Of a stretch of DNA of 64,000 bases, positions 1 through 64,000 are shown piece by piece (the stretch's first letter is position 1; every line of letters begins with the position of its first letter). The notes under the pieces are model-generated. The model ran no database searches. It was not told the DNA's origin and saw only the letters and a list, made by a program, of their open reading frames with translations. The translations under genes were made by a program, and so were the position numbers. The stretch comes from Floccifex porci. GTDB taxonomy: Bacteria > Bacillota_I > Bacilli_A > Erysipelotrichales > Erysipelotrichaceae. The stretch is from the NCBI RefSeq assembly GCF_009696175.1, contig NZ_VUMM01000007.1, positions 1 to 64,000 of the forward strand, in the 5' to 3' direction.

Positions 1-80
1 ACTCCTGGTGGATCGTGAATGTATTCACCATTTCGATATTTAAGTACGCATTCTAATTTAAATTCTTTTGTATATTTCAT
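1..80 (-). CDS. IS3-type transposase OrfA, N-terminal fragment (cut by window edge)
   Basis: The first 26 codons of a minus-strand gene are visible, starting at the ATG complement of 78-80. The peptide begins MKYTKEFKLECVLKY and continues with a short basic/aromatic stretch ending DPPG. This is the typical start of the helix-turn-helix OrfA protein of IS3-family insertion sequences, which binds the element ends. A GGAGG ribosome-binding site (complement of 89-93) lies 8 nt upstream, inside a hairpin described separately. The rest of the element lies outside the window, so its integrity and the OrfB transposase cannot be judged. The assignment rests on a short peptide and is moderate. Confidence 0.55.
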   Translation of the reverse strand, partial: MKYTKEFKLECVLKYRNGEYIHDPPG

Positions 81-86
81 AATAAA

Positions 87-120
87 AACCTCCAAAGTTG
101 TTGGTACAACTTTAGAGGTT
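87..120 (-). terminator. 15-bp hairpin between ECF gene and transposase start
   Basis: The arms 87-101 and 106-120 pair over 15 bp with one mismatch (93/114) around a TGGT loop. On the minus strand the hairpin is followed by GTTTTTATT, so it can terminate transcription from the upstream ECF gene. The 3' arm also contains the transposase Shine-Dalgarno sequence. It could therefore block translation from read-through transcripts, as is known for several IS elements. Confidence 0.65.
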
Positions 121-132
121 CACTACAAATCT

Positions 133-738
133 CTACTTTTTAATAACAACATCAATTCCTTTTGCACAGGCTCCACCAACCAGTGAACAGGCAATAGCTT
201 CAATCAATCCCTGAACACCAACCAGAAGAATGATAAACATAATTGGATTGGTTGCCCCTAATGCAGTGCATAAGCTCTGTACATAATCGGTATGATAAAA
301 TGCCAGACAAATATATCCCATAAACAATACTGTATTTAATAAAGGAGCTGCTAAAGCACTTATGAAATAGTGGAAATTGTTTTTCATTACCTTCTGTAAT
401 CCTGATGCGATCAGTCCTGTTAACCATCCCATTAACGCTCTTGTGACAACACATAAAATAAATGTGTGCACTGGTGAAATGGACAAGAAAGTTCCTGTCA
501 TAACACTGGCTCCGGTCAAAGCATCATAGAAGCTGATCAGACCAAATACACCACCTAAAATAGCTCCTGTTAACGGTCCTAAGACAATGGCTCCAATGGC
601 AACTGGTACCGTTAAGAAAGACATCTTTAAAGGTCCGACTGGAACCATACCCAAACCAATTAACTTCATGACAATCTGTACGGCAATCAATAATGCCAGC
701 TGTGTCATGTACTTGACAGTTGAATTACTTTGTTTCAT
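133..738 (-). CDS. ECF transporter S component (vitamin-binding membrane subunit)
   Basis: The protein has about 201 residues, mostly hydrophobic, with around six membrane segments. The pattern (TQLALLIAVQIV near the N-terminus, a SFLTVPVAIGAIVLGP segment, then small-residue-rich helices GPLTGAILGGVFG) is typical of substrate-binding S components of energy-coupling factor transporters. These dock onto a shared EcfAAT module to import vitamins. The substrate cannot be read from the sequence; folate- or pantothenate-type S components are the closest in style. I chose the ATG at 738 (GGAGG 9 nt upstream) over an in-frame TTG at 744, which would sit only 3 nt from the SD. No Ecf ATPase genes and no recognisable riboswitch are nearby. 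Confidence 0.75.
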   Translation of the reverse strand: MKQSNSTVKYMTQLALLIAVQIVMKLIGLGMVPVGPLKMSFLTVPVAIGAIVLGPLTGAILGGVFGLISFYDALTGASVMTGTFLSISPVHTFILCVVTRALMGWLTGLIASGLQKVMKNNFHYFISALAAPLLNTVLFMGYICLAFYHTDYVQSLCTALGATNPIMFIILLVGVQGLIEAIACSLVGGACAKGIDVVIKK

Positions 739-821
739 TTTCAAATACCTCCTACTTTCGTTTCAAATGAATACGATGTAAATTCAAAAAATGTATTTTC
801 TTCATAATAGTCTAAAAAGAT

Positions 822-840
822 CTATTTGAAATACAAATAG
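822..840 (-). terminator. Hairpin terminator after ABC exporter gene
   Basis: The arms 822-828 (CTATTTG) and 834-840 (CAAATAG) form a 7-bp stem just beyond the ABC transporter stop codon. On the minus strand the stem is followed by ATCTTTTTAG. The stem is AU-rich and weak. Confidence 0.45.
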
Positions 841-842
841 GA

Positions 843-2573
843 TTATATGCTTTTTTCAAATTGAAGTCGATAATATTTTGCATAAATTCCATTTTTCTTT
901 AATAATTCTTCGTGATTTCCCTTTTCTTTTATACCTTCCTGGTCAACTACAAGGATTTCATCCGCATTCTGTATGGTACTTAAGCGATGAGCAATGGTAA
1001 TACACGTTCTACCTTTTGACAAATGATCCAGACTCTTCTGAATAATTCTTTCACTTTCATTATCCAGTGCACTTGTCGCTTCATCTAATATTAATATTTT
1101 TGGATTTTTTAGAAAAACACGAGCTATTGAAATTCTCTGTTTCTGACCACCTGATAAACGAGTTCCTCTTTCTCCAACAAATGTCTGATATCCTTCTGGC
1201 AAACTCATGATAAAATCATGAATGTTTGCCAATTTTGCCGCTTCTACAATTTCTTCAAATGAAGCCATTTCATTGCCATATGCGATATTTTCAGCTATCG
1301 TTCCGGTAAATAAGTATACGTCCTGCTGTACTAAGCCAATTGCCTGTCGTAAACTTTTTAATGTATAGTTTCGTATATCCACTCCATCAATTTGGATTGA
1401 ACCTTTATTGACATCATAAAAACGAGGAATCAGTGAACACAATGTAGATTTACCCGATCCTGAAGGTCCCACCAAAGCCAGTTTTTTTCCGGAAGGAATG
1501 GATAAACATACATCTTCCAGAATGGTTTCATCTTTATTATACTGAAAAGATACATGTGAAAATTCAATATCCCCTTTTACATCTTTTAGTTCGATTGCAT
1601 CTTTTTCATCCTGAATATCCGGTATTAACGAAACAATTTCTTCAAAACGCCTGAATCCAGAAATTCCCTTCTGAAACATTTCCGTTAATTCAACCAGTAC
1701 TTCAATTGGAGAAATAAATATACCAATATATAAGGCAAAGGTTGCCAGATTGATCACATTGAAATTTCCATAAAGAATGAAGATACCTCCAAATACTAGT
1801 ACACATGTATACAACATTCCCTGAAAAAAGTTATTTCCTGCCTGAAAAGTTCCCATTGCCTTATAATTGTTTCGTTTTGAATCTAAAAATTTTTCATTGG
1901 CTTCCTTAAATTTTTCCAGTTCAATTTCTTCATTGGTAAACGATTGCACCACACGAATTCCCGATAAAGAGTCCTGTACAGCTGCATTGACATGACCTAT
2001 TTTTTTTCGATTGTCATCAAACGTTTTTCTCATCTTCTTATTATAGGAAAAAGAAAAAACTCCCATACCAATCGTTACAGTCAATAGAATCAAAGCCAAA
2101 GGCCAGTAGATCCATAATAAAATCACAAAAGAGCCTGTAATCTTTAAAAAAGATATAAATAAATTTTCAGGACCATGATGTGCAAATTCACTGATATCAA
2201 ATAAATCCGTAGTGATTCGAGACATCATAATTCCTGTATTGTTTTCATCATAATATCGAAAAGATAATTTCTGATATTGTTCAAACAGATCTTTTCGCAT
2301 ATCTCTTTCCATTTTTGCACCCATAATATGTCCCTGACACGATACATAATATTTACATAAAGCGCGGATCACATATAAAATGAATAAACCGATAAACATA
2401 TAAGGAAGAATCGATTTTATACTGGAATGAACAAAAATATGATGGGTGCATAAATTTAAAATCAATGGAAAAGAAATATCAATAACAGAAATCACACAGG
2501 CACAGAATAGATCCATAAATAATGGAAATTTATAAGGAGCATAATATTTAATAAATGATTTTAATGTTTTCAT
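843..2573 (-). CDS. ABC exporter, fused permease and ATPase (half-transporter)
   Basis: About 576 residues. An N-terminal exporter permease domain with six membrane helices (roughly 1-310) is followed by an ATPase domain. The ATPase carries Walker A GPSGSGKST near residue 370, a Q-loop (GLVQQDVYLF), the signature LSGGQKQRISIAR, Walker B ILILDEATSALD and the H-loop IAHRLST. All catalytic motifs are intact. It probably works as a homodimer exporting a lipid, drug or peptide; the substrate is unknown. The open frame extends five codons further to a TTG at 2588. Neither start has a clear Shine-Dalgarno, so the ATG is a preference only. It is transcribed divergently from the HAD gene at 2700, and a perfect cre site lies 47 nt upstream of the chosen start. 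Confidence 0.9.
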   Translation of the reverse strand: MKTLKSFIKYYAPYKFPLFMDLFCACVISVIDISFPLILNLCTHHIFVHSSIKSILPYMFIGLFILYVIRALCKYYVSCQGHIMGAKMERDMRKDLFEQYQKLSFRYYDENNTGIMMSRITTDLFDISEFAHHGPENLFISFLKITGSFVILLWIYWPLALILLTVTIGMGVFSFSYNKKMRKTFDDNRKKIGHVNAAVQDSLSGIRVVQSFTNEEIELEKFKEANEKFLDSKRNNYKAMGTFQAGNNFFQGMLYTCVLVFGGIFILYGNFNVINLATFALYIGIFISPIEVLVELTEMFQKGISGFRRFEEIVSLIPDIQDEKDAIELKDVKGDIEFSHVSFQYNKDETILEDVCLSIPSGKKLALVGPSGSGKSTLCSLIPRFYDVNKGSIQIDGVDIRNYTLKSLRQAIGLVQQDVYLFTGTIAENIAYGNEMASFEEIVEAAKLANIHDFIMSLPEGYQTFVGERGTRLSGGQKQRISIARVFLKNPKILILDEATSALDNESERIIQKSLDHLSKGRTCITIAHRLSTIQNADEILVVDQEGIKEKGNHEELLKKNGIYAKYYRLQFEKSI

Positions 2574-2619
2574 AGGAATAATGTACAATAGTTTTTAAAA
2601 AAAATCAAAAAACAGAAAC

Positions 2620-2633
2620 TGAAAACGATTTCA
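2620..2633. promoter_or_regulatory. Catabolite-responsive element (cre), perfect consensus match
   Basis: TGAAAACGATTTCA matches the CcpA-binding consensus TGWAANCGNTNWCA at every position. It lies in the intergenic region between the divergent ABC exporter and HAD/esterase genes, about 80 nt before the HAD start. CcpA control of one or both transcripts is inferred. No CcpA gene is in the window. Confidence 0.65.
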
Positions 2634-2699
2634 ATGTTTTTATTTATTTAATTTATGATATATTAAATGTATTAATTTTTATAACATTCAGGAGGAGCT

Positions 2700-3467
2700 A
2701 TGACAAAGATTATTTTCTTTGATATTGATGGAACATTGGTAAAATTAGGAACAACACAAATGAGTGAAAAAACGAAATATGCTTTACAGAAATGTAAAGA
2801 AAATGGCATTAAAATATTTATTGCCACAGGTCGTCCTTATATGTGGGTTCCCAAATTTGATATTGAATTTGATGGAATTGTTTCTTTTAATGGACAGTAT
2901 TGTATCGATACAAACGGTCTGATCTATAAAAATAATATTGATCCAGAAGATGTACTTCAATGTAAAAGAAATTGTGATGATATGAATATTCCTTTAGCTA
3001 TTGCCACAAAAGATAAAATGTGTGCTAATTATTCCCAAGAAACGTTAGACTACTATTTTACATTTGCTTCTCAAGTGTTAGAAATTGATGAAAATTATGA
3101 AGAAACTTTAAAAGAGCCTGTTTTTCAGATGATGGCAGCCATTGATTCGAAAGACGATGAAAAACTGATAGAAGGATGCAGGTCCATTCAGATTACTCGA
3201 TGGTGGGATCATGCCTGTGATATCATTCCTGTAAATGGCGGAAAAGAAATAGGTATTCAGCAGGTACTGGATCATTATGGCTTAAAAAAAGAGGAAGCCA
3301 TGGCTTTTGGAGATGGTGGAAACGATGCTACGATGATTTCGTATGTAGGTACAGGTATTGCCATGGGAAATTCAAAACAGGAAGTAAAAGAAATTGCGGA
3401 TTATATTACCTCTACTGTAGAAGAAGATGGAGTATATGATGCTTTAAAACATTTTCAATTAATTTAG
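2700..3467 (+). CDS. Cof-type HAD-IIB phosphatase
   Basis: 255 residues. Motif I FFDIDGTLV holds the nucleophile Asp and the acid/base Asp near residues 8-10. Motif II is IATGR near residue 43, and motif IV is FGDGGNDATMI with VGTGIAMGNS near the C-terminus. A large cap domain sits between motifs II and III, as in Cof/YbiV-type sugar-phosphate or cofactor phosphatases. The substrate is unknown. The ATG has an AGGAGG immediately upstream with good spacing. The esterase gene follows 9 nt later, so the two are probably co-transcribed. Two further Cof-type paralogues occur in this window (42774 and 62639). Confidence 0.9.
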   Translation: MTKIIFFDIDGTLVKLGTTQMSEKTKYALQKCKENGIKIFIATGRPYMWVPKFDIEFDGIVSFNGQYCIDTNGLIYKNNIDPEDVLQCKRNCDDMNIPLAIATKDKMCANYSQETLDYYFTFASQVLEIDENYEETLKEPVFQMMAAIDSKDDEKLIEGCRSIQITRWWDHACDIIPVNGGKEIGIQQVLDHYGLKKEEAMAFGDGGNDATMISYVGTGIAMGNSKQEVKEIADYITSTVEEDGVYDALKHFQLI

Positions 3468-3476
3468 GGGGCTATT

Positions 3477-4235
3477 ATGGTATTCACAAAAGATATATGG
3501 ATTACACCTTTTCAATTAAATCGTACTTTACATATTTATATGCCGGATACAATTTATAAAGAAGAAAGATTACCTGTTTTATATATGTTTGATGGACATA
3601 ACTTATTTTTTGATGATGTAGCTACTTATGGAAAATGCTGGGGTATTAAAGATTATCTGGATCAAAACGATGGTCGAATCATTGTTGTGGGAATTGAATG
3701 CAATCACAACGGAGATCAAAGATTGAATGAATTTACTCCTTATGACTTTTATGAAGAAGAATGGGGATATGTATCTCAAAGAGGTCGTCTTTTAATTGAT
3801 TGGATGATTCATGAATTAAAGCCTTATATTGATACGAATTATCCAACCAATCCAAGTAGAGATTACACCTATGTAGGAGGTTCCAGTATGGGTGGTACAA
3901 TGAGTCTGTATATGGCTATGCACCATTCCGATATGTATTCAAAATTTATTTGTGTATCTCCTCATATTTATCCAATGTATAAAAAATTCAGAGAAGATTT
4001 TGATTGTAAGATATTACCAGATACCCAGATTTATATTTCCTGGGGTGGATATGAATATCCTACACATCATATTTTTGCCATGGTTACCGATCAGAATCTG
4101 CAGATCATACGCGCTTTATTAAAAAAAGAAGGAGTGGATGTCATTCCTCATGTATTCAAAAACGACAATCATTCCGAATCTGCATGGCAAAAAGAATTGC
4201 CTGTATGGATGAAAGAATGTCATATTGTAAAATAA
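3477..4235 (+). CDS. Alpha/beta-hydrolase, putative esterase (esterase D/Fes-like family)
   Basis: 252 residues with no signal peptide, so cytoplasmic. The nucleophile elbow is GGSSMGG near residue 138, preceded by LYMFDGHNLF, a typical early strand and oxyanion region of the esterase D-like family. A candidate acid/His pair lies near the C-terminus (KNDNHSESAW, His about 233). These enzymes hydrolyse small acyl or carbohydrate esters; the substrate is not predictable. GGGGG ends 4 nt before the ATG. It is the second gene of the HAD-esterase pair and ends in a bidirectional terminator. Confidence 0.82.
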   Translation: MVFTKDIWITPFQLNRTLHIYMPDTIYKEERLPVLYMFDGHNLFFDDVATYGKCWGIKDYLDQNDGRIIVVGIECNHNGDQRLNEFTPYDFYEEEWGYVSQRGRLLIDWMIHELKPYIDTNYPTNPSRDYTYVGGSSMGGTMSLYMAMHHSDMYSKFICVSPHIYPMYKKFREDFDCKILPDTQIYISWGGYEYPTHHIFAMVTDQNLQIIRALLKKEGVDVIPHVFKNDNHSESAWQKELPVWMKECHIVK

Positions 4236-4258
4236 GGATGAGCTATTAACTCATCCTT
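4234..4258. terminator. Bidirectional intrinsic terminator
   Basis: The arms 4234-4242 and 4250-4258 (AAGGATGAG / CTCATCCTT) form a 9-bp stem with a 7-nt loop. It lies between the convergent esterase and EF-G-like genes. T-rich flank on the plus side and A-rich flank on the other allow termination in both directions. Confidence 0.8.
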
Positions 4259-4266
4259 TTCAATTA

Positions 4267-6333
4267 TTATTTATTGGCTTCAATGATACGTTTTGCGATT
4301 GGATCTGGTACAGGATCGTAACGGTCCATACTCAATTCATACGTACCTAAACCTTGTGTCATAGCTCTTAATTCAATGGAATATTTTGGAATTTCAGACA
4401 TTGGAACCTGTGCTTCAATTAACTGATCTCCATCTTCTGGTGTCATACCCATAATAGAACCACGACGTTTATTTAAATCACCAATAACTGTTCCTGTATA
4501 TTCATCTGGTACACGAATGGAAATATTCATAATTGGTTCCAGTAAAATTGGTCTGCATTTTTTCATAGCATCTTTAAACGCAAGATGTGCTGCCAGTTTA
4601 AAGGCCATTTCACTGGAATCCACATCGTGATATTTACCATCTTTTAATGTTGCCTTCATATTCACAACTTTATATCCAGCTAAAGGACCTTTTTCACAAC
4701 ATTCTCTTAATCCTGTTTCAACTGCTGGGAAATATTGTTTTGGTACAGCCCCACCAAATACTTTTTCATCAAAAACCATATCTTCAACACCACGATTTGG
4801 TTCAAAATCTACAAAGACATGTCCAAACTGACCATGACCACCGGATTGTTTTTTATGACGACCTTCACCCGTTGCTGGTTTAGTAATCGTTTCACGATAC
4901 ATGATCTTAGGATCCCCAATGACAACCTGTGCTTTGTATTTGTTCTTTAATTTATTTAAAATAACGCTTAAATGCTGATCTCCAATTCCATAAATAACAG
5001 TTTCTTTTGTTTCTTTATTGGAAGTCACTTTAAATGTAGGATCTTCTTCTGCAATACGAGCCAGACCATTGGACAATTTATCTTCATCATTTTTTGTAGC
5101 TGGAGAAATAGCCTGTCCATACATTGGCTGGGTAAATACAATTTCAGGAGCCATTAACAGTTTTCCTTTTTCACACAAAGTATCGTTTGTTTTTGTGAAC
5201 TGTAATTTATTGATCGCTCCAATATCTCCAGTAAACAATTTACCTGCTGCTGTCTGATGCTTTCCTTTGATGACAAAGATTGTTCCCACTTTTTCAGGTT
5301 TTCCATTGTTTCCATTTACCAGCGTTGTATCGGAAGATAAAACCCCTGATAAGACTTTCACATAACTGATTCTTCCTACAAATGGATCGGCAATCGTTTT
5401 AAATACCTGAGCTGTCAATACTTCCTGTTCCGTTGTTAACAGGTCTACGTTTACACCATTTGGAGTTGTTGCAGTATATAAACCTTTTTCCGAATAAGTT
5501 GGGAAATAAGTAACGATTAAATCCATCAGTCTTTGAATTCCAATTGATTGAGTGGCACTTCCAGAATATACAGGGATGATTTCTCCACTGCGAATTCCAA
5601 TACGAACTCCTCTTGTTAATTCAGCATCACTAAATTCTTCTCCAGAGAAGAATTTTTCCATCAGATCGTCATCTCCCATAGCAACGGCTTCAGCAATCTG
5701 GTCTTTATATAAAGATACTTCTTCAATCATATCTTCAGGAACCGGCTGTGGTTTGTCCCCTTCCGCTTTCGGTCCTTTATAATACCATGCTTTATTTTTA
5801 ATAATATTAACAGAACCTACAATTTCTCCATTTTCTACAATTGGAACTTCAAATGGAATAATGCTCTTTCCAAATTCTTCATGTAAAGCTGTATAAGCAT
5901 CGGAGAAGTTTGTATCTTCTTCATCTAATTTGTTAATAAAGAAAATGGTTGGTTTTTTGGATTGAATGGCCTGTTTGTAAGCTAATTTTGTTCCTGACTG
6001 TAAAGGATCTTTTGCACTGGCTACAATTAATACATTATCTCCTACATTAAATCCACTTTCTTTTTCTCCAACGAAATCCAAATATCCTGGTGTATCAATA
6101 AAGTTGATTTTACAGTTTTCCCATTCAATTGGAATAATAGAAGTATATACAGACAATCCTCTTGCGATTTCTTCAGCATCAAAGTCAATCAGAGAAGATC
6201 CATCACTTGTTTTCCCAAACCGATCAGTGGCTTTTGTATAATACAACATTGCTTCCAATACCGAAGTTTTTCCTACCCCGCTATGTCCAAGGACACTTAC
6301 ATTTCTAACTTCTGAACTTAAATAATCACGCAT
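4267..6333 (-). CDS. EF-G-like translation-factor GTPase with His-to-Tyr change at the catalytic site
   Basis: 688 residues with the domain order of elongation factor G. The P-loop GHSGVGKTS is at 16-24, G3 is DTPGY at 80-84, and G4 is NKLDEED near 135. Domains II-V follow, with the conserved domain-IV run GGHGQFGHVFVDFEP. In EF-G and EF-Tu the G3 motif ends DTPGH, and that His activates water for GTP hydrolysis. Here it is Tyr84. The ERGIT switch-I motif is also altered, to ARGLS. This matches the EF-G2 type paralogues described in other bacteria, whose ribosome-dependent GTPase is weak or absent. Canonical fusA is not in this window. The SD AGGAGG precedes the ATG. The ankyrin gene ends 12 nt upstream, so they probably share a transcript. 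Confidence 0.85.
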   Translation of the reverse strand: MRDYLSSEVRNVSVLGHSGVGKTSVLEAMLYYTKATDRFGKTSDGSSLIDFDAEEIARGLSVYTSIIPIEWENCKINFIDTPGYLDFVGEKESGFNVGDNVLIVASAKDPLQSGTKLAYKQAIQSKKPTIFFINKLDEEDTNFSDAYTALHEEFGKSIIPFEVPIVENGEIVGSVNIIKNKAWYYKGPKAEGDKPQPVPEDMIEEVSLYKDQIAEAVAMGDDDLMEKFFSGEEFSDAELTRGVRIGIRSGEIIPVYSGSATQSIGIQRLMDLIVTYFPTYSEKGLYTATTPNGVNVDLLTTEQEVLTAQVFKTIADPFVGRISYVKVLSGVLSSDTTLVNGNNGKPEKVGTIFVIKGKHQTAAGKLFTGDIGAINKLQFTKTNDTLCEKGKLLMAPEIVFTQPMYGQAISPATKNDEDKLSNGLARIAEEDPTFKVTSNKETKETVIYGIGDQHLSVILNKLKNKYKAQVVIGDPKIMYRETITKPATGEGRHKKQSGGHGQFGHVFVDFEPNRGVEDMVFDEKVFGGAVPKQYFPAVETGLRECCEKGPLAGYKVVNMKATLKDGKYHDVDSSEMAFKLAAHLAFKDAMKKCRPILLEPIMNISIRVPDEYTGTVIGDLNKRRGSIMGMTPEDGDQLIEAQVPMSEIPKYSIELRAMTQGLGTYELSMDRYDPVPDPIAKRIIEANK

Positions 6334-6345
6334 CTTTACTTCCTC

Positions 6346-7017
6346 CTATTTTAAAATCGGTTCCAATTGAGCACGACAATGCTCACGAACATAATCCAGA
6401 GCTCTATTTCCCTGTTTGTCTACCATGTCAACATCCGCTCCATAGGCAATCAGTTTTTCCACTAAAGATGCATATCCACCAAAGGCAGCTCTCATTAAAG
6501 ATGTACATCCATTGTTATCAAATAAATTCACATCCGCATTTCTTTCCAGAAGCAAAGCAATCGTATCACGTTTAAAGGCGATGCAGGCTTCCATTAATGC
6601 AGAACGTCCCACTTCATCCTGTGCATTGATATTAGCTCCTGCATCCAGTAAAAGCTGAACACAACGATCCTGTCCCAATAGACATGCTCTCATCAAAGCC
6701 GTTCTACCATTATCATCTTTCGCATTTACATTGGCTCCTGCATCAATTAAAGCTTTACATATTGTTTTATTTCCTTTTTTTGCAGCTCCCATCAATGCTG
6801 TTTTCCCATTTTTATCTGTCATATTTACATCAGCACCATTATCAATCAATAATTGTACAATGTCTTTACGATCTCTTTTAGCGGCTCTCATCAAAGCACT
6901 TCTTCCATCGCCATTCTGATAATTTACATCGGCTCCTGCTTTAATCTGAGCTGCAGCCATTGGAAAATCACCATTTGCACAAGCATCCCAAAATACTTTA
7001 TTAAAGTTCTGATCCAT
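6346..7017 (-). CDS. Ankyrin-repeat protein
   Basis: About 223 residues and nearly all ankyrin repeats. About six 33-residue units are visible, with the recurring signature GRSALMRAA...LLIDNGADVN. There is no signal peptide or membrane segment, so it is a cytoplasmic protein-binding scaffold; its partner is unknown. I chose the ATG at 7017 because AAGGAGG lies 8 nt upstream. The open frame continues to a TTG at 7041, which would place the SD inside the gene. It sits 12 nt before the EF-G-like gene. Bacterial ankyrin proteins of this size often mark defence, redox or contact-dependent systems, but no such partner is visible here. Confidence 0.85.
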   Translation of the reverse strand: MDQNFNKVFWDACANGDFPMAAAQIKAGADVNYQNGDGRSALMRAAKRDRKDIVQLLIDNGADVNMTDKNGKTALMGAAKKGNKTICKALIDAGANVNAKDDNGRTALMRACLLGQDRCVQLLLDAGANINAQDEVGRSALMEACIAFKRDTIALLLERNADVNLFDNNGCTSLMRAAFGGYASLVEKLIAYGADVDMVDKQGNRALDYVREHCRAQLEPILK

Positions 7018-7050
7018 TTCAATCTCCTCCTTTTGAATCAAATACAGAAA

Positions 7051-7078
7051 AACTGGAATATATAAAAATATTCCAGTT
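7051..7078 (-). terminator. Intrinsic terminator after glycyl radical enzyme region
   Basis: The arms 7051-7061 and 7068-7078 are an 11-bp perfect inverted repeat with a 6-nt loop. On the minus strand it is followed by TTTCTG. It separates the glycyl-radical-enzyme transcript from the ankyrin gene and overlaps the stop codon of the small ORF at 7077. Confidence 0.7.
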
Positions 7079-7139
7079 ATATAATGAAAAAGGAGTCATA
7101 TTCATATTTATTATTTAAAACAGCTTGAACTTTATTCAT
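7077..7139 (-). CDS. Possible 20-residue small protein with strong ribosome-binding site
   Basis: A short frame MNKVQAVLNN...SFFII starts at an ATG (complement of 7137-7139) with AAAGGAG 8 nt upstream, as good a signal as that of real genes nearby. It ends at a TAA that overlaps the terminator stem. It follows the glycyl radical enzyme by about 100 nt on the same strand. No family is recognised. Charge at the start and hydrophobicity at the end give no clear function. A chance SD is the main alternative. Confidence 0.3.
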   Translation of the reverse strand: MNKVQAVLNNKYEYDSFFII

Positions 7140-7236
7140 GAATACCACTCCTTTCGTTTCTGAATTCATCTTATCAAATCCAAAAGAAGTTACAAATAAA
7201 TTACTGACTTTACCAGAAAAACATCCAATTAAGCCA

Positions 7237-9576
7237 TTAGATGGTATTTTCGGTACGTGCAATGATAGCTTCCTGTGCCTGAGGCATCAAAGAAACAAAT
7301 TGTGCACAATATCCAGCCACACGTACGATCAGATTCGTATATTGTTCTGGATGAATTTGAGCATCTCTTAATACAGAAGTATCAATGACGTTAAACTGGT
7401 TGTGATAAATTCCTTTTCTGGCACTTACAATCAGAAAATCGATAAAAGATTCCATATTTTCCTGAATCGACTGTGGTGTAAAGCGCATATTAAGTAACTG
7501 TCCTGCAGCTACTTTTTCATTTGGTAATTTGGATACCGAATTGATAACAGCTGTAGGCCCATTTACATCCGTTCCCTGTGTAGGTGAACATCCTTCATTT
7601 AAAGGTGTCCCTTTTTTTCTTCCATCTGGAGTGGCACCTACTACAAACCCATTTGGAACATAGCTGGTAATATTGCTTGTGGACATCGTATAGCACGATA
7701 CCTTTGGTCCTTTGTTTTTTCGTAATGTTTCATAATCCGGTAATAATTCCAGATATGAATCAAATACATCTTTTACAATGTGGTCCACTTCATCTTCATC
7801 ATTTCCAAATTTTGGAAGCTGATGGATCATTTTCAGAATACGAGCCCCATCTATGGATTCATAATTTTCTTCCATTGCCTTCAATAATTCATCCATTGTG
7901 ATTTTTTCTTCTTCAAATACAAGTTTTTTAATGGTATATAAAGAATTTCCTACCACACTTGGACCGATATTGGATTGGGAGATGACATCGTATCGACATC
8001 CTCCACTCTTTAATGTCTTTCCTAAAGACAAGCTATCCTGAATCAGGCAGGAAGCAAATGGATCGGCATCAAATATTTCCAGACTTTCATCACAGACTTT
8101 ATCACAGGCAACCGAAATATCAGAATAGAATTTCAGATACTGTTTCCACTGATCCCATAATTCTTCATAGTTTCTGGCCTGAGTAGTATGCATCATGGAT
8201 ATACCTGAGTTTGGATCACACCCATCATGAAGCATGATTTCTAATACTTTTCCCCAGTTCACATAAGTCATTCCTGTAGCCCTATGTCCATATTTACCAG
8301 GTACTCCTGTTTCTACACAGCCAATTGGACAATAATCGTAGGCATCTTCTTTATCAATTCCTAAATCCAGCAATCCCTGAATGGCTACTTCATCATTAAA
8401 CATACTTGGCATTCCACATCCTGTGGCAATCAGTTTAGAACATGCCTTTAAAAATTCTCTAGGACTGTTACTGTGATATCGTGCTGAAAAATTTGGTTCT
8501 GCCAGAGAACAAAGATGCATCGCATCGATACAAAGATAACTTAAATCATTGACTCCTTCACTTCCATCTGGTTTCAGTCCGCCTACAACCAGATTGGAAT
8601 ACAATGGATATCCTTGTGAAAAACGCGTATGTCCATAAGGACGTACTTTATTATTGGAAGAAAGCATAATAAACATATGAGTAACCAGTTCCAGTGCATC
8701 TTCCTTTGTCAGAATACCCTGTTCAATATCATGGATATAATATGGATACATATACTGATCAAAGCGACCAAAACAGAACGAATGTCCATTGCTTTCAATC
8801 ATCTGCAGAATATGAATCATATAAACCGCTTCAACGGCTTCATAAAAACTCTTACAAGGTTGTTCCAACAGATCAAAGGCAATCTGACTCATTTTTAACA
8901 GTTCTTCTTTACGTTTGATATCTGCTTCTTTATCCGCTTCCTGTTTTAGTAATTTTCCATATCGTTTAAAGAAATTTAAAGCTCCTTCCAGACACAAGAT
9001 CACAGATTTATAATAATCATTTTCATCCTGATCCAGATGAGATCTGGCAATATCGATCAATTGATTAAATCCCATCTGCAAAGCCATTTCATGATCGGGT
9101 ACGATGTGTCCATCTCCGCTCATAGAAATTCCACCACGATGAATGACACCCTGTTTTTCAGCCAGTCGGATCTCTTGAGAAAGATTCTGATTGACTCTGT
9201 CCTCGTGAGTTTTTCCTTTCCAGTAAGGATATATAGATCGGAGGTCATCTTTTGTCTTTTCATCTATATAGAAAATGTCTCCCTCTCTTTTTTCAAATTC
9301 ATCCAGTTCATCAATAACCCATTGAATGGAAAATTCAGGAAAGATAGGAGCTGCAAAATTTCTGGAAGCCTGGTTTCCAAAAATTAAAGAATCGTTTTCA
9401 ATATAAATCGACATATTTTCCAGAGTATGCTTAAATGCCTTGGCTTTTCTTAAAATATAGGAATCTTCTTCACTTTCTTTAAAAGACTCGGTATATAAAA
9501 CAGCTCTTTGTGAACAGATACTGGCTTTTCTTTTTTCCATTTTATAACGAAGTCTTTCAATTCTGTTCTTGTCCAT
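7237..9576 (-). CDS. Glycyl radical enzyme of the PFL/diol-dehydratase (PflD-like) superfamily, substrate unknown
   Basis: 779 residues, full length for the family. The thiyl Cys is in YCPIGCVET (Cys420, with Glu422). The glycyl radical is Gly755 in RVAGY near the C-terminus. NGHSFCFGRFDQY (His265) resembles the substrate-binding run of B12-independent glycerol dehydratase, and SGDGHIVPD (His157) the second conserved His region. The GCVE context differs from what I recall of hydroxyproline dehydratase (HypD, GCVETGCFG) and choline lyase (GCVEPQKSG). The Asp after GCVE seen in glycerol dehydratase is not obvious. The exact reaction is therefore open: dehydratase, lyase or C-C cleavage. The gene follows the DeoC-like aldolase by 17 nt with AGGAGG, so the two are co-expressed. 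The required radical-SAM activating enzyme is not in this window. Confidence 0.85.
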   Translation of the reverse strand: MDKNRIERLRYKMEKRKASICSQRAVLYTESFKESEEDSYILRKAKAFKHTLENMSIYIENDSLIFGNQASRNFAAPIFPEFSIQWVIDELDEFEKREGDIFYIDEKTKDDLRSIYPYWKGKTHEDRVNQNLSQEIRLAEKQGVIHRGGISMSGDGHIVPDHEMALQMGFNQLIDIARSHLDQDENDYYKSVILCLEGALNFFKRYGKLLKQEADKEADIKRKEELLKMSQIAFDLLEQPCKSFYEAVEAVYMIHILQMIESNGHSFCFGRFDQYMYPYYIHDIEQGILTKEDALELVTHMFIMLSSNNKVRPYGHTRFSQGYPLYSNLVVGGLKPDGSEGVNDLSYLCIDAMHLCSLAEPNFSARYHSNSPREFLKACSKLIATGCGMPSMFNDEVAIQGLLDLGIDKEDAYDYCPIGCVETGVPGKYGHRATGMTYVNWGKVLEIMLHDGCDPNSGISMMHTTQARNYEELWDQWKQYLKFYSDISVACDKVCDESLEIFDADPFASCLIQDSLSLGKTLKSGGCRYDVISQSNIGPSVVGNSLYTIKKLVFEEEKITMDELLKAMEENYESIDGARILKMIHQLPKFGNDEDEVDHIVKDVFDSYLELLPDYETLRKNKGPKVSCYTMSTSNITSYVPNGFVVGATPDGRKKGTPLNEGCSPTQGTDVNGPTAVINSVSKLPNEKVAAGQLLNMRFTPQSIQENMESFIDFLIVSARKGIYHNQFNVIDTSVLRDAQIHPEQYTNLIVRVAGYCAQFVSLMPQAQEAIIARTENTI

Positions 9577-9593
9577 ATGACCTCCTTTTTACT

Positions 9594-10319
9594 TTATTTT
9601 TTTAAATCCAGGACAACAGGAACCGAACGATATCCTACACCCATACGATCAATTCCCATATTGATCAATTGTAGGAAATGTTCTCTTGTACGAATACATC
9701 CAGAACCTTTTACTTTACATTGATTTTTCACTTCATCCTGCATCACCTTAATGATTTCAGGTGTAGCTCCATGAGCTTCATATCCTGTTAAGAATCCAGT
9801 TGAAGTTTTCACAAAATCCGCATTGGCATCCATTGCACAATGACAGGCTTTTTTCACTTGTTCAACCGTTAATGCATCCGTTTCAAAAATCACTTTTACA
9901 GGTACATTGTAGCTGTGACATACATCGACAACCGCTTTAATATCTGCTGTTACTTCTTCATATTTTCCAGAACGGATCCATCCAAAGTTTGATACAATAT
10001 CCAGTTCTCCAATCACATCGGCATATTTTTCACATAAAATTTTAGCCTGTGCCACTTTGGATTCCGTTGAGCTGGCACCAAATGGAAAATCACATACTGG
10101 ACATAATTTTGTAACGGATCCTTCCACTGTAACATATGGCTTACATAATTCCATATAAGCTGGATTGATACAGATTGTTGCACACTTTAATTGTACTCCA
10201 TCTTTTGTCAAATCCACAATCTGTTCCTCTGTAAATTCAGGTTTTAATACTGAATAATCAATATAGGAAGCTAATTCTTCCAATGTCATTTCTTCTGCTT
10301 TTTTTGTTAATTGAATCAT
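9594..10319 (-). CDS. DeoC/DERA-fold class I aldolase with altered phosphate-binding site
   Basis: 241 residues. The catalytic residues of deoxyribose-phosphate aldolase are all present: Asp107 in ELDIVSNFG, Schiff-base Lys171 in VKTSTG, and Lys204 in KGSGCIRT. The residues that hold the substrate phosphate in E. coli DeoC are replaced. The Lys after KTSTG is Phe176, the second Gly of the Gly-Gly pair is Cys208, and the C-terminal GASS motif is GVGY (227-230). Aldol chemistry giving or using acetaldehyde is therefore likely, but on an unphosphorylated or different substrate. Annotation as deoC would probably be misleading. AAGGAG precedes the ATG. It is the first gene of a pair with the glycyl radical enzyme. 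Confidence 0.85.
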   Translation of the reverse strand: MIQLTKKAEEMTLEELASYIDYSVLKPEFTEEQIVDLTKDGVQLKCATICINPAYMELCKPYVTVEGSVTKLCPVCDFPFGASSTESKVAQAKILCEKYADVIGELDIVSNFGWIRSGKYEEVTADIKAVVDVCHSYNVPVKVIFETDALTVEQVKKACHCAMDANADFVKTSTGFLTGYEAHGATPEIIKVMQDEVKNQCKVKGSGCIRTREHFLQLINMGIDRMGVGYRSVPVVLDLKK

Positions 10320-10331
10320 AATATCATCTCC

Positions 10332-10371
10332 TTACGAACATATTAATACATTTACGAACATTTGTAAACAT
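10332..10371 (-). promoter_or_regulatory. Promoter with three phased 10-bp operator-like repeats upstream of the aldolase gene
   Basis: TTACGAACAT occurs at 10332-10341 and again at 10352-10361. A related copy, TTGTAAACAT, is at 10362-10371. The spacings are 20 and 10 bp, which puts all three on the same helical face. On the minus strand a -35 TTTACA, a 17-bp spacer and a -10 TAATAT overlap these repeats. A bound repressor would thus cover the promoter. No regulator gene is adjacent. Confidence 0.55.
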
Positions 10372-10376
10372 TTATG

Positions 10377-12410
10377 TTAAACAATCTGAAAAGTAATCTG
10401 TCCTTTTTGTTTATTGACCTCCGTTACCATTACATTTACTTTCTGACCTAATACATAAGAATTAAAATCACCGACTAATGACATTGTCAGTTCATCATAA
10501 ACATAAGAATCATACAACGTTCGTAAGGGTACCAATCCTTCAATACAATTATCCAATTCCACAAAAAATCCAAATTCCATTATGGAAATAATGGTACCTT
10601 CAAATGATTTAAACATATGATTTTCCATATATTCTGCCATTTTGTAATCGTTCACTTTTCGTTCCACAATAATGGCATCTTTTTCTTTTTGAGACATCTG
10701 AAAACTTTGTTTGCGTATCTTTTCTTCATCCTTTTTCACATTTCCTTCTTCCTTGTCAAAGATATATTTTCTTAACATACGATGAACCACTAAATCTGAA
10801 TATCTTCGAATCGGAGAAGTAAAATGACAATACGTTTCTAAAGACAAACCAAAATGACCTTTATTTTCATTTGAATATTCCGCTTTCTGCATTGAGCGTA
10901 AAGCCATTCTGGATACAACTTCATATAAATTATGATCTTCAATACTTTCCAACAATACCTGTATCGTTTTTGAAGTCACATCCTGATCATCAAAAAGAAT
11001 GTGTAAACTGTTTACATACTGACTTAACATCTCTATTTTCTTTTCTGATGGTTTTTCATGAATACGATACATACATGGATATTGATTTTTAAACAGTTCT
11101 TTTGCGACACAGACATTGGCCTGGATCATACACACTTCAATAATCTGTTCAGAAAATCCTCGTTCTTTGATCTGAATGGATACAGGTTTTCCTTTTTTAT
11201 TTAATGTGATCAAAGGTTCTCTGGTATTAAAATCAATACATCCTCGATCATAGCTTCTTTCTTTCATTAAGGAAGCACATTGAGCCAGATCGACCAAAGA
11301 AGGATAAATCTGACTGTATTGAGAAATGGCCTGCAGATTTCCTTCCAGAGCCTTATTCACATTTTCATAAGTGGCTCTTTGAATGGAATGAATCACACTT
11401 GGATAAATTTTATAGTTTGTACAATTTCCATGTTCATCCATTTCCATCTGACAGGTAATTGTACAGCGATCCACATTTGGATTTAATGAACAGATTCCAT
11501 TGCTTAATTTAAAAGGAAGCATAGGAATCACACGATCCACTACATAAATACTGGTACATCTGGCATAGGCTTCCTGATCGATAGGACTTGATGGCTTTAC
11601 ATAATGAGAAACATCCGCAATATGGACATATAATGTATATCCATATTTCTTCTTTTTAATACTGATGGCATCATCAAAGTCTTTGGCGTCATTTCCATCA
11701 ATAGTAAAGGCAATCAGATTTCTTAAATCAATTCGATTATCCAAATCTTTCTTTGTAACAATATCTGGTATTTCCATTAATTGTTTTTCTATACGCTCAT
11801 TAAAATTTATACGTACGTTGTTTTCTAACAAGATAGAAGTAATATCCACTCCCTTATCTTTAATATTTCCCACAATTGAATCAATTTCAACAATCATTGG
11901 ATTGTCATATTTCATTATTCTAACAATTGCTTTATCGTGATTATGAATTTTATAGTCATCTATATTTTTCACAATAAAAGTACGATGATAATCAATATCA
12001 CTAAAAAACTTTAATCCTTGTCGAGTATGAATAAATTCCCCTGTGATTTTATGAATGCCACGATTAAAAATCTGTTTGACTTTCCAGACTCCTTTTTCTT
12101 TCTGCACAAAGACTTCATCCTGATCAAATACATTTCTCGCATATTTTTTTTCCACATATATTTTTTTATCTTCATTAAAAACCATATATTCATATTTTGA
12201 AACATCTTTCACTTTCCCAATCATATCACTGGTAGTAACCAGTATATAATTTGTATGATTGTTGATAATCAGACGTTTTTCTACCAGTTCATTTAATGTT
12301 TTCACAAGACAAGTTAATTCCTGTGCACTTTTAATATTTAAAGCTTTTCTTAACTCATCAATATTCCATTTTTTTCTCTGATGAAATTTTTTTAATAATT
12401 CTTCTTTCAT
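10377..12410 (-). CDS. rnr: Ribonuclease R (3'-5' exoribonuclease)
   Basis: 677 residues in the RNase II/R family. An N-terminal winged-helix-like region (1-65) is followed by two cold-shock domains, then the RNB catalytic domain with the metal-binding run DAKDFDDAISI, and a C-terminal S1 domain (EGTIISIMEFGFFVELDN). RNase R degrades structured RNA and acts in trans-translation quality control. As in many Firmicutes it follows secG, but smpB and ssrA are not next to it. GGAGG ends 4 nt before the ATG. An intrinsic terminator T-tract abuts that SD, so expression depends on read-through or on a promoter inside secG. Confidence 0.93.
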   Translation of the reverse strand: MKEELLKKFHQRKKWNIDELRKALNIKSAQELTCLVKTLNELVEKRLIINNHTNYILVTTSDMIGKVKDVSKYEYMVFNEDKKIYVEKKYARNVFDQDEVFVQKEKGVWKVKQIFNRGIHKITGEFIHTRQGLKFFSDIDYHRTFIVKNIDDYKIHNHDKAIVRIMKYDNPMIVEIDSIVGNIKDKGVDITSILLENNVRINFNERIEKQLMEIPDIVTKKDLDNRIDLRNLIAFTIDGNDAKDFDDAISIKKKKYGYTLYVHIADVSHYVKPSSPIDQEAYARCTSIYVVDRVIPMLPFKLSNGICSLNPNVDRCTITCQMEMDEHGNCTNYKIYPSVIHSIQRATYENVNKALEGNLQAISQYSQIYPSLVDLAQCASLMKERSYDRGCIDFNTREPLITLNKKGKPVSIQIKERGFSEQIIEVCMIQANVCVAKELFKNQYPCMYRIHEKPSEKKIEMLSQYVNSLHILFDDQDVTSKTIQVLLESIEDHNLYEVVSRMALRSMQKAEYSNENKGHFGLSLETYCHFTSPIRRYSDLVVHRMLRKYIFDKEEGNVKKDEEKIRKQSFQMSQKEKDAIIVERKVNDYKMAEYMENHMFKSFEGTIISIMEFGFFVELDNCIEGLVPLRTLYDSYVYDELTMSLVGDFNSYVLGQKVNVMVTEVNKQKGQITFQIV

Positions 12411-12428
12411 TTAACCTCCATAAAAAAA

Positions 12429-12443
12429 AGACCTATCCGGTCT
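12429..12443 (-). terminator. Terminator between secG and rnr
   Basis: The arms AGACC (12429-12433) and GGTCT (12439-12443) form a short GC-rich stem. An uninterrupted run of eight T on the minus strand follows. The stem begins directly at the secG stop codon, and the T-run reaches the rnr Shine-Dalgarno. It probably attenuates transcription into rnr. Confidence 0.7.
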
Positions 12444-12674
12444 CTAAATAATTTGTAATGCGATCACAATCACAAAAAATAAAATTCCACAAATTAAAGT
12501 CATTCGACTGATTACTTTTTCAGGACCTCTTTCTTTCTGAACCGCAAATAAGTTCAAATCTCCACTTCCTGTAAAAGCTGCAGATAAACCATCAGATTTT
12601 CCACTTTGTAACAATGTCAGAATAATAATAATTCCGGATAAGACCATTAATACTATATTTAAAATATCTTTCAT
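12444..12674 (-). CDS. secG: Preprotein translocase subunit SecG
   Basis: 76 residues with two membrane helices (about 3-21 and 55-75). The conserved connecting loop LLQSGKSDGLSAAFTGSGD matches SecG. It is the small subunit of the SecYEG channel. It is followed by rnr, the usual Firmicute order. The promoter upstream has TATAAT preceded by TG, with TTGATT at about 17 bp. Confidence 0.92.
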   Translation of the reverse strand: MKDILNIVLMVLSGIIIILTLLQSGKSDGLSAAFTGSGDLNLFAVQKERGPEKVISRMTLICGILFFVIVIALQII

Positions 12675-12756
12675 AAATTAACACTTCCTATTTTTGGATT
12701 ATAACACATGTTATAAAAAAATCAATTGTTTTATTTTCTATTTTAAATTCCTGTGT

Positions 12757-12838
12757 TATAATCTTTCACGTTGCCATTCATAAATTCCCTTTAACGTAAC
12801 TGGCAGCATAAGAAAGTGGTATTTGCCACTTCTTTTTT
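12757..12838 (+). ncRNA. Candidate small structured RNA with own promoter and terminator
   Basis: An extended -10 (TG-T-TATAAT, hexamer 12757-12762) predicts a start near 12769. GTTGCCA (12770-12776) can pair with TGGCAGC (12801-12807), enclosing a 24-nt loop. A terminator hairpin AAGTGG/CCACTT (12814-12819/12826-12831) with a T-run follows. The transcript would be about 70 nt. It matches no RNA family or riboswitch that I recognise. It could be an independent sRNA or an attenuating leader for the downstream 177-residue gene, which also has a TATAAT at 12850-12855. Confidence 0.45.
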
Positions 12839-12875
12839 ATTTATTGGAGTATAATAGAAGAAAAAGGAGATAAAG

Positions 12876-13409
12876 ATGAATCAGAAAACATATCCTGTAT
12901 TATATGTACAGAAAATCGCAACAAGATTATATAAACATTGTGGTATTTATCCCACTTTATATTTTAAAATTGAGGAAAATGAAAAGTTAAAAGACACACC
13001 CTATTATGCACAATATATGAAAAAAATAGAAAGTGAAGTACCAAAAGCCATTATTCATCAATTTACCATGTCACAACCAGTCAGTGTAACCAACGATCGT
13101 ATCGTATTTATATTGTTTAAAGACAACATAGATTTAAATCAGGTAAAAAATTTCTGCATGGGCATGTTAGAAGAATTAGAATTTTATACAAAGGAAATTC
13201 ATACAGGACAATATGCCTGTCTGGATACAATGTTAATGGAGATGGATCGACCGGCTTCCCCTTTTAAATTCAATAAAGTGGGTGAAAAATTAACCCAGAC
13301 CAATCTATTGGATTCATGTATTGAAATTTTAAATGGCCATGAAAATCCTCAGGACAATGGTATTTTAACAACTTTTGAAGATTTTATTCAAGAAAACGAA
13401 GAAGATTAA
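12876..13409 (+). CDS. Uncharacterised 177-residue cytoplasmic protein
   Basis: The frame begins MNQKTYPVLYVQKIATRLYKHCG and has AAGGAG 6 nt before the ATG. It is soluble, with no signal peptide or membrane helix, and has an acidic tail (FEDFIQENEED). No domain is recognised. Mixed alpha/beta composition suggests a folded single-domain protein. It stands alone between a candidate sRNA/terminator and a bidirectional terminator, so it is probably monocistronic. Codon usage looks like its neighbours, which supports a real gene. Confidence 0.75.
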   Translation: MNQKTYPVLYVQKIATRLYKHCGIYPTLYFKIEENEKLKDTPYYAQYMKKIESEVPKAIIHQFTMSQPVSVTNDRIVFILFKDNIDLNQVKNFCMGMLEELEFYTKEIHTGQYACLDTMLMEMDRPASPFKFNKVGEKLTQTNLLDSCIEILNGHENPQDNGILTTFEDFIQENEED

Positions 13410-13410
13410 A

Positions 13411-13446
13411 AAAGTAGAATTTCAGTTTTATCTGAATTCTACTTTT
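13411..13446. terminator. Bidirectional intrinsic terminator
   Basis: AAAGTAGAATTTCAG (13411-13425) pairs with CTGAATTCTACTTT (13432-13445) with one bulged T. T-rich tracts occur on both exits. It serves the convergent 177-residue gene and the rubrerythrin fusion gene. Confidence 0.75.
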
Positions 13447-13451
13447 CTTTT

Positions 13452-15518
13452 TTAATAATTTCCACAGTTGATTTCAAAATAAGCTTGAGGATGATCACAG
13501 ACTGGACAAACTTCAGGAGCTTGTGTTCCCACTACGATATGGCCACAGTTTCGACATTCCCATACCTTGACTTCACTTTTTTCAAAGACTTCAGCCATTT
13601 CTACATTCTTTAATAAAGCACGATATCTTTCTTCATGGTGTTTTTCAATGGCTCCAACCATTCTGAATTTTTTGGCCAGTTCTGTAAATCCTTCTTTTTC
13701 AGCTGTCTTGGCAAATCCATCATACATATCAGTCCATTCATAGTTTTCACCTTGGGCTGCACTCAATAGATTTTCTTTTGTATCACCAATTCCATTTAAT
13801 TCTTTGAACCACATTTTCGCATGTTCTTTTTCATTGTCCGCTGTTTTTAAGAATAAAGCAGAAATCTGTTCAAATCCTTCTTTTTTTGCTTTGGAAGCAA
13901 AATAAGTATACTTATTTCTTGCTTCAGATTCTCCTGCAAATGCTGCCATCAGATTTTTTTCCGTTTGTGTTCCTGCATATGGATTTGATTTTACTTCTTC
14001 TACTTTTTTTAGCTGATTGCCAGAAGCTTTACATAAAGGACAGACAGGATTTTGTCCCGGTTCCACTTCAAAGACTTCTTTACAAATGCTGCATTGATAT
14101 TTGATTGATTTCTTTTTATTTTTTTCTTTTGAAGCCATACCAACGTGTTGAATACCTGTATATTTATGAATGTCTTCATTTGTGGTTGCTAACTGATCCA
14201 TTGATAAAGAATGAATGGATGTATTTCCAGTGATTCGAGCAAATGTTTTTAATTCTTCATTGGATACATTTAAATAATTGAATACTCTAAGACTGGCTTT
14301 TTCAACATTTAAACGTGACCGCAAAGCTGGATCCTGGGTCGCAATACCCACTGGACAATTTCCGGATCCACATATTTTATATTGTTGACAAGCCGCTGCA
14401 ATCAAGGCCGCACTGGCAATAGCTATCGCATCGGCTCCCATCGCAATGGCTTTTGCAAAATCAGACGATACACGCAATCCTCCAGTAATAACCAGCTGTA
14501 TATCGCTTCCTATTGAATCCAGATATTTTCTAGCTCTGGATAAAGCATAAATTGTAGGTATCGATGTTGATTCTCTTAAGAAATAAGGACTGGATCCTGT
14601 GGCTCCTCCTCTTCCATCAATGGTAATAAAATCCGGATTGGCCCATACACAATATTCCAGATCCTGTTCAATTTTACCCGCTGCGATTTTTATTCCAATC
14701 GGTCTTCCATTGGATCGTTCACGTAACATTGATACCATGTCTTTTAGATCCTCTTTGGAATTGATTTCTGGAAATTTACTTGGACTCTGGATATCTTCAC
14801 CTTTCTTTTTTCCACGAATAGCCGCAATTTCATCTGTTACTTTTTCTTTTGGTAAATGTCCTCCCATACCTGGTTTTGTACCTTGTCCAATTTTAATTTC
14901 AATAGCATCCGCATTTCTTAAATTTTCATCATTAACCGAATATTTGTTTGGAATGTATTCAAAAATATACTTATATGAAGCCTCTCTTTCTTCTGGCAAT
15001 ATTCCACCTTCACCTGAACACATTGCGGTTTTTGCCATGGAAGAACCTTTTGCCAAAGCCACCTTTATTTCTTTTGATAAAGCGCCAAAAGACATATGAG
15101 AAATGTAAACTGGACTTTCCAGTACCATTGGCTGTTTTGCCTTTTTTCCAATAATTGTTTTTAAACTGACCGGATCCTGATCATTTAATGGCATAGGATT
15201 CAATTGCGCTCCCATAATCAGAATGTCATCCCAGGAAGGTAAAGGCATTTCCGTTGCCATTGCACTATGTAAGGATTCCCCTTTTACCGCCATTTCATGA
15301 ATTTCTTTCATATAACGATTGTTTTTATCTTCTCTTGATAAAGCAGCATCGTACATCAGATTGATCTTTGTATTTTGTTTTGTTTTCGAATCCGATATTT
15401 TTTCAAATTTAGAAATTGGTTGTTTACAGATTGGACATGCATCCAATGATGATAAAGGTTTTCCCTGTTCTTGTTCATCATAGATCATCCCACAAATCGT
15501 ACATTTATAAATTGCCAT
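13452..15518 (-). CDS. Rubredoxin / glutamate-synthase FMN domain / rubredoxin / rubrerythrin / rubredoxin fusion protein
   Basis: 688 residues from the ATG with AAAGGAG 9 nt upstream; the longer frame to 15581 lacks an SD. Domains: (1) rubredoxin-like knuckles, Cys 6, 9, 28, 31. (2) A glutamate-synthase FMN-binding barrel, about 75-460, including [10 protein letters not shown] and a C-x5-C-x4-C cluster site at 377, 383, 388 before PVGIATQDP. (3) A second rubredoxin, Cys 476, 479, 493, 496. (4) A rubrerythrin di-iron four-helix bundle, about 512-640, with [10 protein letters not shown] and EKEHAKMWF. (5) A terminal rubredoxin, Cys 655, 658, 671, 674. There is no glutaminase domain. A soluble electron chain from an FMN domain to a peroxide-reducing di-iron site is inferred. 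It could be an oxygen/peroxide-defence reductase rather than a glutamate synthase. Confidence 0.88.
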
Positions 15519-15586
15519 AATATTAGTCTCCTTTAATAATATTATGAAAAAAAATAAATTGGTTTTCAAATAAAAACTCAAAACTT

Positions 15587-16297
15587 TTAGTTCTGAGCCT
15601 GTTTAATGTAATCGTTGTACGCTTTTGCCAGAGCATGAGCAATCAAATCCTGATTTTCTTCTTTATTTAATCGGGCACATTCTTCTGGATTGGTAATAAA
15701 ACCAGCTTCAAATAATATTGAAGGGATTTCAAGATAATCCACAACATATAGCGCTTCATATTCTGTGGTACGCGTTCCTAAATCTTCTTTCCAGCCACTT
15801 TCGAATAGATTTTCTGAAATCTTGCTAGCTATATCCATACTAATTGAATCATTTGCTCTTACATTTGAATAATACCCATATACACTGCTATCTTCATTGG
15901 AATTGATATGAATAGAAATAAAATAATCCGCTTTTTCTTTTTTAGCAAGCTCTACACGTTCTTTCAGATCGTCTTCTTCATTTTCAGACCAGGATATATC
16001 ATCACTTGTACGTGTATATAAAACTTTAATTTCTGGATTGATCTTTTCTAATTCTTCCCCCATTTTTAGAGCAATCGCAAGAGTAAGATCTTTTTCACAA
16101 GTCCCGTCTTCTCCAACGGTTCCTCCATCATATCCCCCATGTCCTGCATCAATCATAATCGTAGCAATTGTTTCTACACTTGTTTCTTCTTCCTTTTTAT
16201 TCGATGAAAAACCCATATATATTCCAATACCTATCACTAAAACAATTGGTAAAATCAGTAATAATAAACGACTTATTTTTAATTTTCTTTTTTGCAT
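15587..16297 (-). CDS. N-acetylmuramoyl-L-alanine amidase (Amidase_3, CwlD-like)
   Basis: 236 residues with an N-terminal membrane anchor (about 8-27), so the enzyme faces the cell wall. The zinc amidase domain shows [13 protein letters not shown] (first His), [10 protein letters not shown] (Glu), FISIHINSN (second His) and a C-terminal [13 protein letters not shown] with the catalytic Glu. It cleaves the bond between MurNAc and the peptide stem. CwlD-type enzymes act in sporulation in Bacillus, but related single-domain forms act in vegetative wall turnover; the role here is open. AAGGTGG lies about 12 nt upstream of the ATG. Confidence 0.88.
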
Positions 16298-16365
16298 GTG
16301 TGTATTTTACCACCTTTTTTTCTTTTTTGCATTTTAAAGACTAAAAATTCAGGTAAAATAAAAGT

Positions 16366-17319
16366 ATGAATAAAATCCTTTTATCAAAACTAGAAGAAAT
16401 CACTTTAGAAGAAAAAGAAATTTTAGAGGGTCACTCCATTAATCCAAAGAATTATACCAATCACTATGAATTTATCATTCAGGGTGAAAAAATGTTAGGT
16501 CCGGATTACTGTATTGATTCAAGAGTCCATACTCGTTTTATCGATTTTCCAGAACATAAACACGATTATATTGAAATGATGTATGTCATACAAGGATCGA
16601 TTACACATGTTATTGACAATAGAGAAATCACCTTGCATAAAGGGGAAATCATTTTATTAAATCAGCATACATGGCATTCCATAAAAAAATGTGATAAAGA
16701 TGATTTAGCAATCAATTTTATGATTCTTCCTTCTTTTTTTAATATTGTTTATGAAATGATTGGTTATGATAATATCATTGCGACATTTTTAATTGATATC
16801 TTACGTAAAAGCGATAATAAAGGTCAATATCTTATTTTTAATGTGTCCAATGTATTTCAGATTCAGAATTTAATGGAAAATCTGATTCAGTCTTTATACG
16901 ATCAGGAAAACAATTTTAAAGAAAACCAGATCACAATGGGTTTGATCTTTTTATATATGATTCGTAATTTAGAATCCATTGAAAAAGGCAGTTCTCAACA
17001 GTTAGAAGATATACTGGTACAAGCCGCTTTGGATTATATTAATATTCATTATTCAAATGCGACTTTACATGAAATCTCTATAGCTTTAAATCAGACTGAT
17101 TATAATTTAAGTAAACTGATAAAATTTAAAACCGGAAAGACCTTTAAAGAATTGCTTCAGTCCCGTCGTTTTTATAAAGCGGAAGAGTTATTGCTTCATA
17201 CAACCTTATCAATTGATGATATTATTTCATCGGTTGGTTATGAAAGTCACAGTTATTTTTTTCGTCGATTTAAAGAAAAATATGGAGTTACTCCAAAAAA
17301 ATATCGTCAATCTAAATGA
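16366..17319 (+). CDS. AraC-family transcription regulator with N-terminal cupin domain
   Basis: 317 residues. The N-terminal half is a small-molecule-binding cupin (HKHDYIEMMYVIQGSITHVIDN, about 60-100). The C-terminal 100 residues hold the two AraC helix-turn-helix motifs, ending with VGYESHSYFFRRFKEKYGVTPKKYR. It is divergent from the amidase gene and convergent with the frameshifted C26 gene, overlapping it by 8 nt. The ligand and target are unknown. Such regulators usually control nearby carbohydrate genes, but none are adjacent. The SD is weak (AGGT). Confidence 0.88.
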   Translation: MNKILLSKLEEITLEEKEILEGHSINPKNYTNHYEFIIQGEKMLGPDYCIDSRVHTRFIDFPEHKHDYIEMMYVIQGSITHVIDNREITLHKGEIILLNQHTWHSIKKCDKDDLAINFMILPSFFNIVYEMIGYDNIIATFLIDILRKSDNKGQYLIFNVSNVFQIQNLMENLIQSLYDQENNFKENQITMGLIFLYMIRNLESIEKGSSQQLEDILVQAALDYINIHYSNATLHEISIALNQTDYNLSKLIKFKTGKTFKELLQSRRFYKAEELLLHTTLSIDDIISSVGYESHSYFFRRFKEKYGVTPKKYRQSK

Positions 17320-18009
17320 TTGACGAACATTTTTTTATAAATTCTTTAAAGATAAGATTCTGATCTTCTTCTTTCTTAAATAAAAATTCAGGATGCCATT
17401 GAACCGCCCATACAAAAGAATAATCAGGATGGTATATCGCTTCAATCAGATTATCCTCACTATAAGCCATTGCTTTAAGTCCCTTTCCTAATGTTTTAAT
17501 TGCCTGATGATGAAGAGAATTTACATATAATTCTTCTTTCTGTATCAGAGAATAAAAAGGACTTTGTTTATCAATTGAAACTTTATGAACTTTATTATCA
17601 TAAGGTTTTATTTGTCTATGATTCACTCCACTATTGTATTGAGATGGAAGATCCTGGTATAAAGTTCCATTAAAATATACATTGATCCATTGAATGCCTC
17701 TACAGATTCCTAAAACGGGTTTATCTGTTTTTAATGCATGATCCAGTACGATTTTTTCCAGTTTATCTCGTTTTGGACAACATTCTACATTCATTAAAGG
17801 TTTTTCCTGATCATATTCTGGATCAATGTCATGTCCACCTGTGAATAAGAAACCATCACATTTTTCTAAAAATGAATCAATTTCTTCCATAAATGGAAGC
17901 ATGACAGGAATGGCTTTATGTACAATGCATCCTTCAAAATATTCTGGAAGCATCCATATACTTTGTTTATCATCATCCCATAAAGGCAAACACCAATTAC
18001 CGGTTTCAT
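17312..18009 (-). pseudogene. Peptidase C26 (gamma-glutamyl-GABA hydrolase-like), frameshifted near the N-terminus
   Basis: The class I glutamine-amidotransferase-type hydrolase shows FTGGHDIDP, the nucleophile elbow VLGICRGIQWINV, and a C-terminal AVQWHPEF (catalytic His) and Glu. The frame open from 17989 lacks the usual N-terminus. An ATG at 18007-18009 gives MKPVIGVC in another frame, exactly the missing family start, and overlaps the antiporter stop codon (ATGA). The two frames are joined if one base is added in the CC at 17985-17986. This is a one-base deletion in a short C/G run: a real inactivating mutation, a programmed slip, or a sequencing error. A TTG start at 17989 is possible but would remove the first strand. 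Confidence 0.75.
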
Positions 18010-19187
18010 ACAGTACCTTCTATCGAATGATTCTTATATAATATTTTCAGTAATACTGGTGTTAAAACACTGGAAATAATGATCAGTAAAATAACAGATG
18101 TAAACAAAACGGAATCCATTAATCCAACCGACAAGCCTTTCTGAGCAACAATCAGTGCCACTTCTCCTCTTGTCATCATACCAACACCAATTCTCAAAGA
18201 GTCTTTATTTGAAAAACCACAGATTTTAGACATCAGTCCACAACCGATAATTTTCGATAATAAGGCCACAATGATAAAGGCAATGGTAAACAGAATGATT
18301 GATATGGAAATGTGATCGATCTGTGTCTTTAAACCGATACTGGCAAAGAATACCGGTCCAAAAAACATATAGTTTGAAATTTCCATCTTTCGATCAATAT
18401 AAGAACTATCATCAATGTTGCATAAAATAATACCGGCTAAAAAAGCCCCTGTAATATCCGCAATGCCAAATACTTCTTCGGCAACATAAGCCATGATCAG
18501 ACACAATGCCAATCCAAAGATAGGAATTCGTCTTGTGTGTGGACTTTCTTTATCAATTTTTTTAAAGAATCGATAAATAATGACTCCCAATCCAAAACTT
18601 AAAATAAAGAATAAAGCGGTATTTAATAAAACCGTTGAAGGTTTCACACTGGGATCTTTAAATCCAATTAAAACCGTCAATACAATGATTCCAATGACAT
18701 CATCTATAATCGCCGCTGAAACAATAGTCGTTCCTGTTTTTCCATTAAGTTTTCCCAATTCTTTTAATGTCTGTACCGTAATGCTGACAGAGGTAGCGGT
18801 CATGATACATCCAATAAAAACATTGGAGAAAAATTCCAGGCTTCCAATTGGTGCAAATCCATTGAAACAGAAAGACATCAAAGCACCTAAAATCAAAGGG
18901 ACAAAAACACCCGCACAGGCAATCGCAAAGGCTTTCGGTCCTGTTTCAACCAGTTCGTGTAAATCACTTTCCAATCCAGCTGAAAACATTAATAAAATGA
19001 CACCAATTTCGGCCATTTGGCTTAAAAAATCCGTTGGCTGAACCCAGCCTAAAACACTTGGCCCAATCAGTAGACCCGCAATGATTTCACCAGCAACCTG
19101 AGGAATCTTACATTTTCTTGCACAGATTCCACAAAGTTTAGCCATTACAACAATAATTGCTAAATCTCTTAAAATATTGTAATCCAT
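18006..19187 (-). CDS. CPA2-family cation:proton antiporter
   Basis: 393 residues with about 12 membrane helices. It matches the Na+/H+ exchanger (Kef/NapA-like) family. GEIIAGLLIGPSVLGW follows helix 1; the IIDDVIGIIVL pair of acidic residues in a mid-protein helix is the expected ion-binding site; MMTRGEVALIVA is also conserved. There is no C-terminal TrkA-N domain, so it is not a full Kef channel. It exchanges Na+ or K+ for H+ in the cytoplasmic membrane. It is followed with a 4-nt overlap by the C26 gene. Sodium export would complement the oxaloacetate decarboxylase pump elsewhere in the window. Confidence 0.9.
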   Translation of the reverse strand: MDYNILRDLAIIVVMAKLCGICARKCKIPQVAGEIIAGLLIGPSVLGWVQPTDFLSQMAEIGVILLMFSAGLESDLHELVETGPKAFAIACAGVFVPLILGALMSFCFNGFAPIGSLEFFSNVFIGCIMTATSVSITVQTLKELGKLNGKTGTTIVSAAIIDDVIGIIVLTVLIGFKDPSVKPSTVLLNTALFFILSFGLGVIIYRFFKKIDKESPHTRRIPIFGLALCLIMAYVAEEVFGIADITGAFLAGIILCNIDDSSYIDRKMEISNYMFFGPVFFASIGLKTQIDHISISIILFTIAFIIVALLSKIIGCGLMSKICGFSNKDSLRIGVGMMTRGEVALIVAQKGLSVGLMDSVLFTSVILLIIISSVLTPVLLKILYKNHSIEGTV

Positions 19188-19246
19188 ACTCTCACCTACC
19201 TAGAAAATAGTAGTCCAATTAAAAAAAAAGTCAAATAAAATAAGAA

Positions 19247-20005
19247 TTAGTTTTCATTAAGATATGAAAATAATTCTTTGGATAATTTAATTTTTGATGG
19301 CAAAGAGTTTTCAAATTGAATGTTTCCTCCTGAATCATTCAATAAATTTCTATTCATTAATATATCTTTTAGATGACGTGCCGTTCCTAGGTTTCCATCA
19401 ATGATGGAAATATCGGGAAACATTGTTTCTAAATCGTTTCTGAAAAAGACAAAATGCGTACATCCTAAAACCAGACTGTCTATTTTTTTATCAGGTAAAT
19501 AAGATTTTAATGTTTCATTTATTAAATTCTGATTATGAATCTGATTTTCTTCTACTAAACGAACCAGTTTTGGACAAGGTATCTTATGTATTTGATGGTC
19601 TTGTTCAAATAAAGACATTAAATCCACAAACTTTTTTTCTTTTAATGTAAAATCTGTTGCCCATACTACAATTTTCTGATGACTTCCCTTTTGACAGGCT
19701 ACTTTTAAAGCAGGTTCCATACCAATAATGGGAATATCATACATTTCTCTTAAAAGATTGACACAGGCTGAAGTAGCCGTATTACAGGCTATCACAATCG
19801 CTTTTACATCCAAAGAAATCAGATCATTGCAGATTTGAATGCATCTTTCTGTGATTTCTTCTTTAGTTTTGGTTCCATACGGATTGTATTTTGAATCTCC
19901 AAAAAAGATATAATTCTCATTTGGAAGCAATTCATAAAGTGTATGTAAAACACTGATTCCACCCAATCCAGAATCAAAAATACCAATTGGACTTGAAGAA
20001 TTCAT
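19247..20005 (-). CDS. murI: Glutamate racemase
   Basis: 252 residues. It shows IGIFDSGLGGISVLH, the first catalytic Cys in VIACNTATSA (about residue 73), the second in LVLGCTHFVFF (about 183), and YNPYGTKT. It interconverts L- and D-glutamate for peptidoglycan. It follows hisI by 35 nt. A TATAAT (complement of 20028-20033) lies in that gap, so it may have its own promoter in addition to read-through from the his operon. AAGGGG precedes the ATG. Confidence 0.93.
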   Translation of the reverse strand: MNSSSPIGIFDSGLGGISVLHTLYELLPNENYIFFGDSKYNPYGTKTKEEITERCIQICNDLISLDVKAIVIACNTATSACVNLLREMYDIPIIGMEPALKVACQKGSHQKIVVWATDFTLKEKKFVDLMSLFEQDHQIHKIPCPKLVRLVEENQIHNQNLINETLKSYLPDKKIDSLVLGCTHFVFFRNDLETMFPDISIIDGNLGTARHLKDILMNRNLLNDSGGNIQFENSLPSKIKLSKELFSYLNEN

Positions 20006-20040
20006 TTATAAAACCCCTTTCCAATGTATTATATCACATT

Positions 20041-20355
20041 TTAAAATTCATAGAGTCTATAAAAACAAGAATGATTTCCTGTATGACAGGCTGCACCCAC
20101 CTGTTTTACTTTTAATAATATAGTATCTTCATCACAATCAATACGGATTTCTTTTACATATTGATAATGGCCACTTGTTTTTCCTTTGATCCATAATTCA
20201 TTTCTGGATCTGGACCAATAAGTCGCAATTTTTGTTTCTAAAGTCATTTGAAATGCTTCTTCATTCATATAAGCCAGCATTAAAACTTCATTTGTTTCTA
20301 CATCCTGTACAACAACAGGAACCAATCCATTTCCTTTTTTAAAATCAATTTTCAT
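20041..20355 (-). CDS. hisI: Phosphoribosyl-AMP cyclohydrolase
   Basis: 104 residues. It shows [31 protein letters not shown] and the metal-binding Cys run [11 protein letters not shown]...[11 protein letters not shown]. It is the cyclohydrolase alone: the phosphoribosyl-ATP pyrophosphatase (HisE) domain often fused to it is absent, and no separate hisE is found in the operon. It catalyses the third step of histidine synthesis. It overlaps hisF by 4 nt and is the last gene of the operon. Confidence 0.95.
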
Positions 20356-21110
20356 AAACGTACAGGTATCCCTTCTTTTTCCAGATGTTTTTTCACATCC
20401 ATTACACTTAATTCTTTATAGTGAAACAAAGAAGCCGCTAGAGCCGCTTCTGCACAGTCTTCTTTAAATACTTCTTCAAAATGATATAAACTTCCACATC
20501 CACCTGAAGCAATTACCGGTACATGACAAATATTATGTACAGCCTTTAACATTTCTATATCAAATCCTTTTTTTGTTCCATCGGCATCCATAGAAGTTAA
20601 TAATATTTCTCCAGCCCCTAAAGAAACGCCTTTTTTCACCCATTCCAGCAAATCGATACCAGTATCTTCTCTTCCACCTCGGACATAAACATTCCATCCA
20701 CCGTTTTCTCTTTTTTTGGCATCAATGGCAAGAACGATACACTGGCTACCAAACAGTTTGGCTCCCTGAGAAATCACTTCTGGATTTTTAATGGCTGCAC
20801 TGTTTAAAGAAACTTTATCCGCCCCCGCAAGCAACATCTTACGAATGTCTTCTACAGTTCGAATTCCTCCACCTACAGTAAATGGAATAAAGATTTCTTT
20901 TGCGACTTGTTCAACCACTTTAACCATTGTATCTCGCTGTTCATGAGTGGCAGTAATATCCAGAAAAACCAGTTCATCCGCCTGCTGAAGATAATATTCT
21001 CTTGCCAGTTGGACGGGATCTCCAACTTCTTTTAATCCTACAAAGTTGATTCCTTTGACAACTTTTCCATTCATCACATCTAAACAGGGAATAATTCGTC
21101 TGGTATGCAT
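20352..21110 (-). CDS. hisF: Imidazole glycerol phosphate synthase, cyclase subunit
   Basis: 252 residues forming a (beta/alpha)8 barrel. It shows [16 protein letters not shown] (catalytic Asp near 11), the first phosphate site [27 protein letters not shown] (second catalytic Asp), and the second phosphate site VIASGGCGS. It works with HisH, using ammonia from glutamine to make imidazole glycerol phosphate and AICAR. The SD is GAGGG, and the gene starts one nucleotide after hisA. Confidence 0.96.
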
Positions 21111-21111
21111 A

Positions 21112-21831
21112 TTATCCCTCCTTACACAGCTTTAATGCATCTTTAAGATCCAATGATTTTGTATACATCGCTTTCCCAGTAATGGCTCCATATAAATCCA
21201 ATTCTTTTAATGATTGTATATGAGATAGATCTTTGATGCCACCAGATGCGATTATGTTACAGTTCACATTTTCTTTTAATTCTTTCAACATTTCTAAGTT
21301 TGGACCCTGCAATGTGCCATCTTTTGAAATATCAGTAAAAATCAAAGTGGATACCCCCAACGATTCCATTTTTCTGGCAAAATCAATATAATGTATATGA
21401 CTATTCTCCAGCCATCCATTTACACAAACCATTCCATCTTTACAATCAATGCCTACTGCAATTTTATCTTTGTATTTTTGAATGGCTTCCTTTAACAGAT
21501 TTTCATTTTCTATAGCTGCGGTTCCTAAAATAATACGTGAAATTCCATTATCTAAATAAAAGGAAATATCTTCCATGTTTCGAATTCCACCTCCTACTTC
21601 AATAGGAATTGAAACCTGTTTTGAGACCTGACAAATCAGTTTCGCATTTTCTTTTTTACCTGATTTTGCTCCATCCAGATCCACACAATGGATCCATTTT
21701 GCTCCCTGTGATTCAAAAGCCTGAGCAATTTCCAGTACCGAATGCCCCACTTCTTCTTTTTTACTGTAGTCTCCCTGGTACAATCGTACCGGTTTTTTTT
21801 CAATGATATCTATTGCCGGAATAATTATCAT
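21112..21831 (-). CDS. hisA: ProFAR isomerase
   Basis: 239 residues, a barrel homologous to HisF. It shows [20 protein letters not shown] (catalytic Asp), [12 protein letters not shown], and [14 protein letters not shown] with the second catalytic Asp, then [11 protein letters not shown]. It performs the Amadori isomerisation of the ProFAR intermediate. It overlaps hisH by 4 nt, as expected for translational coupling in the operon. Confidence 0.95.
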
Positions 21832-22439
21832 ACAAAGTCCTCCACAAAATATTTAAGTATTTTCAATCCATCTTCTGCACTTTTTTCAGGATGAAACTGA
21901 CATCCCAATACATTTTTATGCTGCACAAGTCCACATATTTTTAAGTCCCCATAGACGGAATATCCAATCAAATCTTTATCCTCATAATCTTGTGCATAGT
22001 AAGAATGAACAAAATAGACATAAGGTTCATGTCCTAAAATAGAATATATGTCATGATCCTGATTTTTTTCCAGCTGATTCCATCCAATATGTGGAATTCT
22101 TACATTTAAATCTTCCATCAATTGAATATTTCCTTTAATAAAGCCAAATCCCTGACAATATTCCATTTCCGTACTGTATTCAAATAAAGCCTGCATTCCT
22201 AAACAGATTCCTAATAATGGTTTTCCATTGTTTACACTATCTTTAATATAATCAAATAAATCCATTTTTTTTAAATTAGAGATACAATCTGGAAAAGCTC
22301 CAACTCCTGGTAAGATCCATTTCTGGCATTGATCCAATACTTCCTTCTGACTGGTGATAACACAATCCACTTTTAATTTATGCAGGGCATTTTCAACGCT
22401 TCTTAAATTCCCCATTCCATAATCGATGATCCCAATCAT
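21828..22439 (-). CDS. hisH: Imidazole glycerol phosphate synthase, glutaminase subunit
   Basis: 203 residues, a class I glutamine amidotransferase. It shows [15 protein letters not shown], the oxyanion region ILPGVGAF, the nucleophile elbow [13 protein letters not shown] (Cys about 78), and the catalytic His and Glu in GCQFHPEKS. It supplies ammonia to HisF. It overlaps hisB and hisA by 4 nt each. Confidence 0.96.
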
Positions 22440-23017
22440 TCAATCACTCCCTTTGAACTTTCGATCCGGTCGGATTCAATTCGGATTGCCTGTTTACAGG
22501 AACGTCCAAACGCTTTAAAGATTGCTTCTATTTTATGATGATCGTTTTTTCCATACATCACATTAATATGAAGGGTCATACCACAAGCCATCGCAAAAGC
22601 TCTAAAAAATTCTTCAGTCATTTCACAGGAATAATTCCCTATGTTTTCTCTTTCAAACTGTGCATGAAAAACCAGATAAGGTCTTCCTGAAATATCCAGT
22701 GTAACCTGACATAATGTTTCATCCATTGGCATTGAAAAGAATCCATATCGGGCAATCCCTTTCTTATCCTGTAAAGCCTGTTTGAAAGCATTTCCTAAAA
22801 CGATTCCACAATCTTCAATGGTATGATGATCACATACATCTAAATCTCCTTTTGCGATTAATTTCAGGTCAATATGAGAATGAAATGAAAATAAACTTAA
22901 CATATGATCAAAAAATCCAATTCCTGTATTGATTTCATGAATTCCATTTCCATCTAAATTCATTTGACAATAAATAGATGTTTCTTTTGTTTCTCTTCTG
23001 ATTTCAGCTTTTCTCAT
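22436..23017 (-). CDS. hisB: Imidazoleglycerol-phosphate dehydratase
   Basis: 193 residues, the monofunctional dehydratase. Paired metal-binding motifs are [13 protein letters not shown] and DHHTIEDCG in the first repeat, and [31 protein letters not shown] in the second (quoted as separate pieces of a longer run). The histidinol-phosphatase domain seen in the enterobacterial protein is absent. It overlaps hisC and hisH. Confidence 0.95.
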
Positions 23018-24036
23018 AGAATCTCCTTTTCAAACTGTTTTAAAACTTCAAATACTTTCTGATTTTCTTCTTTATTTCCAATGGTAATACGTACATAATC
23101 TTTATCTGGATAGGTACGTATGACAATATGGCTGTCTTCAAACAACTGTTTTAATAAAGATATATTTGAACTGTATACCAGTATAAAATTTGCATGAGAA
23201 GGTATCAATTCAATTCCCTTAAATTTCTGTTTCAACAATTCATCTCGATCACAACAGATTGGTTTTACTCTTTTTAAGGCATCTTCTATATAATTTAGAG
23301 CATGAACCGCAATTTTCTGAGATAAAGTATTTAAAGAATATGGCACTTTAATTTTAGATAATGTTTCAATGTTTTTCTGATTTCCAATTAAGAATCCTGT
23401 ACGAATGGAAGCTAAACCAAATACTTTTGATAAAGTTCGAGTGATATAAAAATGTTCATACTGGTTAATATAAGGAAGCATACTTTCCTGTGCAAATTCA
23501 ATATACGCTTCATCATCGACAAAAGGAATATCTTTAAAAGCTTCTACAATTTTTAACATGTCTTCATTTTTCAGATAATGACCTGTAGGATTGTTTGGAT
23601 TGGAAAAGATAATAAAATCAACATGATTTTTCTTGCCCATTTTAATAAATTGATCCACATCAAACGATCCATCTTTTTCACACGGAAATTTTAATATCTT
23701 TGCATCGTATCTGGATGCATAATAATCATACATTCCAAAATCTGGACTTAAAGTATAAAGTGTTTTTCCGCTGGATAAGTAATAACTCATAATCAGATCT
23801 AACATCTGGTCGGATCCATTACCACATAAAATCTTATTTTCATCAAATTGAATGTATTTCCCATAGGCTTTTCTTAATTCTAAACAATCGTTATCCGGAT
23901 AACGATTGAAATCAATGGTATCGATCAAAGCTTTAATATCTTTTTTTAAAGCTTCATTGATATTGTCACTGACTTCATTGGCATTCAATAAAATGCCATC
24001 CTGTTTATGAGCCGTATATGATTCAATCTGTTTCAT
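23014..24036 (-). CDS. hisC: Histidinol-phosphate aminotransferase
   Basis: 340 residues, a class I/II PLP aminotransferase. It shows [32 protein letters not shown], the strand VDDEAYIEF, and the PLP-binding Lys in [17 protein letters not shown]. It converts imidazole acetol phosphate to histidinol phosphate. It overlaps hisD by 14 nt and hisB by 4 nt. HisC enzymes in Firmicutes may also act on aromatic substrates. Confidence 0.94.
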
Positions 24037-25315
24037 GATTCATTCTCACTTTCGCTGCATTGGCATGGGCATCCAGATTTTCCTGTTTTGCCATTGATAC
24101 GATATATTTTCCATAAGATTCAATAGCTTCTTTTGTATAATACAGATAGCTTGATTTTTTAATAAAGCTATCCACACCTAAAGCAGAAGAAAAACGAGCG
24201 GTACCACTGGTTGGAAGAACATGATTGGTTCCTCCAAAATAATCTCCAATGCTTTCACAAGTGTAATATCCCATAAATACCGATCCAGCATTGATTATTT
24301 TTGACAGATAGCGCATAGGATCTTCTGTCATCAGTTCTAAGTGTTCTGGTGCAATCGCATTACTGATTTCAATGCATTCTTCTATTGAATCACAAACAAT
24401 GGCTTTTCCATAATTTTGTAAAGACTGTTCAATGATTTCTTTTTTCGGCAGTACGTCACTTTGTTTCTTTAATTCAAGATTGACCTGATTCAATAAATCT
24501 TCTGATAGACACAATAAAATGCTGCTGGCCATCGGATCGTGTTCTGCCTGTGATAACAGATCGGCTGCTAAATATTCTGGATTGGCTTTGTCATCGGCAA
24601 TTACCAAGATTTCACTTGGTCCAGCGATCATATCAATATCCACTTTTCCATAAACCAATTTTTTGCTGGCTGCCACATAAATGTTCCCAGGTCCTACAAT
24701 TTTATCCACACCCGGAATGCTCTTAGTACCATAGGCTAAAGCCGCTATAGCCTGAGCTCCACCGATCTTATAAATTTCAGTGACTCCAGCCAGTTTAGCC
24801 GCATAGGCAATATTGGGATGAATGGAGCCCTCTTTTGAAGGAGGTGTTACCATTACAATTCGTTTGACACCGGCAACATGAGCTGGAATGGCATTCATTA
24901 AAACAGAACTTGGATATTGTGCTCTTCCGCCTGGAACATAGATTCCAACGGATTCTAGAGGTAGAACTCTTTGTCCTAAATAAATTCCTTTTTCTTTCTG
25001 AAGAAGATAACTGTTCTGTTTTTGTGCCTGATGAAAATAAACGATATTGTCTTTGGCTTTTTTCATGCTTTCACAAAAAAGCGGATCGCATTTTAATATC
25101 GCCTGATCAATTTCTTCTTGTGTTACTTTAAAAGAATCTATATCGATTCCATCAAACTGTTTTGTATATTTTTTACAGGCTTCATCTCCATTCATTCGAA
25201 CATCTTCAATAATTTTGGATGCACGAATCAGGATATCACTGGAAATTTCCTGATTTCTTGAATTCAAATAATTCATTAATTCTTTTGTATCTTTTTTATT
25301 GATCTGACAAAGCAT
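24023..25315 (-). CDS. hisD: Histidinol dehydrogenase
   Basis: 430 residues. It shows VGIYVPGGRAQYPSSVLMN, KIGGAQAIAALAYGT, VDKIVGPGNIYVA, AGPSEILVIAD and the zinc ligand regions DLLSQAEHDP and APEHLEL. It oxidises histidinol to histidine with two NAD+. It overlaps hisG by 20 nt. Its start region has only a weak SD, which suggests translational coupling. Confidence 0.96.
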   Translation of the reverse strand: MLCQINKKDTKELMNYLNSRNQEISSDILIRASKIIEDVRMNGDEACKKYTKQFDGIDIDSFKVTQEEIDQAILKCDPLFCESMKKAKDNIVYFHQAQKQNSYLLQKEKGIYLGQRVLPLESVGIYVPGGRAQYPSSVLMNAIPAHVAGVKRIVMVTPPSKEGSIHPNIAYAAKLAGVTEIYKIGGAQAIAALAYGTKSIPGVDKIVGPGNIYVAASKKLVYGKVDIDMIAGPSEILVIADDKANPEYLAADLLSQAEHDPMASSILLCLSEDLLNQVNLELKKQSDVLPKKEIIEQSLQNYGKAIVCDSIEECIEISNAIAPEHLELMTEDPMRYLSKIINAGSVFMGYYTCESIGDYFGGTNHVLPTSGTARFSSALGVDSFIKKSSYLYYTKEAIESYGKYIVSMAKQENLDAHANAAKVRMNHETD

Positions 25316-25943
25316 TTTTCTTCACCATACTTTCTAAATCGGAAATCACTTTCATAACTTCTTCTTTTTTTAATTTATAACTGGCTTTATTCACAATCAC
25401 ACGAGCACTGATATCACATACCGTATCCAGTACCACCAGACCATTTTCTTTCAAGGTCGTTCCTGTTTCCATAATATCTACAATTCCATCGCATAAACCT
25501 AAAATAGGCGCCAGTTCGACCGATCCATCAATTTTAATAATTTCAACATCCATTCCTTTTTTCAGAAAATAGTTTTTGGCAACTTCTGGATATTTGGTTC
25601 CAATTTTAATATGTCCAACTTTTGAAAATAAATGAATTTCTGGTAAAGAGGCTACAATGAATTTACATTTTCCAATTTCAAGATCCAGCATTTCATAATA
25701 GTCTTTTCCACCTTCCAGTAAAGTGTCTTTTCCAACGACTCCAATATCGGCAACTCCATGTTCCACATAAGTTATACAGTCATTGGATTTTACTAAAAAA
25801 TATTGAATATCATAAACAGAATCTGGAAATACCAGCGCTCTTCCTTTATTTTTCAGGCTTTCAATACCATAACCACACTCTTCTAACATTCCTACTGTCT
25901 GTTTTTCAAGTCGGCCTTTTGTCAAAGCTATGGATAAACTCAT
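25296..25943 (-). CDS. hisG: ATP phosphoribosyltransferase, short form
   Basis: 215 residues, the short HisG lacking the C-terminal regulatory domain. It shows SIALTKGRLEKQ, ADIGVVGKDTL, KIGTKYPEVAKNYF, and the phosphate loop DGIVDIMETGTTLKENGL. Short HisG is active only in complex with HisZ, whose gene is immediately upstream with a 4-nt overlap. It catalyses the committed, feedback-inhibited step. Confidence 0.95.
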   Translation of the reverse strand: MSLSIALTKGRLEKQTVGMLEECGYGIESLKNKGRALVFPDSVYDIQYFLVKSNDCITYVEHGVADIGVVGKDTLLEGGKDYYEMLDLEIGKCKFIVASLPEIHLFSKVGHIKIGTKYPEVAKNYFLKKGMDVEIIKIDGSVELAPILGLCDGIVDIMETGTTLKENGLVVLDTVCDISARVIVNKASYKLKKEEVMKVISDLESMVKKNALSDQ

Positions 25944-27043
25944 CGTATTTCCTCCTTAATTATTATTTCATCCTGGTCGTATTCTTTACATTCTACACAG
26001 GAATACTCATTTCTTAATTCACGAGCTTTCATATAAGCTTCAATCTGTTTGGATGCAGGATAATAAATCACCATTTTTGTCTGTGATTCCAACTGAATCA
26101 CATCCAGCAAATAATCCAGTTTTACAGAAAATCCACAAGCCGGATATTCATCGGTAAATTTTTCCAGTAAATGATCGTATCTTCCTCCATTTAAAACCGA
26201 TGTTCCCACCCCTGCTACATATCCTTCAAAGATGATTCCTGTATAATATTTATAATGAGGAACTTTTCCTAAGTCATAGGTAATATGATGATGGACACCC
26301 ATTTTCTCTAACATATGATTCAATTCTTTTAAATAAAGAATGACTTCTCTAATTTCATCATTAAAACTTAAATCATAGGCTTCATCTAATATGGAAGCAT
26401 CCCCTGATAAAAATGGAAGTTTCATAAAGAAATCATAAGCTTTTTTATCCACTTTACTTTCGATTAAGAATTCTTTTAATTCCACCATACTTTTAGAATT
26501 GATCAGATCGCTTAATTTTTGAGAAGACAGATTGAAATAAGAACTGGCTTTTTTAAAGAAATTTACATTGCCAATTTCAAGTGTATAGGAACATTGCAGG
26601 CTTTCCATTACATCAATGGCACACAACAATACTTCCAGGTCGCTATTTTTTAAGCCAATGCATTCAATTCCACAATCGGTTACTTCACTTTGTTTTCCTC
26701 TGAATTTCTGGCGAACTTTAAACACATTGGATGTATATCGAAACCGATAAGGAGGTTTGATGTCTTTAAATTTTGTTGCACAGACTCGAGCAATGGGTAC
26801 GGTCATATCGCTTCTTAAAGTTAATATTCTTCCATTCTGATCAAAAAATTTATATTTATCTTCTTCAATGATATTCTGATAGGCATTTGAATAAGTTGAA
26901 TAAAATTCAATGGTTGGACTCATAACTTCCTGATATCCATATGAATCAAAAATCGATTCTATTTTAGATTGAAGCCACCTTTTTTTACGACACTGGTCTA
27001 ATATTAAATCTCTCATTCCTTCAGGTATTTGTATCTGTTCCAT
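25940..27043 (-). CDS. hisZ: ATP phosphoribosyltransferase regulatory subunit
   Basis: 367 residues, a paralogue of histidyl-tRNA synthetase without the anticodon-binding domain. It shows IPEGMRDLI, LRSDMTVPIARV, YRFRYTSNVFKVRQ, ECIGLKNSDLEV and AGVGTSVLNGGRYDHL. It forms the regulatory shell of the HisG complex. I chose the ATG at 27043 because AGGAGG lies just upstream; the frame extends to a TTG at 27064 inside the leader terminator. It is the first gene of the operon, directly after the histidine T-box. Confidence 0.93.
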   Translation of the reverse strand: MEQIQIPEGMRDLILDQCRKKRWLQSKIESIFDSYGYQEVMSPTIEFYSTYSNAYQNIIEEDKYKFFDQNGRILTLRSDMTVPIARVCATKFKDIKPPYRFRYTSNVFKVRQKFRGKQSEVTDCGIECIGLKNSDLEVLLCAIDVMESLQCSYTLEIGNVNFFKKASSYFNLSSQKLSDLINSKSMVELKEFLIESKVDKKAYDFFMKLPFLSGDASILDEAYDLSFNDEIREVILYLKELNHMLEKMGVHHHITYDLGKVPHYKYYTGIIFEGYVAGVGTSVLNGGRYDHLLEKFTDEYPACGFSVKLDYLLDVIQLESQTKMVIYYPASKQIEAYMKARELRNEYSCVECKEYDQDEIIIKEEIR

Positions 27044-27064
27044 ATATTCCTCCTGTATAAACAA

Positions 27065-27290
27065 AAAAAACTTTCATCCAAAGGACGAAAGTTAACTTAC
27101 GTGGTACCACCTTATTTTGTGTAAAACACCTCAAACCTCTAACGCGGGATCACGTTATAAACTACTCTAGTTCATTTATACTGCTCCAAGATGTGTTCAA
27201 ATAATTTGTTTCTTCTTTTCCACCAGCCAAGAAGTCTCTATTAAACATCCTTATTTTACTATTTCTTTTCTTTGCATTTGATATATTTTG
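27065..27290 (-). promoter_or_regulatory. T-box riboswitch, histidine-specific, controlling the his operon
   Basis: The T-box sequence GGTGGTACCACG is at the complement of 27100-27111. A terminator follows, with arms 27069-27079 and 27083-27093 and a T-run. Stem I ends with GAACAC...CTTGGAG; the specifier triplet CAC (complement of 27193-27195) reads histidine. Uncharged tRNA-His should pair with the specifier and the antiterminator bulge and switch on the his genes. Confidence 0.93.
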
Positions 27291-27291
27291 T

Positions 27292-27319
27292 ATTATATCG
27301 ATTTTTAAAAAATTGTCAA
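27292..27319 (-). promoter_or_regulatory. Sigma-A promoter of the his operon
   Basis: A perfect -35 TTGACA (complement of 27314-27319) and a perfect -10 TATAAT (complement of 27292-27297) are separated by 16 bp. Transcription would start near 27285, at the 5' end of the T-box. Confidence 0.8.
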
Positions 27320-27355
27320 ACAAAAGTATACAAATGTATTTAGAAAATGAACAGT

Positions 27356-28093
27356 CTATTCAGATTTTAAATCTTCTCTTACCAGTTTTTCAACCAGATC
27401 CAATTCAACTACATCATACTGGTTGGTATTGTCTATATAACTATAAGAAACAGAATCATTGGAAGTTGTAGGATCAATGCGATATCCTTTACAGGAAGAA
27501 TGAACCTGTTTAATTTTTGTATAATTTTTCATTTCCTGAATATTCTTATGATTCATTCCAGAACCTGCCAGAATTTCGATCTGTTGGCCATATTTTTCCT
27601 GCAGATCTTTGATCAGTTCCATCCCCTGCATAGCTTTTGATTTTTGTCCGCTTGTCAGAATACGATCGCATTTTAAATTAATTAATGTTTCAATGGCCTG
27701 ATAAGGATCTTTAGTGATATCAAAGGCTCTATGAAAAACCGCTTCTTTGTGATAAGAATGAATCAGATTGATCATTTGTCTAGTTGCCTTTTCATAAATG
27801 GTTCCATCTTCATTTAAAAAACCAAAAGCAATTCCATCGGCTCCATTTTCCAATAAAAGCTTTGCCTGTTCTAACATCAGTTCTATATCTTCTTTATCAT
27901 AACAGAATCCAGCGGCACGTATACGCACCATACAGATTACTTTCAGACAGGTCTCTTTTTTTACCCGTTTTAAAGTAGCTATAGAAGGAGTCAATCCTCC
28001 AACACTTAATGCACTGTTTAATTCAACTCTTTGTGCTCCACCTTTATAAGCGGTTATACAATCCTGATACGATCCGGCACATATTTCAATCAC
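27356..28093 (-). CDS. cutC: CutC-family TIM-barrel protein
   Basis: About 245 residues. It shows IEICAGSYQDCITAYKGGAQRVELNS, GGLTPS, VMVR-like CMVRIRAAGFCY, FHRAFD, RILTSGQKSKAMQG and IEILAGSGM, all typical of CutC. The family was linked to copper homeostasis, but the biochemical role is unsettled. Two GTG starts are possible, at 28102 and 28093. The SD AGGTGG overlaps the first, so 28093 is preferred. It overlaps the end of the decayed pepV gene and is the only intact gene of this apparent operon. Confidence 0.87.
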   Translation of the reverse strand: MIEICAGSYQDCITAYKGGAQRVELNSALSVGGLTPSIATLKRVKKETCLKVICMVRIRAAGFCYDKEDIELMLEQAKLLLENGADGIAFGFLNEDGTIYEKATRQMINLIHSYHKEAVFHRAFDITKDPYQAIETLINLKCDRILTSGQKSKAMQGMELIKDLQEKYGQQIEILAGSGMNHKNIQEMKNYTKIKQVHSSCKGYRIDPTTSNDSVSYSYIDNTNQYDVVELDLVEKLVREDLKSE

Positions 28094-29203
28094 AAATTCC
28101 ACCTACTCTCAATATACTTAATGCATATATTTTCGCATTTAAAATCAAATCTTTACGATCCATCCATTCATTGGGATTGTGTCCAATTCCTTTTTGTCCT
28201 GGAAAGCTTGGCCCAAATGGAACAATGTTTGGCATACATTTGGCATACGTTCCCCCTGTTGTCGTAACTGGAGTTCCATCCAATCCAGTTACCTTTTCAT
28301 AAGTCTCTTTTAAAGTTTGACATAAAAACCCTTTTTTATCAAATCGTACTGGATCATAATTCTGAATGCATCTTACCTGCAGTGGTTTTTTACATTTATT
28401 TAAGATGTGTTGTTTTATTTCTTCATTTGTGATTGAAGCTGGATAACTTAAAGTGAATTCAAAACAAAGTTCCCGATCCTATATTTTACATTTCTTATTT
28501 TTTAACTGCATTTTTCCAAATTCTAAATCGTCTATATCCAATTCCAGCTTATCAGCATATTCATTGCTGGATAAAATATATTTATTCACAAATTCATTGA
28601 ATTCATTTGAATATTGTTTTTCACAATATATTTGATAAACTGCCCTTCCTCTTTCTACATACACAACTGGATATTTACAATCTGGAGTCCAACCCATAAT
28701 TGGTGGTTTTCTAACTTTTAAATAATGGTGAAGATCCTGGAATCCAGTCTCTTCATTGGTTCCAAATAGAATATAAATAGGGTGTTTCAACGAAATGCCA
28801 CATTCTTTAATAGCATATAATGTATATAAATTTGCCAGAATAGGACCTTTATTATCCAGTATGCCTCGAGCATAGATTCTTCCCTTTTCGTCTTCATAAC
28901 AGGAAAAGGGATCGTGGTCCAGCCTTCTCCAGTTTCAAATACATCCAGATGGCCCATAATTCCAATGTAGTCATCCCCTTTTCCATATTTTGCGATTCCA
29001 ACCATATGATCTACATTTTCTGTTTCAAATCCAAGACTTCTTGCCAATGACAATGTCGCATTTAAACAATCATCAATATCTTTTCCAAAGGGATAGGTTA
29101 AAGAACTTTCTGTTAGAACACTTTTTATTTTTGTGATAGATTTGATTCCATCAATCATTTCATTGGCTATTTCATCTATTTTCTGTAAAACAATTTCTTC
29201 CAT
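28086..29203 (-). pseudogene. Dipeptidase PepV-like M20 peptidase, inactivated
   Basis: Three pieces of one M20 metallopeptidase are in order. The N-terminal part ends IGIMGHLDVFETGEGW (zinc His and Asp). After a frameshift at 28919-28920, where one base is missing from a C/G run, the DHDPFSCYEDEKGRIYARG and ARGILDNKGP regions continue, through FGTNEETGFQD. An in-frame TAG at 28479 then precedes FEFTLSYPAS and TTTGGTYAKCMPN, FGPSFPGQKG. The total is about 370 codons against roughly 465 for PepV. The lid-domain region after WTPDCKYPVVYVERGR is much shortened, so an internal deletion is also likely. The start codon has no SD. No function is expected. Confidence 0.88.
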
Positions 29204-29210
29204 AAATACA

Positions 29211-30095
29211 CTACTTTCGAATTAATGGAGCCGTTCGGCTAGCCATATAATGATCCATCCATTCTTTTGATGCAGGTTCAAAATACTGTTTTCCTTTTTC
29301 ATCAAATTTTACTAAATAGACAGTGGGCTTCTCTTTTTCTGTACAAACCGCAAAGGAAAACCCTTCAATATTCGTTGCACATCCCCATTCTCCTTTATTA
29401 TTCATAGCAATCAATGACATATCTCCAGCTTTTCCTCTTCTTTGTCTTAATTCTGTATCAAAGTCTTTAACAGCTTTTTCACCCAAACCAGTTGCACTGG
29501 CACCTCCTACTTTTGAATCCACATAAAAACCAGATCCGGATACTGGGGAATCTCCCACTCTTCCAGGATGTTTCATAAACAAACCACTTGTGCTGGTAGC
29601 ACTTGTCATAGATCCAAAAGAATTCAGACAGACCATACCAACTGTATCGTGTCCAGAATAAGGCTTTAATTCACGATTTTAACTGGTTTCCACTACGCGA
29701 TTATGATAATGGATCTTAGCTCGTTCTGTCAGCATATTTTTTCTTTCAAATCCATGTCAATGAGCAAACTTTTCGGCCCCTTGTCCAACCAAAAAGTTAT
29801 TTACTGGATAAGTAGACAGTTTTCTTGCGATGGATACCGGATTGGCAAAATCTTTAATGGCTCCTACACACCCTACATCTAACGTGTCTCCATCCATAAA
29901 GGCTGCATCCAGTTCCACTTCCATATCTTCATTGGGTAAACCACCATAGCCTACACTTTTATAAAATTCAAAATCTTCTACAGCTTTTATCGCTGTTTCA
30001 ATTGCATCCTTAGCATTTTCTTTCTCTTTCAGCATGGCATCTGCCTCTGTAATTCCTTCCAGTGCCATTCTCCATGTTGCGATGATTCCGTACAT
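29211..30095 (-). pseudogene. N4-(beta-N-acetylglucosaminyl)-L-asparaginase (glycosylasparaginase), inactivated
   Basis: An Ntn-hydrolase reading frame of 294 codons is interrupted by two in-frame stops, a TGA at 29757-29759 and a TAA about 27 codons later. Both halves stay in the same frame. The N-terminal half has ATWRMALEGI and DAAFMDGDTLDVG. The C-terminal half begins just after the nucleophile Thr in SGHDTVGMV and continues GRVGDSPVSGSG and GGASATGLGE. The stops fall before the catalytic Thr, so no active enzyme can form. The intact enzyme cleaves GlcNAc from asparagine in glycopeptide remnants. AAAGGAGG still precedes the ATG at 30095. Confidence 0.9.
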
Positions 30096-30105
30096 ATATC
30101 CTCCT

Positions 30106-30327
30106 TTAAAATAAAAGAGCTGTATCGGCTGCAACAATAAAACCAAGTTCATGTGCTTTTGAAACAAATTGTTTAAACTCTTTCACAATTTCTTCTTTTG
30201 GCTTTTTGACTGACAATAAACAAGTAAAAATTCTAGAATATCCATACTTTGAAGCCAATTCCATGTAAGCTGAATCTTTTTCAAAAGTAGAATGTTCCGG
30301 ATAAACGGAAATGCCTAATCTGTGCAT
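30106..30327 (-). pseudogene. MupG/DUF871 TIM-barrel protein, N-terminal fragment
   Basis: 73 codons beginning MHRLGISVYPEHSTFEKDSAY and reaching SRIFTCLLS and ELGFIVAADT. This matches the start of the DUF871 family, which includes the 6-phospho-N-acetylmuramidase MupG. The family is about 350 residues, so some 280 residues are missing and the next gene starts 11 nt later. A large deletion is the simplest explanation. GAGG precedes the ATG. With the two following pseudogenes it forms a decayed amino-sugar/peptide salvage operon. Confidence 0.75.
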
Positions 30328-30388
30328 ATTATAACCTCATTTCTATATCTCGATTATAATCTGAAAATTAGTACAAAATAATTAGACG

Positions 30389-30408
30389 GTTTCCTGACAT
30401 TAGGAAAC
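30389..30408. promoter_or_regulatory. Palindromic operator-like site upstream of the decayed operon
   Basis: GTTTCCT-N6-AGGAAAC is a perfect 7-bp inverted repeat about 60 nt upstream of the mupG fragment. There is no T-run after it, so it is unlikely to be a terminator. It may be the operator of the lost salvage operon; the regulator is unknown. Confidence 0.35.
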
Positions 30409-30417
30409 TATAATAAA

Positions 30418-30439
30418 AGCCTGAAAATCAATTCAGGCT
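30418..30439 (-). terminator. Terminator of the surface-protein gene
   Basis: The arms AGCCTGAA (30418-30425) and TTCAGGCT (30432-30439) form an 8-bp stem with a 6-nt loop. On the minus strand it is followed by TTTTATT. It lies 9 nt after the stop codon of the surface-protein gene. Confidence 0.8.
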
Positions 30440-30447
30440 AATATTTT

Positions 30448-32751
30448 CTATTTTCTTTTTTTCAGTAAGCATACAATGGAAACAATACTGATCAGCATCA
30501 TAAATCCATATCTGGATGAATTTGTGATGGTTGACGTATTTACCTGTTTTTTATTTGTTTTATTTTCTGTCTTATTTTTATTAATTTCCTCTTTTTGATA
30601 TGTGATCGTAAATGTTTCTTCTTTTGTGATATTTAAATCCACTGTTGGAAGTACATCCCATTTTCCATCTTTGTATCCTTTATCCGCTTTTGAAGAAGGA
30701 ATCTGAGCCTGATTTAAATGACCCACTCCACTTTGTGACCAGTTTCCATTTTCATCATATAAAGTCACATAAGTATAATCAAAAGATACAATTCCATTTA
30801 CCGCTTTAAAATTCACACGTACCTGGTATTTGTCTGGAATGCCATCGGATTGTTCAGGATTACCTGGAATCGTACTATGAACATCTTTTTCATAATATAC
30901 TTTTATAATTCCTTCATTTTTAATTGTATCTGGTATTACAGATGGATCTGTATAATCGAAAGCATATCCGTTATATTTATTCGTCGTATTTATAGAATTC
31001 TTATCTACGGTTAATGTATTAGACTTTGATAACACCCAGACAGATTCTGTAACTGTATCGGTATCGCTTAATACTCCATCTTTATAATATTCCACTGTAT
31101 AAGATAAATCTTTTGTCTGTGAATCATCTTTACTATAATACAATGAAATAACTCCCTGGTTATTTATTGTTTCTGCTTTTCCATTGGCAGAAATGGAATC
31201 GTATTTATACCCTTTAATAGTTAAAGGTTGAATGCTTTCTCCTGTTACAGTTAGAATTTGTGGATCATTTACCCATACATTTTGCGTAACCTTAGTTGTT
31301 TTAAAGACATCCATAGAATCCATTAGAATATGATTTACTGTATAAGAAAGTGTATTTACCGCTGCATCATCTTTTATACATGTATAAGTATAAGTGGTAT
31401 TTTCTTTAACAATTGTTGTAATCGTTGGAGTGATATCCCAGCTGCCTTCCTTATAACCTGTATTTGGTTCTGGTTTCGGAATATTAGACAATTTTGTTTC
31501 AATTGAAGTCCAATTACCATTATTGTCTTTTTGTGCAATCACATAAGTCTGAACGATGCTTTCTTTTCCATCAAATGTACCATTGATCACATTATAAGTA
31601 ATAGTTACTTCATATTTGTCCGGTATCCCATTTTTATTTTCATCTTTTGCGTAATATACATTGATCACATTTTTCGATTCATCTACACCGATTGCCAATG
31701 GAAGACCCTGTACTCGATCAAGAGTATATCCATCCTTACATTTATCTATGTATTCATTAATAGTTAAACCATACGTTGCACTGGATGAAATGGTTTCAGA
31801 CAAATTTCCATCATAATAGTAATTTACAGAATAATTAATGGAAGCCGGAACATAGTGCCCATAATAAGTTTCATTTGTTGTGATTTGTGTAGAATCAAAA
31901 TTTACTTTTTGTGTAAATTGTTCATCTAAATACCATCCATCAAAGACATATCCAGAAATATTTGACATCGATGGTTGAGATATAGAAGATCTTAATGTAT
32001 TCTTATCCATCAATTCTGGATTTTTTGCCAGTACAAAATTCGTCTGGTTTACTGGCTGGTAATAAAATGAAACCTGCACTTTTGTTTCTGAAAACATAAC
32101 CGCATGTCCATCCACATGATAGGTTTTGGTTCCATTCGGTACAAAATCACCTTGTTGATTGTATCCTCTATTGGCCCCATCAGCGACAATCACATAATCC
32201 CATACAATGTAATAGGTGTATGGTCTTTGAATGGTTTGAGCATTGGCATCGTAAGTATATGATTTTCCATCTAAACCAGTAATCGTTGGATAACTGGATG
32301 GATAAGCAGTTACAGAACCAATTGGATATTTTGTATTGATGGTTTGGGTAGATGGATCAGATAGATTCACATTTCCAGTACTTGAAATCCCATACCATAA
32401 TTCATCCGGTGTTTTATTTGATCCCGCTGTTTCTCCTGGTTTTAAAATATAAAAATAAGCCTTTTGTTCCGATATAGAATCTTCTGTATCTGGAATCAAT
32501 GTATAGGGACTGATTTCATTCTGATTTAAATCTTCTGTATCTGATAAATTTGAATCCTCTTCTATGTCTTCTTCCTGATCTTCTATAACCTCTTCATTCT
32601 CTTCTTCTGGATTTTCTAAAATATTATTGTTCTGTTCATTCTCCTGTGTTTCTAATTGTTCATTTGCGTAAACTGGAATTTGATATCCTATTGTTGAAAA
32701 TCCTAAAAACAGGCTCATCAAAATTCCGATTAATTTATTATTCTTTTTCAT
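30448..32751 (-). CDS. Secreted, wall- or membrane-associated repeat protein (MucBP/InlB-repeat-like)
   Basis: 767 residues from the ATG with AAAGGAG 6 nt upstream. A signal peptide spans about 1-30 (ending PVYA-NE), then an acidic low-complexity stretch (EEENEEVIEDQEED). Several beta-rich repeats of the MucBP/Listeria-repeat type follow, with phrases such as YSVNYYYDGNL, LSYTVEYYKDGVL and IINVYYxKD-like NVINVYYAKD. Longer units such as NGIPDKYEVTITYNVINGTFDG recur as DGIPDKYQVRVNFKAVNG. The C-terminus has a membrane helix (GFMMLISIVSIVCLL) and a KKRK tail, the layout of a sortase substrate. The position of LPXTG is occupied by QVNTS, a non-canonical sequence. Adhesion to mucin or glycans is inferred from the repeats. 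Confidence 0.82.
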   Translation of the reverse strand: MKKNNKLIGILMSLFLGFSTIGYQIPVYANEQLETQENEQNNNILENPEEENEEVIEDQEEDIEEDSNLSDTEDLNQNEISPYTLIPDTEDSISEQKAYFYILKPGETAGSNKTPDELWYGISSTGNVNLSDPSTQTINTKYPIGSVTAYPSSYPTITGLDGKSYTYDANAQTIQRPYTYYIVWDYVIVADGANRGYNQQGDFVPNGTKTYHVDGHAVMFSETKVQVSFYYQPVNQTNFVLAKNPELMDKNTLRSSISQPSMSNISGYVFDGWYLDEQFTQKVNFDSTQITTNETYYGHYVPASINYSVNYYYDGNLSETISSSATYGLTINEYIDKCKDGYTLDRVQGLPLAIGVDESKNVINVYYAKDENKNGIPDKYEVTITYNVINGTFDGKESIVQTYVIAQKDNNGNWTSIETKLSNIPKPEPNTGYKEGSWDITPTITTIVKENTTYTYTCIKDDAAVNTLSYTVNHILMDSMDVFKTTKVTQNVWVNDPQILTVTGESIQPLTIKGYKYDSISANGKAETINNQGVISLYYSKDDSQTKDLSYTVEYYKDGVLSDTDTVTESVWVLSKSNTLTVDKNSINTTNKYNGYAFDYTDPSVIPDTIKNEGIIKVYYEKDVHSTIPGNPEQSDGIPDKYQVRVNFKAVNGIVSFDYTYVTLYDENGNWSQSGVGHLNQAQIPSSKADKGYKDGKWDVLPTVDLNITKEETFTITYQKEEINKNKTENKTNKKQVNTSTITNSSRYGFMMLISIVSIVCLLKKRK

Positions 32752-32855
32752 AGGTTGCTCCTTTCTTTTATTCATTATAAAACAATACATTTTATATTTC
32801 ACATAATACGGAAACGTTAATTATTACATTTATATTGTTATAATTGTATATTAAA

Positions 32856-32878
32856 AGCCGGTTTTTAAATCTCCGGCT
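32856..32878 (-). terminator. Terminator of the amidohydrolase operon
   Basis: The arms AGCCGG (32856-32861) and CCGGCT (32873-32878) form a GC-rich 6-bp stem overlapping the amidohydrolase stop codon. On the minus strand it is followed by TTTTAATA. Confidence 0.75.
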
Positions 32879-34145
32879 AAATTATTGTATCTTCATACAG
32901 TTTCCATAATGTTTCATTCATATAATCTCTTTTAATTGTTGGATTTTTAAAGACTCTTCCATTAAATACAACTGTATTGATATTTCGTAAAGCTTTTAGA
33001 TCCTCTGCTGGATTTTCATCCAGTATTAAAAAATCTGCATATTTTCCAGGTTCTACAGTACCTGTAAGATTGTCTATATTTAATAATTTGGCATTGTTTT
33101 TGGTCGCAAGAAATAAAGTATATTCATTGGAAACATTCATATATTTCTGAAAATAGACCAGTTCCCTGTAAAAATCACTATGACAGATAAAAGGTCTTCC
33201 TGCATCGTTACCAATTCCTACCGGTATCTGATGATCGATGGCTTTTTTCACATTATCGATGACTCCATTGAATACATATTTTGCATTTTCTTTTACTGAA
33301 TCAGATATATAAGTGGTTGTATTATCAAAATGTGCATAAGGAATCATTCCGGATAAAATGGATATCAGTTTTGCTCCTTTACGGATATACAACAATAATT
33401 CTTCATCATCTGCATAAGAACCATATTCAATAATATCGACGCCATTTTCTAAAGCCAGTTTAATCCCTCTTTTTGTCTGTACGTGAGCTGCAACAGGCAA
33501 ATGATTTCGATGCGAAACATTTGTGATATATCGAATCAGTTCCGCCGGCATTTCAATATCTTTTAAACGATTATTGGTAGAAGTCCCTGTTACCATAATT
33601 TTTACAAAATCAGGTTTTGTCTTCAATAACTTATTTAAAGCCTCTTTACAATCATCCAGCTGGTGTATCTCCATAGGTCCCTGATTGTGCATATATCCAT
33701 TTTCAACGGTAATAGCCCGATTGGCCACTAACATTCTAGGTCCAATTAGTTTTCCCTGTTTGATTTTATCGCGAATCTGTGAATCAACATCGGATAAACC
33801 ACCTACGCAACGAATCGTAGTAACGCCTGACATTAATTCTTTATACGCAAAACTTTGACAGATACGGAATCCAATATATCTTCCGATGGGGTTGCTGTTG
33901 ACAAGTCGAGCAATTTTTGAGTCGGTATTTTTATGATTATATAAACCATCACTGGATAAATGAACATGCATATTTATCAGACCTGGACAAACAAATTTTC
34001 CAGTACAGTCAACAATGGTTCCTTCTAAATTGTCCTTATCAATCGAAACAATTTTTTCATTTTCAACAATAATATTTACATTTTTCTGAAGAATCATATT
34101 TTCATTTCCATCTAACAGGTTACAATGCGCAAATGTTATCTTCAT
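32877..34145 (-). CDS. Amidohydrolase-superfamily metal-dependent hydrolase (imidazolonepropionase/prolidase-like)
   Basis: 422 residues. An N-terminal beta-sandwich leads to the metal motif GLINMHVHLSSDG near residue 58. Next come a probable metal-bridging Lys in FVKIMVTG, a His in PVAAHVQTKRG, a His/Glu region near DIIEYGS, and the Asp in GIGNDAGRPF. The C-terminus GTVEPGKYADFLILDENP returns to the sandwich. The family includes enzymes cleaving cyclic amides and Xaa-Pro dipeptides; the substrate is unknown. It is the last gene of a five-gene overlapping operon beginning at the NUDIX gene. Confidence 0.85.
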   Translation of the reverse strand: MKITFAHCNLLDGNENMILQKNVNIIVENEKIVSIDKDNLEGTIVDCTGKFVCPGLINMHVHLSSDGLYNHKNTDSKIARLVNSNPIGRYIGFRICQSFAYKELMSGVTTIRCVGGLSDVDSQIRDKIKQGKLIGPRMLVANRAITVENGYMHNQGPMEIHQLDDCKEALNKLLKTKPDFVKIMVTGTSTNNRLKDIEMPAELIRYITNVSHRNHLPVAAHVQTKRGIKLALENGVDIIEYGSYADDEELLLYIRKGAKLISILSGMIPYAHFDNTTTYISDSVKENAKYVFNGVIDNVKKAIDHQIPVGIGNDAGRPFICHSDFYRELVYFQKYMNVSNEYTLFLATKNNAKLLNIDNLTGTVEPGKYADFLILDENPAEDLKALRNINTVVFNGRVFKNPTIKRDYMNETLWKLYEDTII

Positions 34146-34152
34146 AAATACC

Positions 34153-34566
34153 TCATATTTCTTTATACGGCTTTATATCTTTTCTTAATGGTAAAACGAC
34201 TTTCTGATATTTTGTATTGTTGTACAATGGATGACAATTTCCCGTTACAATTCCCAAATAACACAACTGAAGGATAGAAGATGGCTGTTTCGCCCAATAG
34301 GAATGATCATATTTTAAATAAACATCGTTAACATCCACTATATTGACTTTTGAAAAATGAACGACATACAATTGTCCAAATAAAGAATCTATTTCTTCTT
34401 TTTGACTCATTACTTTTGATTTATCTAAATAAATCGGATTGTCTACCTGAGTAAATCCATTTTCCTGTTTCATTAACTGAACACCAACTAAATATTTGTC
34501 TTCCGTATTTTTATCTGGCAAACATTGTGTAAATAATTGATATACATTATTTTCGTTTAGTTCCAT
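34153..34566 (-). CDS. Uncharacterised 137-residue protein
   Basis: No family is recognised. The protein is soluble, with a mixed alpha/beta pattern, and has aromatic motifs such as YDHSYWAKQPSSIL. I chose the second ATG (34566) because GAGG lies 6 nt upstream; an ATG at 34572 is too close to the SD. It overlaps the preceding membrane-protein gene by 20 nt and ends 7 nt before the amidohydrolase, so it is part of that operon. Confidence 0.75.
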   Translation of the reverse strand: MELNENNVYQLFTQCLPDKNTEDKYLVGVQLMKQENGFTQVDNPIYLDKSKVMSQKEEIDSLFGQLYVVHFSKVNIVDVNDVYLKYDHSYWAKQPSSILQLCYLGIVTGNCHPLYNNTKYQKVVLPLRKDIKPYKEI

Positions 34567-35062
34567 ATGCATCCTCTACTTTCTTAATATATGTTAAGAC
34601 TTCCTCTTTTTGAGCATCCTCTAACATTCTATGATCTATCAACATCACTTGCCCATCGCTTCTATAGAAATAATAGTAATGATAATATTTTCCAGCCTTT
34701 ATTATGACATCCCATGGATATAAATCAAAACCATATCGGGAACGCAAAGAAATTCCTTCGTCACTGATGGTATAAGTACGAATCAATGTTCCATCTTCCG
34801 GAAATTCTTTCTGAATGGATTTTTCCATTTTCTTTTTCAGTCCTTTTTTAGACATATAGAAAAAGAAAATAAAATGAAACACAAAAACAATAGGAACCAC
34901 AATCGAACCACAGAAAAAGAAAAAGATTCCAAACAAAAGACCTACAAAGGCAACGATCTTATAAATCTTCTGTGATTTCTTATAACGATTGTTTAATTCA
35001 ATCAATAATTCAATGAAGGCTTCTCTTTCTTCCTGATTAATCACTAGATCCTGTCTGATCAT
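34547..35062 (-). CDS. Two-helix membrane protein with YcxB-like C-terminal domain
   Basis: 171 residues. Two adjacent membrane helices (about 37-55 and 58-73) are followed by a basic stretch and a beta-rich cytoplasmic domain (TYTISDEGISLRSRYG...YPWDVIIKAGKYYHYYYFY). This is the layout of the YcxB-like family, whose function is unknown. AGGGAG is 6 nt from the ATG, inside the end of the upstream gene, with a 26-nt overlap. It lies in the NUDIX-amidohydrolase operon. Confidence 0.75.
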   Translation of the reverse strand: MIRQDLVINQEEREAFIELLIELNNRYKKSQKIYKIVAFVGLLFGIFFFFCGSIVVPIVFVFHFIFFFYMSKKGLKKKMEKSIQKEFPEDGTLIRTYTISDEGISLRSRYGFDLYPWDVIIKAGKYYHYYYFYRSDGQVMLIDHRMLEDAQKEEVLTYIKKVEDAYGTKRK

Positions 35063-35642
35063 CTTCTTCTCCCTCTTTCTTTTCGTTATCTTTTTTCTTT
35101 TTAAATCTTAAAATTGTGATGGATAACCATGTCAGCGACAATAAATTAAATAATGAACTGATCAGTAAAAGCCATACTGGAAACTGATCAATGAAATAAA
35201 CCAGATCCATATCCAATATTACCAGAATTGAACATACAATCATTATACAAGCAAATAAAAATTGGACAAAATAAAATACGCTTCTTAAAAATTTTAATTG
35301 TATAGCCCATTGTAATGAAAAAATTCCAATCAATAAGACAAGAAATCCAATAAACAGATTAAAAATATCACATAGTATTTCACTTTTTATAAATCCAATG
35401 CAACCCAATATTAAAATCAGAACTCCAATGGAAAATCCATATTGATTCCACTCTAAATACTGTTTCTTATAAAAGAAATAAAATATCAATAACAGACCAA
35501 CAACCGCAAACAGTAAAAAAAATATACGACAAATCGTTTCAACATTTAAATTTTCTATACATAATAGACAAAAACAGGAAATAACACTTAATACATTTAA
35601 ACCAATAATGGTAAGAGTAAAAGAATTTATATTTTTTTTCAT
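35037..35642 (-). CDS. Polytopic membrane protein of unknown function
   Basis: About 201 residues with roughly six hydrophobic helices and a charged C-terminal tail (KKKDNEKKEGEEDDQ). No family is recognised. I chose the ATG at 35642 because it overlaps the NUDIX stop codon as ATGA, implying translational coupling; the open frame extends 13 codons further inside the NUDIX gene. It overlaps the YcxB-like gene downstream. Confidence 0.72.
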   Translation of the reverse strand: MKKNINSFTLTIIGLNVLSVISCFCLLCIENLNVETICRIFFLLFAVVGLLLIFYFFYKKQYLEWNQYGFSIGVLILILGCIGFIKSEILCDIFNLFIGFLVLLIGIFSLQWAIQLKFLRSVFYFVQFLFACIMIVCSILVILDMDLVYFIDQFPVWLLLISSLFNLLSLTWLSITILRFKKKKDNEKKEGEEDDQTGSSD

Positions 35643-36268
35643 AACCACATCTTCGATACAAATACCATTAGAGCCGCCCATGTATAAACCGAATAAAAAA
35701 TATGATTGTCATCTTTCCCATTTTTTAAAATACGAAGTGCATCTTCAATAGTTAATAGTGAATATCCATCAAACAGTTCACTTCCTTCACATCCATCCGC
35801 ATTTAAATTCTGTATAGAATCTACTTTCACACAGACTAAAGCATTGGATTCATCGCTCATTCCTGGAGTTGAAAACAACAATGGATTGATAATTGAAATC
35901 TGTTCTCTTTTTACATGAATCCCACATTCTTCTTTAATTTCCCTTTGTGCTGTTTCAATCACATCACAATCTTCTTCATCCATTAATCCTGCAGGAACGC
36001 CTAATAAAAACTGTCCAGTTGGATATCGGAATTCATGACACAATACCAGTTTTGGTTCTTCCATATTCAGAATTAGAACACAGCTTACCGCATCCGGTCT
36101 CATATTCTGAAATTCTTCTGTGTTTTTTAAACATACCAGATTCTCTTTTATTCGTCTGGAAGCATTATAATAATGAGAATTTTCTTTATAATGCATATCA
36201 TATACATTCATAAATTTGGATTGAAATACGGTTTCAATCTGATTTTCTTTGATATTGAGCTTTTTCAT
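35639..36268 (-). CDS. NUDIX hydrolase
   Basis: 209 residues. The Nudix box reads GLMDEEDCDVIETAQREIKEECG (shown in one piece of under 20 as QREIKEECGIHV plus GLMDEED). It has one residue more than the canonical G-x5-E-x7-REUxEE spacing. The N-terminal beta domain with VLCHEFRYPTGQFLLGVPAG resembles ADP-ribose/nucleoside-diphosphate-sugar pyrophosphatases. The substrate is unknown. It is the first gene of a five-gene operon; TATAAT is at the complement of 36293-36298, and AAGGA precedes the ATG. Confidence 0.85.
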   Translation of the reverse strand: MKKLNIKENQIETVFQSKFMNVYDMHYKENSHYYNASRRIKENLVCLKNTEEFQNMRPDAVSCVLILNMEEPKLVLCHEFRYPTGQFLLGVPAGLMDEEDCDVIETAQREIKEECGIHVKREQISIINPLLFSTPGMSDESNALVCVKVDSIQNLNADGCEGSELFDGYSLLTIEDALRILKNGKDDNHIFYSVYTWAALMVFVSKMWL

Positions 36269-36308
36269 AATAATATGTCCTTTTTCTTATCTATTATACA
36301 CTAAAAAG

Positions 36309-36335
36309 AAGAGTTGGTGAACCAAACCAACTCTT
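36309..36335 (-). terminator. Terminator of the DUF1292 gene
   Basis: The arms AAGAGTTGG (36309-36317) and CCAACTCTT (36327-36335) form a 9-bp stem. On the minus strand it is followed by CTTTTTAG. A second small hairpin (GCACT/AGTGC, 36346-36358) precedes it in the transcript. The rest of the 36269-36432 gap is AT-rich and shows only the NUDIX promoter. Confidence 0.7.
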
Positions 36336-36432
36336 CCACAGGCCAGCACTAAAAGTGCCAAAAAAAATATACAATATTTTTTTTAATATCTTATTTTTTA
36401 GTCAAACTTTGTCTAGTCCATTTTGAACTGAT

Positions 36433-36693
36433 TTAATCAAACCCGTAAAAGGACATATAATATTTCACCACTTCATTAAATTCTTCATCACTTTTAATTT
36501 CTTCAAATGTCATATCCATTCCTTCATTCTGACAGCGATAAATATATAAATCATCCTGTATTTCATCTTCTATGATTTCTGAAACCGATGCATATTGAAT
36601 GCCATCTTTTTCAAAAACATCCATTAAAGCCACTTCAATGGGTTTTCCTGTTCCATCTATGATCGTATAGGTATCAATCTGTACACTACTCAT
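36433..36693 (-). CDS. DUF1292 family protein (YrzB-like)
   Basis: 86 residues, highly acidic. It begins with the pattern YTIIDGTGKPIEVALMDVFEKDG and ends with FEEIKSDEEFNEVVKYY, as in the small YrzB/DUF1292 proteins of Firmicutes. Their function is unknown; some lie near Holliday-junction resolvase genes, which are not present here. AGGAGG precedes the ATG. It is monocistronic and divergent from the acylphosphatase gene. Confidence 0.75.
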   Translation of the reverse strand: MSSVQIDTYTIIDGTGKPIEVALMDVFEKDGIQYASVSEIIEDEIQDDLYIYRCQNEGMDMTFEEIKSDEEFNEVVKYYMSFYGFD

Positions 36694-36755
36694 ATATTCC
36701 TCCTGTAACTGTATAAAACTTATATTTATTTGTTATAATGAAATGGGTGATGCAT

Positions 36756-37073
36756 ATGTTTCCTTTTAAAAAGAAAAAACAAGAACAAATCATATTAAAT
36801 CCAGAAGATAAACGATTCTGTTTCCATTTCTATGGAAAAGTCCAGGGCGTTGGTTTTCGCTTTGTATGTTCTCAATATGCCCTGCAATATCATTTAACCG
36901 GATGGGTCTGTAATGAAAAGGATGGATCCGTCATATTACAGATTCAGGGATGTGTTGATAAAATTCAACAATTGATACAACAATTGCATAAAGATACATA
37001 TATTCGAATCGAATCGTATGATTTTAAGGAAATCCCTGTTGTGAAAGAATCTGGATTTGTTGCCAAATATTAA
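36756..37073 (+). CDS. acyP: Acylphosphatase
   Basis: About 105 residues: a basic N-terminal extension (FPFKKKKQEQ) and then the acylphosphatase fold with the phosphate loop GKVQGVGFR (catalytic Arg) and the catalytic Asn in GWVCNEKDGSV. It hydrolyses carboxyl-phosphate bonds. The start is uncertain. An extended -10 (TG-T-TATAAT, 36734-36739) overlaps the first in-frame ATG at 36738, so the mRNA should begin near 36746. Only the ATGs at 36750 and 36756 can be used, with almost no leader. It ends directly against the convergent DUF4236 gene. Confidence 0.88.
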   Translation: MFPFKKKKQEQIILNPEDKRFCFHFYGKVQGVGFRFVCSQYALQYHLTGWVCNEKDGSVILQIQGCVDKIQQLIQQLHKDTYIRIESYDFKEIPVVKESGFVAKY

Positions 37074-37928
37074 TTAATCAAATGGAACAATTTCTTTCAT
37101 TGTTTTGTTTGAAAGAATATGACATCGATTTTCAAAATTCATACAGAATTCATATGGATCTACTTTTGTCAGATCGGTTTCTTCAAAAACATTTCTGGAG
37201 AATTTAATGGAGTAAATATATTCATCTTTTAAATCTCCTTCTGAATTTCTTCTTTGCGTATAGGAAGAAATTAAGATTCGTTCTATATCAAAAGACATAT
37301 TAAAGAAATAAGAACATACAAATACAGCCAATCCAAACACAATCTGAATATAGTCTTCTTTGATCTGTGTCTGGGTTTTCTTTTTCTTCTTCATTTTTCC
37401 ATCCTGCTGGGTAAAACATTCTTTTGGTATATCTTCTATTTCTGGAAGATCCATATCTACATATAAACAATGTTGTTCTTTATAAAAATCATAATTTATA
37501 CTGATTTCAAATGGAAGCTGAATGGAAGCCACAAAATCTTCCATCACTTCATTTAAATTTTCTTTATTTAGTAAAGACGACAATACCAGTTTTTTTAATT
37601 CCAGCTGTTCTTCCTTACGACTGGATGTTTTTTCAAGGCGATTCCATTCTTTCTGAACCTCTGTTTCATTTAAAACATCACAGGACATAGAAACAATATC
37701 GATCAGTTCACTCTCTACAGCTTCTTCTTTTAATTTATCTGGCATATCCAGTAATTTCTGACGATAGGAAATCCCAGTTCCTGGGATGCCTAAATTCCCA
37801 TACACTCCATTTTTCCCAATGTTTACACTGGCTCCTTTTTTACCCACTGTGACACTGAGACCAGATTTTGATACATTTAATTTTACTCCTTTACAGAGTT
37901 TAACTGTTTTACGAAAACGTAATCCCAT
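37074..37928 (-). CDS. DUF4236-domain membrane protein
   Basis: 284 residues. The N-terminal 55 residues (MGLRFRKTVKLCKGVKLNVSKSG, then GVYGNLGIPGTGISYR; quoted as two pieces) are the Gly-rich beta-strand repeat of DUF4236. A helical acidic middle and one membrane helix (about 193-210, YIQIVFGLAVFVCSYFF) follow, then a C-terminal soluble part. The function is unknown. It is convergent with acylphosphatase, with adjoining stop codons. Confidence 0.78.
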   Translation of the reverse strand: MGLRFRKTVKLCKGVKLNVSKSGLSVTVGKKGASVNIGKNGVYGNLGIPGTGISYRQKLLDMPDKLKEEAVESELIDIVSMSCDVLNETEVQKEWNRLEKTSSRKEEQLELKKLVLSSLLNKENLNEVMEDFVASIQLPFEISINYDFYKEQHCLYVDMDLPEIEDIPKECFTQQDGKMKKKKKTQTQIKEDYIQIVFGLAVFVCSYFFNMSFDIERILISSYTQRRNSEGDLKDEYIYSIKFSRNVFEETDLTKVDPYEFCMNFENRCHILSNKTMKEIVPFD

Positions 37929-37965
37929 ATAATCTCCTTTAAAAAAGAAAAAGTGGTTTTCACCA

Positions 37966-38442
37966 TCAATTCTTTATTATTTCCTCTACAAAATGTACAT
38001 TAATTTCTAGCTGATTTGCGATCTGTTCCAGTGTATATCCTTCTTTAGATAAATTTAAGACCGTACAATCCAAATCACATAGATTCAGATTCTGTTTTTC
38101 AAACTCATTAAATTTTATATTCTTATCATTTTTATATTTCCGGATCTTTAATTCTTTTAAAAGATTATCTTTTTCTTCTAAAACCAGACCTTTAAAACCA
38201 ATAGAAGGATGTTTTATAACCATTTTGTTTAAAAAACTCTTTACACTTTCCAAAGTTCCTTCATAAACGGAAACGGATGTAAAAGATAAATAATGAGAAA
38301 ATAAGAAAATATCATCTTTTAAATTTCCTTCTTTAATCCAAAGATAATCTTCTTTATTATCTTTAAAGAAATTCTTTATACTTTTTATTTCTTCTAAAGA
38401 ATTATCCCGAAAATCAATACATATATCGCCACTTATCTTCAT
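37966..38442 (-). CDS. Uncharacterised 158-residue protein with C-terminal helix-turn-helix-like segment
   Basis: From the ATG at 38442 (AAGAGGT 7 nt upstream) it reads MKISGDICIDFRDNSLEE. The last 35 residues (LSKEGYTLEQIANQLEINVHFVEEIIK) look like a helix-turn-helix, as in Rpn/PD-(D/E)XK-type or sigma-like proteins. No catalytic motif is recognised in the first part. The longer frame to 38550 overlaps the protease gene and has no SD. It is the last gene of a minus-strand run starting at 41933. Confidence 0.68.
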   Translation of the reverse strand: MKISGDICIDFRDNSLEEIKSIKNFFKDNKEDYLWIKEGNLKDDIFLFSHYLSFTSVSVYEGTLESVKSFLNKMVIKHPSIGFKGLVLEEKDNLLKELKIRKYKNDKNIKFNEFEKQNLNLCDLDCTVLNLSKEGYTLEQIANQLEINVHFVEEIIKN

Positions 38443-38485
38443 ATTTATTACCTCTTTGTAGATTATACACGAAAAATACAAATTA

Positions 38486-39748
38486 TCAATTTTTTGATAA
38501 AGCAATGATTCTATGATACATACTTGGATGATCGTATTCCAGAAATTCAATCAATGGATGTGGATTCACATTGACCAGTTCATCTTTGGATAAATTTTTA
38601 AATAATTGAATCAATTCTTTCTGGTATCCTTCTTTAATGACATTTTCATCGGCTTCATATTCTTCTTTTCGCGTAATATAATTTTTATAAACCATCAGAA
38701 TATAAAAGAAAGGGTCCATGATAAGAGATACAATGTAAAAATAAAGATAATATACAGGATGAACCAGATCAAAGGAAACATCGATCCATTGGATTCCTTT
38801 ATACAACATTGAAGCATTTGGCAATAACCATACGATAAAAAGAAACATGAATCCTAATGATAGATAGAATATATAATTGTACACTTTCTTTTTATGTTTT
38901 AAATGACCTGCTTCATGAGCTAATACTCCTAAACATTCGTTATACGAATTGTCGTTGATAAAATTATCCGCAATTCCAATCATACGATAAAATGGTAATT
39001 TTAATACAAATGCGTTTTTTGTCGTACTTTTCTTTGATTCATCATAAACCATAATGTCTTTTACTTTTTTTGGACATCCTTTTAAAAGTCCCTGGATCTG
39101 ATTTAATAAATATTGGTCTTTTAATGGTTCAAAATGATATTGCTGCTTCAATAATAAAAAGGATAAATAAGAAAAAAGAATAAATATAAGATAGAAACAG
39201 AATCCAATTCCAGATACAATCATAAAGGATTGTATATAGGAAATCGAAAAACCATTTGTCCATTTTGAAATATTTTTACAGATAAAAGCAATTCCTGTAT
39301 AGATCACAAATGAAAAAAACAATTCAAATATCTGATCTAAAAGAAAATCTTTAAAAAATTCTCTTCTTGTCTTTTTATTCATACCAAATTCTTCTTCGAT
39401 CACAAAGGTCGCATAATATTCACTGATTAAAGATAGAATCAGATCCACTATAAAAAAGAACAGGATACAGATGAATAAAGAGATATAAATAGATTGTATT
39501 TTAGATACAATATGAAAAAATGGAGAATATAGAATCAGAAAGATACAGATCAGTTCTATTGTCATTTTTATAAAAGATAAGTTTCTATATTTCTTTTTGT
39601 ATAAAATAAAATCTTTATATCTTTTTTCATCATAGATATCACTTACCTCTTTAGGAAGTGGCTGTTTTAAAGACTGATTCTGTAATCCATTTAATATCAG
39701 TTCCCAAATACTTTTTATCACATAAAACAGACAAATGATTTTTAACAT
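38486..39748 (-). CDS. M48-family membrane metallopeptidase (Ste24/HtpX-like)
   Basis: 420 residues with about seven membrane helices. The zinc motif is HEAGH in LGVLAHEAGHLKHKK (about residue 280), and the third ligand is likely the Glu in RKEEYEADENVIKEGY. The layout is that of Ste24-like CAAX-type peptidases rather than short HtpX. It probably removes damaged membrane proteins or processes lipidated peptides at the cytoplasmic face. AGGAGG is 4 nt from the ATG. It follows the zinc-ribbon protein gene by 14 nt. Confidence 0.87.
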   Translation of the reverse strand: MLKIICLFYVIKSIWELILNGLQNQSLKQPLPKEVSDIYDEKRYKDFILYKKKYRNLSFIKMTIELICIFLILYSPFFHIVSKIQSIYISLFICILFFFIVDLILSLISEYYATFVIEEEFGMNKKTRREFFKDFLLDQIFELFFSFVIYTGIAFICKNISKWTNGFSISYIQSFMIVSGIGFCFYLIFILFSYLSFLLLKQQYHFEPLKDQYLLNQIQGLLKGCPKKVKDIMVYDESKKSTTKNAFVLKLPFYRMIGIADNFINDNSYNECLGVLAHEAGHLKHKKKVYNYIFYLSLGFMFLFIVWLLPNASMLYKGIQWIDVSFDLVHPVYYLYFYIVSLIMDPFFYILMVYKNYITRKEEYEADENVIKEGYQKELIQLFKNLSKDELVNVNPHPLIEFLEYDHPSMYHRIIALSKN

Positions 39749-39762
39749 ACATCCTCCTAAAT

Positions 39763-40560
39763 TTACCAGTCACTGGACCAGTCTGAACTGGATGAATCCC
39801 AGGAATCTGAAAAATCCCAGGAACTGTCATTGTCCCAGTCATCCGAAAAATCCGATGAATCACTGGACCAGTACTGACTGTCTTCAAAATCACTGACTCC
39901 AGAACTTGGATCGTACTGATCGGACTGATAATAGGAATCGGCATTGTCCTTTAATTCAGAATCAATCGAATCGGTATAATACCAGTCATCGTATACGTCA
40001 TCATAATAATACCAGTCATTGTTGACATAATAATATTCATTTCCGTTATAGTGATAGTATCCTCTTGAAGTTGAGGGAGATGCCAGTAAAAACGAAAACA
40101 AAAGAATCAGTACTATGGAAATGCTGAAGACTAGAAAAATCGGAAAACGTTTTTTTTCACTCCTGGGCATACCTCTTTGATTTTGATTTCTTTTTTTCTG
40201 ATTGGAAATTTCAGCACGCAATCTCTGATAGACTTCATTAACCGCATAGGCTTCATCTTTTCCTTCATACCGTATAGCTCTTTGTCCATTGTCTTTATTT
40301 TTATAAACAACAAAATTTCCAGTCTGTTCGTCCTGATAAATTCCAATGCAGCGAGCTTCTTTTTTATTTTTCCCAATAAAATAACGTGTTATTTCTTCTG
40401 GTGGTAAATTATGGTCTTTATACCATTGTTTAAGTTCTTCAATCGTTTTTGGCTGCGAATTTGAACTTCGTGCTATATGATCATTAGGTGCACAACAGTA
40501 AGGACAATTCTTTTCTGTATCATCATAATAATTCCCACAATAGTCACATTTCTTTTTCAT
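39763..40560 (-). CDS. Zinc-ribbon membrane protein with Tyr/Trp/Asp/Ser-rich extracytoplasmic tail
   Basis: 265 residues. An N-terminal zinc ribbon (CDYCGNYYDDTEKNCPYC) precedes a soluble region with WYKDHNLPPEEITRYFIGKNK. One membrane helix follows at about 138-160 (FPIFLVFSISIVLILLFSFLL). The tail of about 100 residues is built almost only of Tyr, Asp, Trp and Ser (NGNEYYYVNNDWYYYDD; SSDFSDDWDNDSSWDFSD). With a cytoplasmic ribbon and an outside tail, it could sense or bind wall polymers. No family with known function is recognised. It sits between the 2H phosphoesterase and M48 protease genes. Confidence 0.72.
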   Translation of the reverse strand: MKKKCDYCGNYYDDTEKNCPYCCAPNDHIARSSNSQPKTIEELKQWYKDHNLPPEEITRYFIGKNKKEARCIGIYQDEQTGNFVVYKNKDNGQRAIRYEGKDEAYAVNEVYQRLRAEISNQKKRNQNQRGMPRSEKKRFPIFLVFSISIVLILLFSFLLASPSTSRGYYHYNGNEYYYVNNDWYYYDDVYDDWYYTDSIDSELKDNADSYYQSDQYDPSSGVSDFEDSQYWSSDSSDFSDDWDNDSSWDFSDSWDSSSSDWSSDW

Positions 40561-40570
40561 GTATTCACCT

Positions 40571-41044
40571 CTAATCTAAATGATAAATTTTTAAATCCTG
40601 GTAAGGCTTTGTCTGAGATATTGATATTTTAATAACTTTTGATCGAAAAGGAACAAATTGTTTATTTAAAATATCAAATGCTTCTTTCAGTTCATTCGAA
40701 TTTAAATGTCTGATCAGTGTCAAATGAGGAAACAGATTTCCTTTTTTATAATAAGGATGGCAATCTTTTTCCAGAATTGAACTTTGAGCCTTTCTACATA
40801 TAGTATATAATGAATCATTCATTATAGGAATGAGACATAAATTATTTTTTAGACAGGCAATGGAAACAAATTGTATTTCAAAAGAAGAACAGTCTGGCTC
40901 CCATTCAATATTCTGATAGCTGGCAGCTAATGTGATATGAAATGGAATCGTATCCTCTATTTTGATTGATTCACATTTCTTTATCATTGACTGTATATAT
41001 TCATTTGTGTTTGAATCAAAATAAAGAGAAATACAGTACATCAT
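40571..41044 (-). CDS. 2H phosphoesterase (LigT/2'-5' RNA ligase-like)
   Basis: 157 residues. Two His-x-Thr motifs, FHITLAAS (about residue 38) and FPHLTLIRH (about 108), mark the 2H phosphoesterase superfamily. Members ligate or hydrolyse 2'-5' RNA linkages or open cyclic phosphates. The substrate is unknown. The start ATG overlaps the thymidine kinase stop (ATGA), indicating coupled translation. Confidence 0.82.
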   Translation of the reverse strand: MMYCISLYFDSNTNEYIQSMIKKCESIKIEDTIPFHITLAASYQNIEWEPDCSSFEIQFVSIACLKNNLCLIPIMNDSLYTICRKAQSSILEKDCHPYYKKGNLFPHLTLIRHLNSNELKEAFDILNKQFVPFRSKVIKISISQTKPYQDLKIYHLD

Positions 41045-41619
41045 TCCTCCTTTTTTAACATTCCTAATTTATAATGTTTACGACATAAACTGATATACGA
41101 TTCATTGGATCCTAAGACAACCTGATCTCCTTCTCGAATAATTCCCAATTTATTATAACGAGCATTACATAAAGCTTTTTTACCACACCAGCAAATCGTT
41201 TTAATTTCTTTAATTTCATCACAGATTTCCATCAGTCTTAAAGACCCTGGAAAAAAATTATTCTGAAAATCACTTCTTAATCCATAACAGATGACTGGAA
41301 CATTATAGAAATCAACAATATCTGAAAGATCATCAATCTGTTCTCTGGTTGCGAATTGGACTTCATCCACAATAATGGCATCATACTTTACAACAGAGCC
41401 AGGATCTTTATGATACTGTTCCAGAAAGGAATCCAGCAACTGACAGGAATGAGTCAATCCAATCCTTGAACGAACAATATGCTGTCCATCTCTGGTATCC
41501 ACTCCTGGTTTTAATAAAACAGGATTCTGATTTCTTTCTTCATAATTGTATAGAACCATTAGGGCATTGGCACTTTTACTTGAACCCATCGCTCCATAAT
41601 TAAAGATTAGTTTTGCCAT
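41041..41619 (-). CDS. tdk: Thymidine kinase
   Basis: 192 residues, type II thymidine kinase. Walker A is FNYGAMGSSKS, the Walker B-like Asp is in DAIIVDEVQF with the catalytic Glu, and the lasso contains the zinc-binding CWCGKKALCNARY and C-terminal CRKHY. It salvages thymidine to dTMP. The start overlaps the end of the preceding 108-residue gene, and the 2H gene follows. Confidence 0.95.
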   Translation of the reverse strand: MAKLIFNYGAMGSSKSANALMVLYNYEERNQNPVLLKPGVDTRDGQHIVRSRIGLTHSCQLLDSFLEQYHKDPGSVVKYDAIIVDEVQFATREQIDDLSDIVDFYNVPVICYGLRSDFQNNFFPGSLRLMEICDEIKEIKTICWCGKKALCNARYNKLGIIREGDQVVLGSNESYISLCRKHYKLGMLKKEE

Positions 41620-41933
41620 TGTATCACTCTTTCTAATAATTTTAAAAGGATTCCATTTTCACAATACTGATCAATAAATCCAATCACAAACTGTTCATTC
41701 TTAAAGATATAACTGATATAGGAATACAATTCCGTAAGCGTTAGAGTCTCTATTTCTTTATTTTTTATTAATGAATAGTTTTCAATACAGTTAAAATCCA
41801 TACATAAAGACTGATATAGATTTTCTTCTAATTTTAAAATATCTGGGTGATAAAAAGGAAAAGAATCTTCATAAGTAACCCATTTATTCTTTTTAATGCA
41901 TTCTATTCCATTTTTTATACATTCTAAACCCAT
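41607..41933 (-). CDS. Uncharacterised 108-residue protein
   Basis: A small soluble, mostly helical protein with the aromatic/charged segment NKWVTYEDSFPFYHPDILKL. It resembles DUF6508-type proteins, but that is uncertain. GGAGG is 4 nt before the ATG. A terminator hairpin and its T-run stand immediately upstream of the SD, so there is no room for a separate promoter. It overlaps tdk by 13 nt. Confidence 0.65.
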   Translation of the reverse strand: MGLECIKNGIECIKKNKWVTYEDSFPFYHPDILKLEENLYQSLCMDFNCIENYSLIKNKEIETLTLTELYSYISYIFKNEQFVIGFIDQYCENGILLKLLERVIQWQN

Positions 41934-41947
41934 AAGCCCTCCAAAAA

Positions 41948-41967
41948 AAAGACGAAAATTCGTCTTT
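41948..41967 (-). terminator. Terminator between the 229-residue membrane protein and the tdk cluster
   Basis: The arms AAAGACGAA (41948-41956) and TTCGTCTTT (41959-41967) are a 9-bp inverted repeat that overlaps the stop codon of the upstream gene. The minus-strand T-run of eight runs into the SD of the next gene. Confidence 0.75.
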
Positions 41968-42655
41968 AGATCGTATTGATCTGGAATACTATTTTTATTC
42001 CTTCAAATCCAAAATAAGAAATTAAAAACATAAATGCACATACAAATAGTATTTTAAAACAATAAGTTACCAGCCATTGAGCTTTATAAGTTTCTTCCAG
42101 TCTCATATATTTAAATTGTGCCCATAAACAATACAAAGGAATCATAAAAATAAAACCTTGAAGTACAACAATTGTAAATGTTGGATTGGTAAAATAATAA
42201 TAAACATTAGTAATTTTTAAACTGAATACATCATGTGCAAACTGTGAAATATATCGAAAAGATTCACCATTGTTTAACAATCCCATTGTACTGATAATTC
42301 CAAAGGAAAACATCAGATAGACACCATAAATTACCACTTTCCCTGCCAATGTTTTTTCATTGAGTGCAACTTTACAGGCTTGTCCAAAAGTACATAAAAA
42401 AGTAAAAAATAACCATAAACCGTATAGAATCTGATAGAATGGCAAAATCCAATATATCAGACAAAATAAAACAGAAAAGAAAAGCATAAAATTTGTAAAT
42501 GTATCTACATGATCTCTTCTTCTTCGAATGTAACGAATGCCAAATGTATACATGGTAAATGGTTTAAATATTTTATATAAGAAACGAGTTGGTATTAGAA
42601 TCAGTAACAATCCAATGAATAAAGCAACCCCTAGAATAACAGCAATCTCTACCAT
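41966..42655 (-). CDS. Polytopic membrane protein of unknown function
   Basis: 229 residues with about six hydrophobic helices. The first (VEIAVILGVALFIGLLLILI) looks like an uncleaved anchor. A basic loop FGIRYIRRRRDHVD follows. No family is recognised. It is divergent from the HAD gene at 42774 and ends in a terminator that separates it from the tdk cluster. Confidence 0.7.
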   Translation of the reverse strand: MVEIAVILGVALFIGLLLILIPTRFLYKIFKPFTMYTFGIRYIRRRRDHVDTFTNFMLFFSVLFCLIYWILPFYQILYGLWLFFTFLCTFGQACKVALNEKTLAGKVVIYGVYLMFSFGIISTMGLLNNGESFRYISQFAHDVFSLKITNVYYYFTNPTFTIVVLQGFIFMIPLYCLWAQFKYMRLEETYKAQWLVTYCFKILFVCAFMFLISYFGFEGIKIVFQINTI

Positions 42656-42773
42656 AGTACCCCCTTATTTGTCTTATATAATGATACAATAAACCAGACT
42701 GAAAACTCAAGTCCACTTTACAAATCCAATTTCTTTCAGTAAGATACCTTTGCGTATAAAGGATGGATATAAT

Positions 42774-43610
42774 ATGAAAATAATATTTTTAGATGCAGAT
42801 GGAACACTTTTACACCACAGTGGAATCATTCCAGAAAGTGCTGTTAAAGCTATTAAAATGGCAAAAGAAAAGGGTCATAAAATCTGTTTATGTACAGGAA
42901 GACAGCACTGTGAATTGTATGGAGATCTATTAAACATTGATTTTGATGGAATCATTACTGGTTCTGGGAATGGTGTTTATATCAATAACAATTTATTACA
43001 TGAGTCTTATTTTGATTTAAAAAGTATACAAAGACTGGTACATTTTTTTAAAGAAAACAGAATTCCTGTACTTTGTGAAACCGATCATAAAATTTATGGA
43101 AATCAGGAAGCGTATGATTATATTTTAAATTTAAAGAAAATTCATTGTGATTCTTTAAGTTTAGAAGAACAAAAGAAACATGGAGTGATGATTATCTATA
43201 AAAATTTAAATGTTTGTGATTATGATACTTTATTAAAGAAAAAAATAAATAAAGTGACTTTCTTTGATTCAAACTTAACATACAATCAGATCAAAGAAGA
43301 ATTACAGAATGAATTTGATCTGGTTCCTTCTACTTTTGCTCTTTTAGGAAAAGAAAGTGGAGAAATATCTCAAAAAGGGATCACAAAAGGAACTGGTATG
43401 AAATATTTAATGGATCATTACCATATGTCCAGAAAAGATGTACTGTCGATTGGGGATAGTTATAACGATCTTCCAATGTTTGAAGAAAGTAACATCTGTA
43501 TTGCAATGGGAAATGCGGATGAATATATAAAATCAGTATGTGATTATACTACAACTCCTATTTTAGAAGATGGAATCTACCATGCATTTTTGCATTTTAA
43601 TCTAATATAA
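42774..43610 (+). CDS. Cof-type HAD-IIB phosphatase
   Basis: 278 residues from the ATG at 42774; the frame open to a TTG at 42750 is not needed. Motif I IIFLDADGTLL has the two catalytic Asp residues. Motif II is LCTGRQH, motif III includes the Lys near SGEISQKGITKGTG, and motif IV is SIGDSYNDLPMF with AMGNADEYI. It is a sugar-phosphate or cofactor phosphatase of unknown substrate. GGATGG precedes the ATG. It is convergent with the MscS gene. Confidence 0.9.
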   Translation: MKIIFLDADGTLLHHSGIIPESAVKAIKMAKEKGHKICLCTGRQHCELYGDLLNIDFDGIITGSGNGVYINNNLLHESYFDLKSIQRLVHFFKENRIPVLCETDHKIYGNQEAYDYILNLKKIHCDSLSLEEQKKHGVMIIYKNLNVCDYDTLLKKKINKVTFFDSNLTYNQIKEELQNEFDLVPSTFALLGKESGEISQKGITKGTGMKYLMDHYHMSRKDVLSIGDSYNDLPMFEESNICIAMGNADEYIKSVCDYTTTPILEDGIYHAFLHFNLI

Positions 43611-43620
43611 AAGGCAAGTC

Positions 43621-44394
43621 TTAGTGACTTACCTTAATTTCAGGAACTGGAATTTTCATTTCCAGTTTTTTATTTTGAATGGTTTTATTTAATTCATAAA
43701 GTGTATTCCAGTACTGTTCCAGTTCAACCCAGCAGAAAATACCAATCTCAATGTATTTTTCCTTAATATTTTCAACCACAACATTTATATCCTGATCTTT
43801 TAATACCTGATCATTTTCTATTAATACACTTTCAAAAGCAGGCAATATATCTTTAATGTCGGCCTGTAAAGAAACTGGTACGGTTATATGAATTCTTCGT
43901 ATTTTATTTTTTGAATAGTTTGTGACAAATTTATTGATTACCTGTGAATTGGGTAAAATGACAATCTGATTGGATAAAGTTGTTAAAGTAACAAACATAA
44001 TTTCAATATTTGTAACGGTTCCTTCTTTATCCTCAACCTGAATATAGTCTCCTACTTCGAATGGTTTTGTGAATAAGATCTGTATTCCACAGGCAACATT
44101 GGCCATATTGTCTTTTAAAGCTAAAGAAATTCCCAAGCCGATGGCTGAAAAGGAACCAACAATAATTGATATATCCACTCCCAGACTGGATAAAGCAATC
44201 ACAATTGAAATCAAGCGGATCAGTACCGATGCACATGAGCCAAAAAATGTAAATACACCCTGATTGGAACTACGTCTGGATAAAGTAATGATTTTCTTTT
44301 TGACAAAGGGTCCAAGAATCCAGCCGATTAGAACAATAATGATAAATTCAGCCAGTTTATAGGCAACTGAGATCAGTCCTTCAATCGTTAACAA
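43621..44394 (-). CDS. mscS: Small-conductance mechanosensitive channel (MscS)
   Basis: 257 residues. Three membrane helices are followed by the MscS beta domain. The pore helix AIGLGISLALKDNMANVACG is recognisable, as are GDYIQVEDKEGTVTNIEIMFVTL and ILPNSQVINK. It releases solutes on hypo-osmotic shock. The only possible start is a TTG that overlaps the gltX stop codon (TTGTTAA), so translation is probably coupled to gltX. A TTG start is unusual for the window. Confidence 0.9.
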   Translation of the reverse strand: MLTIEGLISVAYKLAEFIIIVLIGWILGPFVKKKIITLSRRSSNQGVFTFFGSCASVLIRLISIVIALSSLGVDISIIVGSFSAIGLGISLALKDNMANVACGIQILFTKPFEVGDYIQVEDKEGTVTNIEIMFVTLTTLSNQIVILPNSQVINKFVTNYSKNKIRRIHITVPVSLQADIKDILPAFESVLIENDQVLKDQDINVVVENIKEKYIEIGIFCWVELEQYWNTLYELNKTIQNKKLEMKIPVPEIKVSH

Positions 44395-45854
44395 TTTGAC
44401 TCAAGATCCTTTTCTAATCGTTGTATTCCAATCTGGATACGTCGTAATGTTTCTTCTTTTCCCAGAATGTGTCCAATTTCCATAGCTCCCCCTGGGGTAA
44501 ACTGTTTTCCTGAAACAGCAGTACGAACTGGCCATAAAACACGTCCATTTTTCACTTCTAATTTAGCAGGCAAACTCATTAAAGCATCCTGAATATTCTG
44601 TGCATTGGACCAATCTTCCAATTGGGATAAAACAATATAAGCTTCTTTTAATGGCTCAATTGAATTTTCTTTAGTAGTTTTCATTTTTTTATGTTTATAC
44701 ATTTCTAAATCATAATCTGGCAATTCTTCAAAGAAATCAATTAATGGTTCAATGTCTTCTTTCGAAATGCGTTTGATTCTAGGCTGTACTAAAGAAGCAA
44801 TTTCTTTTAAATCATAAGGCTTTGTGATAATTTCTTCTAAAATTGGTTTTGCCAGTTCATAAAAAGAATCCAGATCCATTTTATTGATGTATTCCCCATT
44901 CATCCATGCCAGTTTATCAATATCGAAAATCGCTGGAGATTTAGAAATACGACTGACTTTAAAAGCCTTCAACAATTCATCCATTGTATAAATCTCCTGA
45001 TCAGTTTCGGGAGACCATCCCAATAAAGCAATATAATTTATGATTGCTTCTGGCAAATATCCTTTTTTAACCAGATCCTGGAAAGAAGCATCCCCATTAC
45101 GTTTGGATAACTTATGAGATTCATCTTTCATAACAGGAGGTACATGCACATAAGTGGGTCTATCCCAACCATAAGCATCGTAAATCAGATTGTATTTAGG
45201 TGTACTGGATAAATATTCATTTCCTCTTACAACATGAGTGATATTCATTGTATGATCGTCAATAATATTGGCAAAATTATAAGTTGGAAATCCATCCGAT
45301 TTAATCAGGACCTGTTCTTCCAGTACATCGGCATCCACATCAATCTGTCCATACACTTCATCATAATAAGAAGTCTTTTCCACATTCTCAATGGTCTGAC
45401 GAATGACATATTCTTCATTGTGATCCAATTTTTCCTGAATCTGTTCTTTTGTCAGATTCTTACATGGATCGACAAATTTAAAAGACTCTCCTGCTTCTTT
45501 TCTTTGTGCTTCCAATTCACATTCTTTACAGAAACAATAATGTGCACCATTTTTTTCAATTAAATCTAAAGCATAACCTTTATACATTGAAAGACGTTCA
45601 CTTTGAATATAAGGACCATAATTTCCCCCTACATCGGGTCCTTCATCCCAATTCAATCCACATGTTTTCAATGTATCATAAATAATATCAACGGCTCCTT
45701 CTACTTTACGTCCCTGATCGGTATCTTCGATACGTAAAATAAAATCTCCACCATCTTTTTTAGCAATCAGATATTCAAATAAAGCCGTGCGTAAATTTCC
45801 TATATGCATATACCCTGTTGGGCTGGGTGCAAATCGAGTACGAACTTTTTTCAT
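44388..45854 (-). CDS. gltX: Glutamyl-tRNA synthetase
   Basis: 488 residues, class I. The HIGH-type motif is RFAPSPTGYMHIGNLRTALF near residue 10, and the KMSKS-type motif is HKLSKRNGDASF. The zinc-finger region carries CFCKECELEAQRKE (Cys pair and partner). The long C-terminal anticodon-binding domain is present. In Firmicutes this enzyme usually also charges tRNA-Gln with Glu for GatCAB; a tRNA-Gln gene stands divergently 100 nt away. The ATG at 45854 follows AAAGGAG; an in-frame GTG at 45863 lies inside the SD region. Confidence 0.96.
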   Translation of the reverse strand: MKKVRTRFAPSPTGYMHIGNLRTALFEYLIAKKDGGDFILRIEDTDQGRKVEGAVDIIYDTLKTCGLNWDEGPDVGGNYGPYIQSERLSMYKGYALDLIEKNGAHYCFCKECELEAQRKEAGESFKFVDPCKNLTKEQIQEKLDHNEEYVIRQTIENVEKTSYYDEVYGQIDVDADVLEEQVLIKSDGFPTYNFANIIDDHTMNITHVVRGNEYLSSTPKYNLIYDAYGWDRPTYVHVPPVMKDESHKLSKRNGDASFQDLVKKGYLPEAIINYIALLGWSPETDQEIYTMDELLKAFKVSRISKSPAIFDIDKLAWMNGEYINKMDLDSFYELAKPILEEIITKPYDLKEIASLVQPRIKRISKEDIEPLIDFFEELPDYDLEMYKHKKMKTTKENSIEPLKEAYIVLSQLEDWSNAQNIQDALMSLPAKLEVKNGRVLWPVRTAVSGKQFTPGGAMEIGHILGKEETLRRIQIGIQRLEKDLESNC

Positions 45855-45914
45855 TGTATTCACTCCTTTTAACAGTTTAATTATACCTAAATGTTAATTA
45901 GTTTCAATATTTAG

Positions 45915-45942
45915 TTGATTTTTAAAAAAATAGTGGTATTAT
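45915..45942 (+). promoter_or_regulatory. Promoter of tRNA-Gln
   Basis: A -35 TTGATT (45915-45920), a 16-bp spacer and a -10 TATTAT (45937-45942) predict a start about 6 nt before the mature tRNA. Confidence 0.55.
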
Positions 45943-45954
45943 TATATAGCAACT

Positions 45955-46030
45955 TGGGGTATAGCCAAGCGGTAAGGCATCAGACTCTGAATCTGACATT
46001 TCCAAGGTTCGAATCCTTGTACCCCAGCCA
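45955..46030 (+). tRNA. tRNA-Gln, anticodon CUG
   Basis: A complete cloverleaf. The acceptor stem TGGGGTA/TACCCCA (45955-45961/46020-46026) is followed by G and an encoded CCA. The anticodon stem is TCAGA/TCTGA around loop CTCTGAA with CTG at 45987-45989. The T-arm is CAAGGTTCGAATCCTTG. It reads CAG codons. It is the only tRNA in the window. Confidence 0.93.
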
Positions 46031-46040
46031 TTGAAAATAG

Positions 46041-46064
46041 AAATCTCATGCATTCATGAGATTT
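46041..46064 (+). terminator. Terminator of tRNA-Gln
   Basis: The arms AAATCTCATG (46041-46050) and CATGAGATTT (46055-46064) form a 10-bp perfect stem with a 4-nt loop and a following T-run. Confidence 0.88.
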
Positions 46065-46082
46065 TTTTATTATACTGATACT

Positions 46083-46352
46083 ATGTACTATGTTTATATA
46101 CTGGAATGCTGTGACAAAAGTTTATATACTGGATATACAAATCATTTAGAAAAACGTATTAAAGCGCATAATGAAGGCAAAGGAGCCAAATATACAAAAG
46201 GAAGAAGACCGGTTTCTTTGGTTTATTTTGAATCCTTTCAGACAAAATCTGAAGCTTTAAAACGAGAATATGCAATCAAACAGTTTTCCAGAAAAAAGAA
46301 ACTGGAACTGATCAAAAGTTCCATTTTAAATCCAATTAAAGATAAATTTTAA
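46083..46352 (+). CDS. GIY-YIG domain protein (UPF0213/YhbQ-like nuclease)
   Basis: About 89 residues. It begins YYVYILECCDKSLYTGYTN with the GIY-YIG pair (YVYIL/LYTGYT), then the catalytic Arg and Glu in LEKRIKAHNEGKGAKYT and the C-terminal FESFQTKSEALKREYAIKQ. It is a small single-domain nuclease of poorly known role. The start at 46083 is the ATG fitting the family. No Shine-Dalgarno precedes it, and a TATACT at 46071-46076 would start transcription at the ATG itself, suggesting a leaderless mRNA. The longer frame starts in the tRNA terminator. Confidence 0.85.
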   Translation: MYYVYILECCDKSLYTGYTNHLEKRIKAHNEGKGAKYTKGRRPVSLVYFESFQTKSEALKREYAIKQFSRKKKLELIKSSILNPIKDKF

Positions 46353-46649
46353 AAGGCAATTGCGATCATAAATCATAGGTGCCTCTGGAAATATAAATAT
46401 CATTCGATATATATAATAGACAATCATTAGAAAACACCATAAATACAATAGTTTTATGATGTTTTTTTTCTTTTTATACAAAACTATACATAAAATAAAA
46501 CAAAGAATGGTTGGTATGCACATCGCATGATAATAGAGTGAAGTCTGAATCTGTCCTTTTATTAGATAATAGAAAGAAGTCATCATATTGCATCCTGGAC
46601 ATGGAATTCCGGTTAATTTCTGAAAAGGACAGGAATAAAATAGAGGCAC
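46326..46649 (-). CDS. DUF2752 membrane protein
   Basis: About 107 residues from a GTG start, or 120 from an ATG at 46688 inside the upstream gene. The DUF2752 signature is CPFQKLTGIPCPGCNMMTSFY, given here as CPFQKLTGIPCPGC, followed by two to three membrane helices. The GTG has AGAGG 8 nt upstream, but both lie in the terminator hairpin of the preceding gene. The function is unknown. Its 3' end overlaps the convergent GIY-YIG gene by 27 nt. Confidence 0.7.
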   Translation of the reverse strand: MPLFYSCPFQKLTGIPCPGCNMMTSFYYLIKGQIQTSLYYHAMCIPTILCFILCIVLYKKKKNIIKLLYLWCFLMIVYYIYRMIFIFPEAPMIYDRNCLLKFIFNWI

Positions 46650-46662
46650 AAGGAGTGCCTCT
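46642..46662 (-). terminator. Terminator hairpin that also covers the DUF2752 start
   Basis: The arms 46642-46649 (AGAGGCAC) and 46655-46662 (GTGCCTCT) form an 8-bp GC-rich stem with a 5-nt loop. On the minus strand ATTTTATT follows. The stem lies directly at the stop of the GYF-domain gene and includes the SD and GTG of the next gene. Confidence 0.7.
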
Positions 46663-47544
46663 TTATTGTGCAAATGTCTGAATATCATTTAATGTACTTT
46701 GCAGGATGCAGCAGGAAATAATTGAAAATCCAAATAAAGCCAAAACCATTGTGATAATGGAATCATCTGCAGCAACATAACCATTTGAAAAATGAAGGGC
46801 ATGCAGATTCTTACAGGCTTTATAGAAGAAATAAATTGTATAAATACCACAGGTTAAAACACTCAATAATAATACATTTCCTGCTGACATAGAAGACGAC
46901 TGGTTCTTACACAGAGTATCAACATCTTTAGCGATGGAATACAGCCAGTACAGCCCAAACAATCCACATGTTACAATCGATAATAATAAATATAATCCAA
47001 TGCTTTTTTTCTGAATATAGACAGGATTGTTTGCGGCCTGTGTTTCTGGTTTTTGGTTGGATTTAAGATAAATACTTAAAGGTGTATTCTTTACAAATTC
47101 CCAATCTTTCATACCATTTTGCCATACATAAGTATTGGCACCAATCACTCTTTGTTCAATTAATGAAACGATTGTGGATTCATCCACCGGACCAGACTGT
47201 TCATTGTTCACATTGATGTAATACCATTGATTTCCTGATTCTTCTGACTGTTTTTCTTCTACTTTTTCTGTTTGTACTTCTTCAGCATCTTCATATAAAT
47301 CACTTTTAGAATAAGGAATCCAATCTGGCATTGGTGATTTCCATACATATGTATTATTAGTGATTCTTCCCTGTTTATAGAAGTCTTTCATTTCCTGTTC
47401 AGTATATGTACCATTTGACTGATTATTTTCTACAAAATACCATTCTTTAATGGATTCTTTTTCTTCTTTTTCGATTTTTGTACCGCAATTTGGACAGAAT
47501 TTTACATCATCCGAAATTTGGGCACCACATTGTTTACATATCAT
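46663..47544 (-). CDS. Zinc-ribbon, double GYF_2 and DUF4234 membrane protein
   Basis: 293 residues. An N-terminal zinc ribbon (CKQCGAQISDDVKFCPNCG) is followed by two GYF_2-type domains. These are WYFVENNQSNGTYTEQEM...DWIPYSK and WYYINVNNEQSGPVDEST...DWEFVKN, and each has the Trp-Tyr start and the TYVWxxxMxDW core. The C-terminal half has about four membrane helices of DUF4234 type (YLLLSIVTCGLFGLYWLYSI; LLSVLTCGIYTIYFFY). GYF_2 domains probably bind proline-rich or membrane partners. The function is unknown. Confidence 0.85.
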   Translation of the reverse strand: MICKQCGAQISDDVKFCPNCGTKIEKEEKESIKEWYFVENNQSNGTYTEQEMKDFYKQGRITNNTYVWKSPMPDWIPYSKSDLYEDAEEVQTEKVEEKQSEESGNQWYYINVNNEQSGPVDESTIVSLIEQRVIGANTYVWQNGMKDWEFVKNTPLSIYLKSNQKPETQAANNPVYIQKKSIGLYLLLSIVTCGLFGLYWLYSIAKDVDTLCKNQSSSMSAGNVLLLSVLTCGIYTIYFFYKACKNLHALHFSNGYVAADDSIITMVLALFGFSIISCCILQSTLNDIQTFAQ

Positions 47545-47621
47545 AATATAAAACCTCCATGTGTATTATATCATGTTTCGTTAAAATCAAAAGTTATTTG
47601 AATATTTCACATATTATAAAA

Positions 47622-47647
47622 AAAAGATGTTTTATTGAACACCTTTT
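47622..47647 (-). terminator. Terminator of bioY
   Basis: The arms 47622-47631 and 47638-47647 form a 10-bp stem (with one G-U pair in the minus-strand RNA) and a T-run, overlapping the bioY stop region. Confidence 0.7.
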
Positions 47648-48132
47648 AATTTTAATGTAAGAAGATAAGCACAAATAATTTTTAATGCATCCCCAATCAG
47701 AAATGGAATGACACAAGACATTAAACTGGCCATCAGATCCATTTTTGTTAAAAACATAAACCAGATGGTTCCAATAATGTACAATACAATTGTCCCCAGG
47801 ATCATGTTTATGATTTTAAACCACGATTTTTCGACTTTTAATCCTGTAAAGAAAGCCAAAGCCAGATAACCAATAATATATCCACCTGTCATTCCAAAAA
47901 GAGTCACAAATCCACTTTTATATCCTGCAAATACTGGAAGACCAATGCATCCTAATAGAATATATAAAGCGGTGGCCATCACACCTTTTTTCCATCCTAA
48001 CCAGCTTGATGTGAACATAATCATAAAAGTAGCCAGTGAAATTGGAATTTCTCCTACAGGAATGGATAAAGGAGCTATAATCGAAATACTGGCAGCCATT
48101 AAAGCAATATAAGCTATATCTTTTGTTTTCAT
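47632..48132 (-). CDS. bioY: Biotin transporter S component BioY
   Basis: 166 residues with six membrane helices. It shows the BioY patterns PLSIPVGEIPISLATFMIMF, LLGCIGLPVFAGYKSGF and FGMTGGYIIGYLALAFF. It binds biotin in the membrane and works alone or with the ECF module. GAGGTG precedes the ATG. It follows birA by 58 nt and has its own promoter overlapped by a BirA box. Confidence 0.94.
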   Translation of the reverse strand: MKTKDIAYIALMAASISIIAPLSIPVGEIPISLATFMIMFTSSWLGWKKGVMATALYILLGCIGLPVFAGYKSGFVTLFGMTGGYIIGYLALAFFTGLKVEKSWFKIINMILGTIVLYIIGTIWFMFLTKMDLMASLMSCVIPFLIGDALKIICAYLLTLKLKGVQ

Positions 48133-48150
48133 ACTTTCACCTCGAAAACA

Positions 48151-48179
48151 AATATATAGAAAAAAACATATATTGTCAA
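48151..48179 (-). promoter_or_regulatory. bioY promoter
   Basis: A perfect -35 TTGACA (complement of 48174-48179), a 17-bp spacer, and a -10 TATATT (complement of 48151-48156). The -35 lies inside the left half of the BirA box. Confidence 0.75.
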
Positions 48180-48204
48180 CCTTATATTCATTATAGGTTG
48201 ACGT
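48173..48204. promoter_or_regulatory. BirA box (biotin operator) of bioY
   Basis: TTGTCAACC (48173-48181), 14 bp, and GGTTGACGT (48196-48204) match the BirA consensus TTGTTAACC-N14/15-GGTTAACAA with symmetric changes. BirA with biotinyl-AMP should bind here and block the -35. The right half-site overlaps the last codons and stop of birA (48191). Confidence 0.85.
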
Positions 48205-49159
48205 TTACATGTACTTCCCCTGAAGATACTTTTCTTTCAATTCCATTTTCAACGATAACCAGTTCAAAATTTTCATCTATGTCTTTCGCATACACTTTGG
48301 AAAAACCAGATGGTCCTTGAATATAAACTTCCTGATTTAAGATCATACTGTGATCTTTATACTTCTGGTAATATTCTTTTTTATCCCAATGATAATAATA
48401 ATTCATAAAAGAATTGATAAAATACGCCACCAGTTTATTTTTTCCGTCTTCAATTTTGGAATCGTAGATAGAACCTGCAATAGTTTCCAATTCTTTAGGA
48501 AAACCATTTTCAGGCATATAGACATTCATTCCAATGCCCATTACAACATAATCCATACATTTGTTTTCCATACTGATGGAAGCTTCCGTTAAGATTCCAC
48601 ATACTTTTTTCTGATTCACAAAGATATCATTGATCCATTTAATTTGTGGTTTTACATCTTTTACTTTTTCAATCGCATCACAACAAGCTACAGCTGCCAT
48701 GGATGTAATATTCGTGGCTTCCATTGGTGTCTTATCATTGGGTCTTAAAAGAATAGATAAATATACTCCACTTTCATTTGGTGAATAAAATGTATGCCCT
48801 GTTCTTCCTTTTCCTTTTGATTGAAAAGAACTCACAAGAATATATCCTTCTTTTTCATTCTGATTGGCTTTTTGAACCACCATTGTATTGGTAGATGTCA
48901 CTTCTTTTTCATAATGGATATCACAATGTACCTGAATGTATTTTTCAATTCCTTCTTTTGAAACAATATCATTTTCTAAAGATAAAGAATATCCTTTATT
49001 GGGTACAGCCTGAATATCATATCCTTCTTTCTGTAAAGACTTCATTGTTTTCCAGACTGCATTTCTGGAAATCTTTAATGCACTGGCAATGGCTTCGCCA
49101 CTAAAAAATTGTCCACGATTCTGTTCTAATAAGGTGATAATTTTTTGTTTTGTTGTCAT
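48191..49159 (-). CDS. birA: Biotin-protein ligase / biotin operon repressor
   Basis: 322 residues from the ATG at 49159. The N-terminal winged helix (SGEAIASALKISRNAVWKTMKSL) gives DNA binding. The ligase domain has STNTMVVQK, the biotinyl-AMP loop SSFQSKGKGRTGHTF, WINDIFVNQKKVCGIL and MGIGMNVYMP, then the C-terminal SH3-like domain. It biotinylates the BCCP of the adjacent decarboxylase and represses bioY. GGAGG is only 3 nt from the ATG, directly after the T-run of the oadB terminator. Confidence 0.95.
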   Translation of the reverse strand: MTTKQKIITLLEQNRGQFFSGEAIASALKISRNAVWKTMKSLQKEGYDIQAVPNKGYSLSLENDIVSKEGIEKYIQVHCDIHYEKEVTSTNTMVVQKANQNEKEGYILVSSFQSKGKGRTGHTFYSPNESGVYLSILLRPNDKTPMEATNITSMAAVACCDAIEKVKDVKPQIKWINDIFVNQKKVCGILTEASISMENKCMDYVVMGIGMNVYMPENGFPKELETIAGSIYDSKIEDGKNKLVAYFINSFMNYYYHWDKKEYYQKYKDHSMILNQEVYIQGPSGFSKVYAKDIDENFELVIVENGIERKVSSGEVHVNVNL

Positions 49160-49172
49160 AATCCTCCGAAAA

Positions 49173-49194
49173 AAACTCGGAATCCTCCGAGTTT
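49173..49194 (-). terminator. Terminator of the oad operon, abutting the birA ribosome-binding site
   Basis: The arms 49173-49181 (AAACTCGGA) and 49186-49194 (TCCGAGTTT) form a 9-bp stem with an ATCC loop and a T-run. TCGGAGGATT occurs both in the stem and at the birA RBS. The stem's TCCGA can alternatively pair with the TCGGA of the birA RBS. Confidence 0.75.
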
Positions 49195-50345
49195 TACATA
49201 CCAAATATTTTCAACATGAAACCAGCGGCAACGGCTGAACCAATAACACCCGCTACATTTGGTCCCATTGCGTGCATCAGTAAGAAGTTTTTTGGATTGG
49301 CTTTCTGCCCTTCTACCTGTGATACACGAGCAGCCATAGGCACAGCCGAAACCCCAGCGGAACCAATCAATGGATTGATCTTTCCACCACTTAATTTGCA
49401 CATAATTTTACCAAATACCAAACCACCGATTGTACTTAACATAAATGCTAACAATCCCAACCCAATGATCATTAATGTTTCTACGGATAAGAAAGTTGCA
49501 GCATTGGCTTTACATCCAACAGACAATCCTAATGCGATGGTAACAATATTTGTTAAAGCATTTTGAGCTGTATCACTTAAACGATCCGTTACTCCACATT
49601 CTCTGAATAAGTTTCCTAACATCAGCATACCAATTAATGGAGCTGTATCCGGAATCAATAGTACAACAAAAATCATAACGGCAATTGGGAAAATAATTTT
49701 TTCCGTTTTAGAAACCGTTCTCATCTGTTTCATTTCAATTTTACGTTCTTTTTCTGTTGTGATTAATTTCATTAGTGGCGGTTGAATCATAGGAATCAAT
49801 GCCATATAAGAATAAGCCGCAATGGCAATAGCAGGAAGATAGTCTTCTGCTAAACGAGAAGCAACCAGAATAGCAGTCGGTCCATCAGCTCCACCAATTA
49901 CCCCAATGGCAGCTGCCACTCTAGGATCAAATCCTAAAGCAAGTGCCAGTAAGAATGCTGTAAAGATACCAAATTGAGCTGCAGCTCCCAACAATAAGGA
50001 TGATGGACGTGAAATCAATGGTCCAAAATCAGTCATGGCTCCAATCCCCATAAAGATAATAGATGGGTAAATGGCATGCTGTACCCCTTGGTATACGACC
50101 CACATAAATCCAGGGCTGGATCCATCTGTCGGTGGATTCAAAATTCCTGTTCCTGGAAAGTTACAGAATAAGATACCAATTGCGATTGGAATCAATAAAA
50201 GTGGTTCATATTTTTTCTTGATTCCCATGTACAATAACACACACGCAATTAAAATCATGATCAATTGTCTTGGATCTGAGAAAAGACCGGCAAATCCACT
50301 GGATCCAAGAATTTTAGATAAAATCCCGAAAAATGATATATCCAT
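49194..50345 (-). CDS. oadB: Sodium-pumping oxaloacetate decarboxylase, beta subunit
   Basis: 383 residues with about nine membrane helices. It shows [19 protein letters not shown] with the Na+-binding Asp, [12 protein letters not shown], and [18 protein letters not shown] followed by [19 protein letters not shown]. It decarboxylates carboxybiotin on the BCCP and moves Na+ outwards. It is the last gene of the OadA-OadG-BCCP-OadB operon. Confidence 0.94.
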
Positions 50346-50355
50346 AGTCTCACCT

Positions 50356-50739
50356 CTATTGTAACGTTGCTAAAACAGCATCTGTCTGTACAGAAGCACC
50401 TTTAGAAACAACAACAGAAGTAATAGTCCCATCTTTAGGCGCTACAATTTCATTTTCCATTTTCATGGCTTCCAATACAAATAAAATATCTCCGGCTTTT
50501 ACTTTTTGTCCATTTGATACATTTACCTGTAAAATTGTACCTGGCATTGGTGCTTTAACAGGTTCGCCATCACCAGAGGCTGCTGGAGCTGCTGGCTGTT
50601 GTGCTGGAGCCTGCTGTACAGGAGCAGGTTGTACAGGAGCTGGCTGATCTTTTACCAGACCCATAAAACTTGCAGTGGCTTGCCCTTTTTCTACTTCTAC
50701 TTCATATTTTTTTCCATTCAACGTAATGACATATTTCAT
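50356..50739 (-). CDS. Biotin carboxyl carrier protein of the decarboxylase
   Basis: 127 residues. A beta-strand N-terminus ([18 protein letters not shown]) and a Pro/Ala/Gln linker ([19 protein letters not shown]) lead to a biotinyl domain with the modified Lys in [11 protein letters not shown]. It is separate from the alpha subunit rather than fused, as in glutaconyl-CoA and methylmalonyl-CoA decarboxylases (GcdC/MmdC type). It shuttles CO2 from OadA to OadB. Confidence 0.93.
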
Positions 50740-50740
50740 G

Positions 50741-51070
50741 CTAGTTATCCTCCAATAATCGAATCTTCTTAAAAATCAGGTTTTCCAGTGGAATCTGAGT
50801 TTCATCACTGATGATGGCCATAATACAGGCAGCAGTTTTTTCATCAACATCAATTAATTGAATTTCCCCAGTATATTCAATATTTGTTTTCTTTTCGACT
50901 GGTTTTTCTTCTACTTTAACAGGTTCTTCCACTTTTTTAGGTGTCATCATTTCAACCAGTTTACTTAATACATTAATAATAAGCATTAAGATAGCCAGCA
51001 TAATGAAGACAGTTGTAAATCCATAGAGTGCAATTTTTAAACCCTGAGTCACTGTCAATGATTCAATCAT
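50741..51070 (-). CDS. oadG: Oxaloacetate decarboxylase gamma subunit (OadG-like)
   Basis: 109 residues. A single N-terminal membrane helix ([22 protein letters not shown]) precedes a charged Lys/Glu/Pro linker and a C-terminal domain ([26 protein letters not shown]). It assembles the alpha subunit with the membrane beta subunit. It lies 1 nt from the BCCP gene and 2 nt from oadA. Confidence 0.85.
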
Positions 51071-51072
51071 AG

Positions 51073-52455
51073 TTATTCAACCTCTCTAATTGTATATTTC
51101 GCAACTAAAGCTTTCTTTTCTTCTCTTTCTTTAAAGAATTTTTCTGCAATCTGAGGGAATAAAACATAACTTAATACGGTTTCTTCATTTTTCGCATACG
51201 CTCCTAGTCGACTAACCGCTTCTGACATTTCATTTTTGATCGTATCTGCATAACGACCTTCAATTGGTTTTTCACCATTTAAAGCTTTTTCCTGTAATTC
51301 TTTATTGATTTCACCTGGAGCTTTTCCATATTCTCCACGTAAATACGCTTTTACTTCTTTAGAAATATAATTGTATCTACCACCATATAATACGTTCATT
51401 ACCGCTTGTACACCTACCATTTGTGACATAGGTGTTACCAGAGGTGGATATCCTAAGTCTTTACGAACATTTGGTGTTTCTTCCAGTACTTCATCTAAAC
51501 GATCCAATGCATTCTGAGCTGTTAACTGAGCAATTAAATTGGATAACATTCCCCCAGGAATCTGATAATTTAATGCATCAATATTTGTACCCATTACTTT
51601 TGGATTCAACATTCCTTCATCTAAGAATTTCTGTTTTACAGGAACAAAATGGTCGTTGATCAATTTTAACTTATCAAAATCCAATCCAGTATCGTAACCC
51701 ATTTCATTTAAAGCATATACAGTGGATTCTGTTGCTGGCTGACTTGTTCCCCCACTTAAGCAGGAAATAGCAGTATCAATGACATCTACACCGGCTTCAA
51801 CTGCTTTTAAATAAGTCATCTGTCCCAAACCTGTTGTAGAATGTGTATGCAGTACAATAGGAATGCTTACATTTTTCTTTAAAGCACTGACTAAATCATA
51901 AGCTACCTGTGGAGTCATGATCCCAGCCATATCTTTAATACAGATAGAATGACATCCCATTTCTTCCAGCTGTTTTCCTAAATTCACAAACATTTCCAGT
52001 GTATGAATTGGACTTGTTGTATAACAGATGGTACCTTGTGCATGCCCACCTGCTTTGATGCATTCATCAACCGCTACACGAATGTTTGTATAGTCATTTA
52101 ACGCATCAAAAATACGAATAATATCAATTCCATTTTTAATCGAATCACGAACAAAAGCTCTTACCGTTGCATCGGAATAATGGTGATATCCTAAAATATT
52201 CTGTCCACGCAATAACATCTGCAATTTTGTATTTTTTACTTTTGAACGAATAAAACGTAATCTTTCCCATGGATCTTCATCCAGGTAACGAAGACAAGAA
52301 TCAAATGTTGCACCACCCCAGCATTCTAATGAATGATAACCGGCTTGATCCATCGTTTCTAAAATATCTTCAAAATCAGAACGTGGCATACGTGTTGCAA
52401 TCAAAGATTGTTGTGCATCTCGTAAAACAGTTTCCGTAATCTTTATTTGTTTCAT
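51073..52455 (-). CDS. oadA: Oxaloacetate decarboxylase alpha subunit (carboxyltransferase)
   Basis: 460 residues. The HMGL-like barrel has ITETVLRDAQQSLIATRMP, the metal ligands VLHTHSTTGLG, IIRIFDALND and KDMAGIMTP. The C-terminal conserved carboxylase domain (LGYPPLVTPMSQMVGVQAV) is present, but the biotinyl domain is a separate gene. It transfers the carboxyl group of oxaloacetate to biotin, giving pyruvate. Keto-acid specificity is from the family. The ATG at 52455 is preferred over a GTG at 52464. It is the first gene of the operon. Confidence 0.93.
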   Translation of the reverse strand: MKQIKITETVLRDAQQSLIATRMPRSDFEDILETMDQAGYHSLECWGGATFDSCLRYLDEDPWERLRFIRSKVKNTKLQMLLRGQNILGYHHYSDATVRAFVRDSIKNGIDIIRIFDALNDYTNIRVAVDECIKAGGHAQGTICYTTSPIHTLEMFVNLGKQLEEMGCHSICIKDMAGIMTPQVAYDLVSALKKNVSIPIVLHTHSTTGLGQMTYLKAVEAGVDVIDTAISCLSGGTSQPATESTVYALNEMGYDTGLDFDKLKLINDHFVPVKQKFLDEGMLNPKVMGTNIDALNYQIPGGMLSNLIAQLTAQNALDRLDEVLEETPNVRKDLGYPPLVTPMSQMVGVQAVMNVLYGGRYNYISKEVKAYLRGEYGKAPGEINKELQEKALNGEKPIEGRYADTIKNEMSEAVSRLGAYAKNEETVLSYVLFPQIAEKFFKEREEKKALVAKYTIREVE

Positions 52456-52597
52456 AATTTCCACTCTTTCTATTTTTTAAAACAAATTTCAGATAGATAA
52501 CTATCCGCTATGCCATACACATTATCACATTTTTATTACATTTTTAAGTCTTTTTTCACCTTTTTTATCAAAATAATTTTTTTGTTATTTTGGTAAA

Positions 52598-52617
52598 TTT
52601 TGTAAGTGCTTACAAAA
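52598..52617. promoter_or_regulatory. cre-like palindrome upstream of the oad operon
   Basis: TTTTGTAAG-TG-CTTACAAAA is a 9+9 bp inverted repeat. Its core TGTAAGTGCTTACA (52601-52614) fits the CcpA consensus TGWAANCGNTNWCA except for T in place of C at the centre. It is about 145 nt upstream of oadA, a position more usual for activation than for blocking. A weak GATAAT -10 is at the complement of 52521-52526. Confidence 0.45.
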
Positions 52618-52644
52618 AAGTAGAGTTTTTACACTCTACTTTTT
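52615..52644 (-). terminator. Terminator of the PEP/pyruvate-binding-domain gene
   Basis: The arms 52615-52626 and 52633-52644 form a 12-bp perfect stem with a 6-nt loop. It overlaps the stop codon and has A/T-runs on both sides. Confidence 0.85.
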
Positions 52645-55188
52645 TATACCCGAAATAACTTTTCTTTTAAAAGGATCGTAAGCTAAAATCATATTTTCAC
52701 AACGATAGACAGAAAGGATTTTCTTCAGTTCTGCATCAATAAATTGACTGGAAATGTCCTTGCACTCTTTTAAAATTTCTTTATTAAACTGTATAGTATG
52801 ACTGTTTTCCATACAGGCAATGTATAAAATCTGAGCCTCTACCAGATCCTGAAACATATGAGAACCAAAAGACAATTCTGGCATATACCCCACTTTACTG
52901 TAGGCTACTTCCATTATGGCATTGAATTCACTGATTTCGGCAAATGAAACAGGAAGTCCTAATTCCGGAGAAGACGTACCAATGCGTCCTGGTGTAATCA
53001 GAATCAGATGAAGCCCTTTATCTTTAAAATACTGATTGATTTTACCAACAGCTCTGGCAACATTGGGTTTCTTGACATATTCCAGTGAATAATATTCATA
53101 AGGGTCTATATAGACAATAATATCAATATCTATATTTACTGAATTCCCCATAACATTCTTATCAATTTCAAAGAATATATCTTCATTTGGTAAATCCGGT
53201 AAAGAAACATTCTTTTTCTGTAGGGCCTGTAATGGACGACATTGCAGTAAATTTATATAAAATTCCCCCGTTTGAGAAACATTGACCGTATATTCAATAT
53301 CCACTGGTGTTCCATATTCTTTCTGCAGCGTCTGAAGGATGGTGTGCATAGTCTCAATAAATTCTTTATTTTCAACCAGTTTCTGACAATCCGCAAATAA
53401 AACTTCACGATACATACCTCGATCTCTAAAATTCCATTCGGCATCGGTATCATGAGAAAACAATAACTGTTTATGCCATGGCAGGATTTCTGGAAGAATG
53501 GTTTCGATGCGCTTACTGACGACATCAAAACTGTCAAAGGACAATACATCCATTTTTCTTTGGGAATAACGATGCCGGCTGCTGCTGGAAGTATACATCG
53601 ATAAAGAAGGTTTATCCAGATTCACCAGTCTTGGATAGTCTCCTGGTGTTCGATCCACAGCACGTGTACCAAGACCTGCCACTAAACGCAACATTCCGGC
53701 ATTGGGATCCAGTTCATCCGACCATGGATAACTGTTATACGAATAACCAACTCCAGCAGCCATCGGAAAATAATAGTTTCCTAAATGAGACCCGGATACT
53801 CTTTGAATCAGTAAAGCCATCTGCTCATCGCTATCCAATAGATTTCTTCTTCGTCTATATTCTAAAGCACTGCTGGACATAGTGGATGCATAGACGATAC
53901 GAATGGCTTTTTCAAATGTTAATAACCGATCTTCCAATGTATCTCCACTGACACAGAATACCGATTCATATTTCCCCGCAAAAGCATTGCCAAAACCATC
54001 TTCCAGAAAAGAACTGCTTCGTACAATGATCGGACATGTACCATAATAATCTATTAATCGTTTAAACTGCTGACGAATAAAGACTGGAAAACTTCCCGAC
54101 AAAAGACGGTCCTGTATTTCTTTTGCCAGTTCCATATTTTCAGGATCGGCTTTGTGCTGGATCCATAAATTCCAGAATCCATTATGAATAATATATGTAT
54201 AAAAAATATCGGATCCTACATAATAAGAATCATGCGGTTCTAAATGTTTTGCCACTTCTTCACAATTATTGATGATAATTTTTGTAGCTACTAACATCCC
54301 ACACGCTTTCCCACCAATTTTTCCTGTTCCGATCATTCTAGAATGAAGCTGAATAAAATCTCGATTTTTAAAATTTTTAATGATCAGTTTTTTCATTCTT
54401 TCATCATCGCTCATCAGCATAGAACACATTTTTTCTTTATCTTCAGGAACCAGCTCTTTTCTTGAATAATTCAGCTGCATCAAAGAAAAAAAGCGATCCC
54501 AGGAATCCTGCAGCTGTTCTGCAGGTCCAGATTGTTCCACGGCTGCATAATATTTTGCCAGAGAGGTCGAATATGTCAAAGGATGAAAACTCAGATCTTC
54601 ATCAATGCGATGGGTCAAAAACATTTGGGCATTGTATCGATTCTCTACTTTTAATGGCGTTAAATAATAGTGGTTATCTGCATAAAAAACATCTAAAAAA
54701 ATCTGTGTACTTTCTCGTATCTGATTGATACAGTCATACGAATGTGCCCCTCTTCGTAAAGGAATTAAAGTAATCCCCTGAACTCGAGTAAAAATCGGAC
54801 AAGATACATTAATAAAATTCTGCAGCATTAAATCTGTATTCCAGTAATCACTTAATATCGAAATATTATCAAATATAAATAAGGAACCTTTTTTCGCTTC
54901 TGTGGCAATTTTATAAATCTGAACCGAAAAAGATTCAAATCCTTCATTTGGATCCAATTGATGCACAAACACATTTCCTAAATTTTTTAACATCGGTTTG
55001 TGCTCTCCAAATCGAATATAATGAATGTCTCTTTGATCTTCAATTGCCTGAATCACAAATTGTTTTGCGAAAAAACGAAAATATTCAAGATTTAATACAC
55101 GAAAGACAATATTATCTCCTTTTCTTACATAATCCAGTTTCTGATCCAAACCTTTAAAACCAGAAGAAACATATAAATTTTCAAGCAT
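52636..55188 (-). CDS. PEP/pyruvate-binding (PPDK_N) domain protein with RecA/KaiC-like N-terminal domain
   Basis: 850 residues. The first about 230 residues (GFKGLDQKLDYVRKGDNIVF; FIFDNISILSDYW; IRESTQIFLDV) resemble a KaiC/RecA-type fold, but I see no Walker A lysine loop. From about 285 to 680 there is the ATP-grasp-like nucleotide-binding domain of PEP synthase and pyruvate phosphate dikinase: GTGKIGGKACGM, IIVRSSSFLEDGFGNAFAGKYES, MALLIQRV and FYINLLQCRPLQ. The swivelling phospho-His domain and the PEP-binding barrel are absent. It therefore cannot be a complete PEP synthase. Similar proteins exist in other phyla without assigned function. A phosphotransfer or regulatory role is possible. 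Confidence 0.8.
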   Translation of the reverse strand: MLENLYVSSGFKGLDQKLDYVRKGDNIVFRVLNLEYFRFFAKQFVIQAIEDQRDIHYIRFGEHKPMLKNLGNVFVHQLDPNEGFESFSVQIYKIATEAKKGSLFIFDNISILSDYWNTDLMLQNFINVSCPIFTRVQGITLIPLRRGAHSYDCINQIRESTQIFLDVFYADNHYYLTPLKVENRYNAQMFLTHRIDEDLSFHPLTYSTSLAKYYAAVEQSGPAEQLQDSWDRFFSLMQLNYSRKELVPEDKEKMCSMLMSDDERMKKLIIKNFKNRDFIQLHSRMIGTGKIGGKACGMLVATKIIINNCEEVAKHLEPHDSYYVGSDIFYTYIIHNGFWNLWIQHKADPENMELAKEIQDRLLSGSFPVFIRQQFKRLIDYYGTCPIIVRSSSFLEDGFGNAFAGKYESVFCVSGDTLEDRLLTFEKAIRIVYASTMSSSALEYRRRRNLLDSDEQMALLIQRVSGSHLGNYYFPMAAGVGYSYNSYPWSDELDPNAGMLRLVAGLGTRAVDRTPGDYPRLVNLDKPSLSMYTSSSSRHRYSQRKMDVLSFDSFDVVSKRIETILPEILPWHKQLLFSHDTDAEWNFRDRGMYREVLFADCQKLVENKEFIETMHTILQTLQKEYGTPVDIEYTVNVSQTGEFYINLLQCRPLQALQKKNVSLPDLPNEDIFFEIDKNVMGNSVNIDIDIIVYIDPYEYYSLEYVKKPNVARAVGKINQYFKDKGLHLILITPGRIGTSSPELGLPVSFAEISEFNAIMEVAYSKVGYMPELSFGSHMFQDLVEAQILYIACMENSHTIQFNKEILKECKDISSQFIDAELKKILSVYRCENMILAYDPFKRKVISGIKK

Positions 55189-55197
55189 AATTTTCTC

Positions 55198-55830
55198 CTA
55201 TAAATAATCCAGTAATTCCATTAAATCGGATATGACCACTTTATTTTTCTTTTTTAATACTTCTTCACTTTGATGTCCATTTGAAAATAGAATACAATAC
55301 ACATTCATCGCATCCGCTGTATCTTTATCATGATCGGTATCGCCTATAAAAAGACATTCTTCTGGATCTAAATTTCTTTTTTGAATCCACTGTTTTCCAT
55401 ATTCCACTTTACTGATAGCATGAATGGTATGAGTGCCAATGATATCCGAAAAAAAAGGAGCAATTCCATAATACTGAACCTGTTCGATTAAATTCTTATA
55501 ATGAGAAGCGGATAAAATGGAACAGTTAATCTGTCTTTCTTTTAATTCCTTTAACAATTCAACGGTATGATGCATTAAATGACATTCTTTATATCTTTTT
55601 GAATAGATCTTTGTGAATTGTGTAGAAATGTCTTCAAAAGAATGATTTTTAAAATCAAATCCAATTTTTTCATAATAATGAATCACAGGAAAACAGAAAC
55701 AATTTCTATATTCTTTTAGATCAATCTGTCTTAATCCTCTTTCTAAAAATAAATCATTTTCAATTTCTAAAGACAATTGTGTATCATCAATTAAAGTGCC
55801 ATTCCAATCAAATATTATATTTTTTATCAT
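55198..55830 (-). CDS. HAD-IA family phosphatase (phosphoglycolate-phosphatase-like)
   Basis: 210 residues. Motif I IIFDWNGTLIDD has the nucleophile Asp and the second catalytic residue Asn-Gly. This DWNGT form has Asn in place of the usual second-Asp neighbour; the acid/base Asp is normally two residues after the nucleophile and is Asn here. Motif II is CSILSASHY, and motif IV CLFIGDTDHDKDTADAM. A small helical cap lies between motifs I and II. The substrate is unknown. It follows the terminator of the 156-residue gene. Confidence 0.85.
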   Translation of the reverse strand: MIKNIIFDWNGTLIDDTQLSLEIENDLFLERGLRQIDLKEYRNCFCFPVIHYYEKIGFDFKNHSFEDISTQFTKIYSKRYKECHLMHHTVELLKELKERQINCSILSASHYKNLIEQVQYYGIAPFFSDIIGTHTIHAISKVEYGKQWIQKRNLDPEECLFIGDTDHDKDTADAMNVYCILFSNGHQSEEVLKKKNKVVISDLMELLDYL

Positions 55831-55849
55831 ACTTCCATTGTATCAAAAA

Positions 55850-55868
55850 AAAGCGACAGAGTCGCTTT
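55850..55868 (-). terminator. Terminator of the 155-residue helical protein gene
   Basis: The arms AAAGCGAC (55850-55857) and GTCGCTTT (55861-55868) form an 8-bp GC-containing stem with a 3-nt loop, then a T-run on the minus strand. Confidence 0.8.
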
Positions 55869-56334
55869 ATTCTTTATCTTCTTTTATGATCTTACGAAGA
55901 TTATTAAAAATCACATCATGCAGTTTATCGGAAACATCTTCTGCTTTATCAATGGTTTTCTTTAATGTTTCACTCTGTCTGAAATCATCAATTTTTTTAG
56001 AAGATTTATCGATAAAAGACTGAATCGATTCATTATTTTTAATCGATTCTGCACTGGAAGACACAAAAGAATTAATTTTTTCATTTGAAGAAATTGCTTC
56101 TTTAACATTGGATAAAACCTGAATGGATTGTTCTTTTGCCTTATTCAAAATATCCTGAATCGTATCTGGATCGGTATAATCCTTTATTTTTTCTTTTGCT
56201 TCCTGATAGATCTGTTCAATGCGATCCTTAGAAGTATCAAAAATATCCTCCTGTTCTTCTGTTTCCATGATATCTTCTTCCTCTTCATTTACAGGAATAT
56301 CAGGAATTTTAAATTCTTCATTATTTTCTGACAT
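55867..56334 (-). CDS. Acidic helical protein of unknown function
   Basis: 155 residues from the ATG at 56334 (AAAGGAGG upstream). An acidic N-terminus (NEEEEDIMETEEQEDIFD) is followed by long amphipathic helices (KDRIEQIYQEAKEKIKDY; SSAESIKNNESIQSFIDKSSKK), probably a coiled coil or a stress-type apolipoprotein-like bundle. There is no membrane segment or signal. No family is recognised. It follows the transglycosylase gene, and its SD lies at that gene's 3' end. Confidence 0.68.
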   Translation of the reverse strand: MSENNEEFKIPDIPVNEEEEDIMETEEQEDIFDTSKDRIEQIYQEAKEKIKDYTDPDTIQDILNKAKEQSIQVLSNVKEAISSNEKINSFVSSSAESIKNNESIQSFIDKSSKKIDDFRQSETLKKTIDKAEDVSDKLHDVIFNNLRKIIKEDKE

Positions 56335-56348
56335 AGTCTTTTCCTCCT

Positions 56349-57050
56349 TTAATATATAGAACCATTCCATATGGTTTCTATTTCATCTTTAGTGATATAT
56401 CCACAATCTTCCATACAGACCAGAACATTATACTGTCTTTGTTTGGCATTCTGGTAATGATCGGATAACTGATAATACCCTGGCAAATTGGGAATGCCTG
56501 CTAAAATTGTACTTTGTTCCATACTTAGCTGATAAGGAAGTACATTAAAATAATTGGTTGCAGCTTCATAAATACCCTGATTGTTGTCTCCATAATTAAT
56601 TATATTCACATATACCGCAAAAATCTCCTCTTTTGTATAATTTTTTTCCAGTTCCCAGGCCATCCACATCTGACATCCTTTGGTCAACAGACTGGATTCA
56701 TACATATGATATAAATTCTTTGCGGTCTGCTGGGTAATTGTAGATCCTCCACTTTTCAAAAAATCATCGTCTACCTGTGAAACAATGGCTCTTAAAACAC
56801 CGATAAAATCCACTCCTCCATGAATATAATAGCGTCGATCTTCAATGGCAATGGTTGCTTTTACTAAAGAATCAGGTAAAGCATCGAAAGGAACAAAGTT
56901 TTCTTTATGCATCGTTTCCTCCATTAACGTTACAATAGAAGTCTGATTCTGATAGGTTTCATACATTTGATAACATTTATACATATAACCACTTATTGTT
57001 AAAGCAATCACAATTGTAATCAAAAGGATCACATTTCGTATCTTCTTCAT
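56349..57050 (-). CDS. mtgA: Monofunctional peptidoglycan glycosyltransferase (GT51)
   Basis: 233 residues. An N-terminal membrane anchor (5-24) precedes a GT51 domain with the catalytic Glu in AIEDRRYYIHGGVDFIGVLRA (shown here as AIEDRRYYIHGGVD), GGSTITQQTAKNL, the second Glu region WELEKNYTKEEIFAVYVN, and LAGIPNLPGYY. There is no transpeptidase domain. It polymerises lipid II into glycan strands. It is shorter than class A PBPs and matches Mgt/MtgA. Confidence 0.9.
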   Translation of the reverse strand: MKKIRNVILLITIVIALTISGYMYKCYQMYETYQNQTSIVTLMEETMHKENFVPFDALPDSLVKATIAIEDRRYYIHGGVDFIGVLRAIVSQVDDDFLKSGGSTITQQTAKNLYHMYESSLLTKGCQMWMAWELEKNYTKEEIFAVYVNIINYGDNNQGIYEAATNYFNVLPYQLSMEQSTILAGIPNLPGYYQLSDHYQNAKQRQYNVLVCMEDCGYITKDEIETIWNGSIY

Positions 57051-57073
57051 ACTTTAAGTATACCTAAAAACAA

Positions 57074-57099
57074 AAAAGAGTTCCATTGGAAACTCTTTT
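57074..57099 (-). terminator. Terminator after yneF
   Basis: The arms AAAAGAGTT (57074-57082) and AACTCTTTT (57091-57099) form a 9-bp stem with a T-run on the minus strand, between yneF and the transglycosylase gene. Confidence 0.8.
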
Positions 57100-57103
57100 G
57101 ACA

Positions 57104-57319
57104 TTATCGATTCTGATTAACACTTTTCATGATTTGACGAATCTGTGCTTCAGAAGGTTTTCTTCCCATCTGTAAAAACATAGCACGAATCATCTTTTCG
57201 TTAATAGGTGGATTTTCTTTCAATTGTTTTTCAAATTTTTTCTTTGTGAAATAAAATCCTAGAAGTCCTCCAATAATTGCACCCACCAATGTGTACATTA
57301 TTGATGATAAAATATCCAT
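57104..57319 (-). CDS. yneF: UPF0154 / YneF membrane protein
   Basis: 71 residues. An N-terminal membrane helix (LVGAIIGGLLGFYFTKKKFEKQL) is followed by the strongly conserved PPINEKMIRAMFLQMGRKPSEAQIRQIM (shown here as NEKMIRAMFLQMGRKPSE). It is a common small Firmicute protein of unknown function. It stands alone between parC and the transglycosylase gene. Confidence 0.92.
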   Translation of the reverse strand: MDILSSIMYTLVGAIIGGLLGFYFTKKKFEKQLKENPPINEKMIRAMFLQMGRKPSEAQIRQIMKSVNQNR

Positions 57320-57381
57320 ATAATCAACCTCACTATCTATTTGCTATTCTACTATTTTTTATACAATTTTACAACTACATT

Positions 57382-59871
57382 CTATGATTCCATGTCAAAT
57401 AATGAGATTTGAATCTCTTTATGTTGTTCATTTTCAATCCATTCTCCCTTTTTTATTTCTTCTAAATTCTCAATCCATTCAAAAGAATTTAATTTACCAA
57501 ACGGGTTTGAAAAAGTAGCCTGTTCATTCATAATTGGAATCTCTTTGGCTTCAAAAGTATACAAATCTTGTGAATAGATTGTAAATGTATATTTTGGTTC
57601 ACAATAGAAAATTTTTGAAATCAAACTTGGATTGGATTTAACCAGTTTACAGATACGATTTCCTTTTGCTGGACGTTTTAAAGAAACTATATCTTTTGTT
57701 TTCATGCGTTTCATTTGTGCCTGTGAAGTCACAATTAAAAACTGTCCATCTGTAAAATTTCCAATGGCAATATCGGCAATGCAGTCATCTTTTTGAAGAT
57801 TCATGGATTTGACCCCTTTTGTTTTTCCACTGACCTGCGGAATTTGAGAAACTTCATACTGGAAAGCATATCCCATTTCACTGATAATACAGATGAAATC
57901 TTCTGGATGAGAAGATACTTTTGCACAGATCATTTCATCCATTGATCCAACTTTCATAATGGCCATTGTTTTATTGTGTCGTGTACTGGATAAATCTTTT
58001 AAAGAAGTTCGTTTGATCATTCCATATTTTGTTGCACAAATGATCTGAACATTTAAATCAAAATCCGATATTAAATAAGCGGAAATCACCTTTTCCTGAT
58101 TTTCCATTTTTATATACGAACTTAAATGAGATCCTAAATCTTTCCATTTTGCTTCTTCTATTTCATAAATATTTAAATAGCCATAATTCCCTTTATTGGT
58201 AAAAAATAATAGGGTCTGAAGCGTACTGGCCTGTCCATAGGCAATCAGATGATCACTGTCTTTATGATTTGTGATGGCTTCACTACTGGATTTATAAGAA
58301 CGTAAAGATACTTTCTTTACATATCCATCATAAGTAATGGGAACCATTACCTGTTCATCGGCAATCATCGCTTTATGATCAATGACAATTTCCTGAATAT
58401 CATTTTCAATGTCACTTAATCTTGGTGTGATAAAATCCTGATTGACTTCTTTTAATTCTTTAATAATGACAGAAGCCATTTTTTCTTGAGAAGATAAAAT
58501 CTGTTTTAATTCTTTAATTTGTTTATTTAACTGTTCATTCTCTTTTTGAAGTTCAAATACATCCGTATTTGTCAAACGATACAGACGCATTATGACAATG
58601 GCTTCTGCCTGATTCTGACTGAATTGGAATCTTTGAATTAAATTGTTTTTGGCATCATTTTTATCTTTTGATTTTCGAATAATTCTTACAATTTCATCCA
58701 TTACAGAAACTGCTTTGATCAGACCTTCTACAATATGAGCTCTTTCCATTTTCTGTTTTAATTCAAACTGACTTCTTCTTGTTACTACCTGTTTACGATG
58801 TTCAATAAAAGAATCCATTGCCTGAATTAAACCCATTTGAACCGGTGAATGATTGTCAATGGCAATCATATTATAGTTATAAGAAATCTGCAGATCGGTA
58901 TTCTTATATAAATAATTCAGTATAGCTTCCTGGTTAGCTTCTTTTTTGATATCCAGTACAATACGAAGACCATTTCGATCGCTTTCATCTCTTACATCTA
59001 ATAAACCATCTATTTTTTTATTTAAACGAATTTCATCTATTTTTTTCACCAGATTGCTTTTGATGACTTCATAAGGAATTTCATAGATGATAATTTTTTG
59101 AATGGTTTTCGTTTCTTCAATTTTTACTTTGGAACGAATAATGACTTTTCCTTTTCCTGTTTCAAAAGCCTGAACGATTCCCTGTTTCCCCATTACGATT
59201 CCACCCGTTGGAAAATCAGGACCTTTCACAAAATTCATAATTTCCTGTAAAGTACAATCCGGATTCTGGATACGATAAATGCAGCCTGAAATGACTTCAT
59301 TTAAATTATGAGGGGGAATATTGGTCGCATATCCTGCGGCAATTCCTGATATCCCATTGATCAGTAAATTTGGAAAACGGGCAGGTAAAACGGTTGGTTC
59401 CAGTTTTTCATCAGAAAAATTTGGGCTCCATTCCACGGTATCTTTTTCAATATCCATTAATAGATAATTTGCGATTTTTGATAAACGAGCTTCCGTATAA
59501 CGCATGGCAGCAGCTGGATCGTCATCAATGGACCCATTGTTTCCCTGCATATCAATTAAAGGATTGGCAATTTTCCAGTCCTGTGACATACGAACCATCG
59601 CATCGTAAACAGAACTATCGCCATGAGGATGATAATTTCCAATTACATTTCCTACCGTTTTTGCCGATTTATGATAAGGACGATTGTATGTATTGTTGTC
59701 TTCATACATCGCATACAGAATACGTCTTTGTACCGGTTTTAATCCATCTCTAGCATCTGGTAAAGCACGATTCTGAATGATGTATTTTGAATAGCGGCTG
59801 AAACGATCCGCTAGTATTTCTTCTAAGGAGTTTTTTAAAATATGTTCTTTTATTGGTTCTTTTTTAGCCAT
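57382..59871 (-). CDS. parC: DNA topoisomerase IV subunit A
   Basis: 829 residues. It shows ALPDARDGLKPVQRRILYAM, the quinolone-region run NYHPHGDSSVYDAMVRM and the catalytic Tyr in AAAMRYTEARLS. The C-terminal beta-propeller is short and lacks the GyrA box, which supports ParC over GyrA. Pairing with parE, 1 nt upstream, supports this too. Ser at the quinolone-sensitive position (HGDSSVYD) is wild type. It decatenates chromosomes. Confidence 0.95.
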   Translation of the reverse strand: MAKKEPIKEHILKNSLEEILADRFSRYSKYIIQNRALPDARDGLKPVQRRILYAMYEDNNTYNRPYHKSAKTVGNVIGNYHPHGDSSVYDAMVRMSQDWKIANPLIDMQGNNGSIDDDPAAAMRYTEARLSKIANYLLMDIEKDTVEWSPNFSDEKLEPTVLPARFPNLLINGISGIAAGYATNIPPHNLNEVISGCIYRIQNPDCTLQEIMNFVKGPDFPTGGIVMGKQGIVQAFETGKGKVIIRSKVKIEETKTIQKIIIYEIPYEVIKSNLVKKIDEIRLNKKIDGLLDVRDESDRNGLRIVLDIKKEANQEAILNYLYKNTDLQISYNYNMIAIDNHSPVQMGLIQAMDSFIEHRKQVVTRRSQFELKQKMERAHIVEGLIKAVSVMDEIVRIIRKSKDKNDAKNNLIQRFQFSQNQAEAIVIMRLYRLTNTDVFELQKENEQLNKQIKELKQILSSQEKMASVIIKELKEVNQDFITPRLSDIENDIQEIVIDHKAMIADEQVMVPITYDGYVKKVSLRSYKSSSEAITNHKDSDHLIAYGQASTLQTLLFFTNKGNYGYLNIYEIEEAKWKDLGSHLSSYIKMENQEKVISAYLISDFDLNVQIICATKYGMIKRTSLKDLSSTRHNKTMAIMKVGSMDEMICAKVSSHPEDFICIISEMGYAFQYEVSQIPQVSGKTKGVKSMNLQKDDCIADIAIGNFTDGQFLIVTSQAQMKRMKTKDIVSLKRPAKGNRICKLVKSNPSLISKIFYCEPKYTFTIYSQDLYTFEAKEIPIMNEQATFSNPFGKLNSFEWIENLEEIKKGEWIENEQHKEIQISLFDMES

Positions 59872-59872
59872 T

Positions 59873-61798
59873 TTAGATACCTACCTCCTTATAATTGTCT
59901 TCTAAGGTAAAGATAACATTATCCTCTATCCAGTTTCTTCTCAATTCAGCTTTATCTCCCATCAGTTCACTGACTCGTTTTTCAGCCATCATCGCATTTT
60001 CCAGAGTTACACATAATAAAGTACGTGTTTCTGGATTCATCGTGGTTTCCCACAATTGAGAAGCATTCATCTCTCCCAATCCTTTATAGCGGGTAATGGT
60101 ATATCCATTTTTAAATTCCTGTTTTTTCTCTTCCAATTCTTCATCGCTGTATAAATAATATTCCTTTTTTCCTTTTGCGATGCGATATAAAGGAGGCAAG
60201 GCAATGTATAACATTTCATGTTCAATCAGTCCACGCATATGTCGATAAAAGAAAGTCAGCAATAAATTCTGAATGTGAGCTCCATCATCATCGGCATCAG
60301 TCATAATAATAACTTTATAGTAATTTGAATCTTCTGCTACAAAATTTGAACCTACCCCAGCGGATAAAGCATGAATGATCGTATTCAATTCTTCATTTTT
60401 TTCAATGGCATCCATACTGGCTTTTTCCGTATTTAATACCTTTCCACGTAAAGGCAGGATTGCCTGGTATTTGGAATCTCTTCCCTGTTTGGCTGAACCA
60501 CCAGCCGAATCCCCTTCGACCAGAAACAATTCTTTTTTACGGGCATCCTTGCTTTGTGCACTTGCCAGTTTACCCGATAAGACACGTTCCGTTTTATTTT
60601 TTCCTTTTCCTTTACGTGCCTCTTCTCTTGCCTTACGTGCAGCATTACGGGCATTGGCTGCCTTGATCATCTTTCGTACCAGTGTGTTGGCAATTTCTTT
60701 ATTTTCCTCCAGGAAATATCTTAAATATTCACTGACAACATTATCAGTAGCTGTCTTAGCTTCTGGAGTTCCTAATTTTTCTTTGGTCTGTCCTTCAAAC
60801 TGCAGAAACTGTTCCGGTATGGTCAGATTTATCACCAGACACAAACCTTCTCGAACATCGTTTCCTTCAAATCCTTTTTCTTTTTCTTTCAATAAACCAT
60901 TTTTTCTGGCATATTCATTGAATATTTTCGTAAACGCCTGTTTGGCCCCCATTTCATGAGTTCCCCCATCACGTGTACGAACCATATTCGCAAAAGAAAA
61001 TATATTTTCCTGATAATCATCGGTATATTGAAAACATCCCTTTACCATGATCCCATTGGTTTCTGATGAAAAACTGACTGGGTCATGCATTGGAACATGA
61101 TCACTGTTAATTTCCTCTACAAAGGCTTTTAAACCATCTTCATACTGATAAATGACTTCTCTTTTTTCTTTTCTAAGATCGGTCACAATAATTTTTAACC
61201 CTTTTAATAAAAAAGCACTTTCCTGAGCTCTTTCACATATTTTTGTATAAGAAAAAGTGGTATTTTTAAAGATTTTTGGATCCGGTTTAAACGTAACAAT
61301 ACTTCCCGTTCTTTTACTGCTTCCTTCATGGATAAGCTTTCCAATTTTCTTTCCTCCATCAGAAAACTCCATAGACCACATATCTTTTCCATCGTGAACA
61401 ATAACCTTGCACCAGCTGCACAGTGCATTGACAACACTGGCCCCAACTCCATGAAGACCTCCTGCACTCTGATATCCACCCTGGGATGTAAATTTACCTC
61501 CTGCATGAAGAACAGTAAAAATAACCTGTAAAGCACTGACCCCGGATTTATGTTTTCCTACTGGCATTCCTCGTCCATGGTCTTCTACACTGACCGACTG
61601 ATCTTTATTTAATGTGATATGGATTTCATTCCCATAACCATTTAAAGCTTCATCAATGGCATTATCCAGAATTTCCCAAACCAAATGGTGAAGTCCTCTT
61701 GTATCGGTCGAACCGATATACATACCTGGTCTTTTTCGAACGGCATCCAATCCTTCTAATATCACTATACTATCCTGATTGTATTGATTGTCTGGCAT
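59873..61798 (-). CDS. parE: DNA topoisomerase IV subunit B
   Basis: 641 residues, a GHKL ATPase. It shows VRKRPGMYIGSTDTRGLHHLVWEILDNAIDEAL (given here as RKRPGMYIGSTDTRGLHHL), EDHGRGMPVG and GLHGVGASVVNAL. The TOPRIM region has LFLVEGDSAGGSAKQGRD and IIMTDADDDGAHIQ. It provides ATP-driven gating with ParC, with which it forms an operon. Confidence 0.95.
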   Translation of the reverse strand: MPDNQYNQDSIVILEGLDAVRKRPGMYIGSTDTRGLHHLVWEILDNAIDEALNGYGNEIHITLNKDQSVSVEDHGRGMPVGKHKSGVSALQVIFTVLHAGGKFTSQGGYQSAGGLHGVGASVVNALCSWCKVIVHDGKDMWSMEFSDGGKKIGKLIHEGSSKRTGSIVTFKPDPKIFKNTTFSYTKICERAQESAFLLKGLKIIVTDLRKEKREVIYQYEDGLKAFVEEINSDHVPMHDPVSFSSETNGIMVKGCFQYTDDYQENIFSFANMVRTRDGGTHEMGAKQAFTKIFNEYARKNGLLKEKEKGFEGNDVREGLCLVINLTIPEQFLQFEGQTKEKLGTPEAKTATDNVVSEYLRYFLEENKEIANTLVRKMIKAANARNAARKAREEARKGKGKNKTERVLSGKLASAQSKDARKKELFLVEGDSAGGSAKQGRDSKYQAILPLRGKVLNTEKASMDAIEKNEELNTIIHALSAGVGSNFVAEDSNYYKVIIMTDADDDGAHIQNLLLTFFYRHMRGLIEHEMLYIALPPLYRIAKGKKEYYLYSDEELEEKKQEFKNGYTITRYKGLGEMNASQLWETTMNPETRTLLCVTLENAMMAEKRVSELMGDKAELRRNWIEDNVIFTLEDNYKEVGI

Positions 61799-61823
61799 GA
61801 TCTCATCCTTTCATGTCGAATAA

Positions 61824-61851
61824 AAAAGAGAATTATTTAAAATTCCCTTTT
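61824..61851 (-). terminator. Terminator of the PTS EIIB gene
   Basis: The arms 61824-61834 and 61841-61851 form an 11-bp A/T-rich stem with one G-U pair, then a T-run on the minus strand just before the parE leader. Confidence 0.65.
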
Positions 61852-61896
61852 AATAATAAATGAATTTTTTTAAATTTCAATCAAAACAACTTTCTA

Positions 61897-62193
61897 TTAT
61901 TTTAATAATTCATTTGCCAGCGCCATAATATTTTTACAGTTTGCAGTCGCATAATCAAAACTGTCAATGGCTGCCACTGGTTTTCCTAAAGCTTTTAATT
62001 CATCTACACGATAGGACATTTGAGGTCCTACCAGAACAACATCATAATCGGAAATAATTTTTTCTACCGCACTGGCTCCAGCAGCAGAAATTTTCAAATT
62101 ATCTCCATTTTCCTGACAGTATGATTCTAATTTTTTAATCAGTCTTCCTGTAGAAATTCCTCCTGCACATACCAATAAAATTTTATAATCCAT
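61897..62193 (-). CDS. PTS lactose/cellobiose-type EIIB component, orphan
   Basis: 98 residues. It shows ILLVCAGGISTGRLIKKL with the phosphorylated Cys near residue 9, then the P-loop-like VVLVGPQMSYRVDEL and AIDSFDYATANC. It transfers phosphate from EIIA to the sugar in cellobiose/chitobiose-type PTSs. No EIIA, EIIC or glycosidase gene is nearby, so it may serve a distant transporter or act in regulation. AGAGG is 7 nt upstream of the ATG at 62193. Confidence 0.87.
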   Translation of the reverse strand: MDYKILLVCAGGISTGRLIKKLESYCQENGDNLKISAAGASAVEKIISDYDVVLVGPQMSYRVDELKALGKPVAAIDSFDYATANCKNIMALANELLK

Positions 62194-62416
62194 ATGTAAA
62201 CCTCTTTTCTTATGTTTTATTCTATTCATTATTGTAACACAAATTTTAATAATAGTTTGTATAAATTATAACTATTTTATCACATTGTAAAAAATAACAG
62301 AATTGATTCTCGTTTTACTGGAAAAAAATTATATTTTTTATGACAATTTTGGACTAATATTTAAAAAATATTTTTATTTAATATATTATTTAGGTAATAG
62401 ATGGGATGGGACCATT

Positions 62417-62629
62417 ATGAAATTGAAAAGAATTCGAGATCTAAGAGAAGATAACGATTTGACACAGGCCGACATCGCTAAGTATCTTAATGTAACTCAG
62501 AGAACTTATTCAAGGTATGAAAATGATGATCGATCGATTCCTCTAGAACAACTTATCAAGCTGGCTGATTATTATAAAACCAGTGTCGACTATCTTCTAG
62601 AACGAACAGATAGAAAAGAACCATACTAA
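62417..62629 (+). CDS. XRE-family helix-turn-helix regulator
   Basis: 70 residues from the ATG at 62417. It is a Cro/CI-type HTH: IRDLREDNDLTQADIAKYLNVTQRTYSRYENDDRSIPLEQLIKLADYYKTSVDYLL (pieces RDLREDNDLTQADIAKYL and RTYSRYENDDRSIP). It is a single domain without a sensor and its target is unknown. GGGATGGG lies just upstream. The region 62194-62416 is very AT-rich (a TG-TACAAT -10 for the EIIB gene, and an inverted repeat AATATTTAAAAAATATT). Confidence 0.85.
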   Translation: MKLKRIRDLREDNDLTQADIAKYLNVTQRTYSRYENDDRSIPLEQLIKLADYYKTSVDYLLERTDRKEPY

Positions 62630-62651
62630 AAAAGGCTTTTAAGCCTTTTTT
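62628..62651. terminator. Bidirectional terminator
   Basis: The arms AAAAAAGGCTT (62628-62638) and AAGCCTTTTTT (62641-62651) form a strong stem between the convergent XRE and Cof genes, with T-tracts on both sides. Confidence 0.85.
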
Positions 62652-63430
62652 ATTTTTTCAAACCAGTTCATCTGTTCACAAATTTTATAAATACCATCGT
62701 TTACATTTAAATCCGCTACATACGTTGCTTTTTCTTTCAGTTCCTGACATCCATTTCCCATAGCTACACTGGTCCATCTAGGATCAAACATAACCAGATC
62801 GTTTTTACCATCACCAAAAACAACCACATCTTCCAGATTTCCATGAACGTGTTCAATCATCGCTTCAATTCCCTTTTCTTTAGCATCGTACTGAAACATT
62901 AAATAATCTTTGACATAGCGTAAATGACCCAAAAGATCTTTTGTGGTTAATTTATGTTCATCTTCTATAGACACCGATAAGTAAATTTTCATGATCTGTT
63001 TCAAAGATTCATAATCCATATAGGGATTGTAAATATATTCTGTAGGTTCTTGTCTGGGACCAACCTGCTGTACAAACAGATCATTTTTGCTGTAGCATTT
63101 TTTTGAATCATCCAGCATCAGCAGGATTCCTATATTTAATTCTTCTGCCTGTCTTATAATTGTTTTGGCTTTTTCTAAATCTAAAGGAATATTCATGACC
63201 ACTTCATCATCAATGACCAAAGCTCCTCCACCGCAACAAACCATATTATGAAGATGCACTTTTTCCATAAAAGGTCTGGCTTTATAATGAGCACGTCCAG
63301 TTGCTATACAGACAAAATGTCCAGCTTCTTCTAATTTCTGTAAAGCCAGCTGACTGGATGGAATGATCTGTTTAGTGTTATCATCTGTCAGTGTTCCATC
63401 AATATCAAAAAAGAAATATTTTTTTCGCAT
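62639..63430 (-). CDS. Cof-type HAD-IIB phosphatase
   Basis: 263 residues. Motif I YFFFDIDGTLTDD, motif II IATGRAHY, and motif IV VVFGDGKNDLVMFDPRWTSVAMGNG are all intact, with a cap domain between. It is a third Cof paralogue in the window and has an unknown phosphate-ester substrate. It follows purA by 29 nt and may be co-transcribed with it. Confidence 0.9.
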   Translation of the reverse strand: MRKKYFFFDIDGTLTDDNTKQIIPSSQLALQKLEEAGHFVCIATGRAHYKARPFMEKVHLHNMVCCGGGALVIDDEVVMNIPLDLEKAKTIIRQAEELNIGILLMLDDSKKCYSKNDLFVQQVGPRQEPTEYIYNPYMDYESLKQIMKIYLSVSIEDEHKLTTKDLLGHLRYVKDYLMFQYDAKEKGIEAMIEHVHGNLEDVVVFGDGKNDLVMFDPRWTSVAMGNGCQELKEKATYVADLNVNDGIYKICEQMNWFEKIKKA

Positions 63431-63459
63431 AAATTCTCCTTTTAAAAAAGAGATTGAAA

Positions 63460-64000
63460 TTAATCAATCTCATGAATGTAAATATTATTAACACGATCTG
63501 GTCCAACTGAAATCATAGAGACACGTACCCCAGTAAACTGTTCAATAAAAGAAACATAATCTTTACAATTTTGTGGAAGCTGATCGTAAGAAGTCATTTT
63601 GGAAATGTCTTCTGTCCATCCAGCAAATTCTTTATAAACCGGTTTTGCTTTGGCTACAACAGCCTGATCGGAAGGAACATAATCATAGATAGTTCCATCT
63701 ACATCATATCCAACACAAACTTTCAATGTATCAATACCTGTTAATACATCAATTTTTGTCAATACAATATCAGTTAATCCATTCATTGTACATGCATGTT
63801 TTACAACCAGTAGATCCAGCCATCCACATCTTCTTGGTCTTCCAGTAGTGGCTCCATATTCAGCACCAACCGCTCTTAAATTTTCTCCAGTGGAATCTAA
63901 AAGTTCTGTCACAAAAGGACCTTCTCCAACACGAGTGGAGTAAGCTTTTACAACACCAATAATTGTTTGTAAACGATTTACAGCCACACCGGCTCCAGTA
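63460..64000 (-). CDS. purA: Adenylosuccinate synthetase, C-terminal part (cut by window end)
   Basis: The reading frame runs off the window end (TGAGVAVNRLQTIIGVVKAYSTRVGEGPF). It then shows TTGRPRRCGWLDL, the base-binding LTKIDVLTG and the C-terminal ISVGPDRVNNI. About 180 of some 430 residues are visible. The enzyme joins IMP and aspartate using GTP in AMP synthesis. The internal M at 63987 is not the start. Confidence 0.95.
   Translation of the reverse strand, partial: TGAGVAVNRLQTIIGVVKAYSTRVGEGPFVTELLDSTGENLRAVGAEYGATTGRPRRCGWLDLLVVKHACTMNGLTDIVLTKIDVLTGIDTLKVCVGYDVDGTIYDYVPSDQAVVAKAKPVYKEFAGWTEDISKMTSYDQLPQNCKDYVSFIEQFTGVRVSMISVGPDRVNNIYIHEID

Follow-up and report, generated by a model that had tools for sequence, protein, structure and literature searches.

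In the radical-mediated glycolysis of Ma et al., the aldolases FsaA and FsaB reportedly cleave to hydroxyacetone and glyceraldehyde-3-phosphate, and GldA carries out a reduction. A review that cites this work (PMC12441222) describes two E. coli proteins, YbiW and PflD, that open anhydro-sugar phosphates to give 1-deoxyfructose-6-phosphate. The locus examined here lies in a window (the whole stretch of DNA that was analysed, 64,000 nucleotides) that is contig C42 of a 2.0-Mb Floccifex porci genome, 98.8% complete, and it pairs a glycyl radical enzyme (GRE) with an aldolase of the DeoC (DERA) family. A preliminary description had called this combination an unrecognised route. A route built from a GRE and an aldolase is already published, as the 1,5-anhydroglucitol/anhydromannitol-6-phosphate scheme, and the route is therefore partly known. 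In the literature searched on GRE with DeoC, GRE with FSA, and DERA with hydroxyacetone, we found no report of a GRE-DeoC pair.

The gene pair and its aldolase

The two open reading frames are 17 nt apart on the minus strand, with the aldolase upstream, at the positions first given for them. The features of the locus, together with one gene elsewhere in the genome, are as follows:

9594 to 10319, minus strand: 241-aa class I aldolase resembling DeoC/DERA, the upstream gene of the two (TIGR00126, 180.5 bits)
9999 to 10001, 9807 to 9809, 9708 to 9710 and 9624 to 9626, minus strand: aldolase codons for Asp107, Lys171, Lys204 and Ser232, respectively
9577 to 9593, minus strand: intergenic gap, 17 nt, with the GRE ribosome site (AAAAAGGAGGTCAT-ATG)
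7237 to 9576, minus strand: 779-aa glycyl radical enzyme, the downstream gene of the two
8317 to 8319, 8311 to 8313 and 7312 to 7314, minus strand: GRE codons for Cys420, Glu422 and the radical Gly755, respectively
10332 to 10361, plus strand: operator-like direct repeat TTACGAACAT-N10-TTACGAACAT, just upstream of the aldolase start, putative in function
7051 to 7078, minus strand: terminator-like hairpin downstream of the GRE, 11 bp stem and T tract, a pattern match only
Contig C4, 31168 to 31968: orphan GRE activase

Both genes are preceded by a good ribosome site, and the transcription unit likely ends at the hairpin 3' of the GRE. The single promoter that had been assigned to both genes was not recovered, as a promoter scan gave only chance-level matches, and Rfam found no RNA elements in positions 1 to 20000 of the window. 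The 57-nt gap 5' of the aldolase carries two copies of TTACGAACAT, a 10-bp repeat unit, placed 20 bp (two helical turns) apart; this arrangement is the sole match in the genome when up to three mismatches are allowed, and related boxes of the ACGAACA type are found upstream of some DeoC-like genes. The direct repeat could serve as an operator of the DeoR type.

The aldolase passes the NCBIfam deoC model (cut-off 117.3 bits), and the DERA catalytic residues noted earlier, Asp107, Lys171 and Lys204, are present and invariant across 27 relatives. Its AlphaFold model (pLDDT 94) is a TIM barrel that matches L. brevis DERA with a Z of 33 and an rmsd of 1.3 A over 217 residues. The protein belongs to a clade apart from canonical DeoC, with conserved motifs of its own. 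A canonical DeoC that scores better (291.7 bits, against about 180 for the window aldolase) is encoded on contig C12, and the genome has three DeoC-family genes beyond these two.

It had also been proposed that the aldolase has lost its phosphate site. The positions of Gly205, Ser238 and Ser239 do differ from those of E. coli DeoC, but the loss itself is not upheld. The argument is weak because Phe in place of Lys172 is normal in active DERAs, the B. halodurans enzyme having a natural Phe160 at this position and having been assayed on deoxyribose-5-phosphate (PMC8403123), and because an S238I/S239I mutant of E. coli DeoC retains cleavage of this substrate (PMC5975929). It is weakened further because Cys208 is replaced by Gly in several GRE-paired orthologues, the Ser238/239 region contains one extra residue, and Ser232 in the same loop is invariant; in GRE-paired aldolases this loop has a Lys or Arg alongside the serine.

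Placement of the glycyl radical enzyme

The GRE matches the PFL-like (PF02901, 611 bits) and Gly_radical (PF01228) Pfam domains and carries both GRE signatures, the thiyl Cys420-Val-Glu422 and the glycyl motif R752-V-A-G755-Y. It passes TIGR01774, a PFL2/glycerol dehydratase-type model (725.4 bits, cut-off 678.2), and stays below the equivalog cut-off of every curated NCBIfam model for a GRE of single function. HypD (493 of 1100) and CutC (457 of 1050) were rejected as far below cut-off, and the same was found for sulfopropanediol dehydratase, indoleacetate/HPA decarboxylase and PFL; the sampling of the phylum supplied no HypD references.

A tree of 110 sequences (quick search with SH-aLRT support only, the order among its three main groups being unreliable) contained one group of GDH, propanediol dehydratase and PflD, a YbiW clade of 15 rows with relatives from Firmicutes, Atribacterota and Chloroflexota, and the subfamily of the window GRE, whose 76 rows (SH-aLRT 100) stand apart from the other two groups; the subfamily is represented in Erysipelotrichales, Selenomonadales, Enterobacteriaceae, Spirochaetota and Chloroflexota. 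Within this subfamily, clade I (40 rows) includes the window's GRE and contains all of the tree's DeoC-linked loci; the 28 rows of clade II include Enterobacteriaceae, Treponema, Oscillospiraceae, Christensenella and others. The two clades have the same residue at 226 of the 235 positions conserved in both, the other 9 being different, and have in common the motifs GGISMSGDGH, ESNGHSF, GCVETxxPGKxGHRATGMTY, SQSNIGP and YTMSTSNITSYVPNG. Complete genomes of E. coli contained no close match to the subfamily's enterobacterial GRE. Plasmid hits did not exceed 41% identity, and those that were enterococcal grouped with YbiW.

By sequence the window GRE does not belong with the YbiW-type 1,5-anhydroglucitol-6-phosphate lyases, given its separate clade, 36% identity and different conserved pocket motifs, although YbiW-type enzymes have the TGM motif after Cys-X-Glu as well. 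The glycerol-type diol dehydratase envisaged at first is also not borne out: the GRE falls outside the GDH/PD clade that holds 1r8w and 5i2a, its motif after Cys-X-Glu is YbiW-like, and it lacks the Asp that in GDH follows Cys-X-Glu and has a role in substrate binding; propanediol dehydratase likewise has an Asp-containing motif at this place. Judged by sequence, the subfamily is distinct from YbiW and previously unassigned to function.

Conserved pairing and genomic partners

Among 87 sampled genomes of the Erysipelotrichaceae, the aldolase clade was present in all 16 with a clade-I GRE and in 12 of the 71 without one (Fisher p=3e-10, phylogeny uncorrected); at the genus level the counts were 12/12 versus 8/47 (p 1e-7, also uncorrected for phylogeny). 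In 14 of these 16 genomes the two genes either adjoin in the same order or point towards one another across about 1 kb. An independent set of named genomes had a DeoC-like gene near the GRE in 24-25 loci spanning Erysipelotrichaceae, Sporomusaceae, Selenomonadaceae and one Propionibacteriaceae MAG. The pairing thus recurs in relatives far above chance, and the conserved adjacency and co-occurrence uphold the functional link between GRE and aldolase that had been suggested; the idea that the GRE plausibly produces an aldol substrate for the adjoining aldolase is likewise supported.

Twelve genomes of the family have the aldolase clade although no full-length clade-I GRE was detected in them, and DeoC-like proteins without such a GRE adjoin split transketolase, GH1/PTS or HxlA/HxlB genes. 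Because the clade is found elsewhere without a clade-I GRE, the DeoC-like aldolase may have another or broader role, serving more than one route. In one Erysipelotrichaceae group, the pair lies within an operon with HxlA/HxlB-type enzymes and parts of a corrinoid methyltransferase. A microcompartment locus was also considered for a shell-like cluster of 99-aa proteins (L065-L071) and rejected, the annotated neighbours being GH1, LacAB/RpiB, an epimerase and GFO/IDH.

The aldolase family differs between the two clades of this one GRE subfamily. In relatives of the window genome, an FSA gene adjoins YbiW-type GREs in most loci examined. For clade II, the GRE has an FSA-like gene no more than about two genes away in Epulopiscium, a Ruminococcaceae UBA2656 MAG and an Erysipelotrichaceae MAG, and clade-II-adjoining FSA proteins (L140, L177) group with the FSA found beside YbiW-type GREs. 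Most enterobacterial clade-II GREs are near fsaB, usually with gldA, an adjacency that may be partly positional, since these fsaB-gldA genes for the most part match the E. coli core locus at 85-93% identity. Three enterobacterial loci have a GRE of the window subfamily close to both pflD and fsaB. One Erysipelotrichaceae genome (G049) has a clade II GRE with an adjacent FSA and is without the DeoC-like clade, and Pelosinus has both an FSA-like and a DeoC-like aldolase. These distributions would be read most simply as one exchange of aldolase family when clade I arose, with GRE chemistry little changed.

The neighbours at related loci bear on the substrate. A Pectinatus locus contains, in a row, the aldolase, mannose-family PTS IIA/B/C/D, the GRE, an activase and an aldo/keto reductase. 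Enterobacteriaceae loci have PTS EIICBA, DeoR, GldA (above cut-off) and NagA- and NagB-like genes, and the NagB-like proteins retain the DGH...NE motif. A ROK kinase lies beside YbiW-type relatives in Atribacteria, the regulators at related loci are DeoR and GntR-UTRA, and some Oscillospiraceae (clade-II) loci have ribose-type ABC transporters, not PTS. The PTS, ROK-kinase and DeoR/GntR neighbours suggest that the GRE substrate is phosphorylated, and the unphosphorylated substrate of the preliminary description is not supported. The substrate is probably not 1,5-anhydroglucitol-6-phosphate, because the conserved pocket motifs of the GRE differ from those of YbiW; that of clade II is possibly derived from an amino sugar, as the NagA/NagB-like partners suggest.

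Several parts of radical-mediated glycolysis are present in the genome: in addition to the GRE and the DERA-type aldolase, it encodes the activase on C4, a GldA-like protein on C23 (486.8 bits, below the cut-off of 700) and an FSA-like protein on C40. Two of its three GRE activases adjoin the other two GREs, and the third is the orphan on C4, which is 53% identical to the activase beside a clade-II GRE, 46-49% identical to others of the subfamily, and only 31-35% identical to the genome's other activases and PflC. An activating enzyme is indeed absent from the window, as had been remarked, but the genome does have a matching one. No cognate PTS for the pair was identified in the window genome.

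Proposed route and comparison with known systems

We put the chances at about even that the pair catalyses consecutive steps of an anaerobic sugar-phosphate breakdown of the radical-mediated-glycolysis type, with the DERA-fold aldolase in the FSA slot. In the route that we infer, with its intermediates, products and regulation, the C4 activase would activate the GRE in trans. The activated GRE, with a glycyl radical at Gly755, a thiyl radical at Cys420 and Glu422 as general base/acid, would convert a phosphorylated polyol or anhydro-sugar by C-O cleavage to a deoxy beta-hydroxycarbonyl phosphate, for which a 1-deoxy-2-ketose phosphate is the likeliest candidate. The aldolase would form a Schiff base with this product on Lys171, and retro-aldol cleavage would yield, as probable products, glyceraldehyde-3-phosphate and a C3 carbonyl such as hydroxyacetone; it would fill the role of the FSA-family aldolase beside YbiW-type GREs and in the sister clade II. 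DERA enzymes use acetaldehyde. Acetone and fluoroacetone are weak DERA donors (PMC8403123), and hydroxyacetone is not documented as a donor in the literature searched, which counts against this route, as does the FSA-like protein encoded on C40. Somewhat tentatively, and at a little under even confidence, we suggest that the subfamily's substrate is a sugar phosphate different from both 1,5-anhydroglucitol-6-phosphate and 1,5-anhydromannitol-6-phosphate, and that clade I recruited a DERA-family aldolase to replace FSA in splitting the deoxyketose phosphate.

It is unlikely, though deserving of some weight, that the GRE product is instead a 2-deoxyaldose phosphate, derived from the phosphate of a pentitol, a hexitol or a 2,5-anhydrohexitol, on which the aldolase performs classical DERA chemistry to give acetaldehyde and glyceraldehyde-3-phosphate or erythrose-4-phosphate. 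The aldolase is a secure member of the DERA family and has its full catalytic set; DeoC-like relatives lie near genes for split transketolase and HxlA/HxlB, whose products could handle erythrose-4-phosphate or pentose phosphates; and the aldolase family changes together with the GRE clade, which could signal a different product. However, the conserved GRE residues are nearly the same in the FSA-linked and DeoC-linked clades, and we know of no use of 2-deoxyaldoses by FSA-type aldolases. Acetaldehyde, the product first proposed, becomes a possible second choice, as GRE relatives with the same conserved residues adjoin FSA-like aldolases.

We consider it improbable that a diol dehydratase acts on an unphosphorylated terminal 1,2-diol and that an aldolase free of a phosphate site then releases acetaldehyde and a shorter free aldehyde. 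The altered Gly205, Ser238 and Ser239 positions and the ribose-type ABC transporters at some clade-II loci would fit such a scheme, but Phe for Lys172 is ordinary, the Ser pair is non-essential, Ser232 is invariant, PTS genes are among the neighbours, and the GRE neither groups with GDH/PD nor has the GDH Asp. An ordinary deoxyribose-phosphate aldolase for nucleoside salvage, beside the GRE by chance, would agree with the TIGR00126 match and seems very doubtful given the better canonical DeoC on C12, the separate clade and motifs of the aldolase, and the recurrence of the pairing in many genera.

If the proposed breakdown, in which a DERA-fold aldolase stands in for FSA, is correct, it would be a third branch of a very recently recognised anaerobic sugar route and would point to an unrecognised dietary or host sugar consumed by gut bacteria; the DERA fold, much used in biocatalysis, would have naturally adopted an apparent FSA role. 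Two purified proteins and one activase would be enough to address the question directly.

Overall, this is a real conserved gene pair in what looks like a variant of an established pathway type, and the link between the enzymes is upheld. It resembles the YbiW system in combining a GRE and a class I aldolase with a specific activase, DeoR regulators and PTS genes, and the two GREs have the motifs GNQAS, SGDxH, ESNGHS and GC(V/I)ETxxxGK(W/Y)GxRxTGM in common; it differs in that the window GRE is 36% identical to YbiW and in a separate supported clade, its motifs GGISMSGDGH, SQSNIGP and YTMSTSNITSYVPNG differ, and its aldolase is of the DERA family where the YbiW system uses one of the FSA family. 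PflD, a 1,5-anhydromannitol-6-phosphate lyase, has the common GRE fold and 35% identity to the window GRE, but groups with GDH/PD and has an Asp-type motif after Cys-X-Glu. The B12-independent glycerol/1,2-propanediol dehydratases (1r8w, 5i2a) belong to the GRE family and keep the His, Ser and Glu motif positions, at 37% identity and in a separate clade, with the GDH Asp replaced in the window GRE by a TGM motif. With DERA, the aldolase has in common the TIM barrel and the Asp/Lys/Lys catalytic set, at 36-39% identity to the nearest solved structures; unlike DERA, it has extra residues after TSTGF, two additional conserved aspartates (Asp77 and Asp148), a GSG(C/G)IR motif, and Gly-Tyr-(Arg/Lys)-Ser where DERA has Ser-Ser.

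Surroundings of the glycyl radical enzyme gene in the window

Downstream of the gene for the glycyl radical enzyme (GRE) the window holds an ankyrin-repeat-like gene and an EF-G-like gene, whose position downstream of the GRE is kept in two close relatives (L051 and L084). Between the GRE gene and the ankyrin-repeat-like gene lies a 20-codon open reading frame with a good ribosome site, MNKVQAVLNNKYEYDSFFII. A gene read by eye from the sequence as a probable multidomain fusion is found elsewhere in the window.

4267-7041, minus strand: ankyrin-repeat-like gene and EF-G-like gene
7078-7051: terminator-like hairpin, beginning at the end of the 20-codon frame
7077-7139, minus strand: 20-codon open reading frame
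13452-15581, minus strand: single open reading frame, predicted fusion of rubredoxin, FMN-binding glutamate synthase domain, rubrerythrin and a second rubredoxin

DeoC-family genes across the genome and in other loci

The 2-Mb genome carries five DeoC-family genes, on contigs C7, C12, C40, C42 (the window's contig) and C43. The C43 copy, to which the window aldolase is 63% identical, has no GRE nearby; it is flanked by a gene for phosphoglucose isomerase on one side and one for pyruvate kinase on the other. In loci L053, L074 and L093, a DeoC-like aldolase is followed by a split transketolase (N and C halves) with no GRE nearby, and L053 and L093 also have a DeoR regulator beside these genes. 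The DeoC-like aldolases of L065-L071 are more distant (43-50% identity), and their operons hold GH1 glycosidases, a LacAB/RpiB isomerase, a ribulose-phosphate-3-epimerase family protein, a GFO/IDH oxidoreductase, DUF4867 and DUF7916.

Larger operons and loci with two GRE types

Aldolase, GRE and activating enzyme also occur as a set within a larger operon.

L057:2481-14180: aldolase-GRE-activase set within operon; also in L055, L058, L072, L122, L125, L127, L141, L145 and L155

The partners of the set in these operons are 3-hexulose-6-phosphate synthase and 6-phospho-3-hexuloisomerase (in L057 each above its NCBIfam cut-off), together with a corrinoid protein, URO-D methyltransferases, a RACo-type reductive activase and a C_GCAxxG_C_C protein. 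Two Oscillospiraceae MAGs (L149 and L150) have GREs of both the YbiW type and the window's subfamily in a single locus, together with a ROK-like kinase, which suggests that the two GRE types act on related but distinct substrates.
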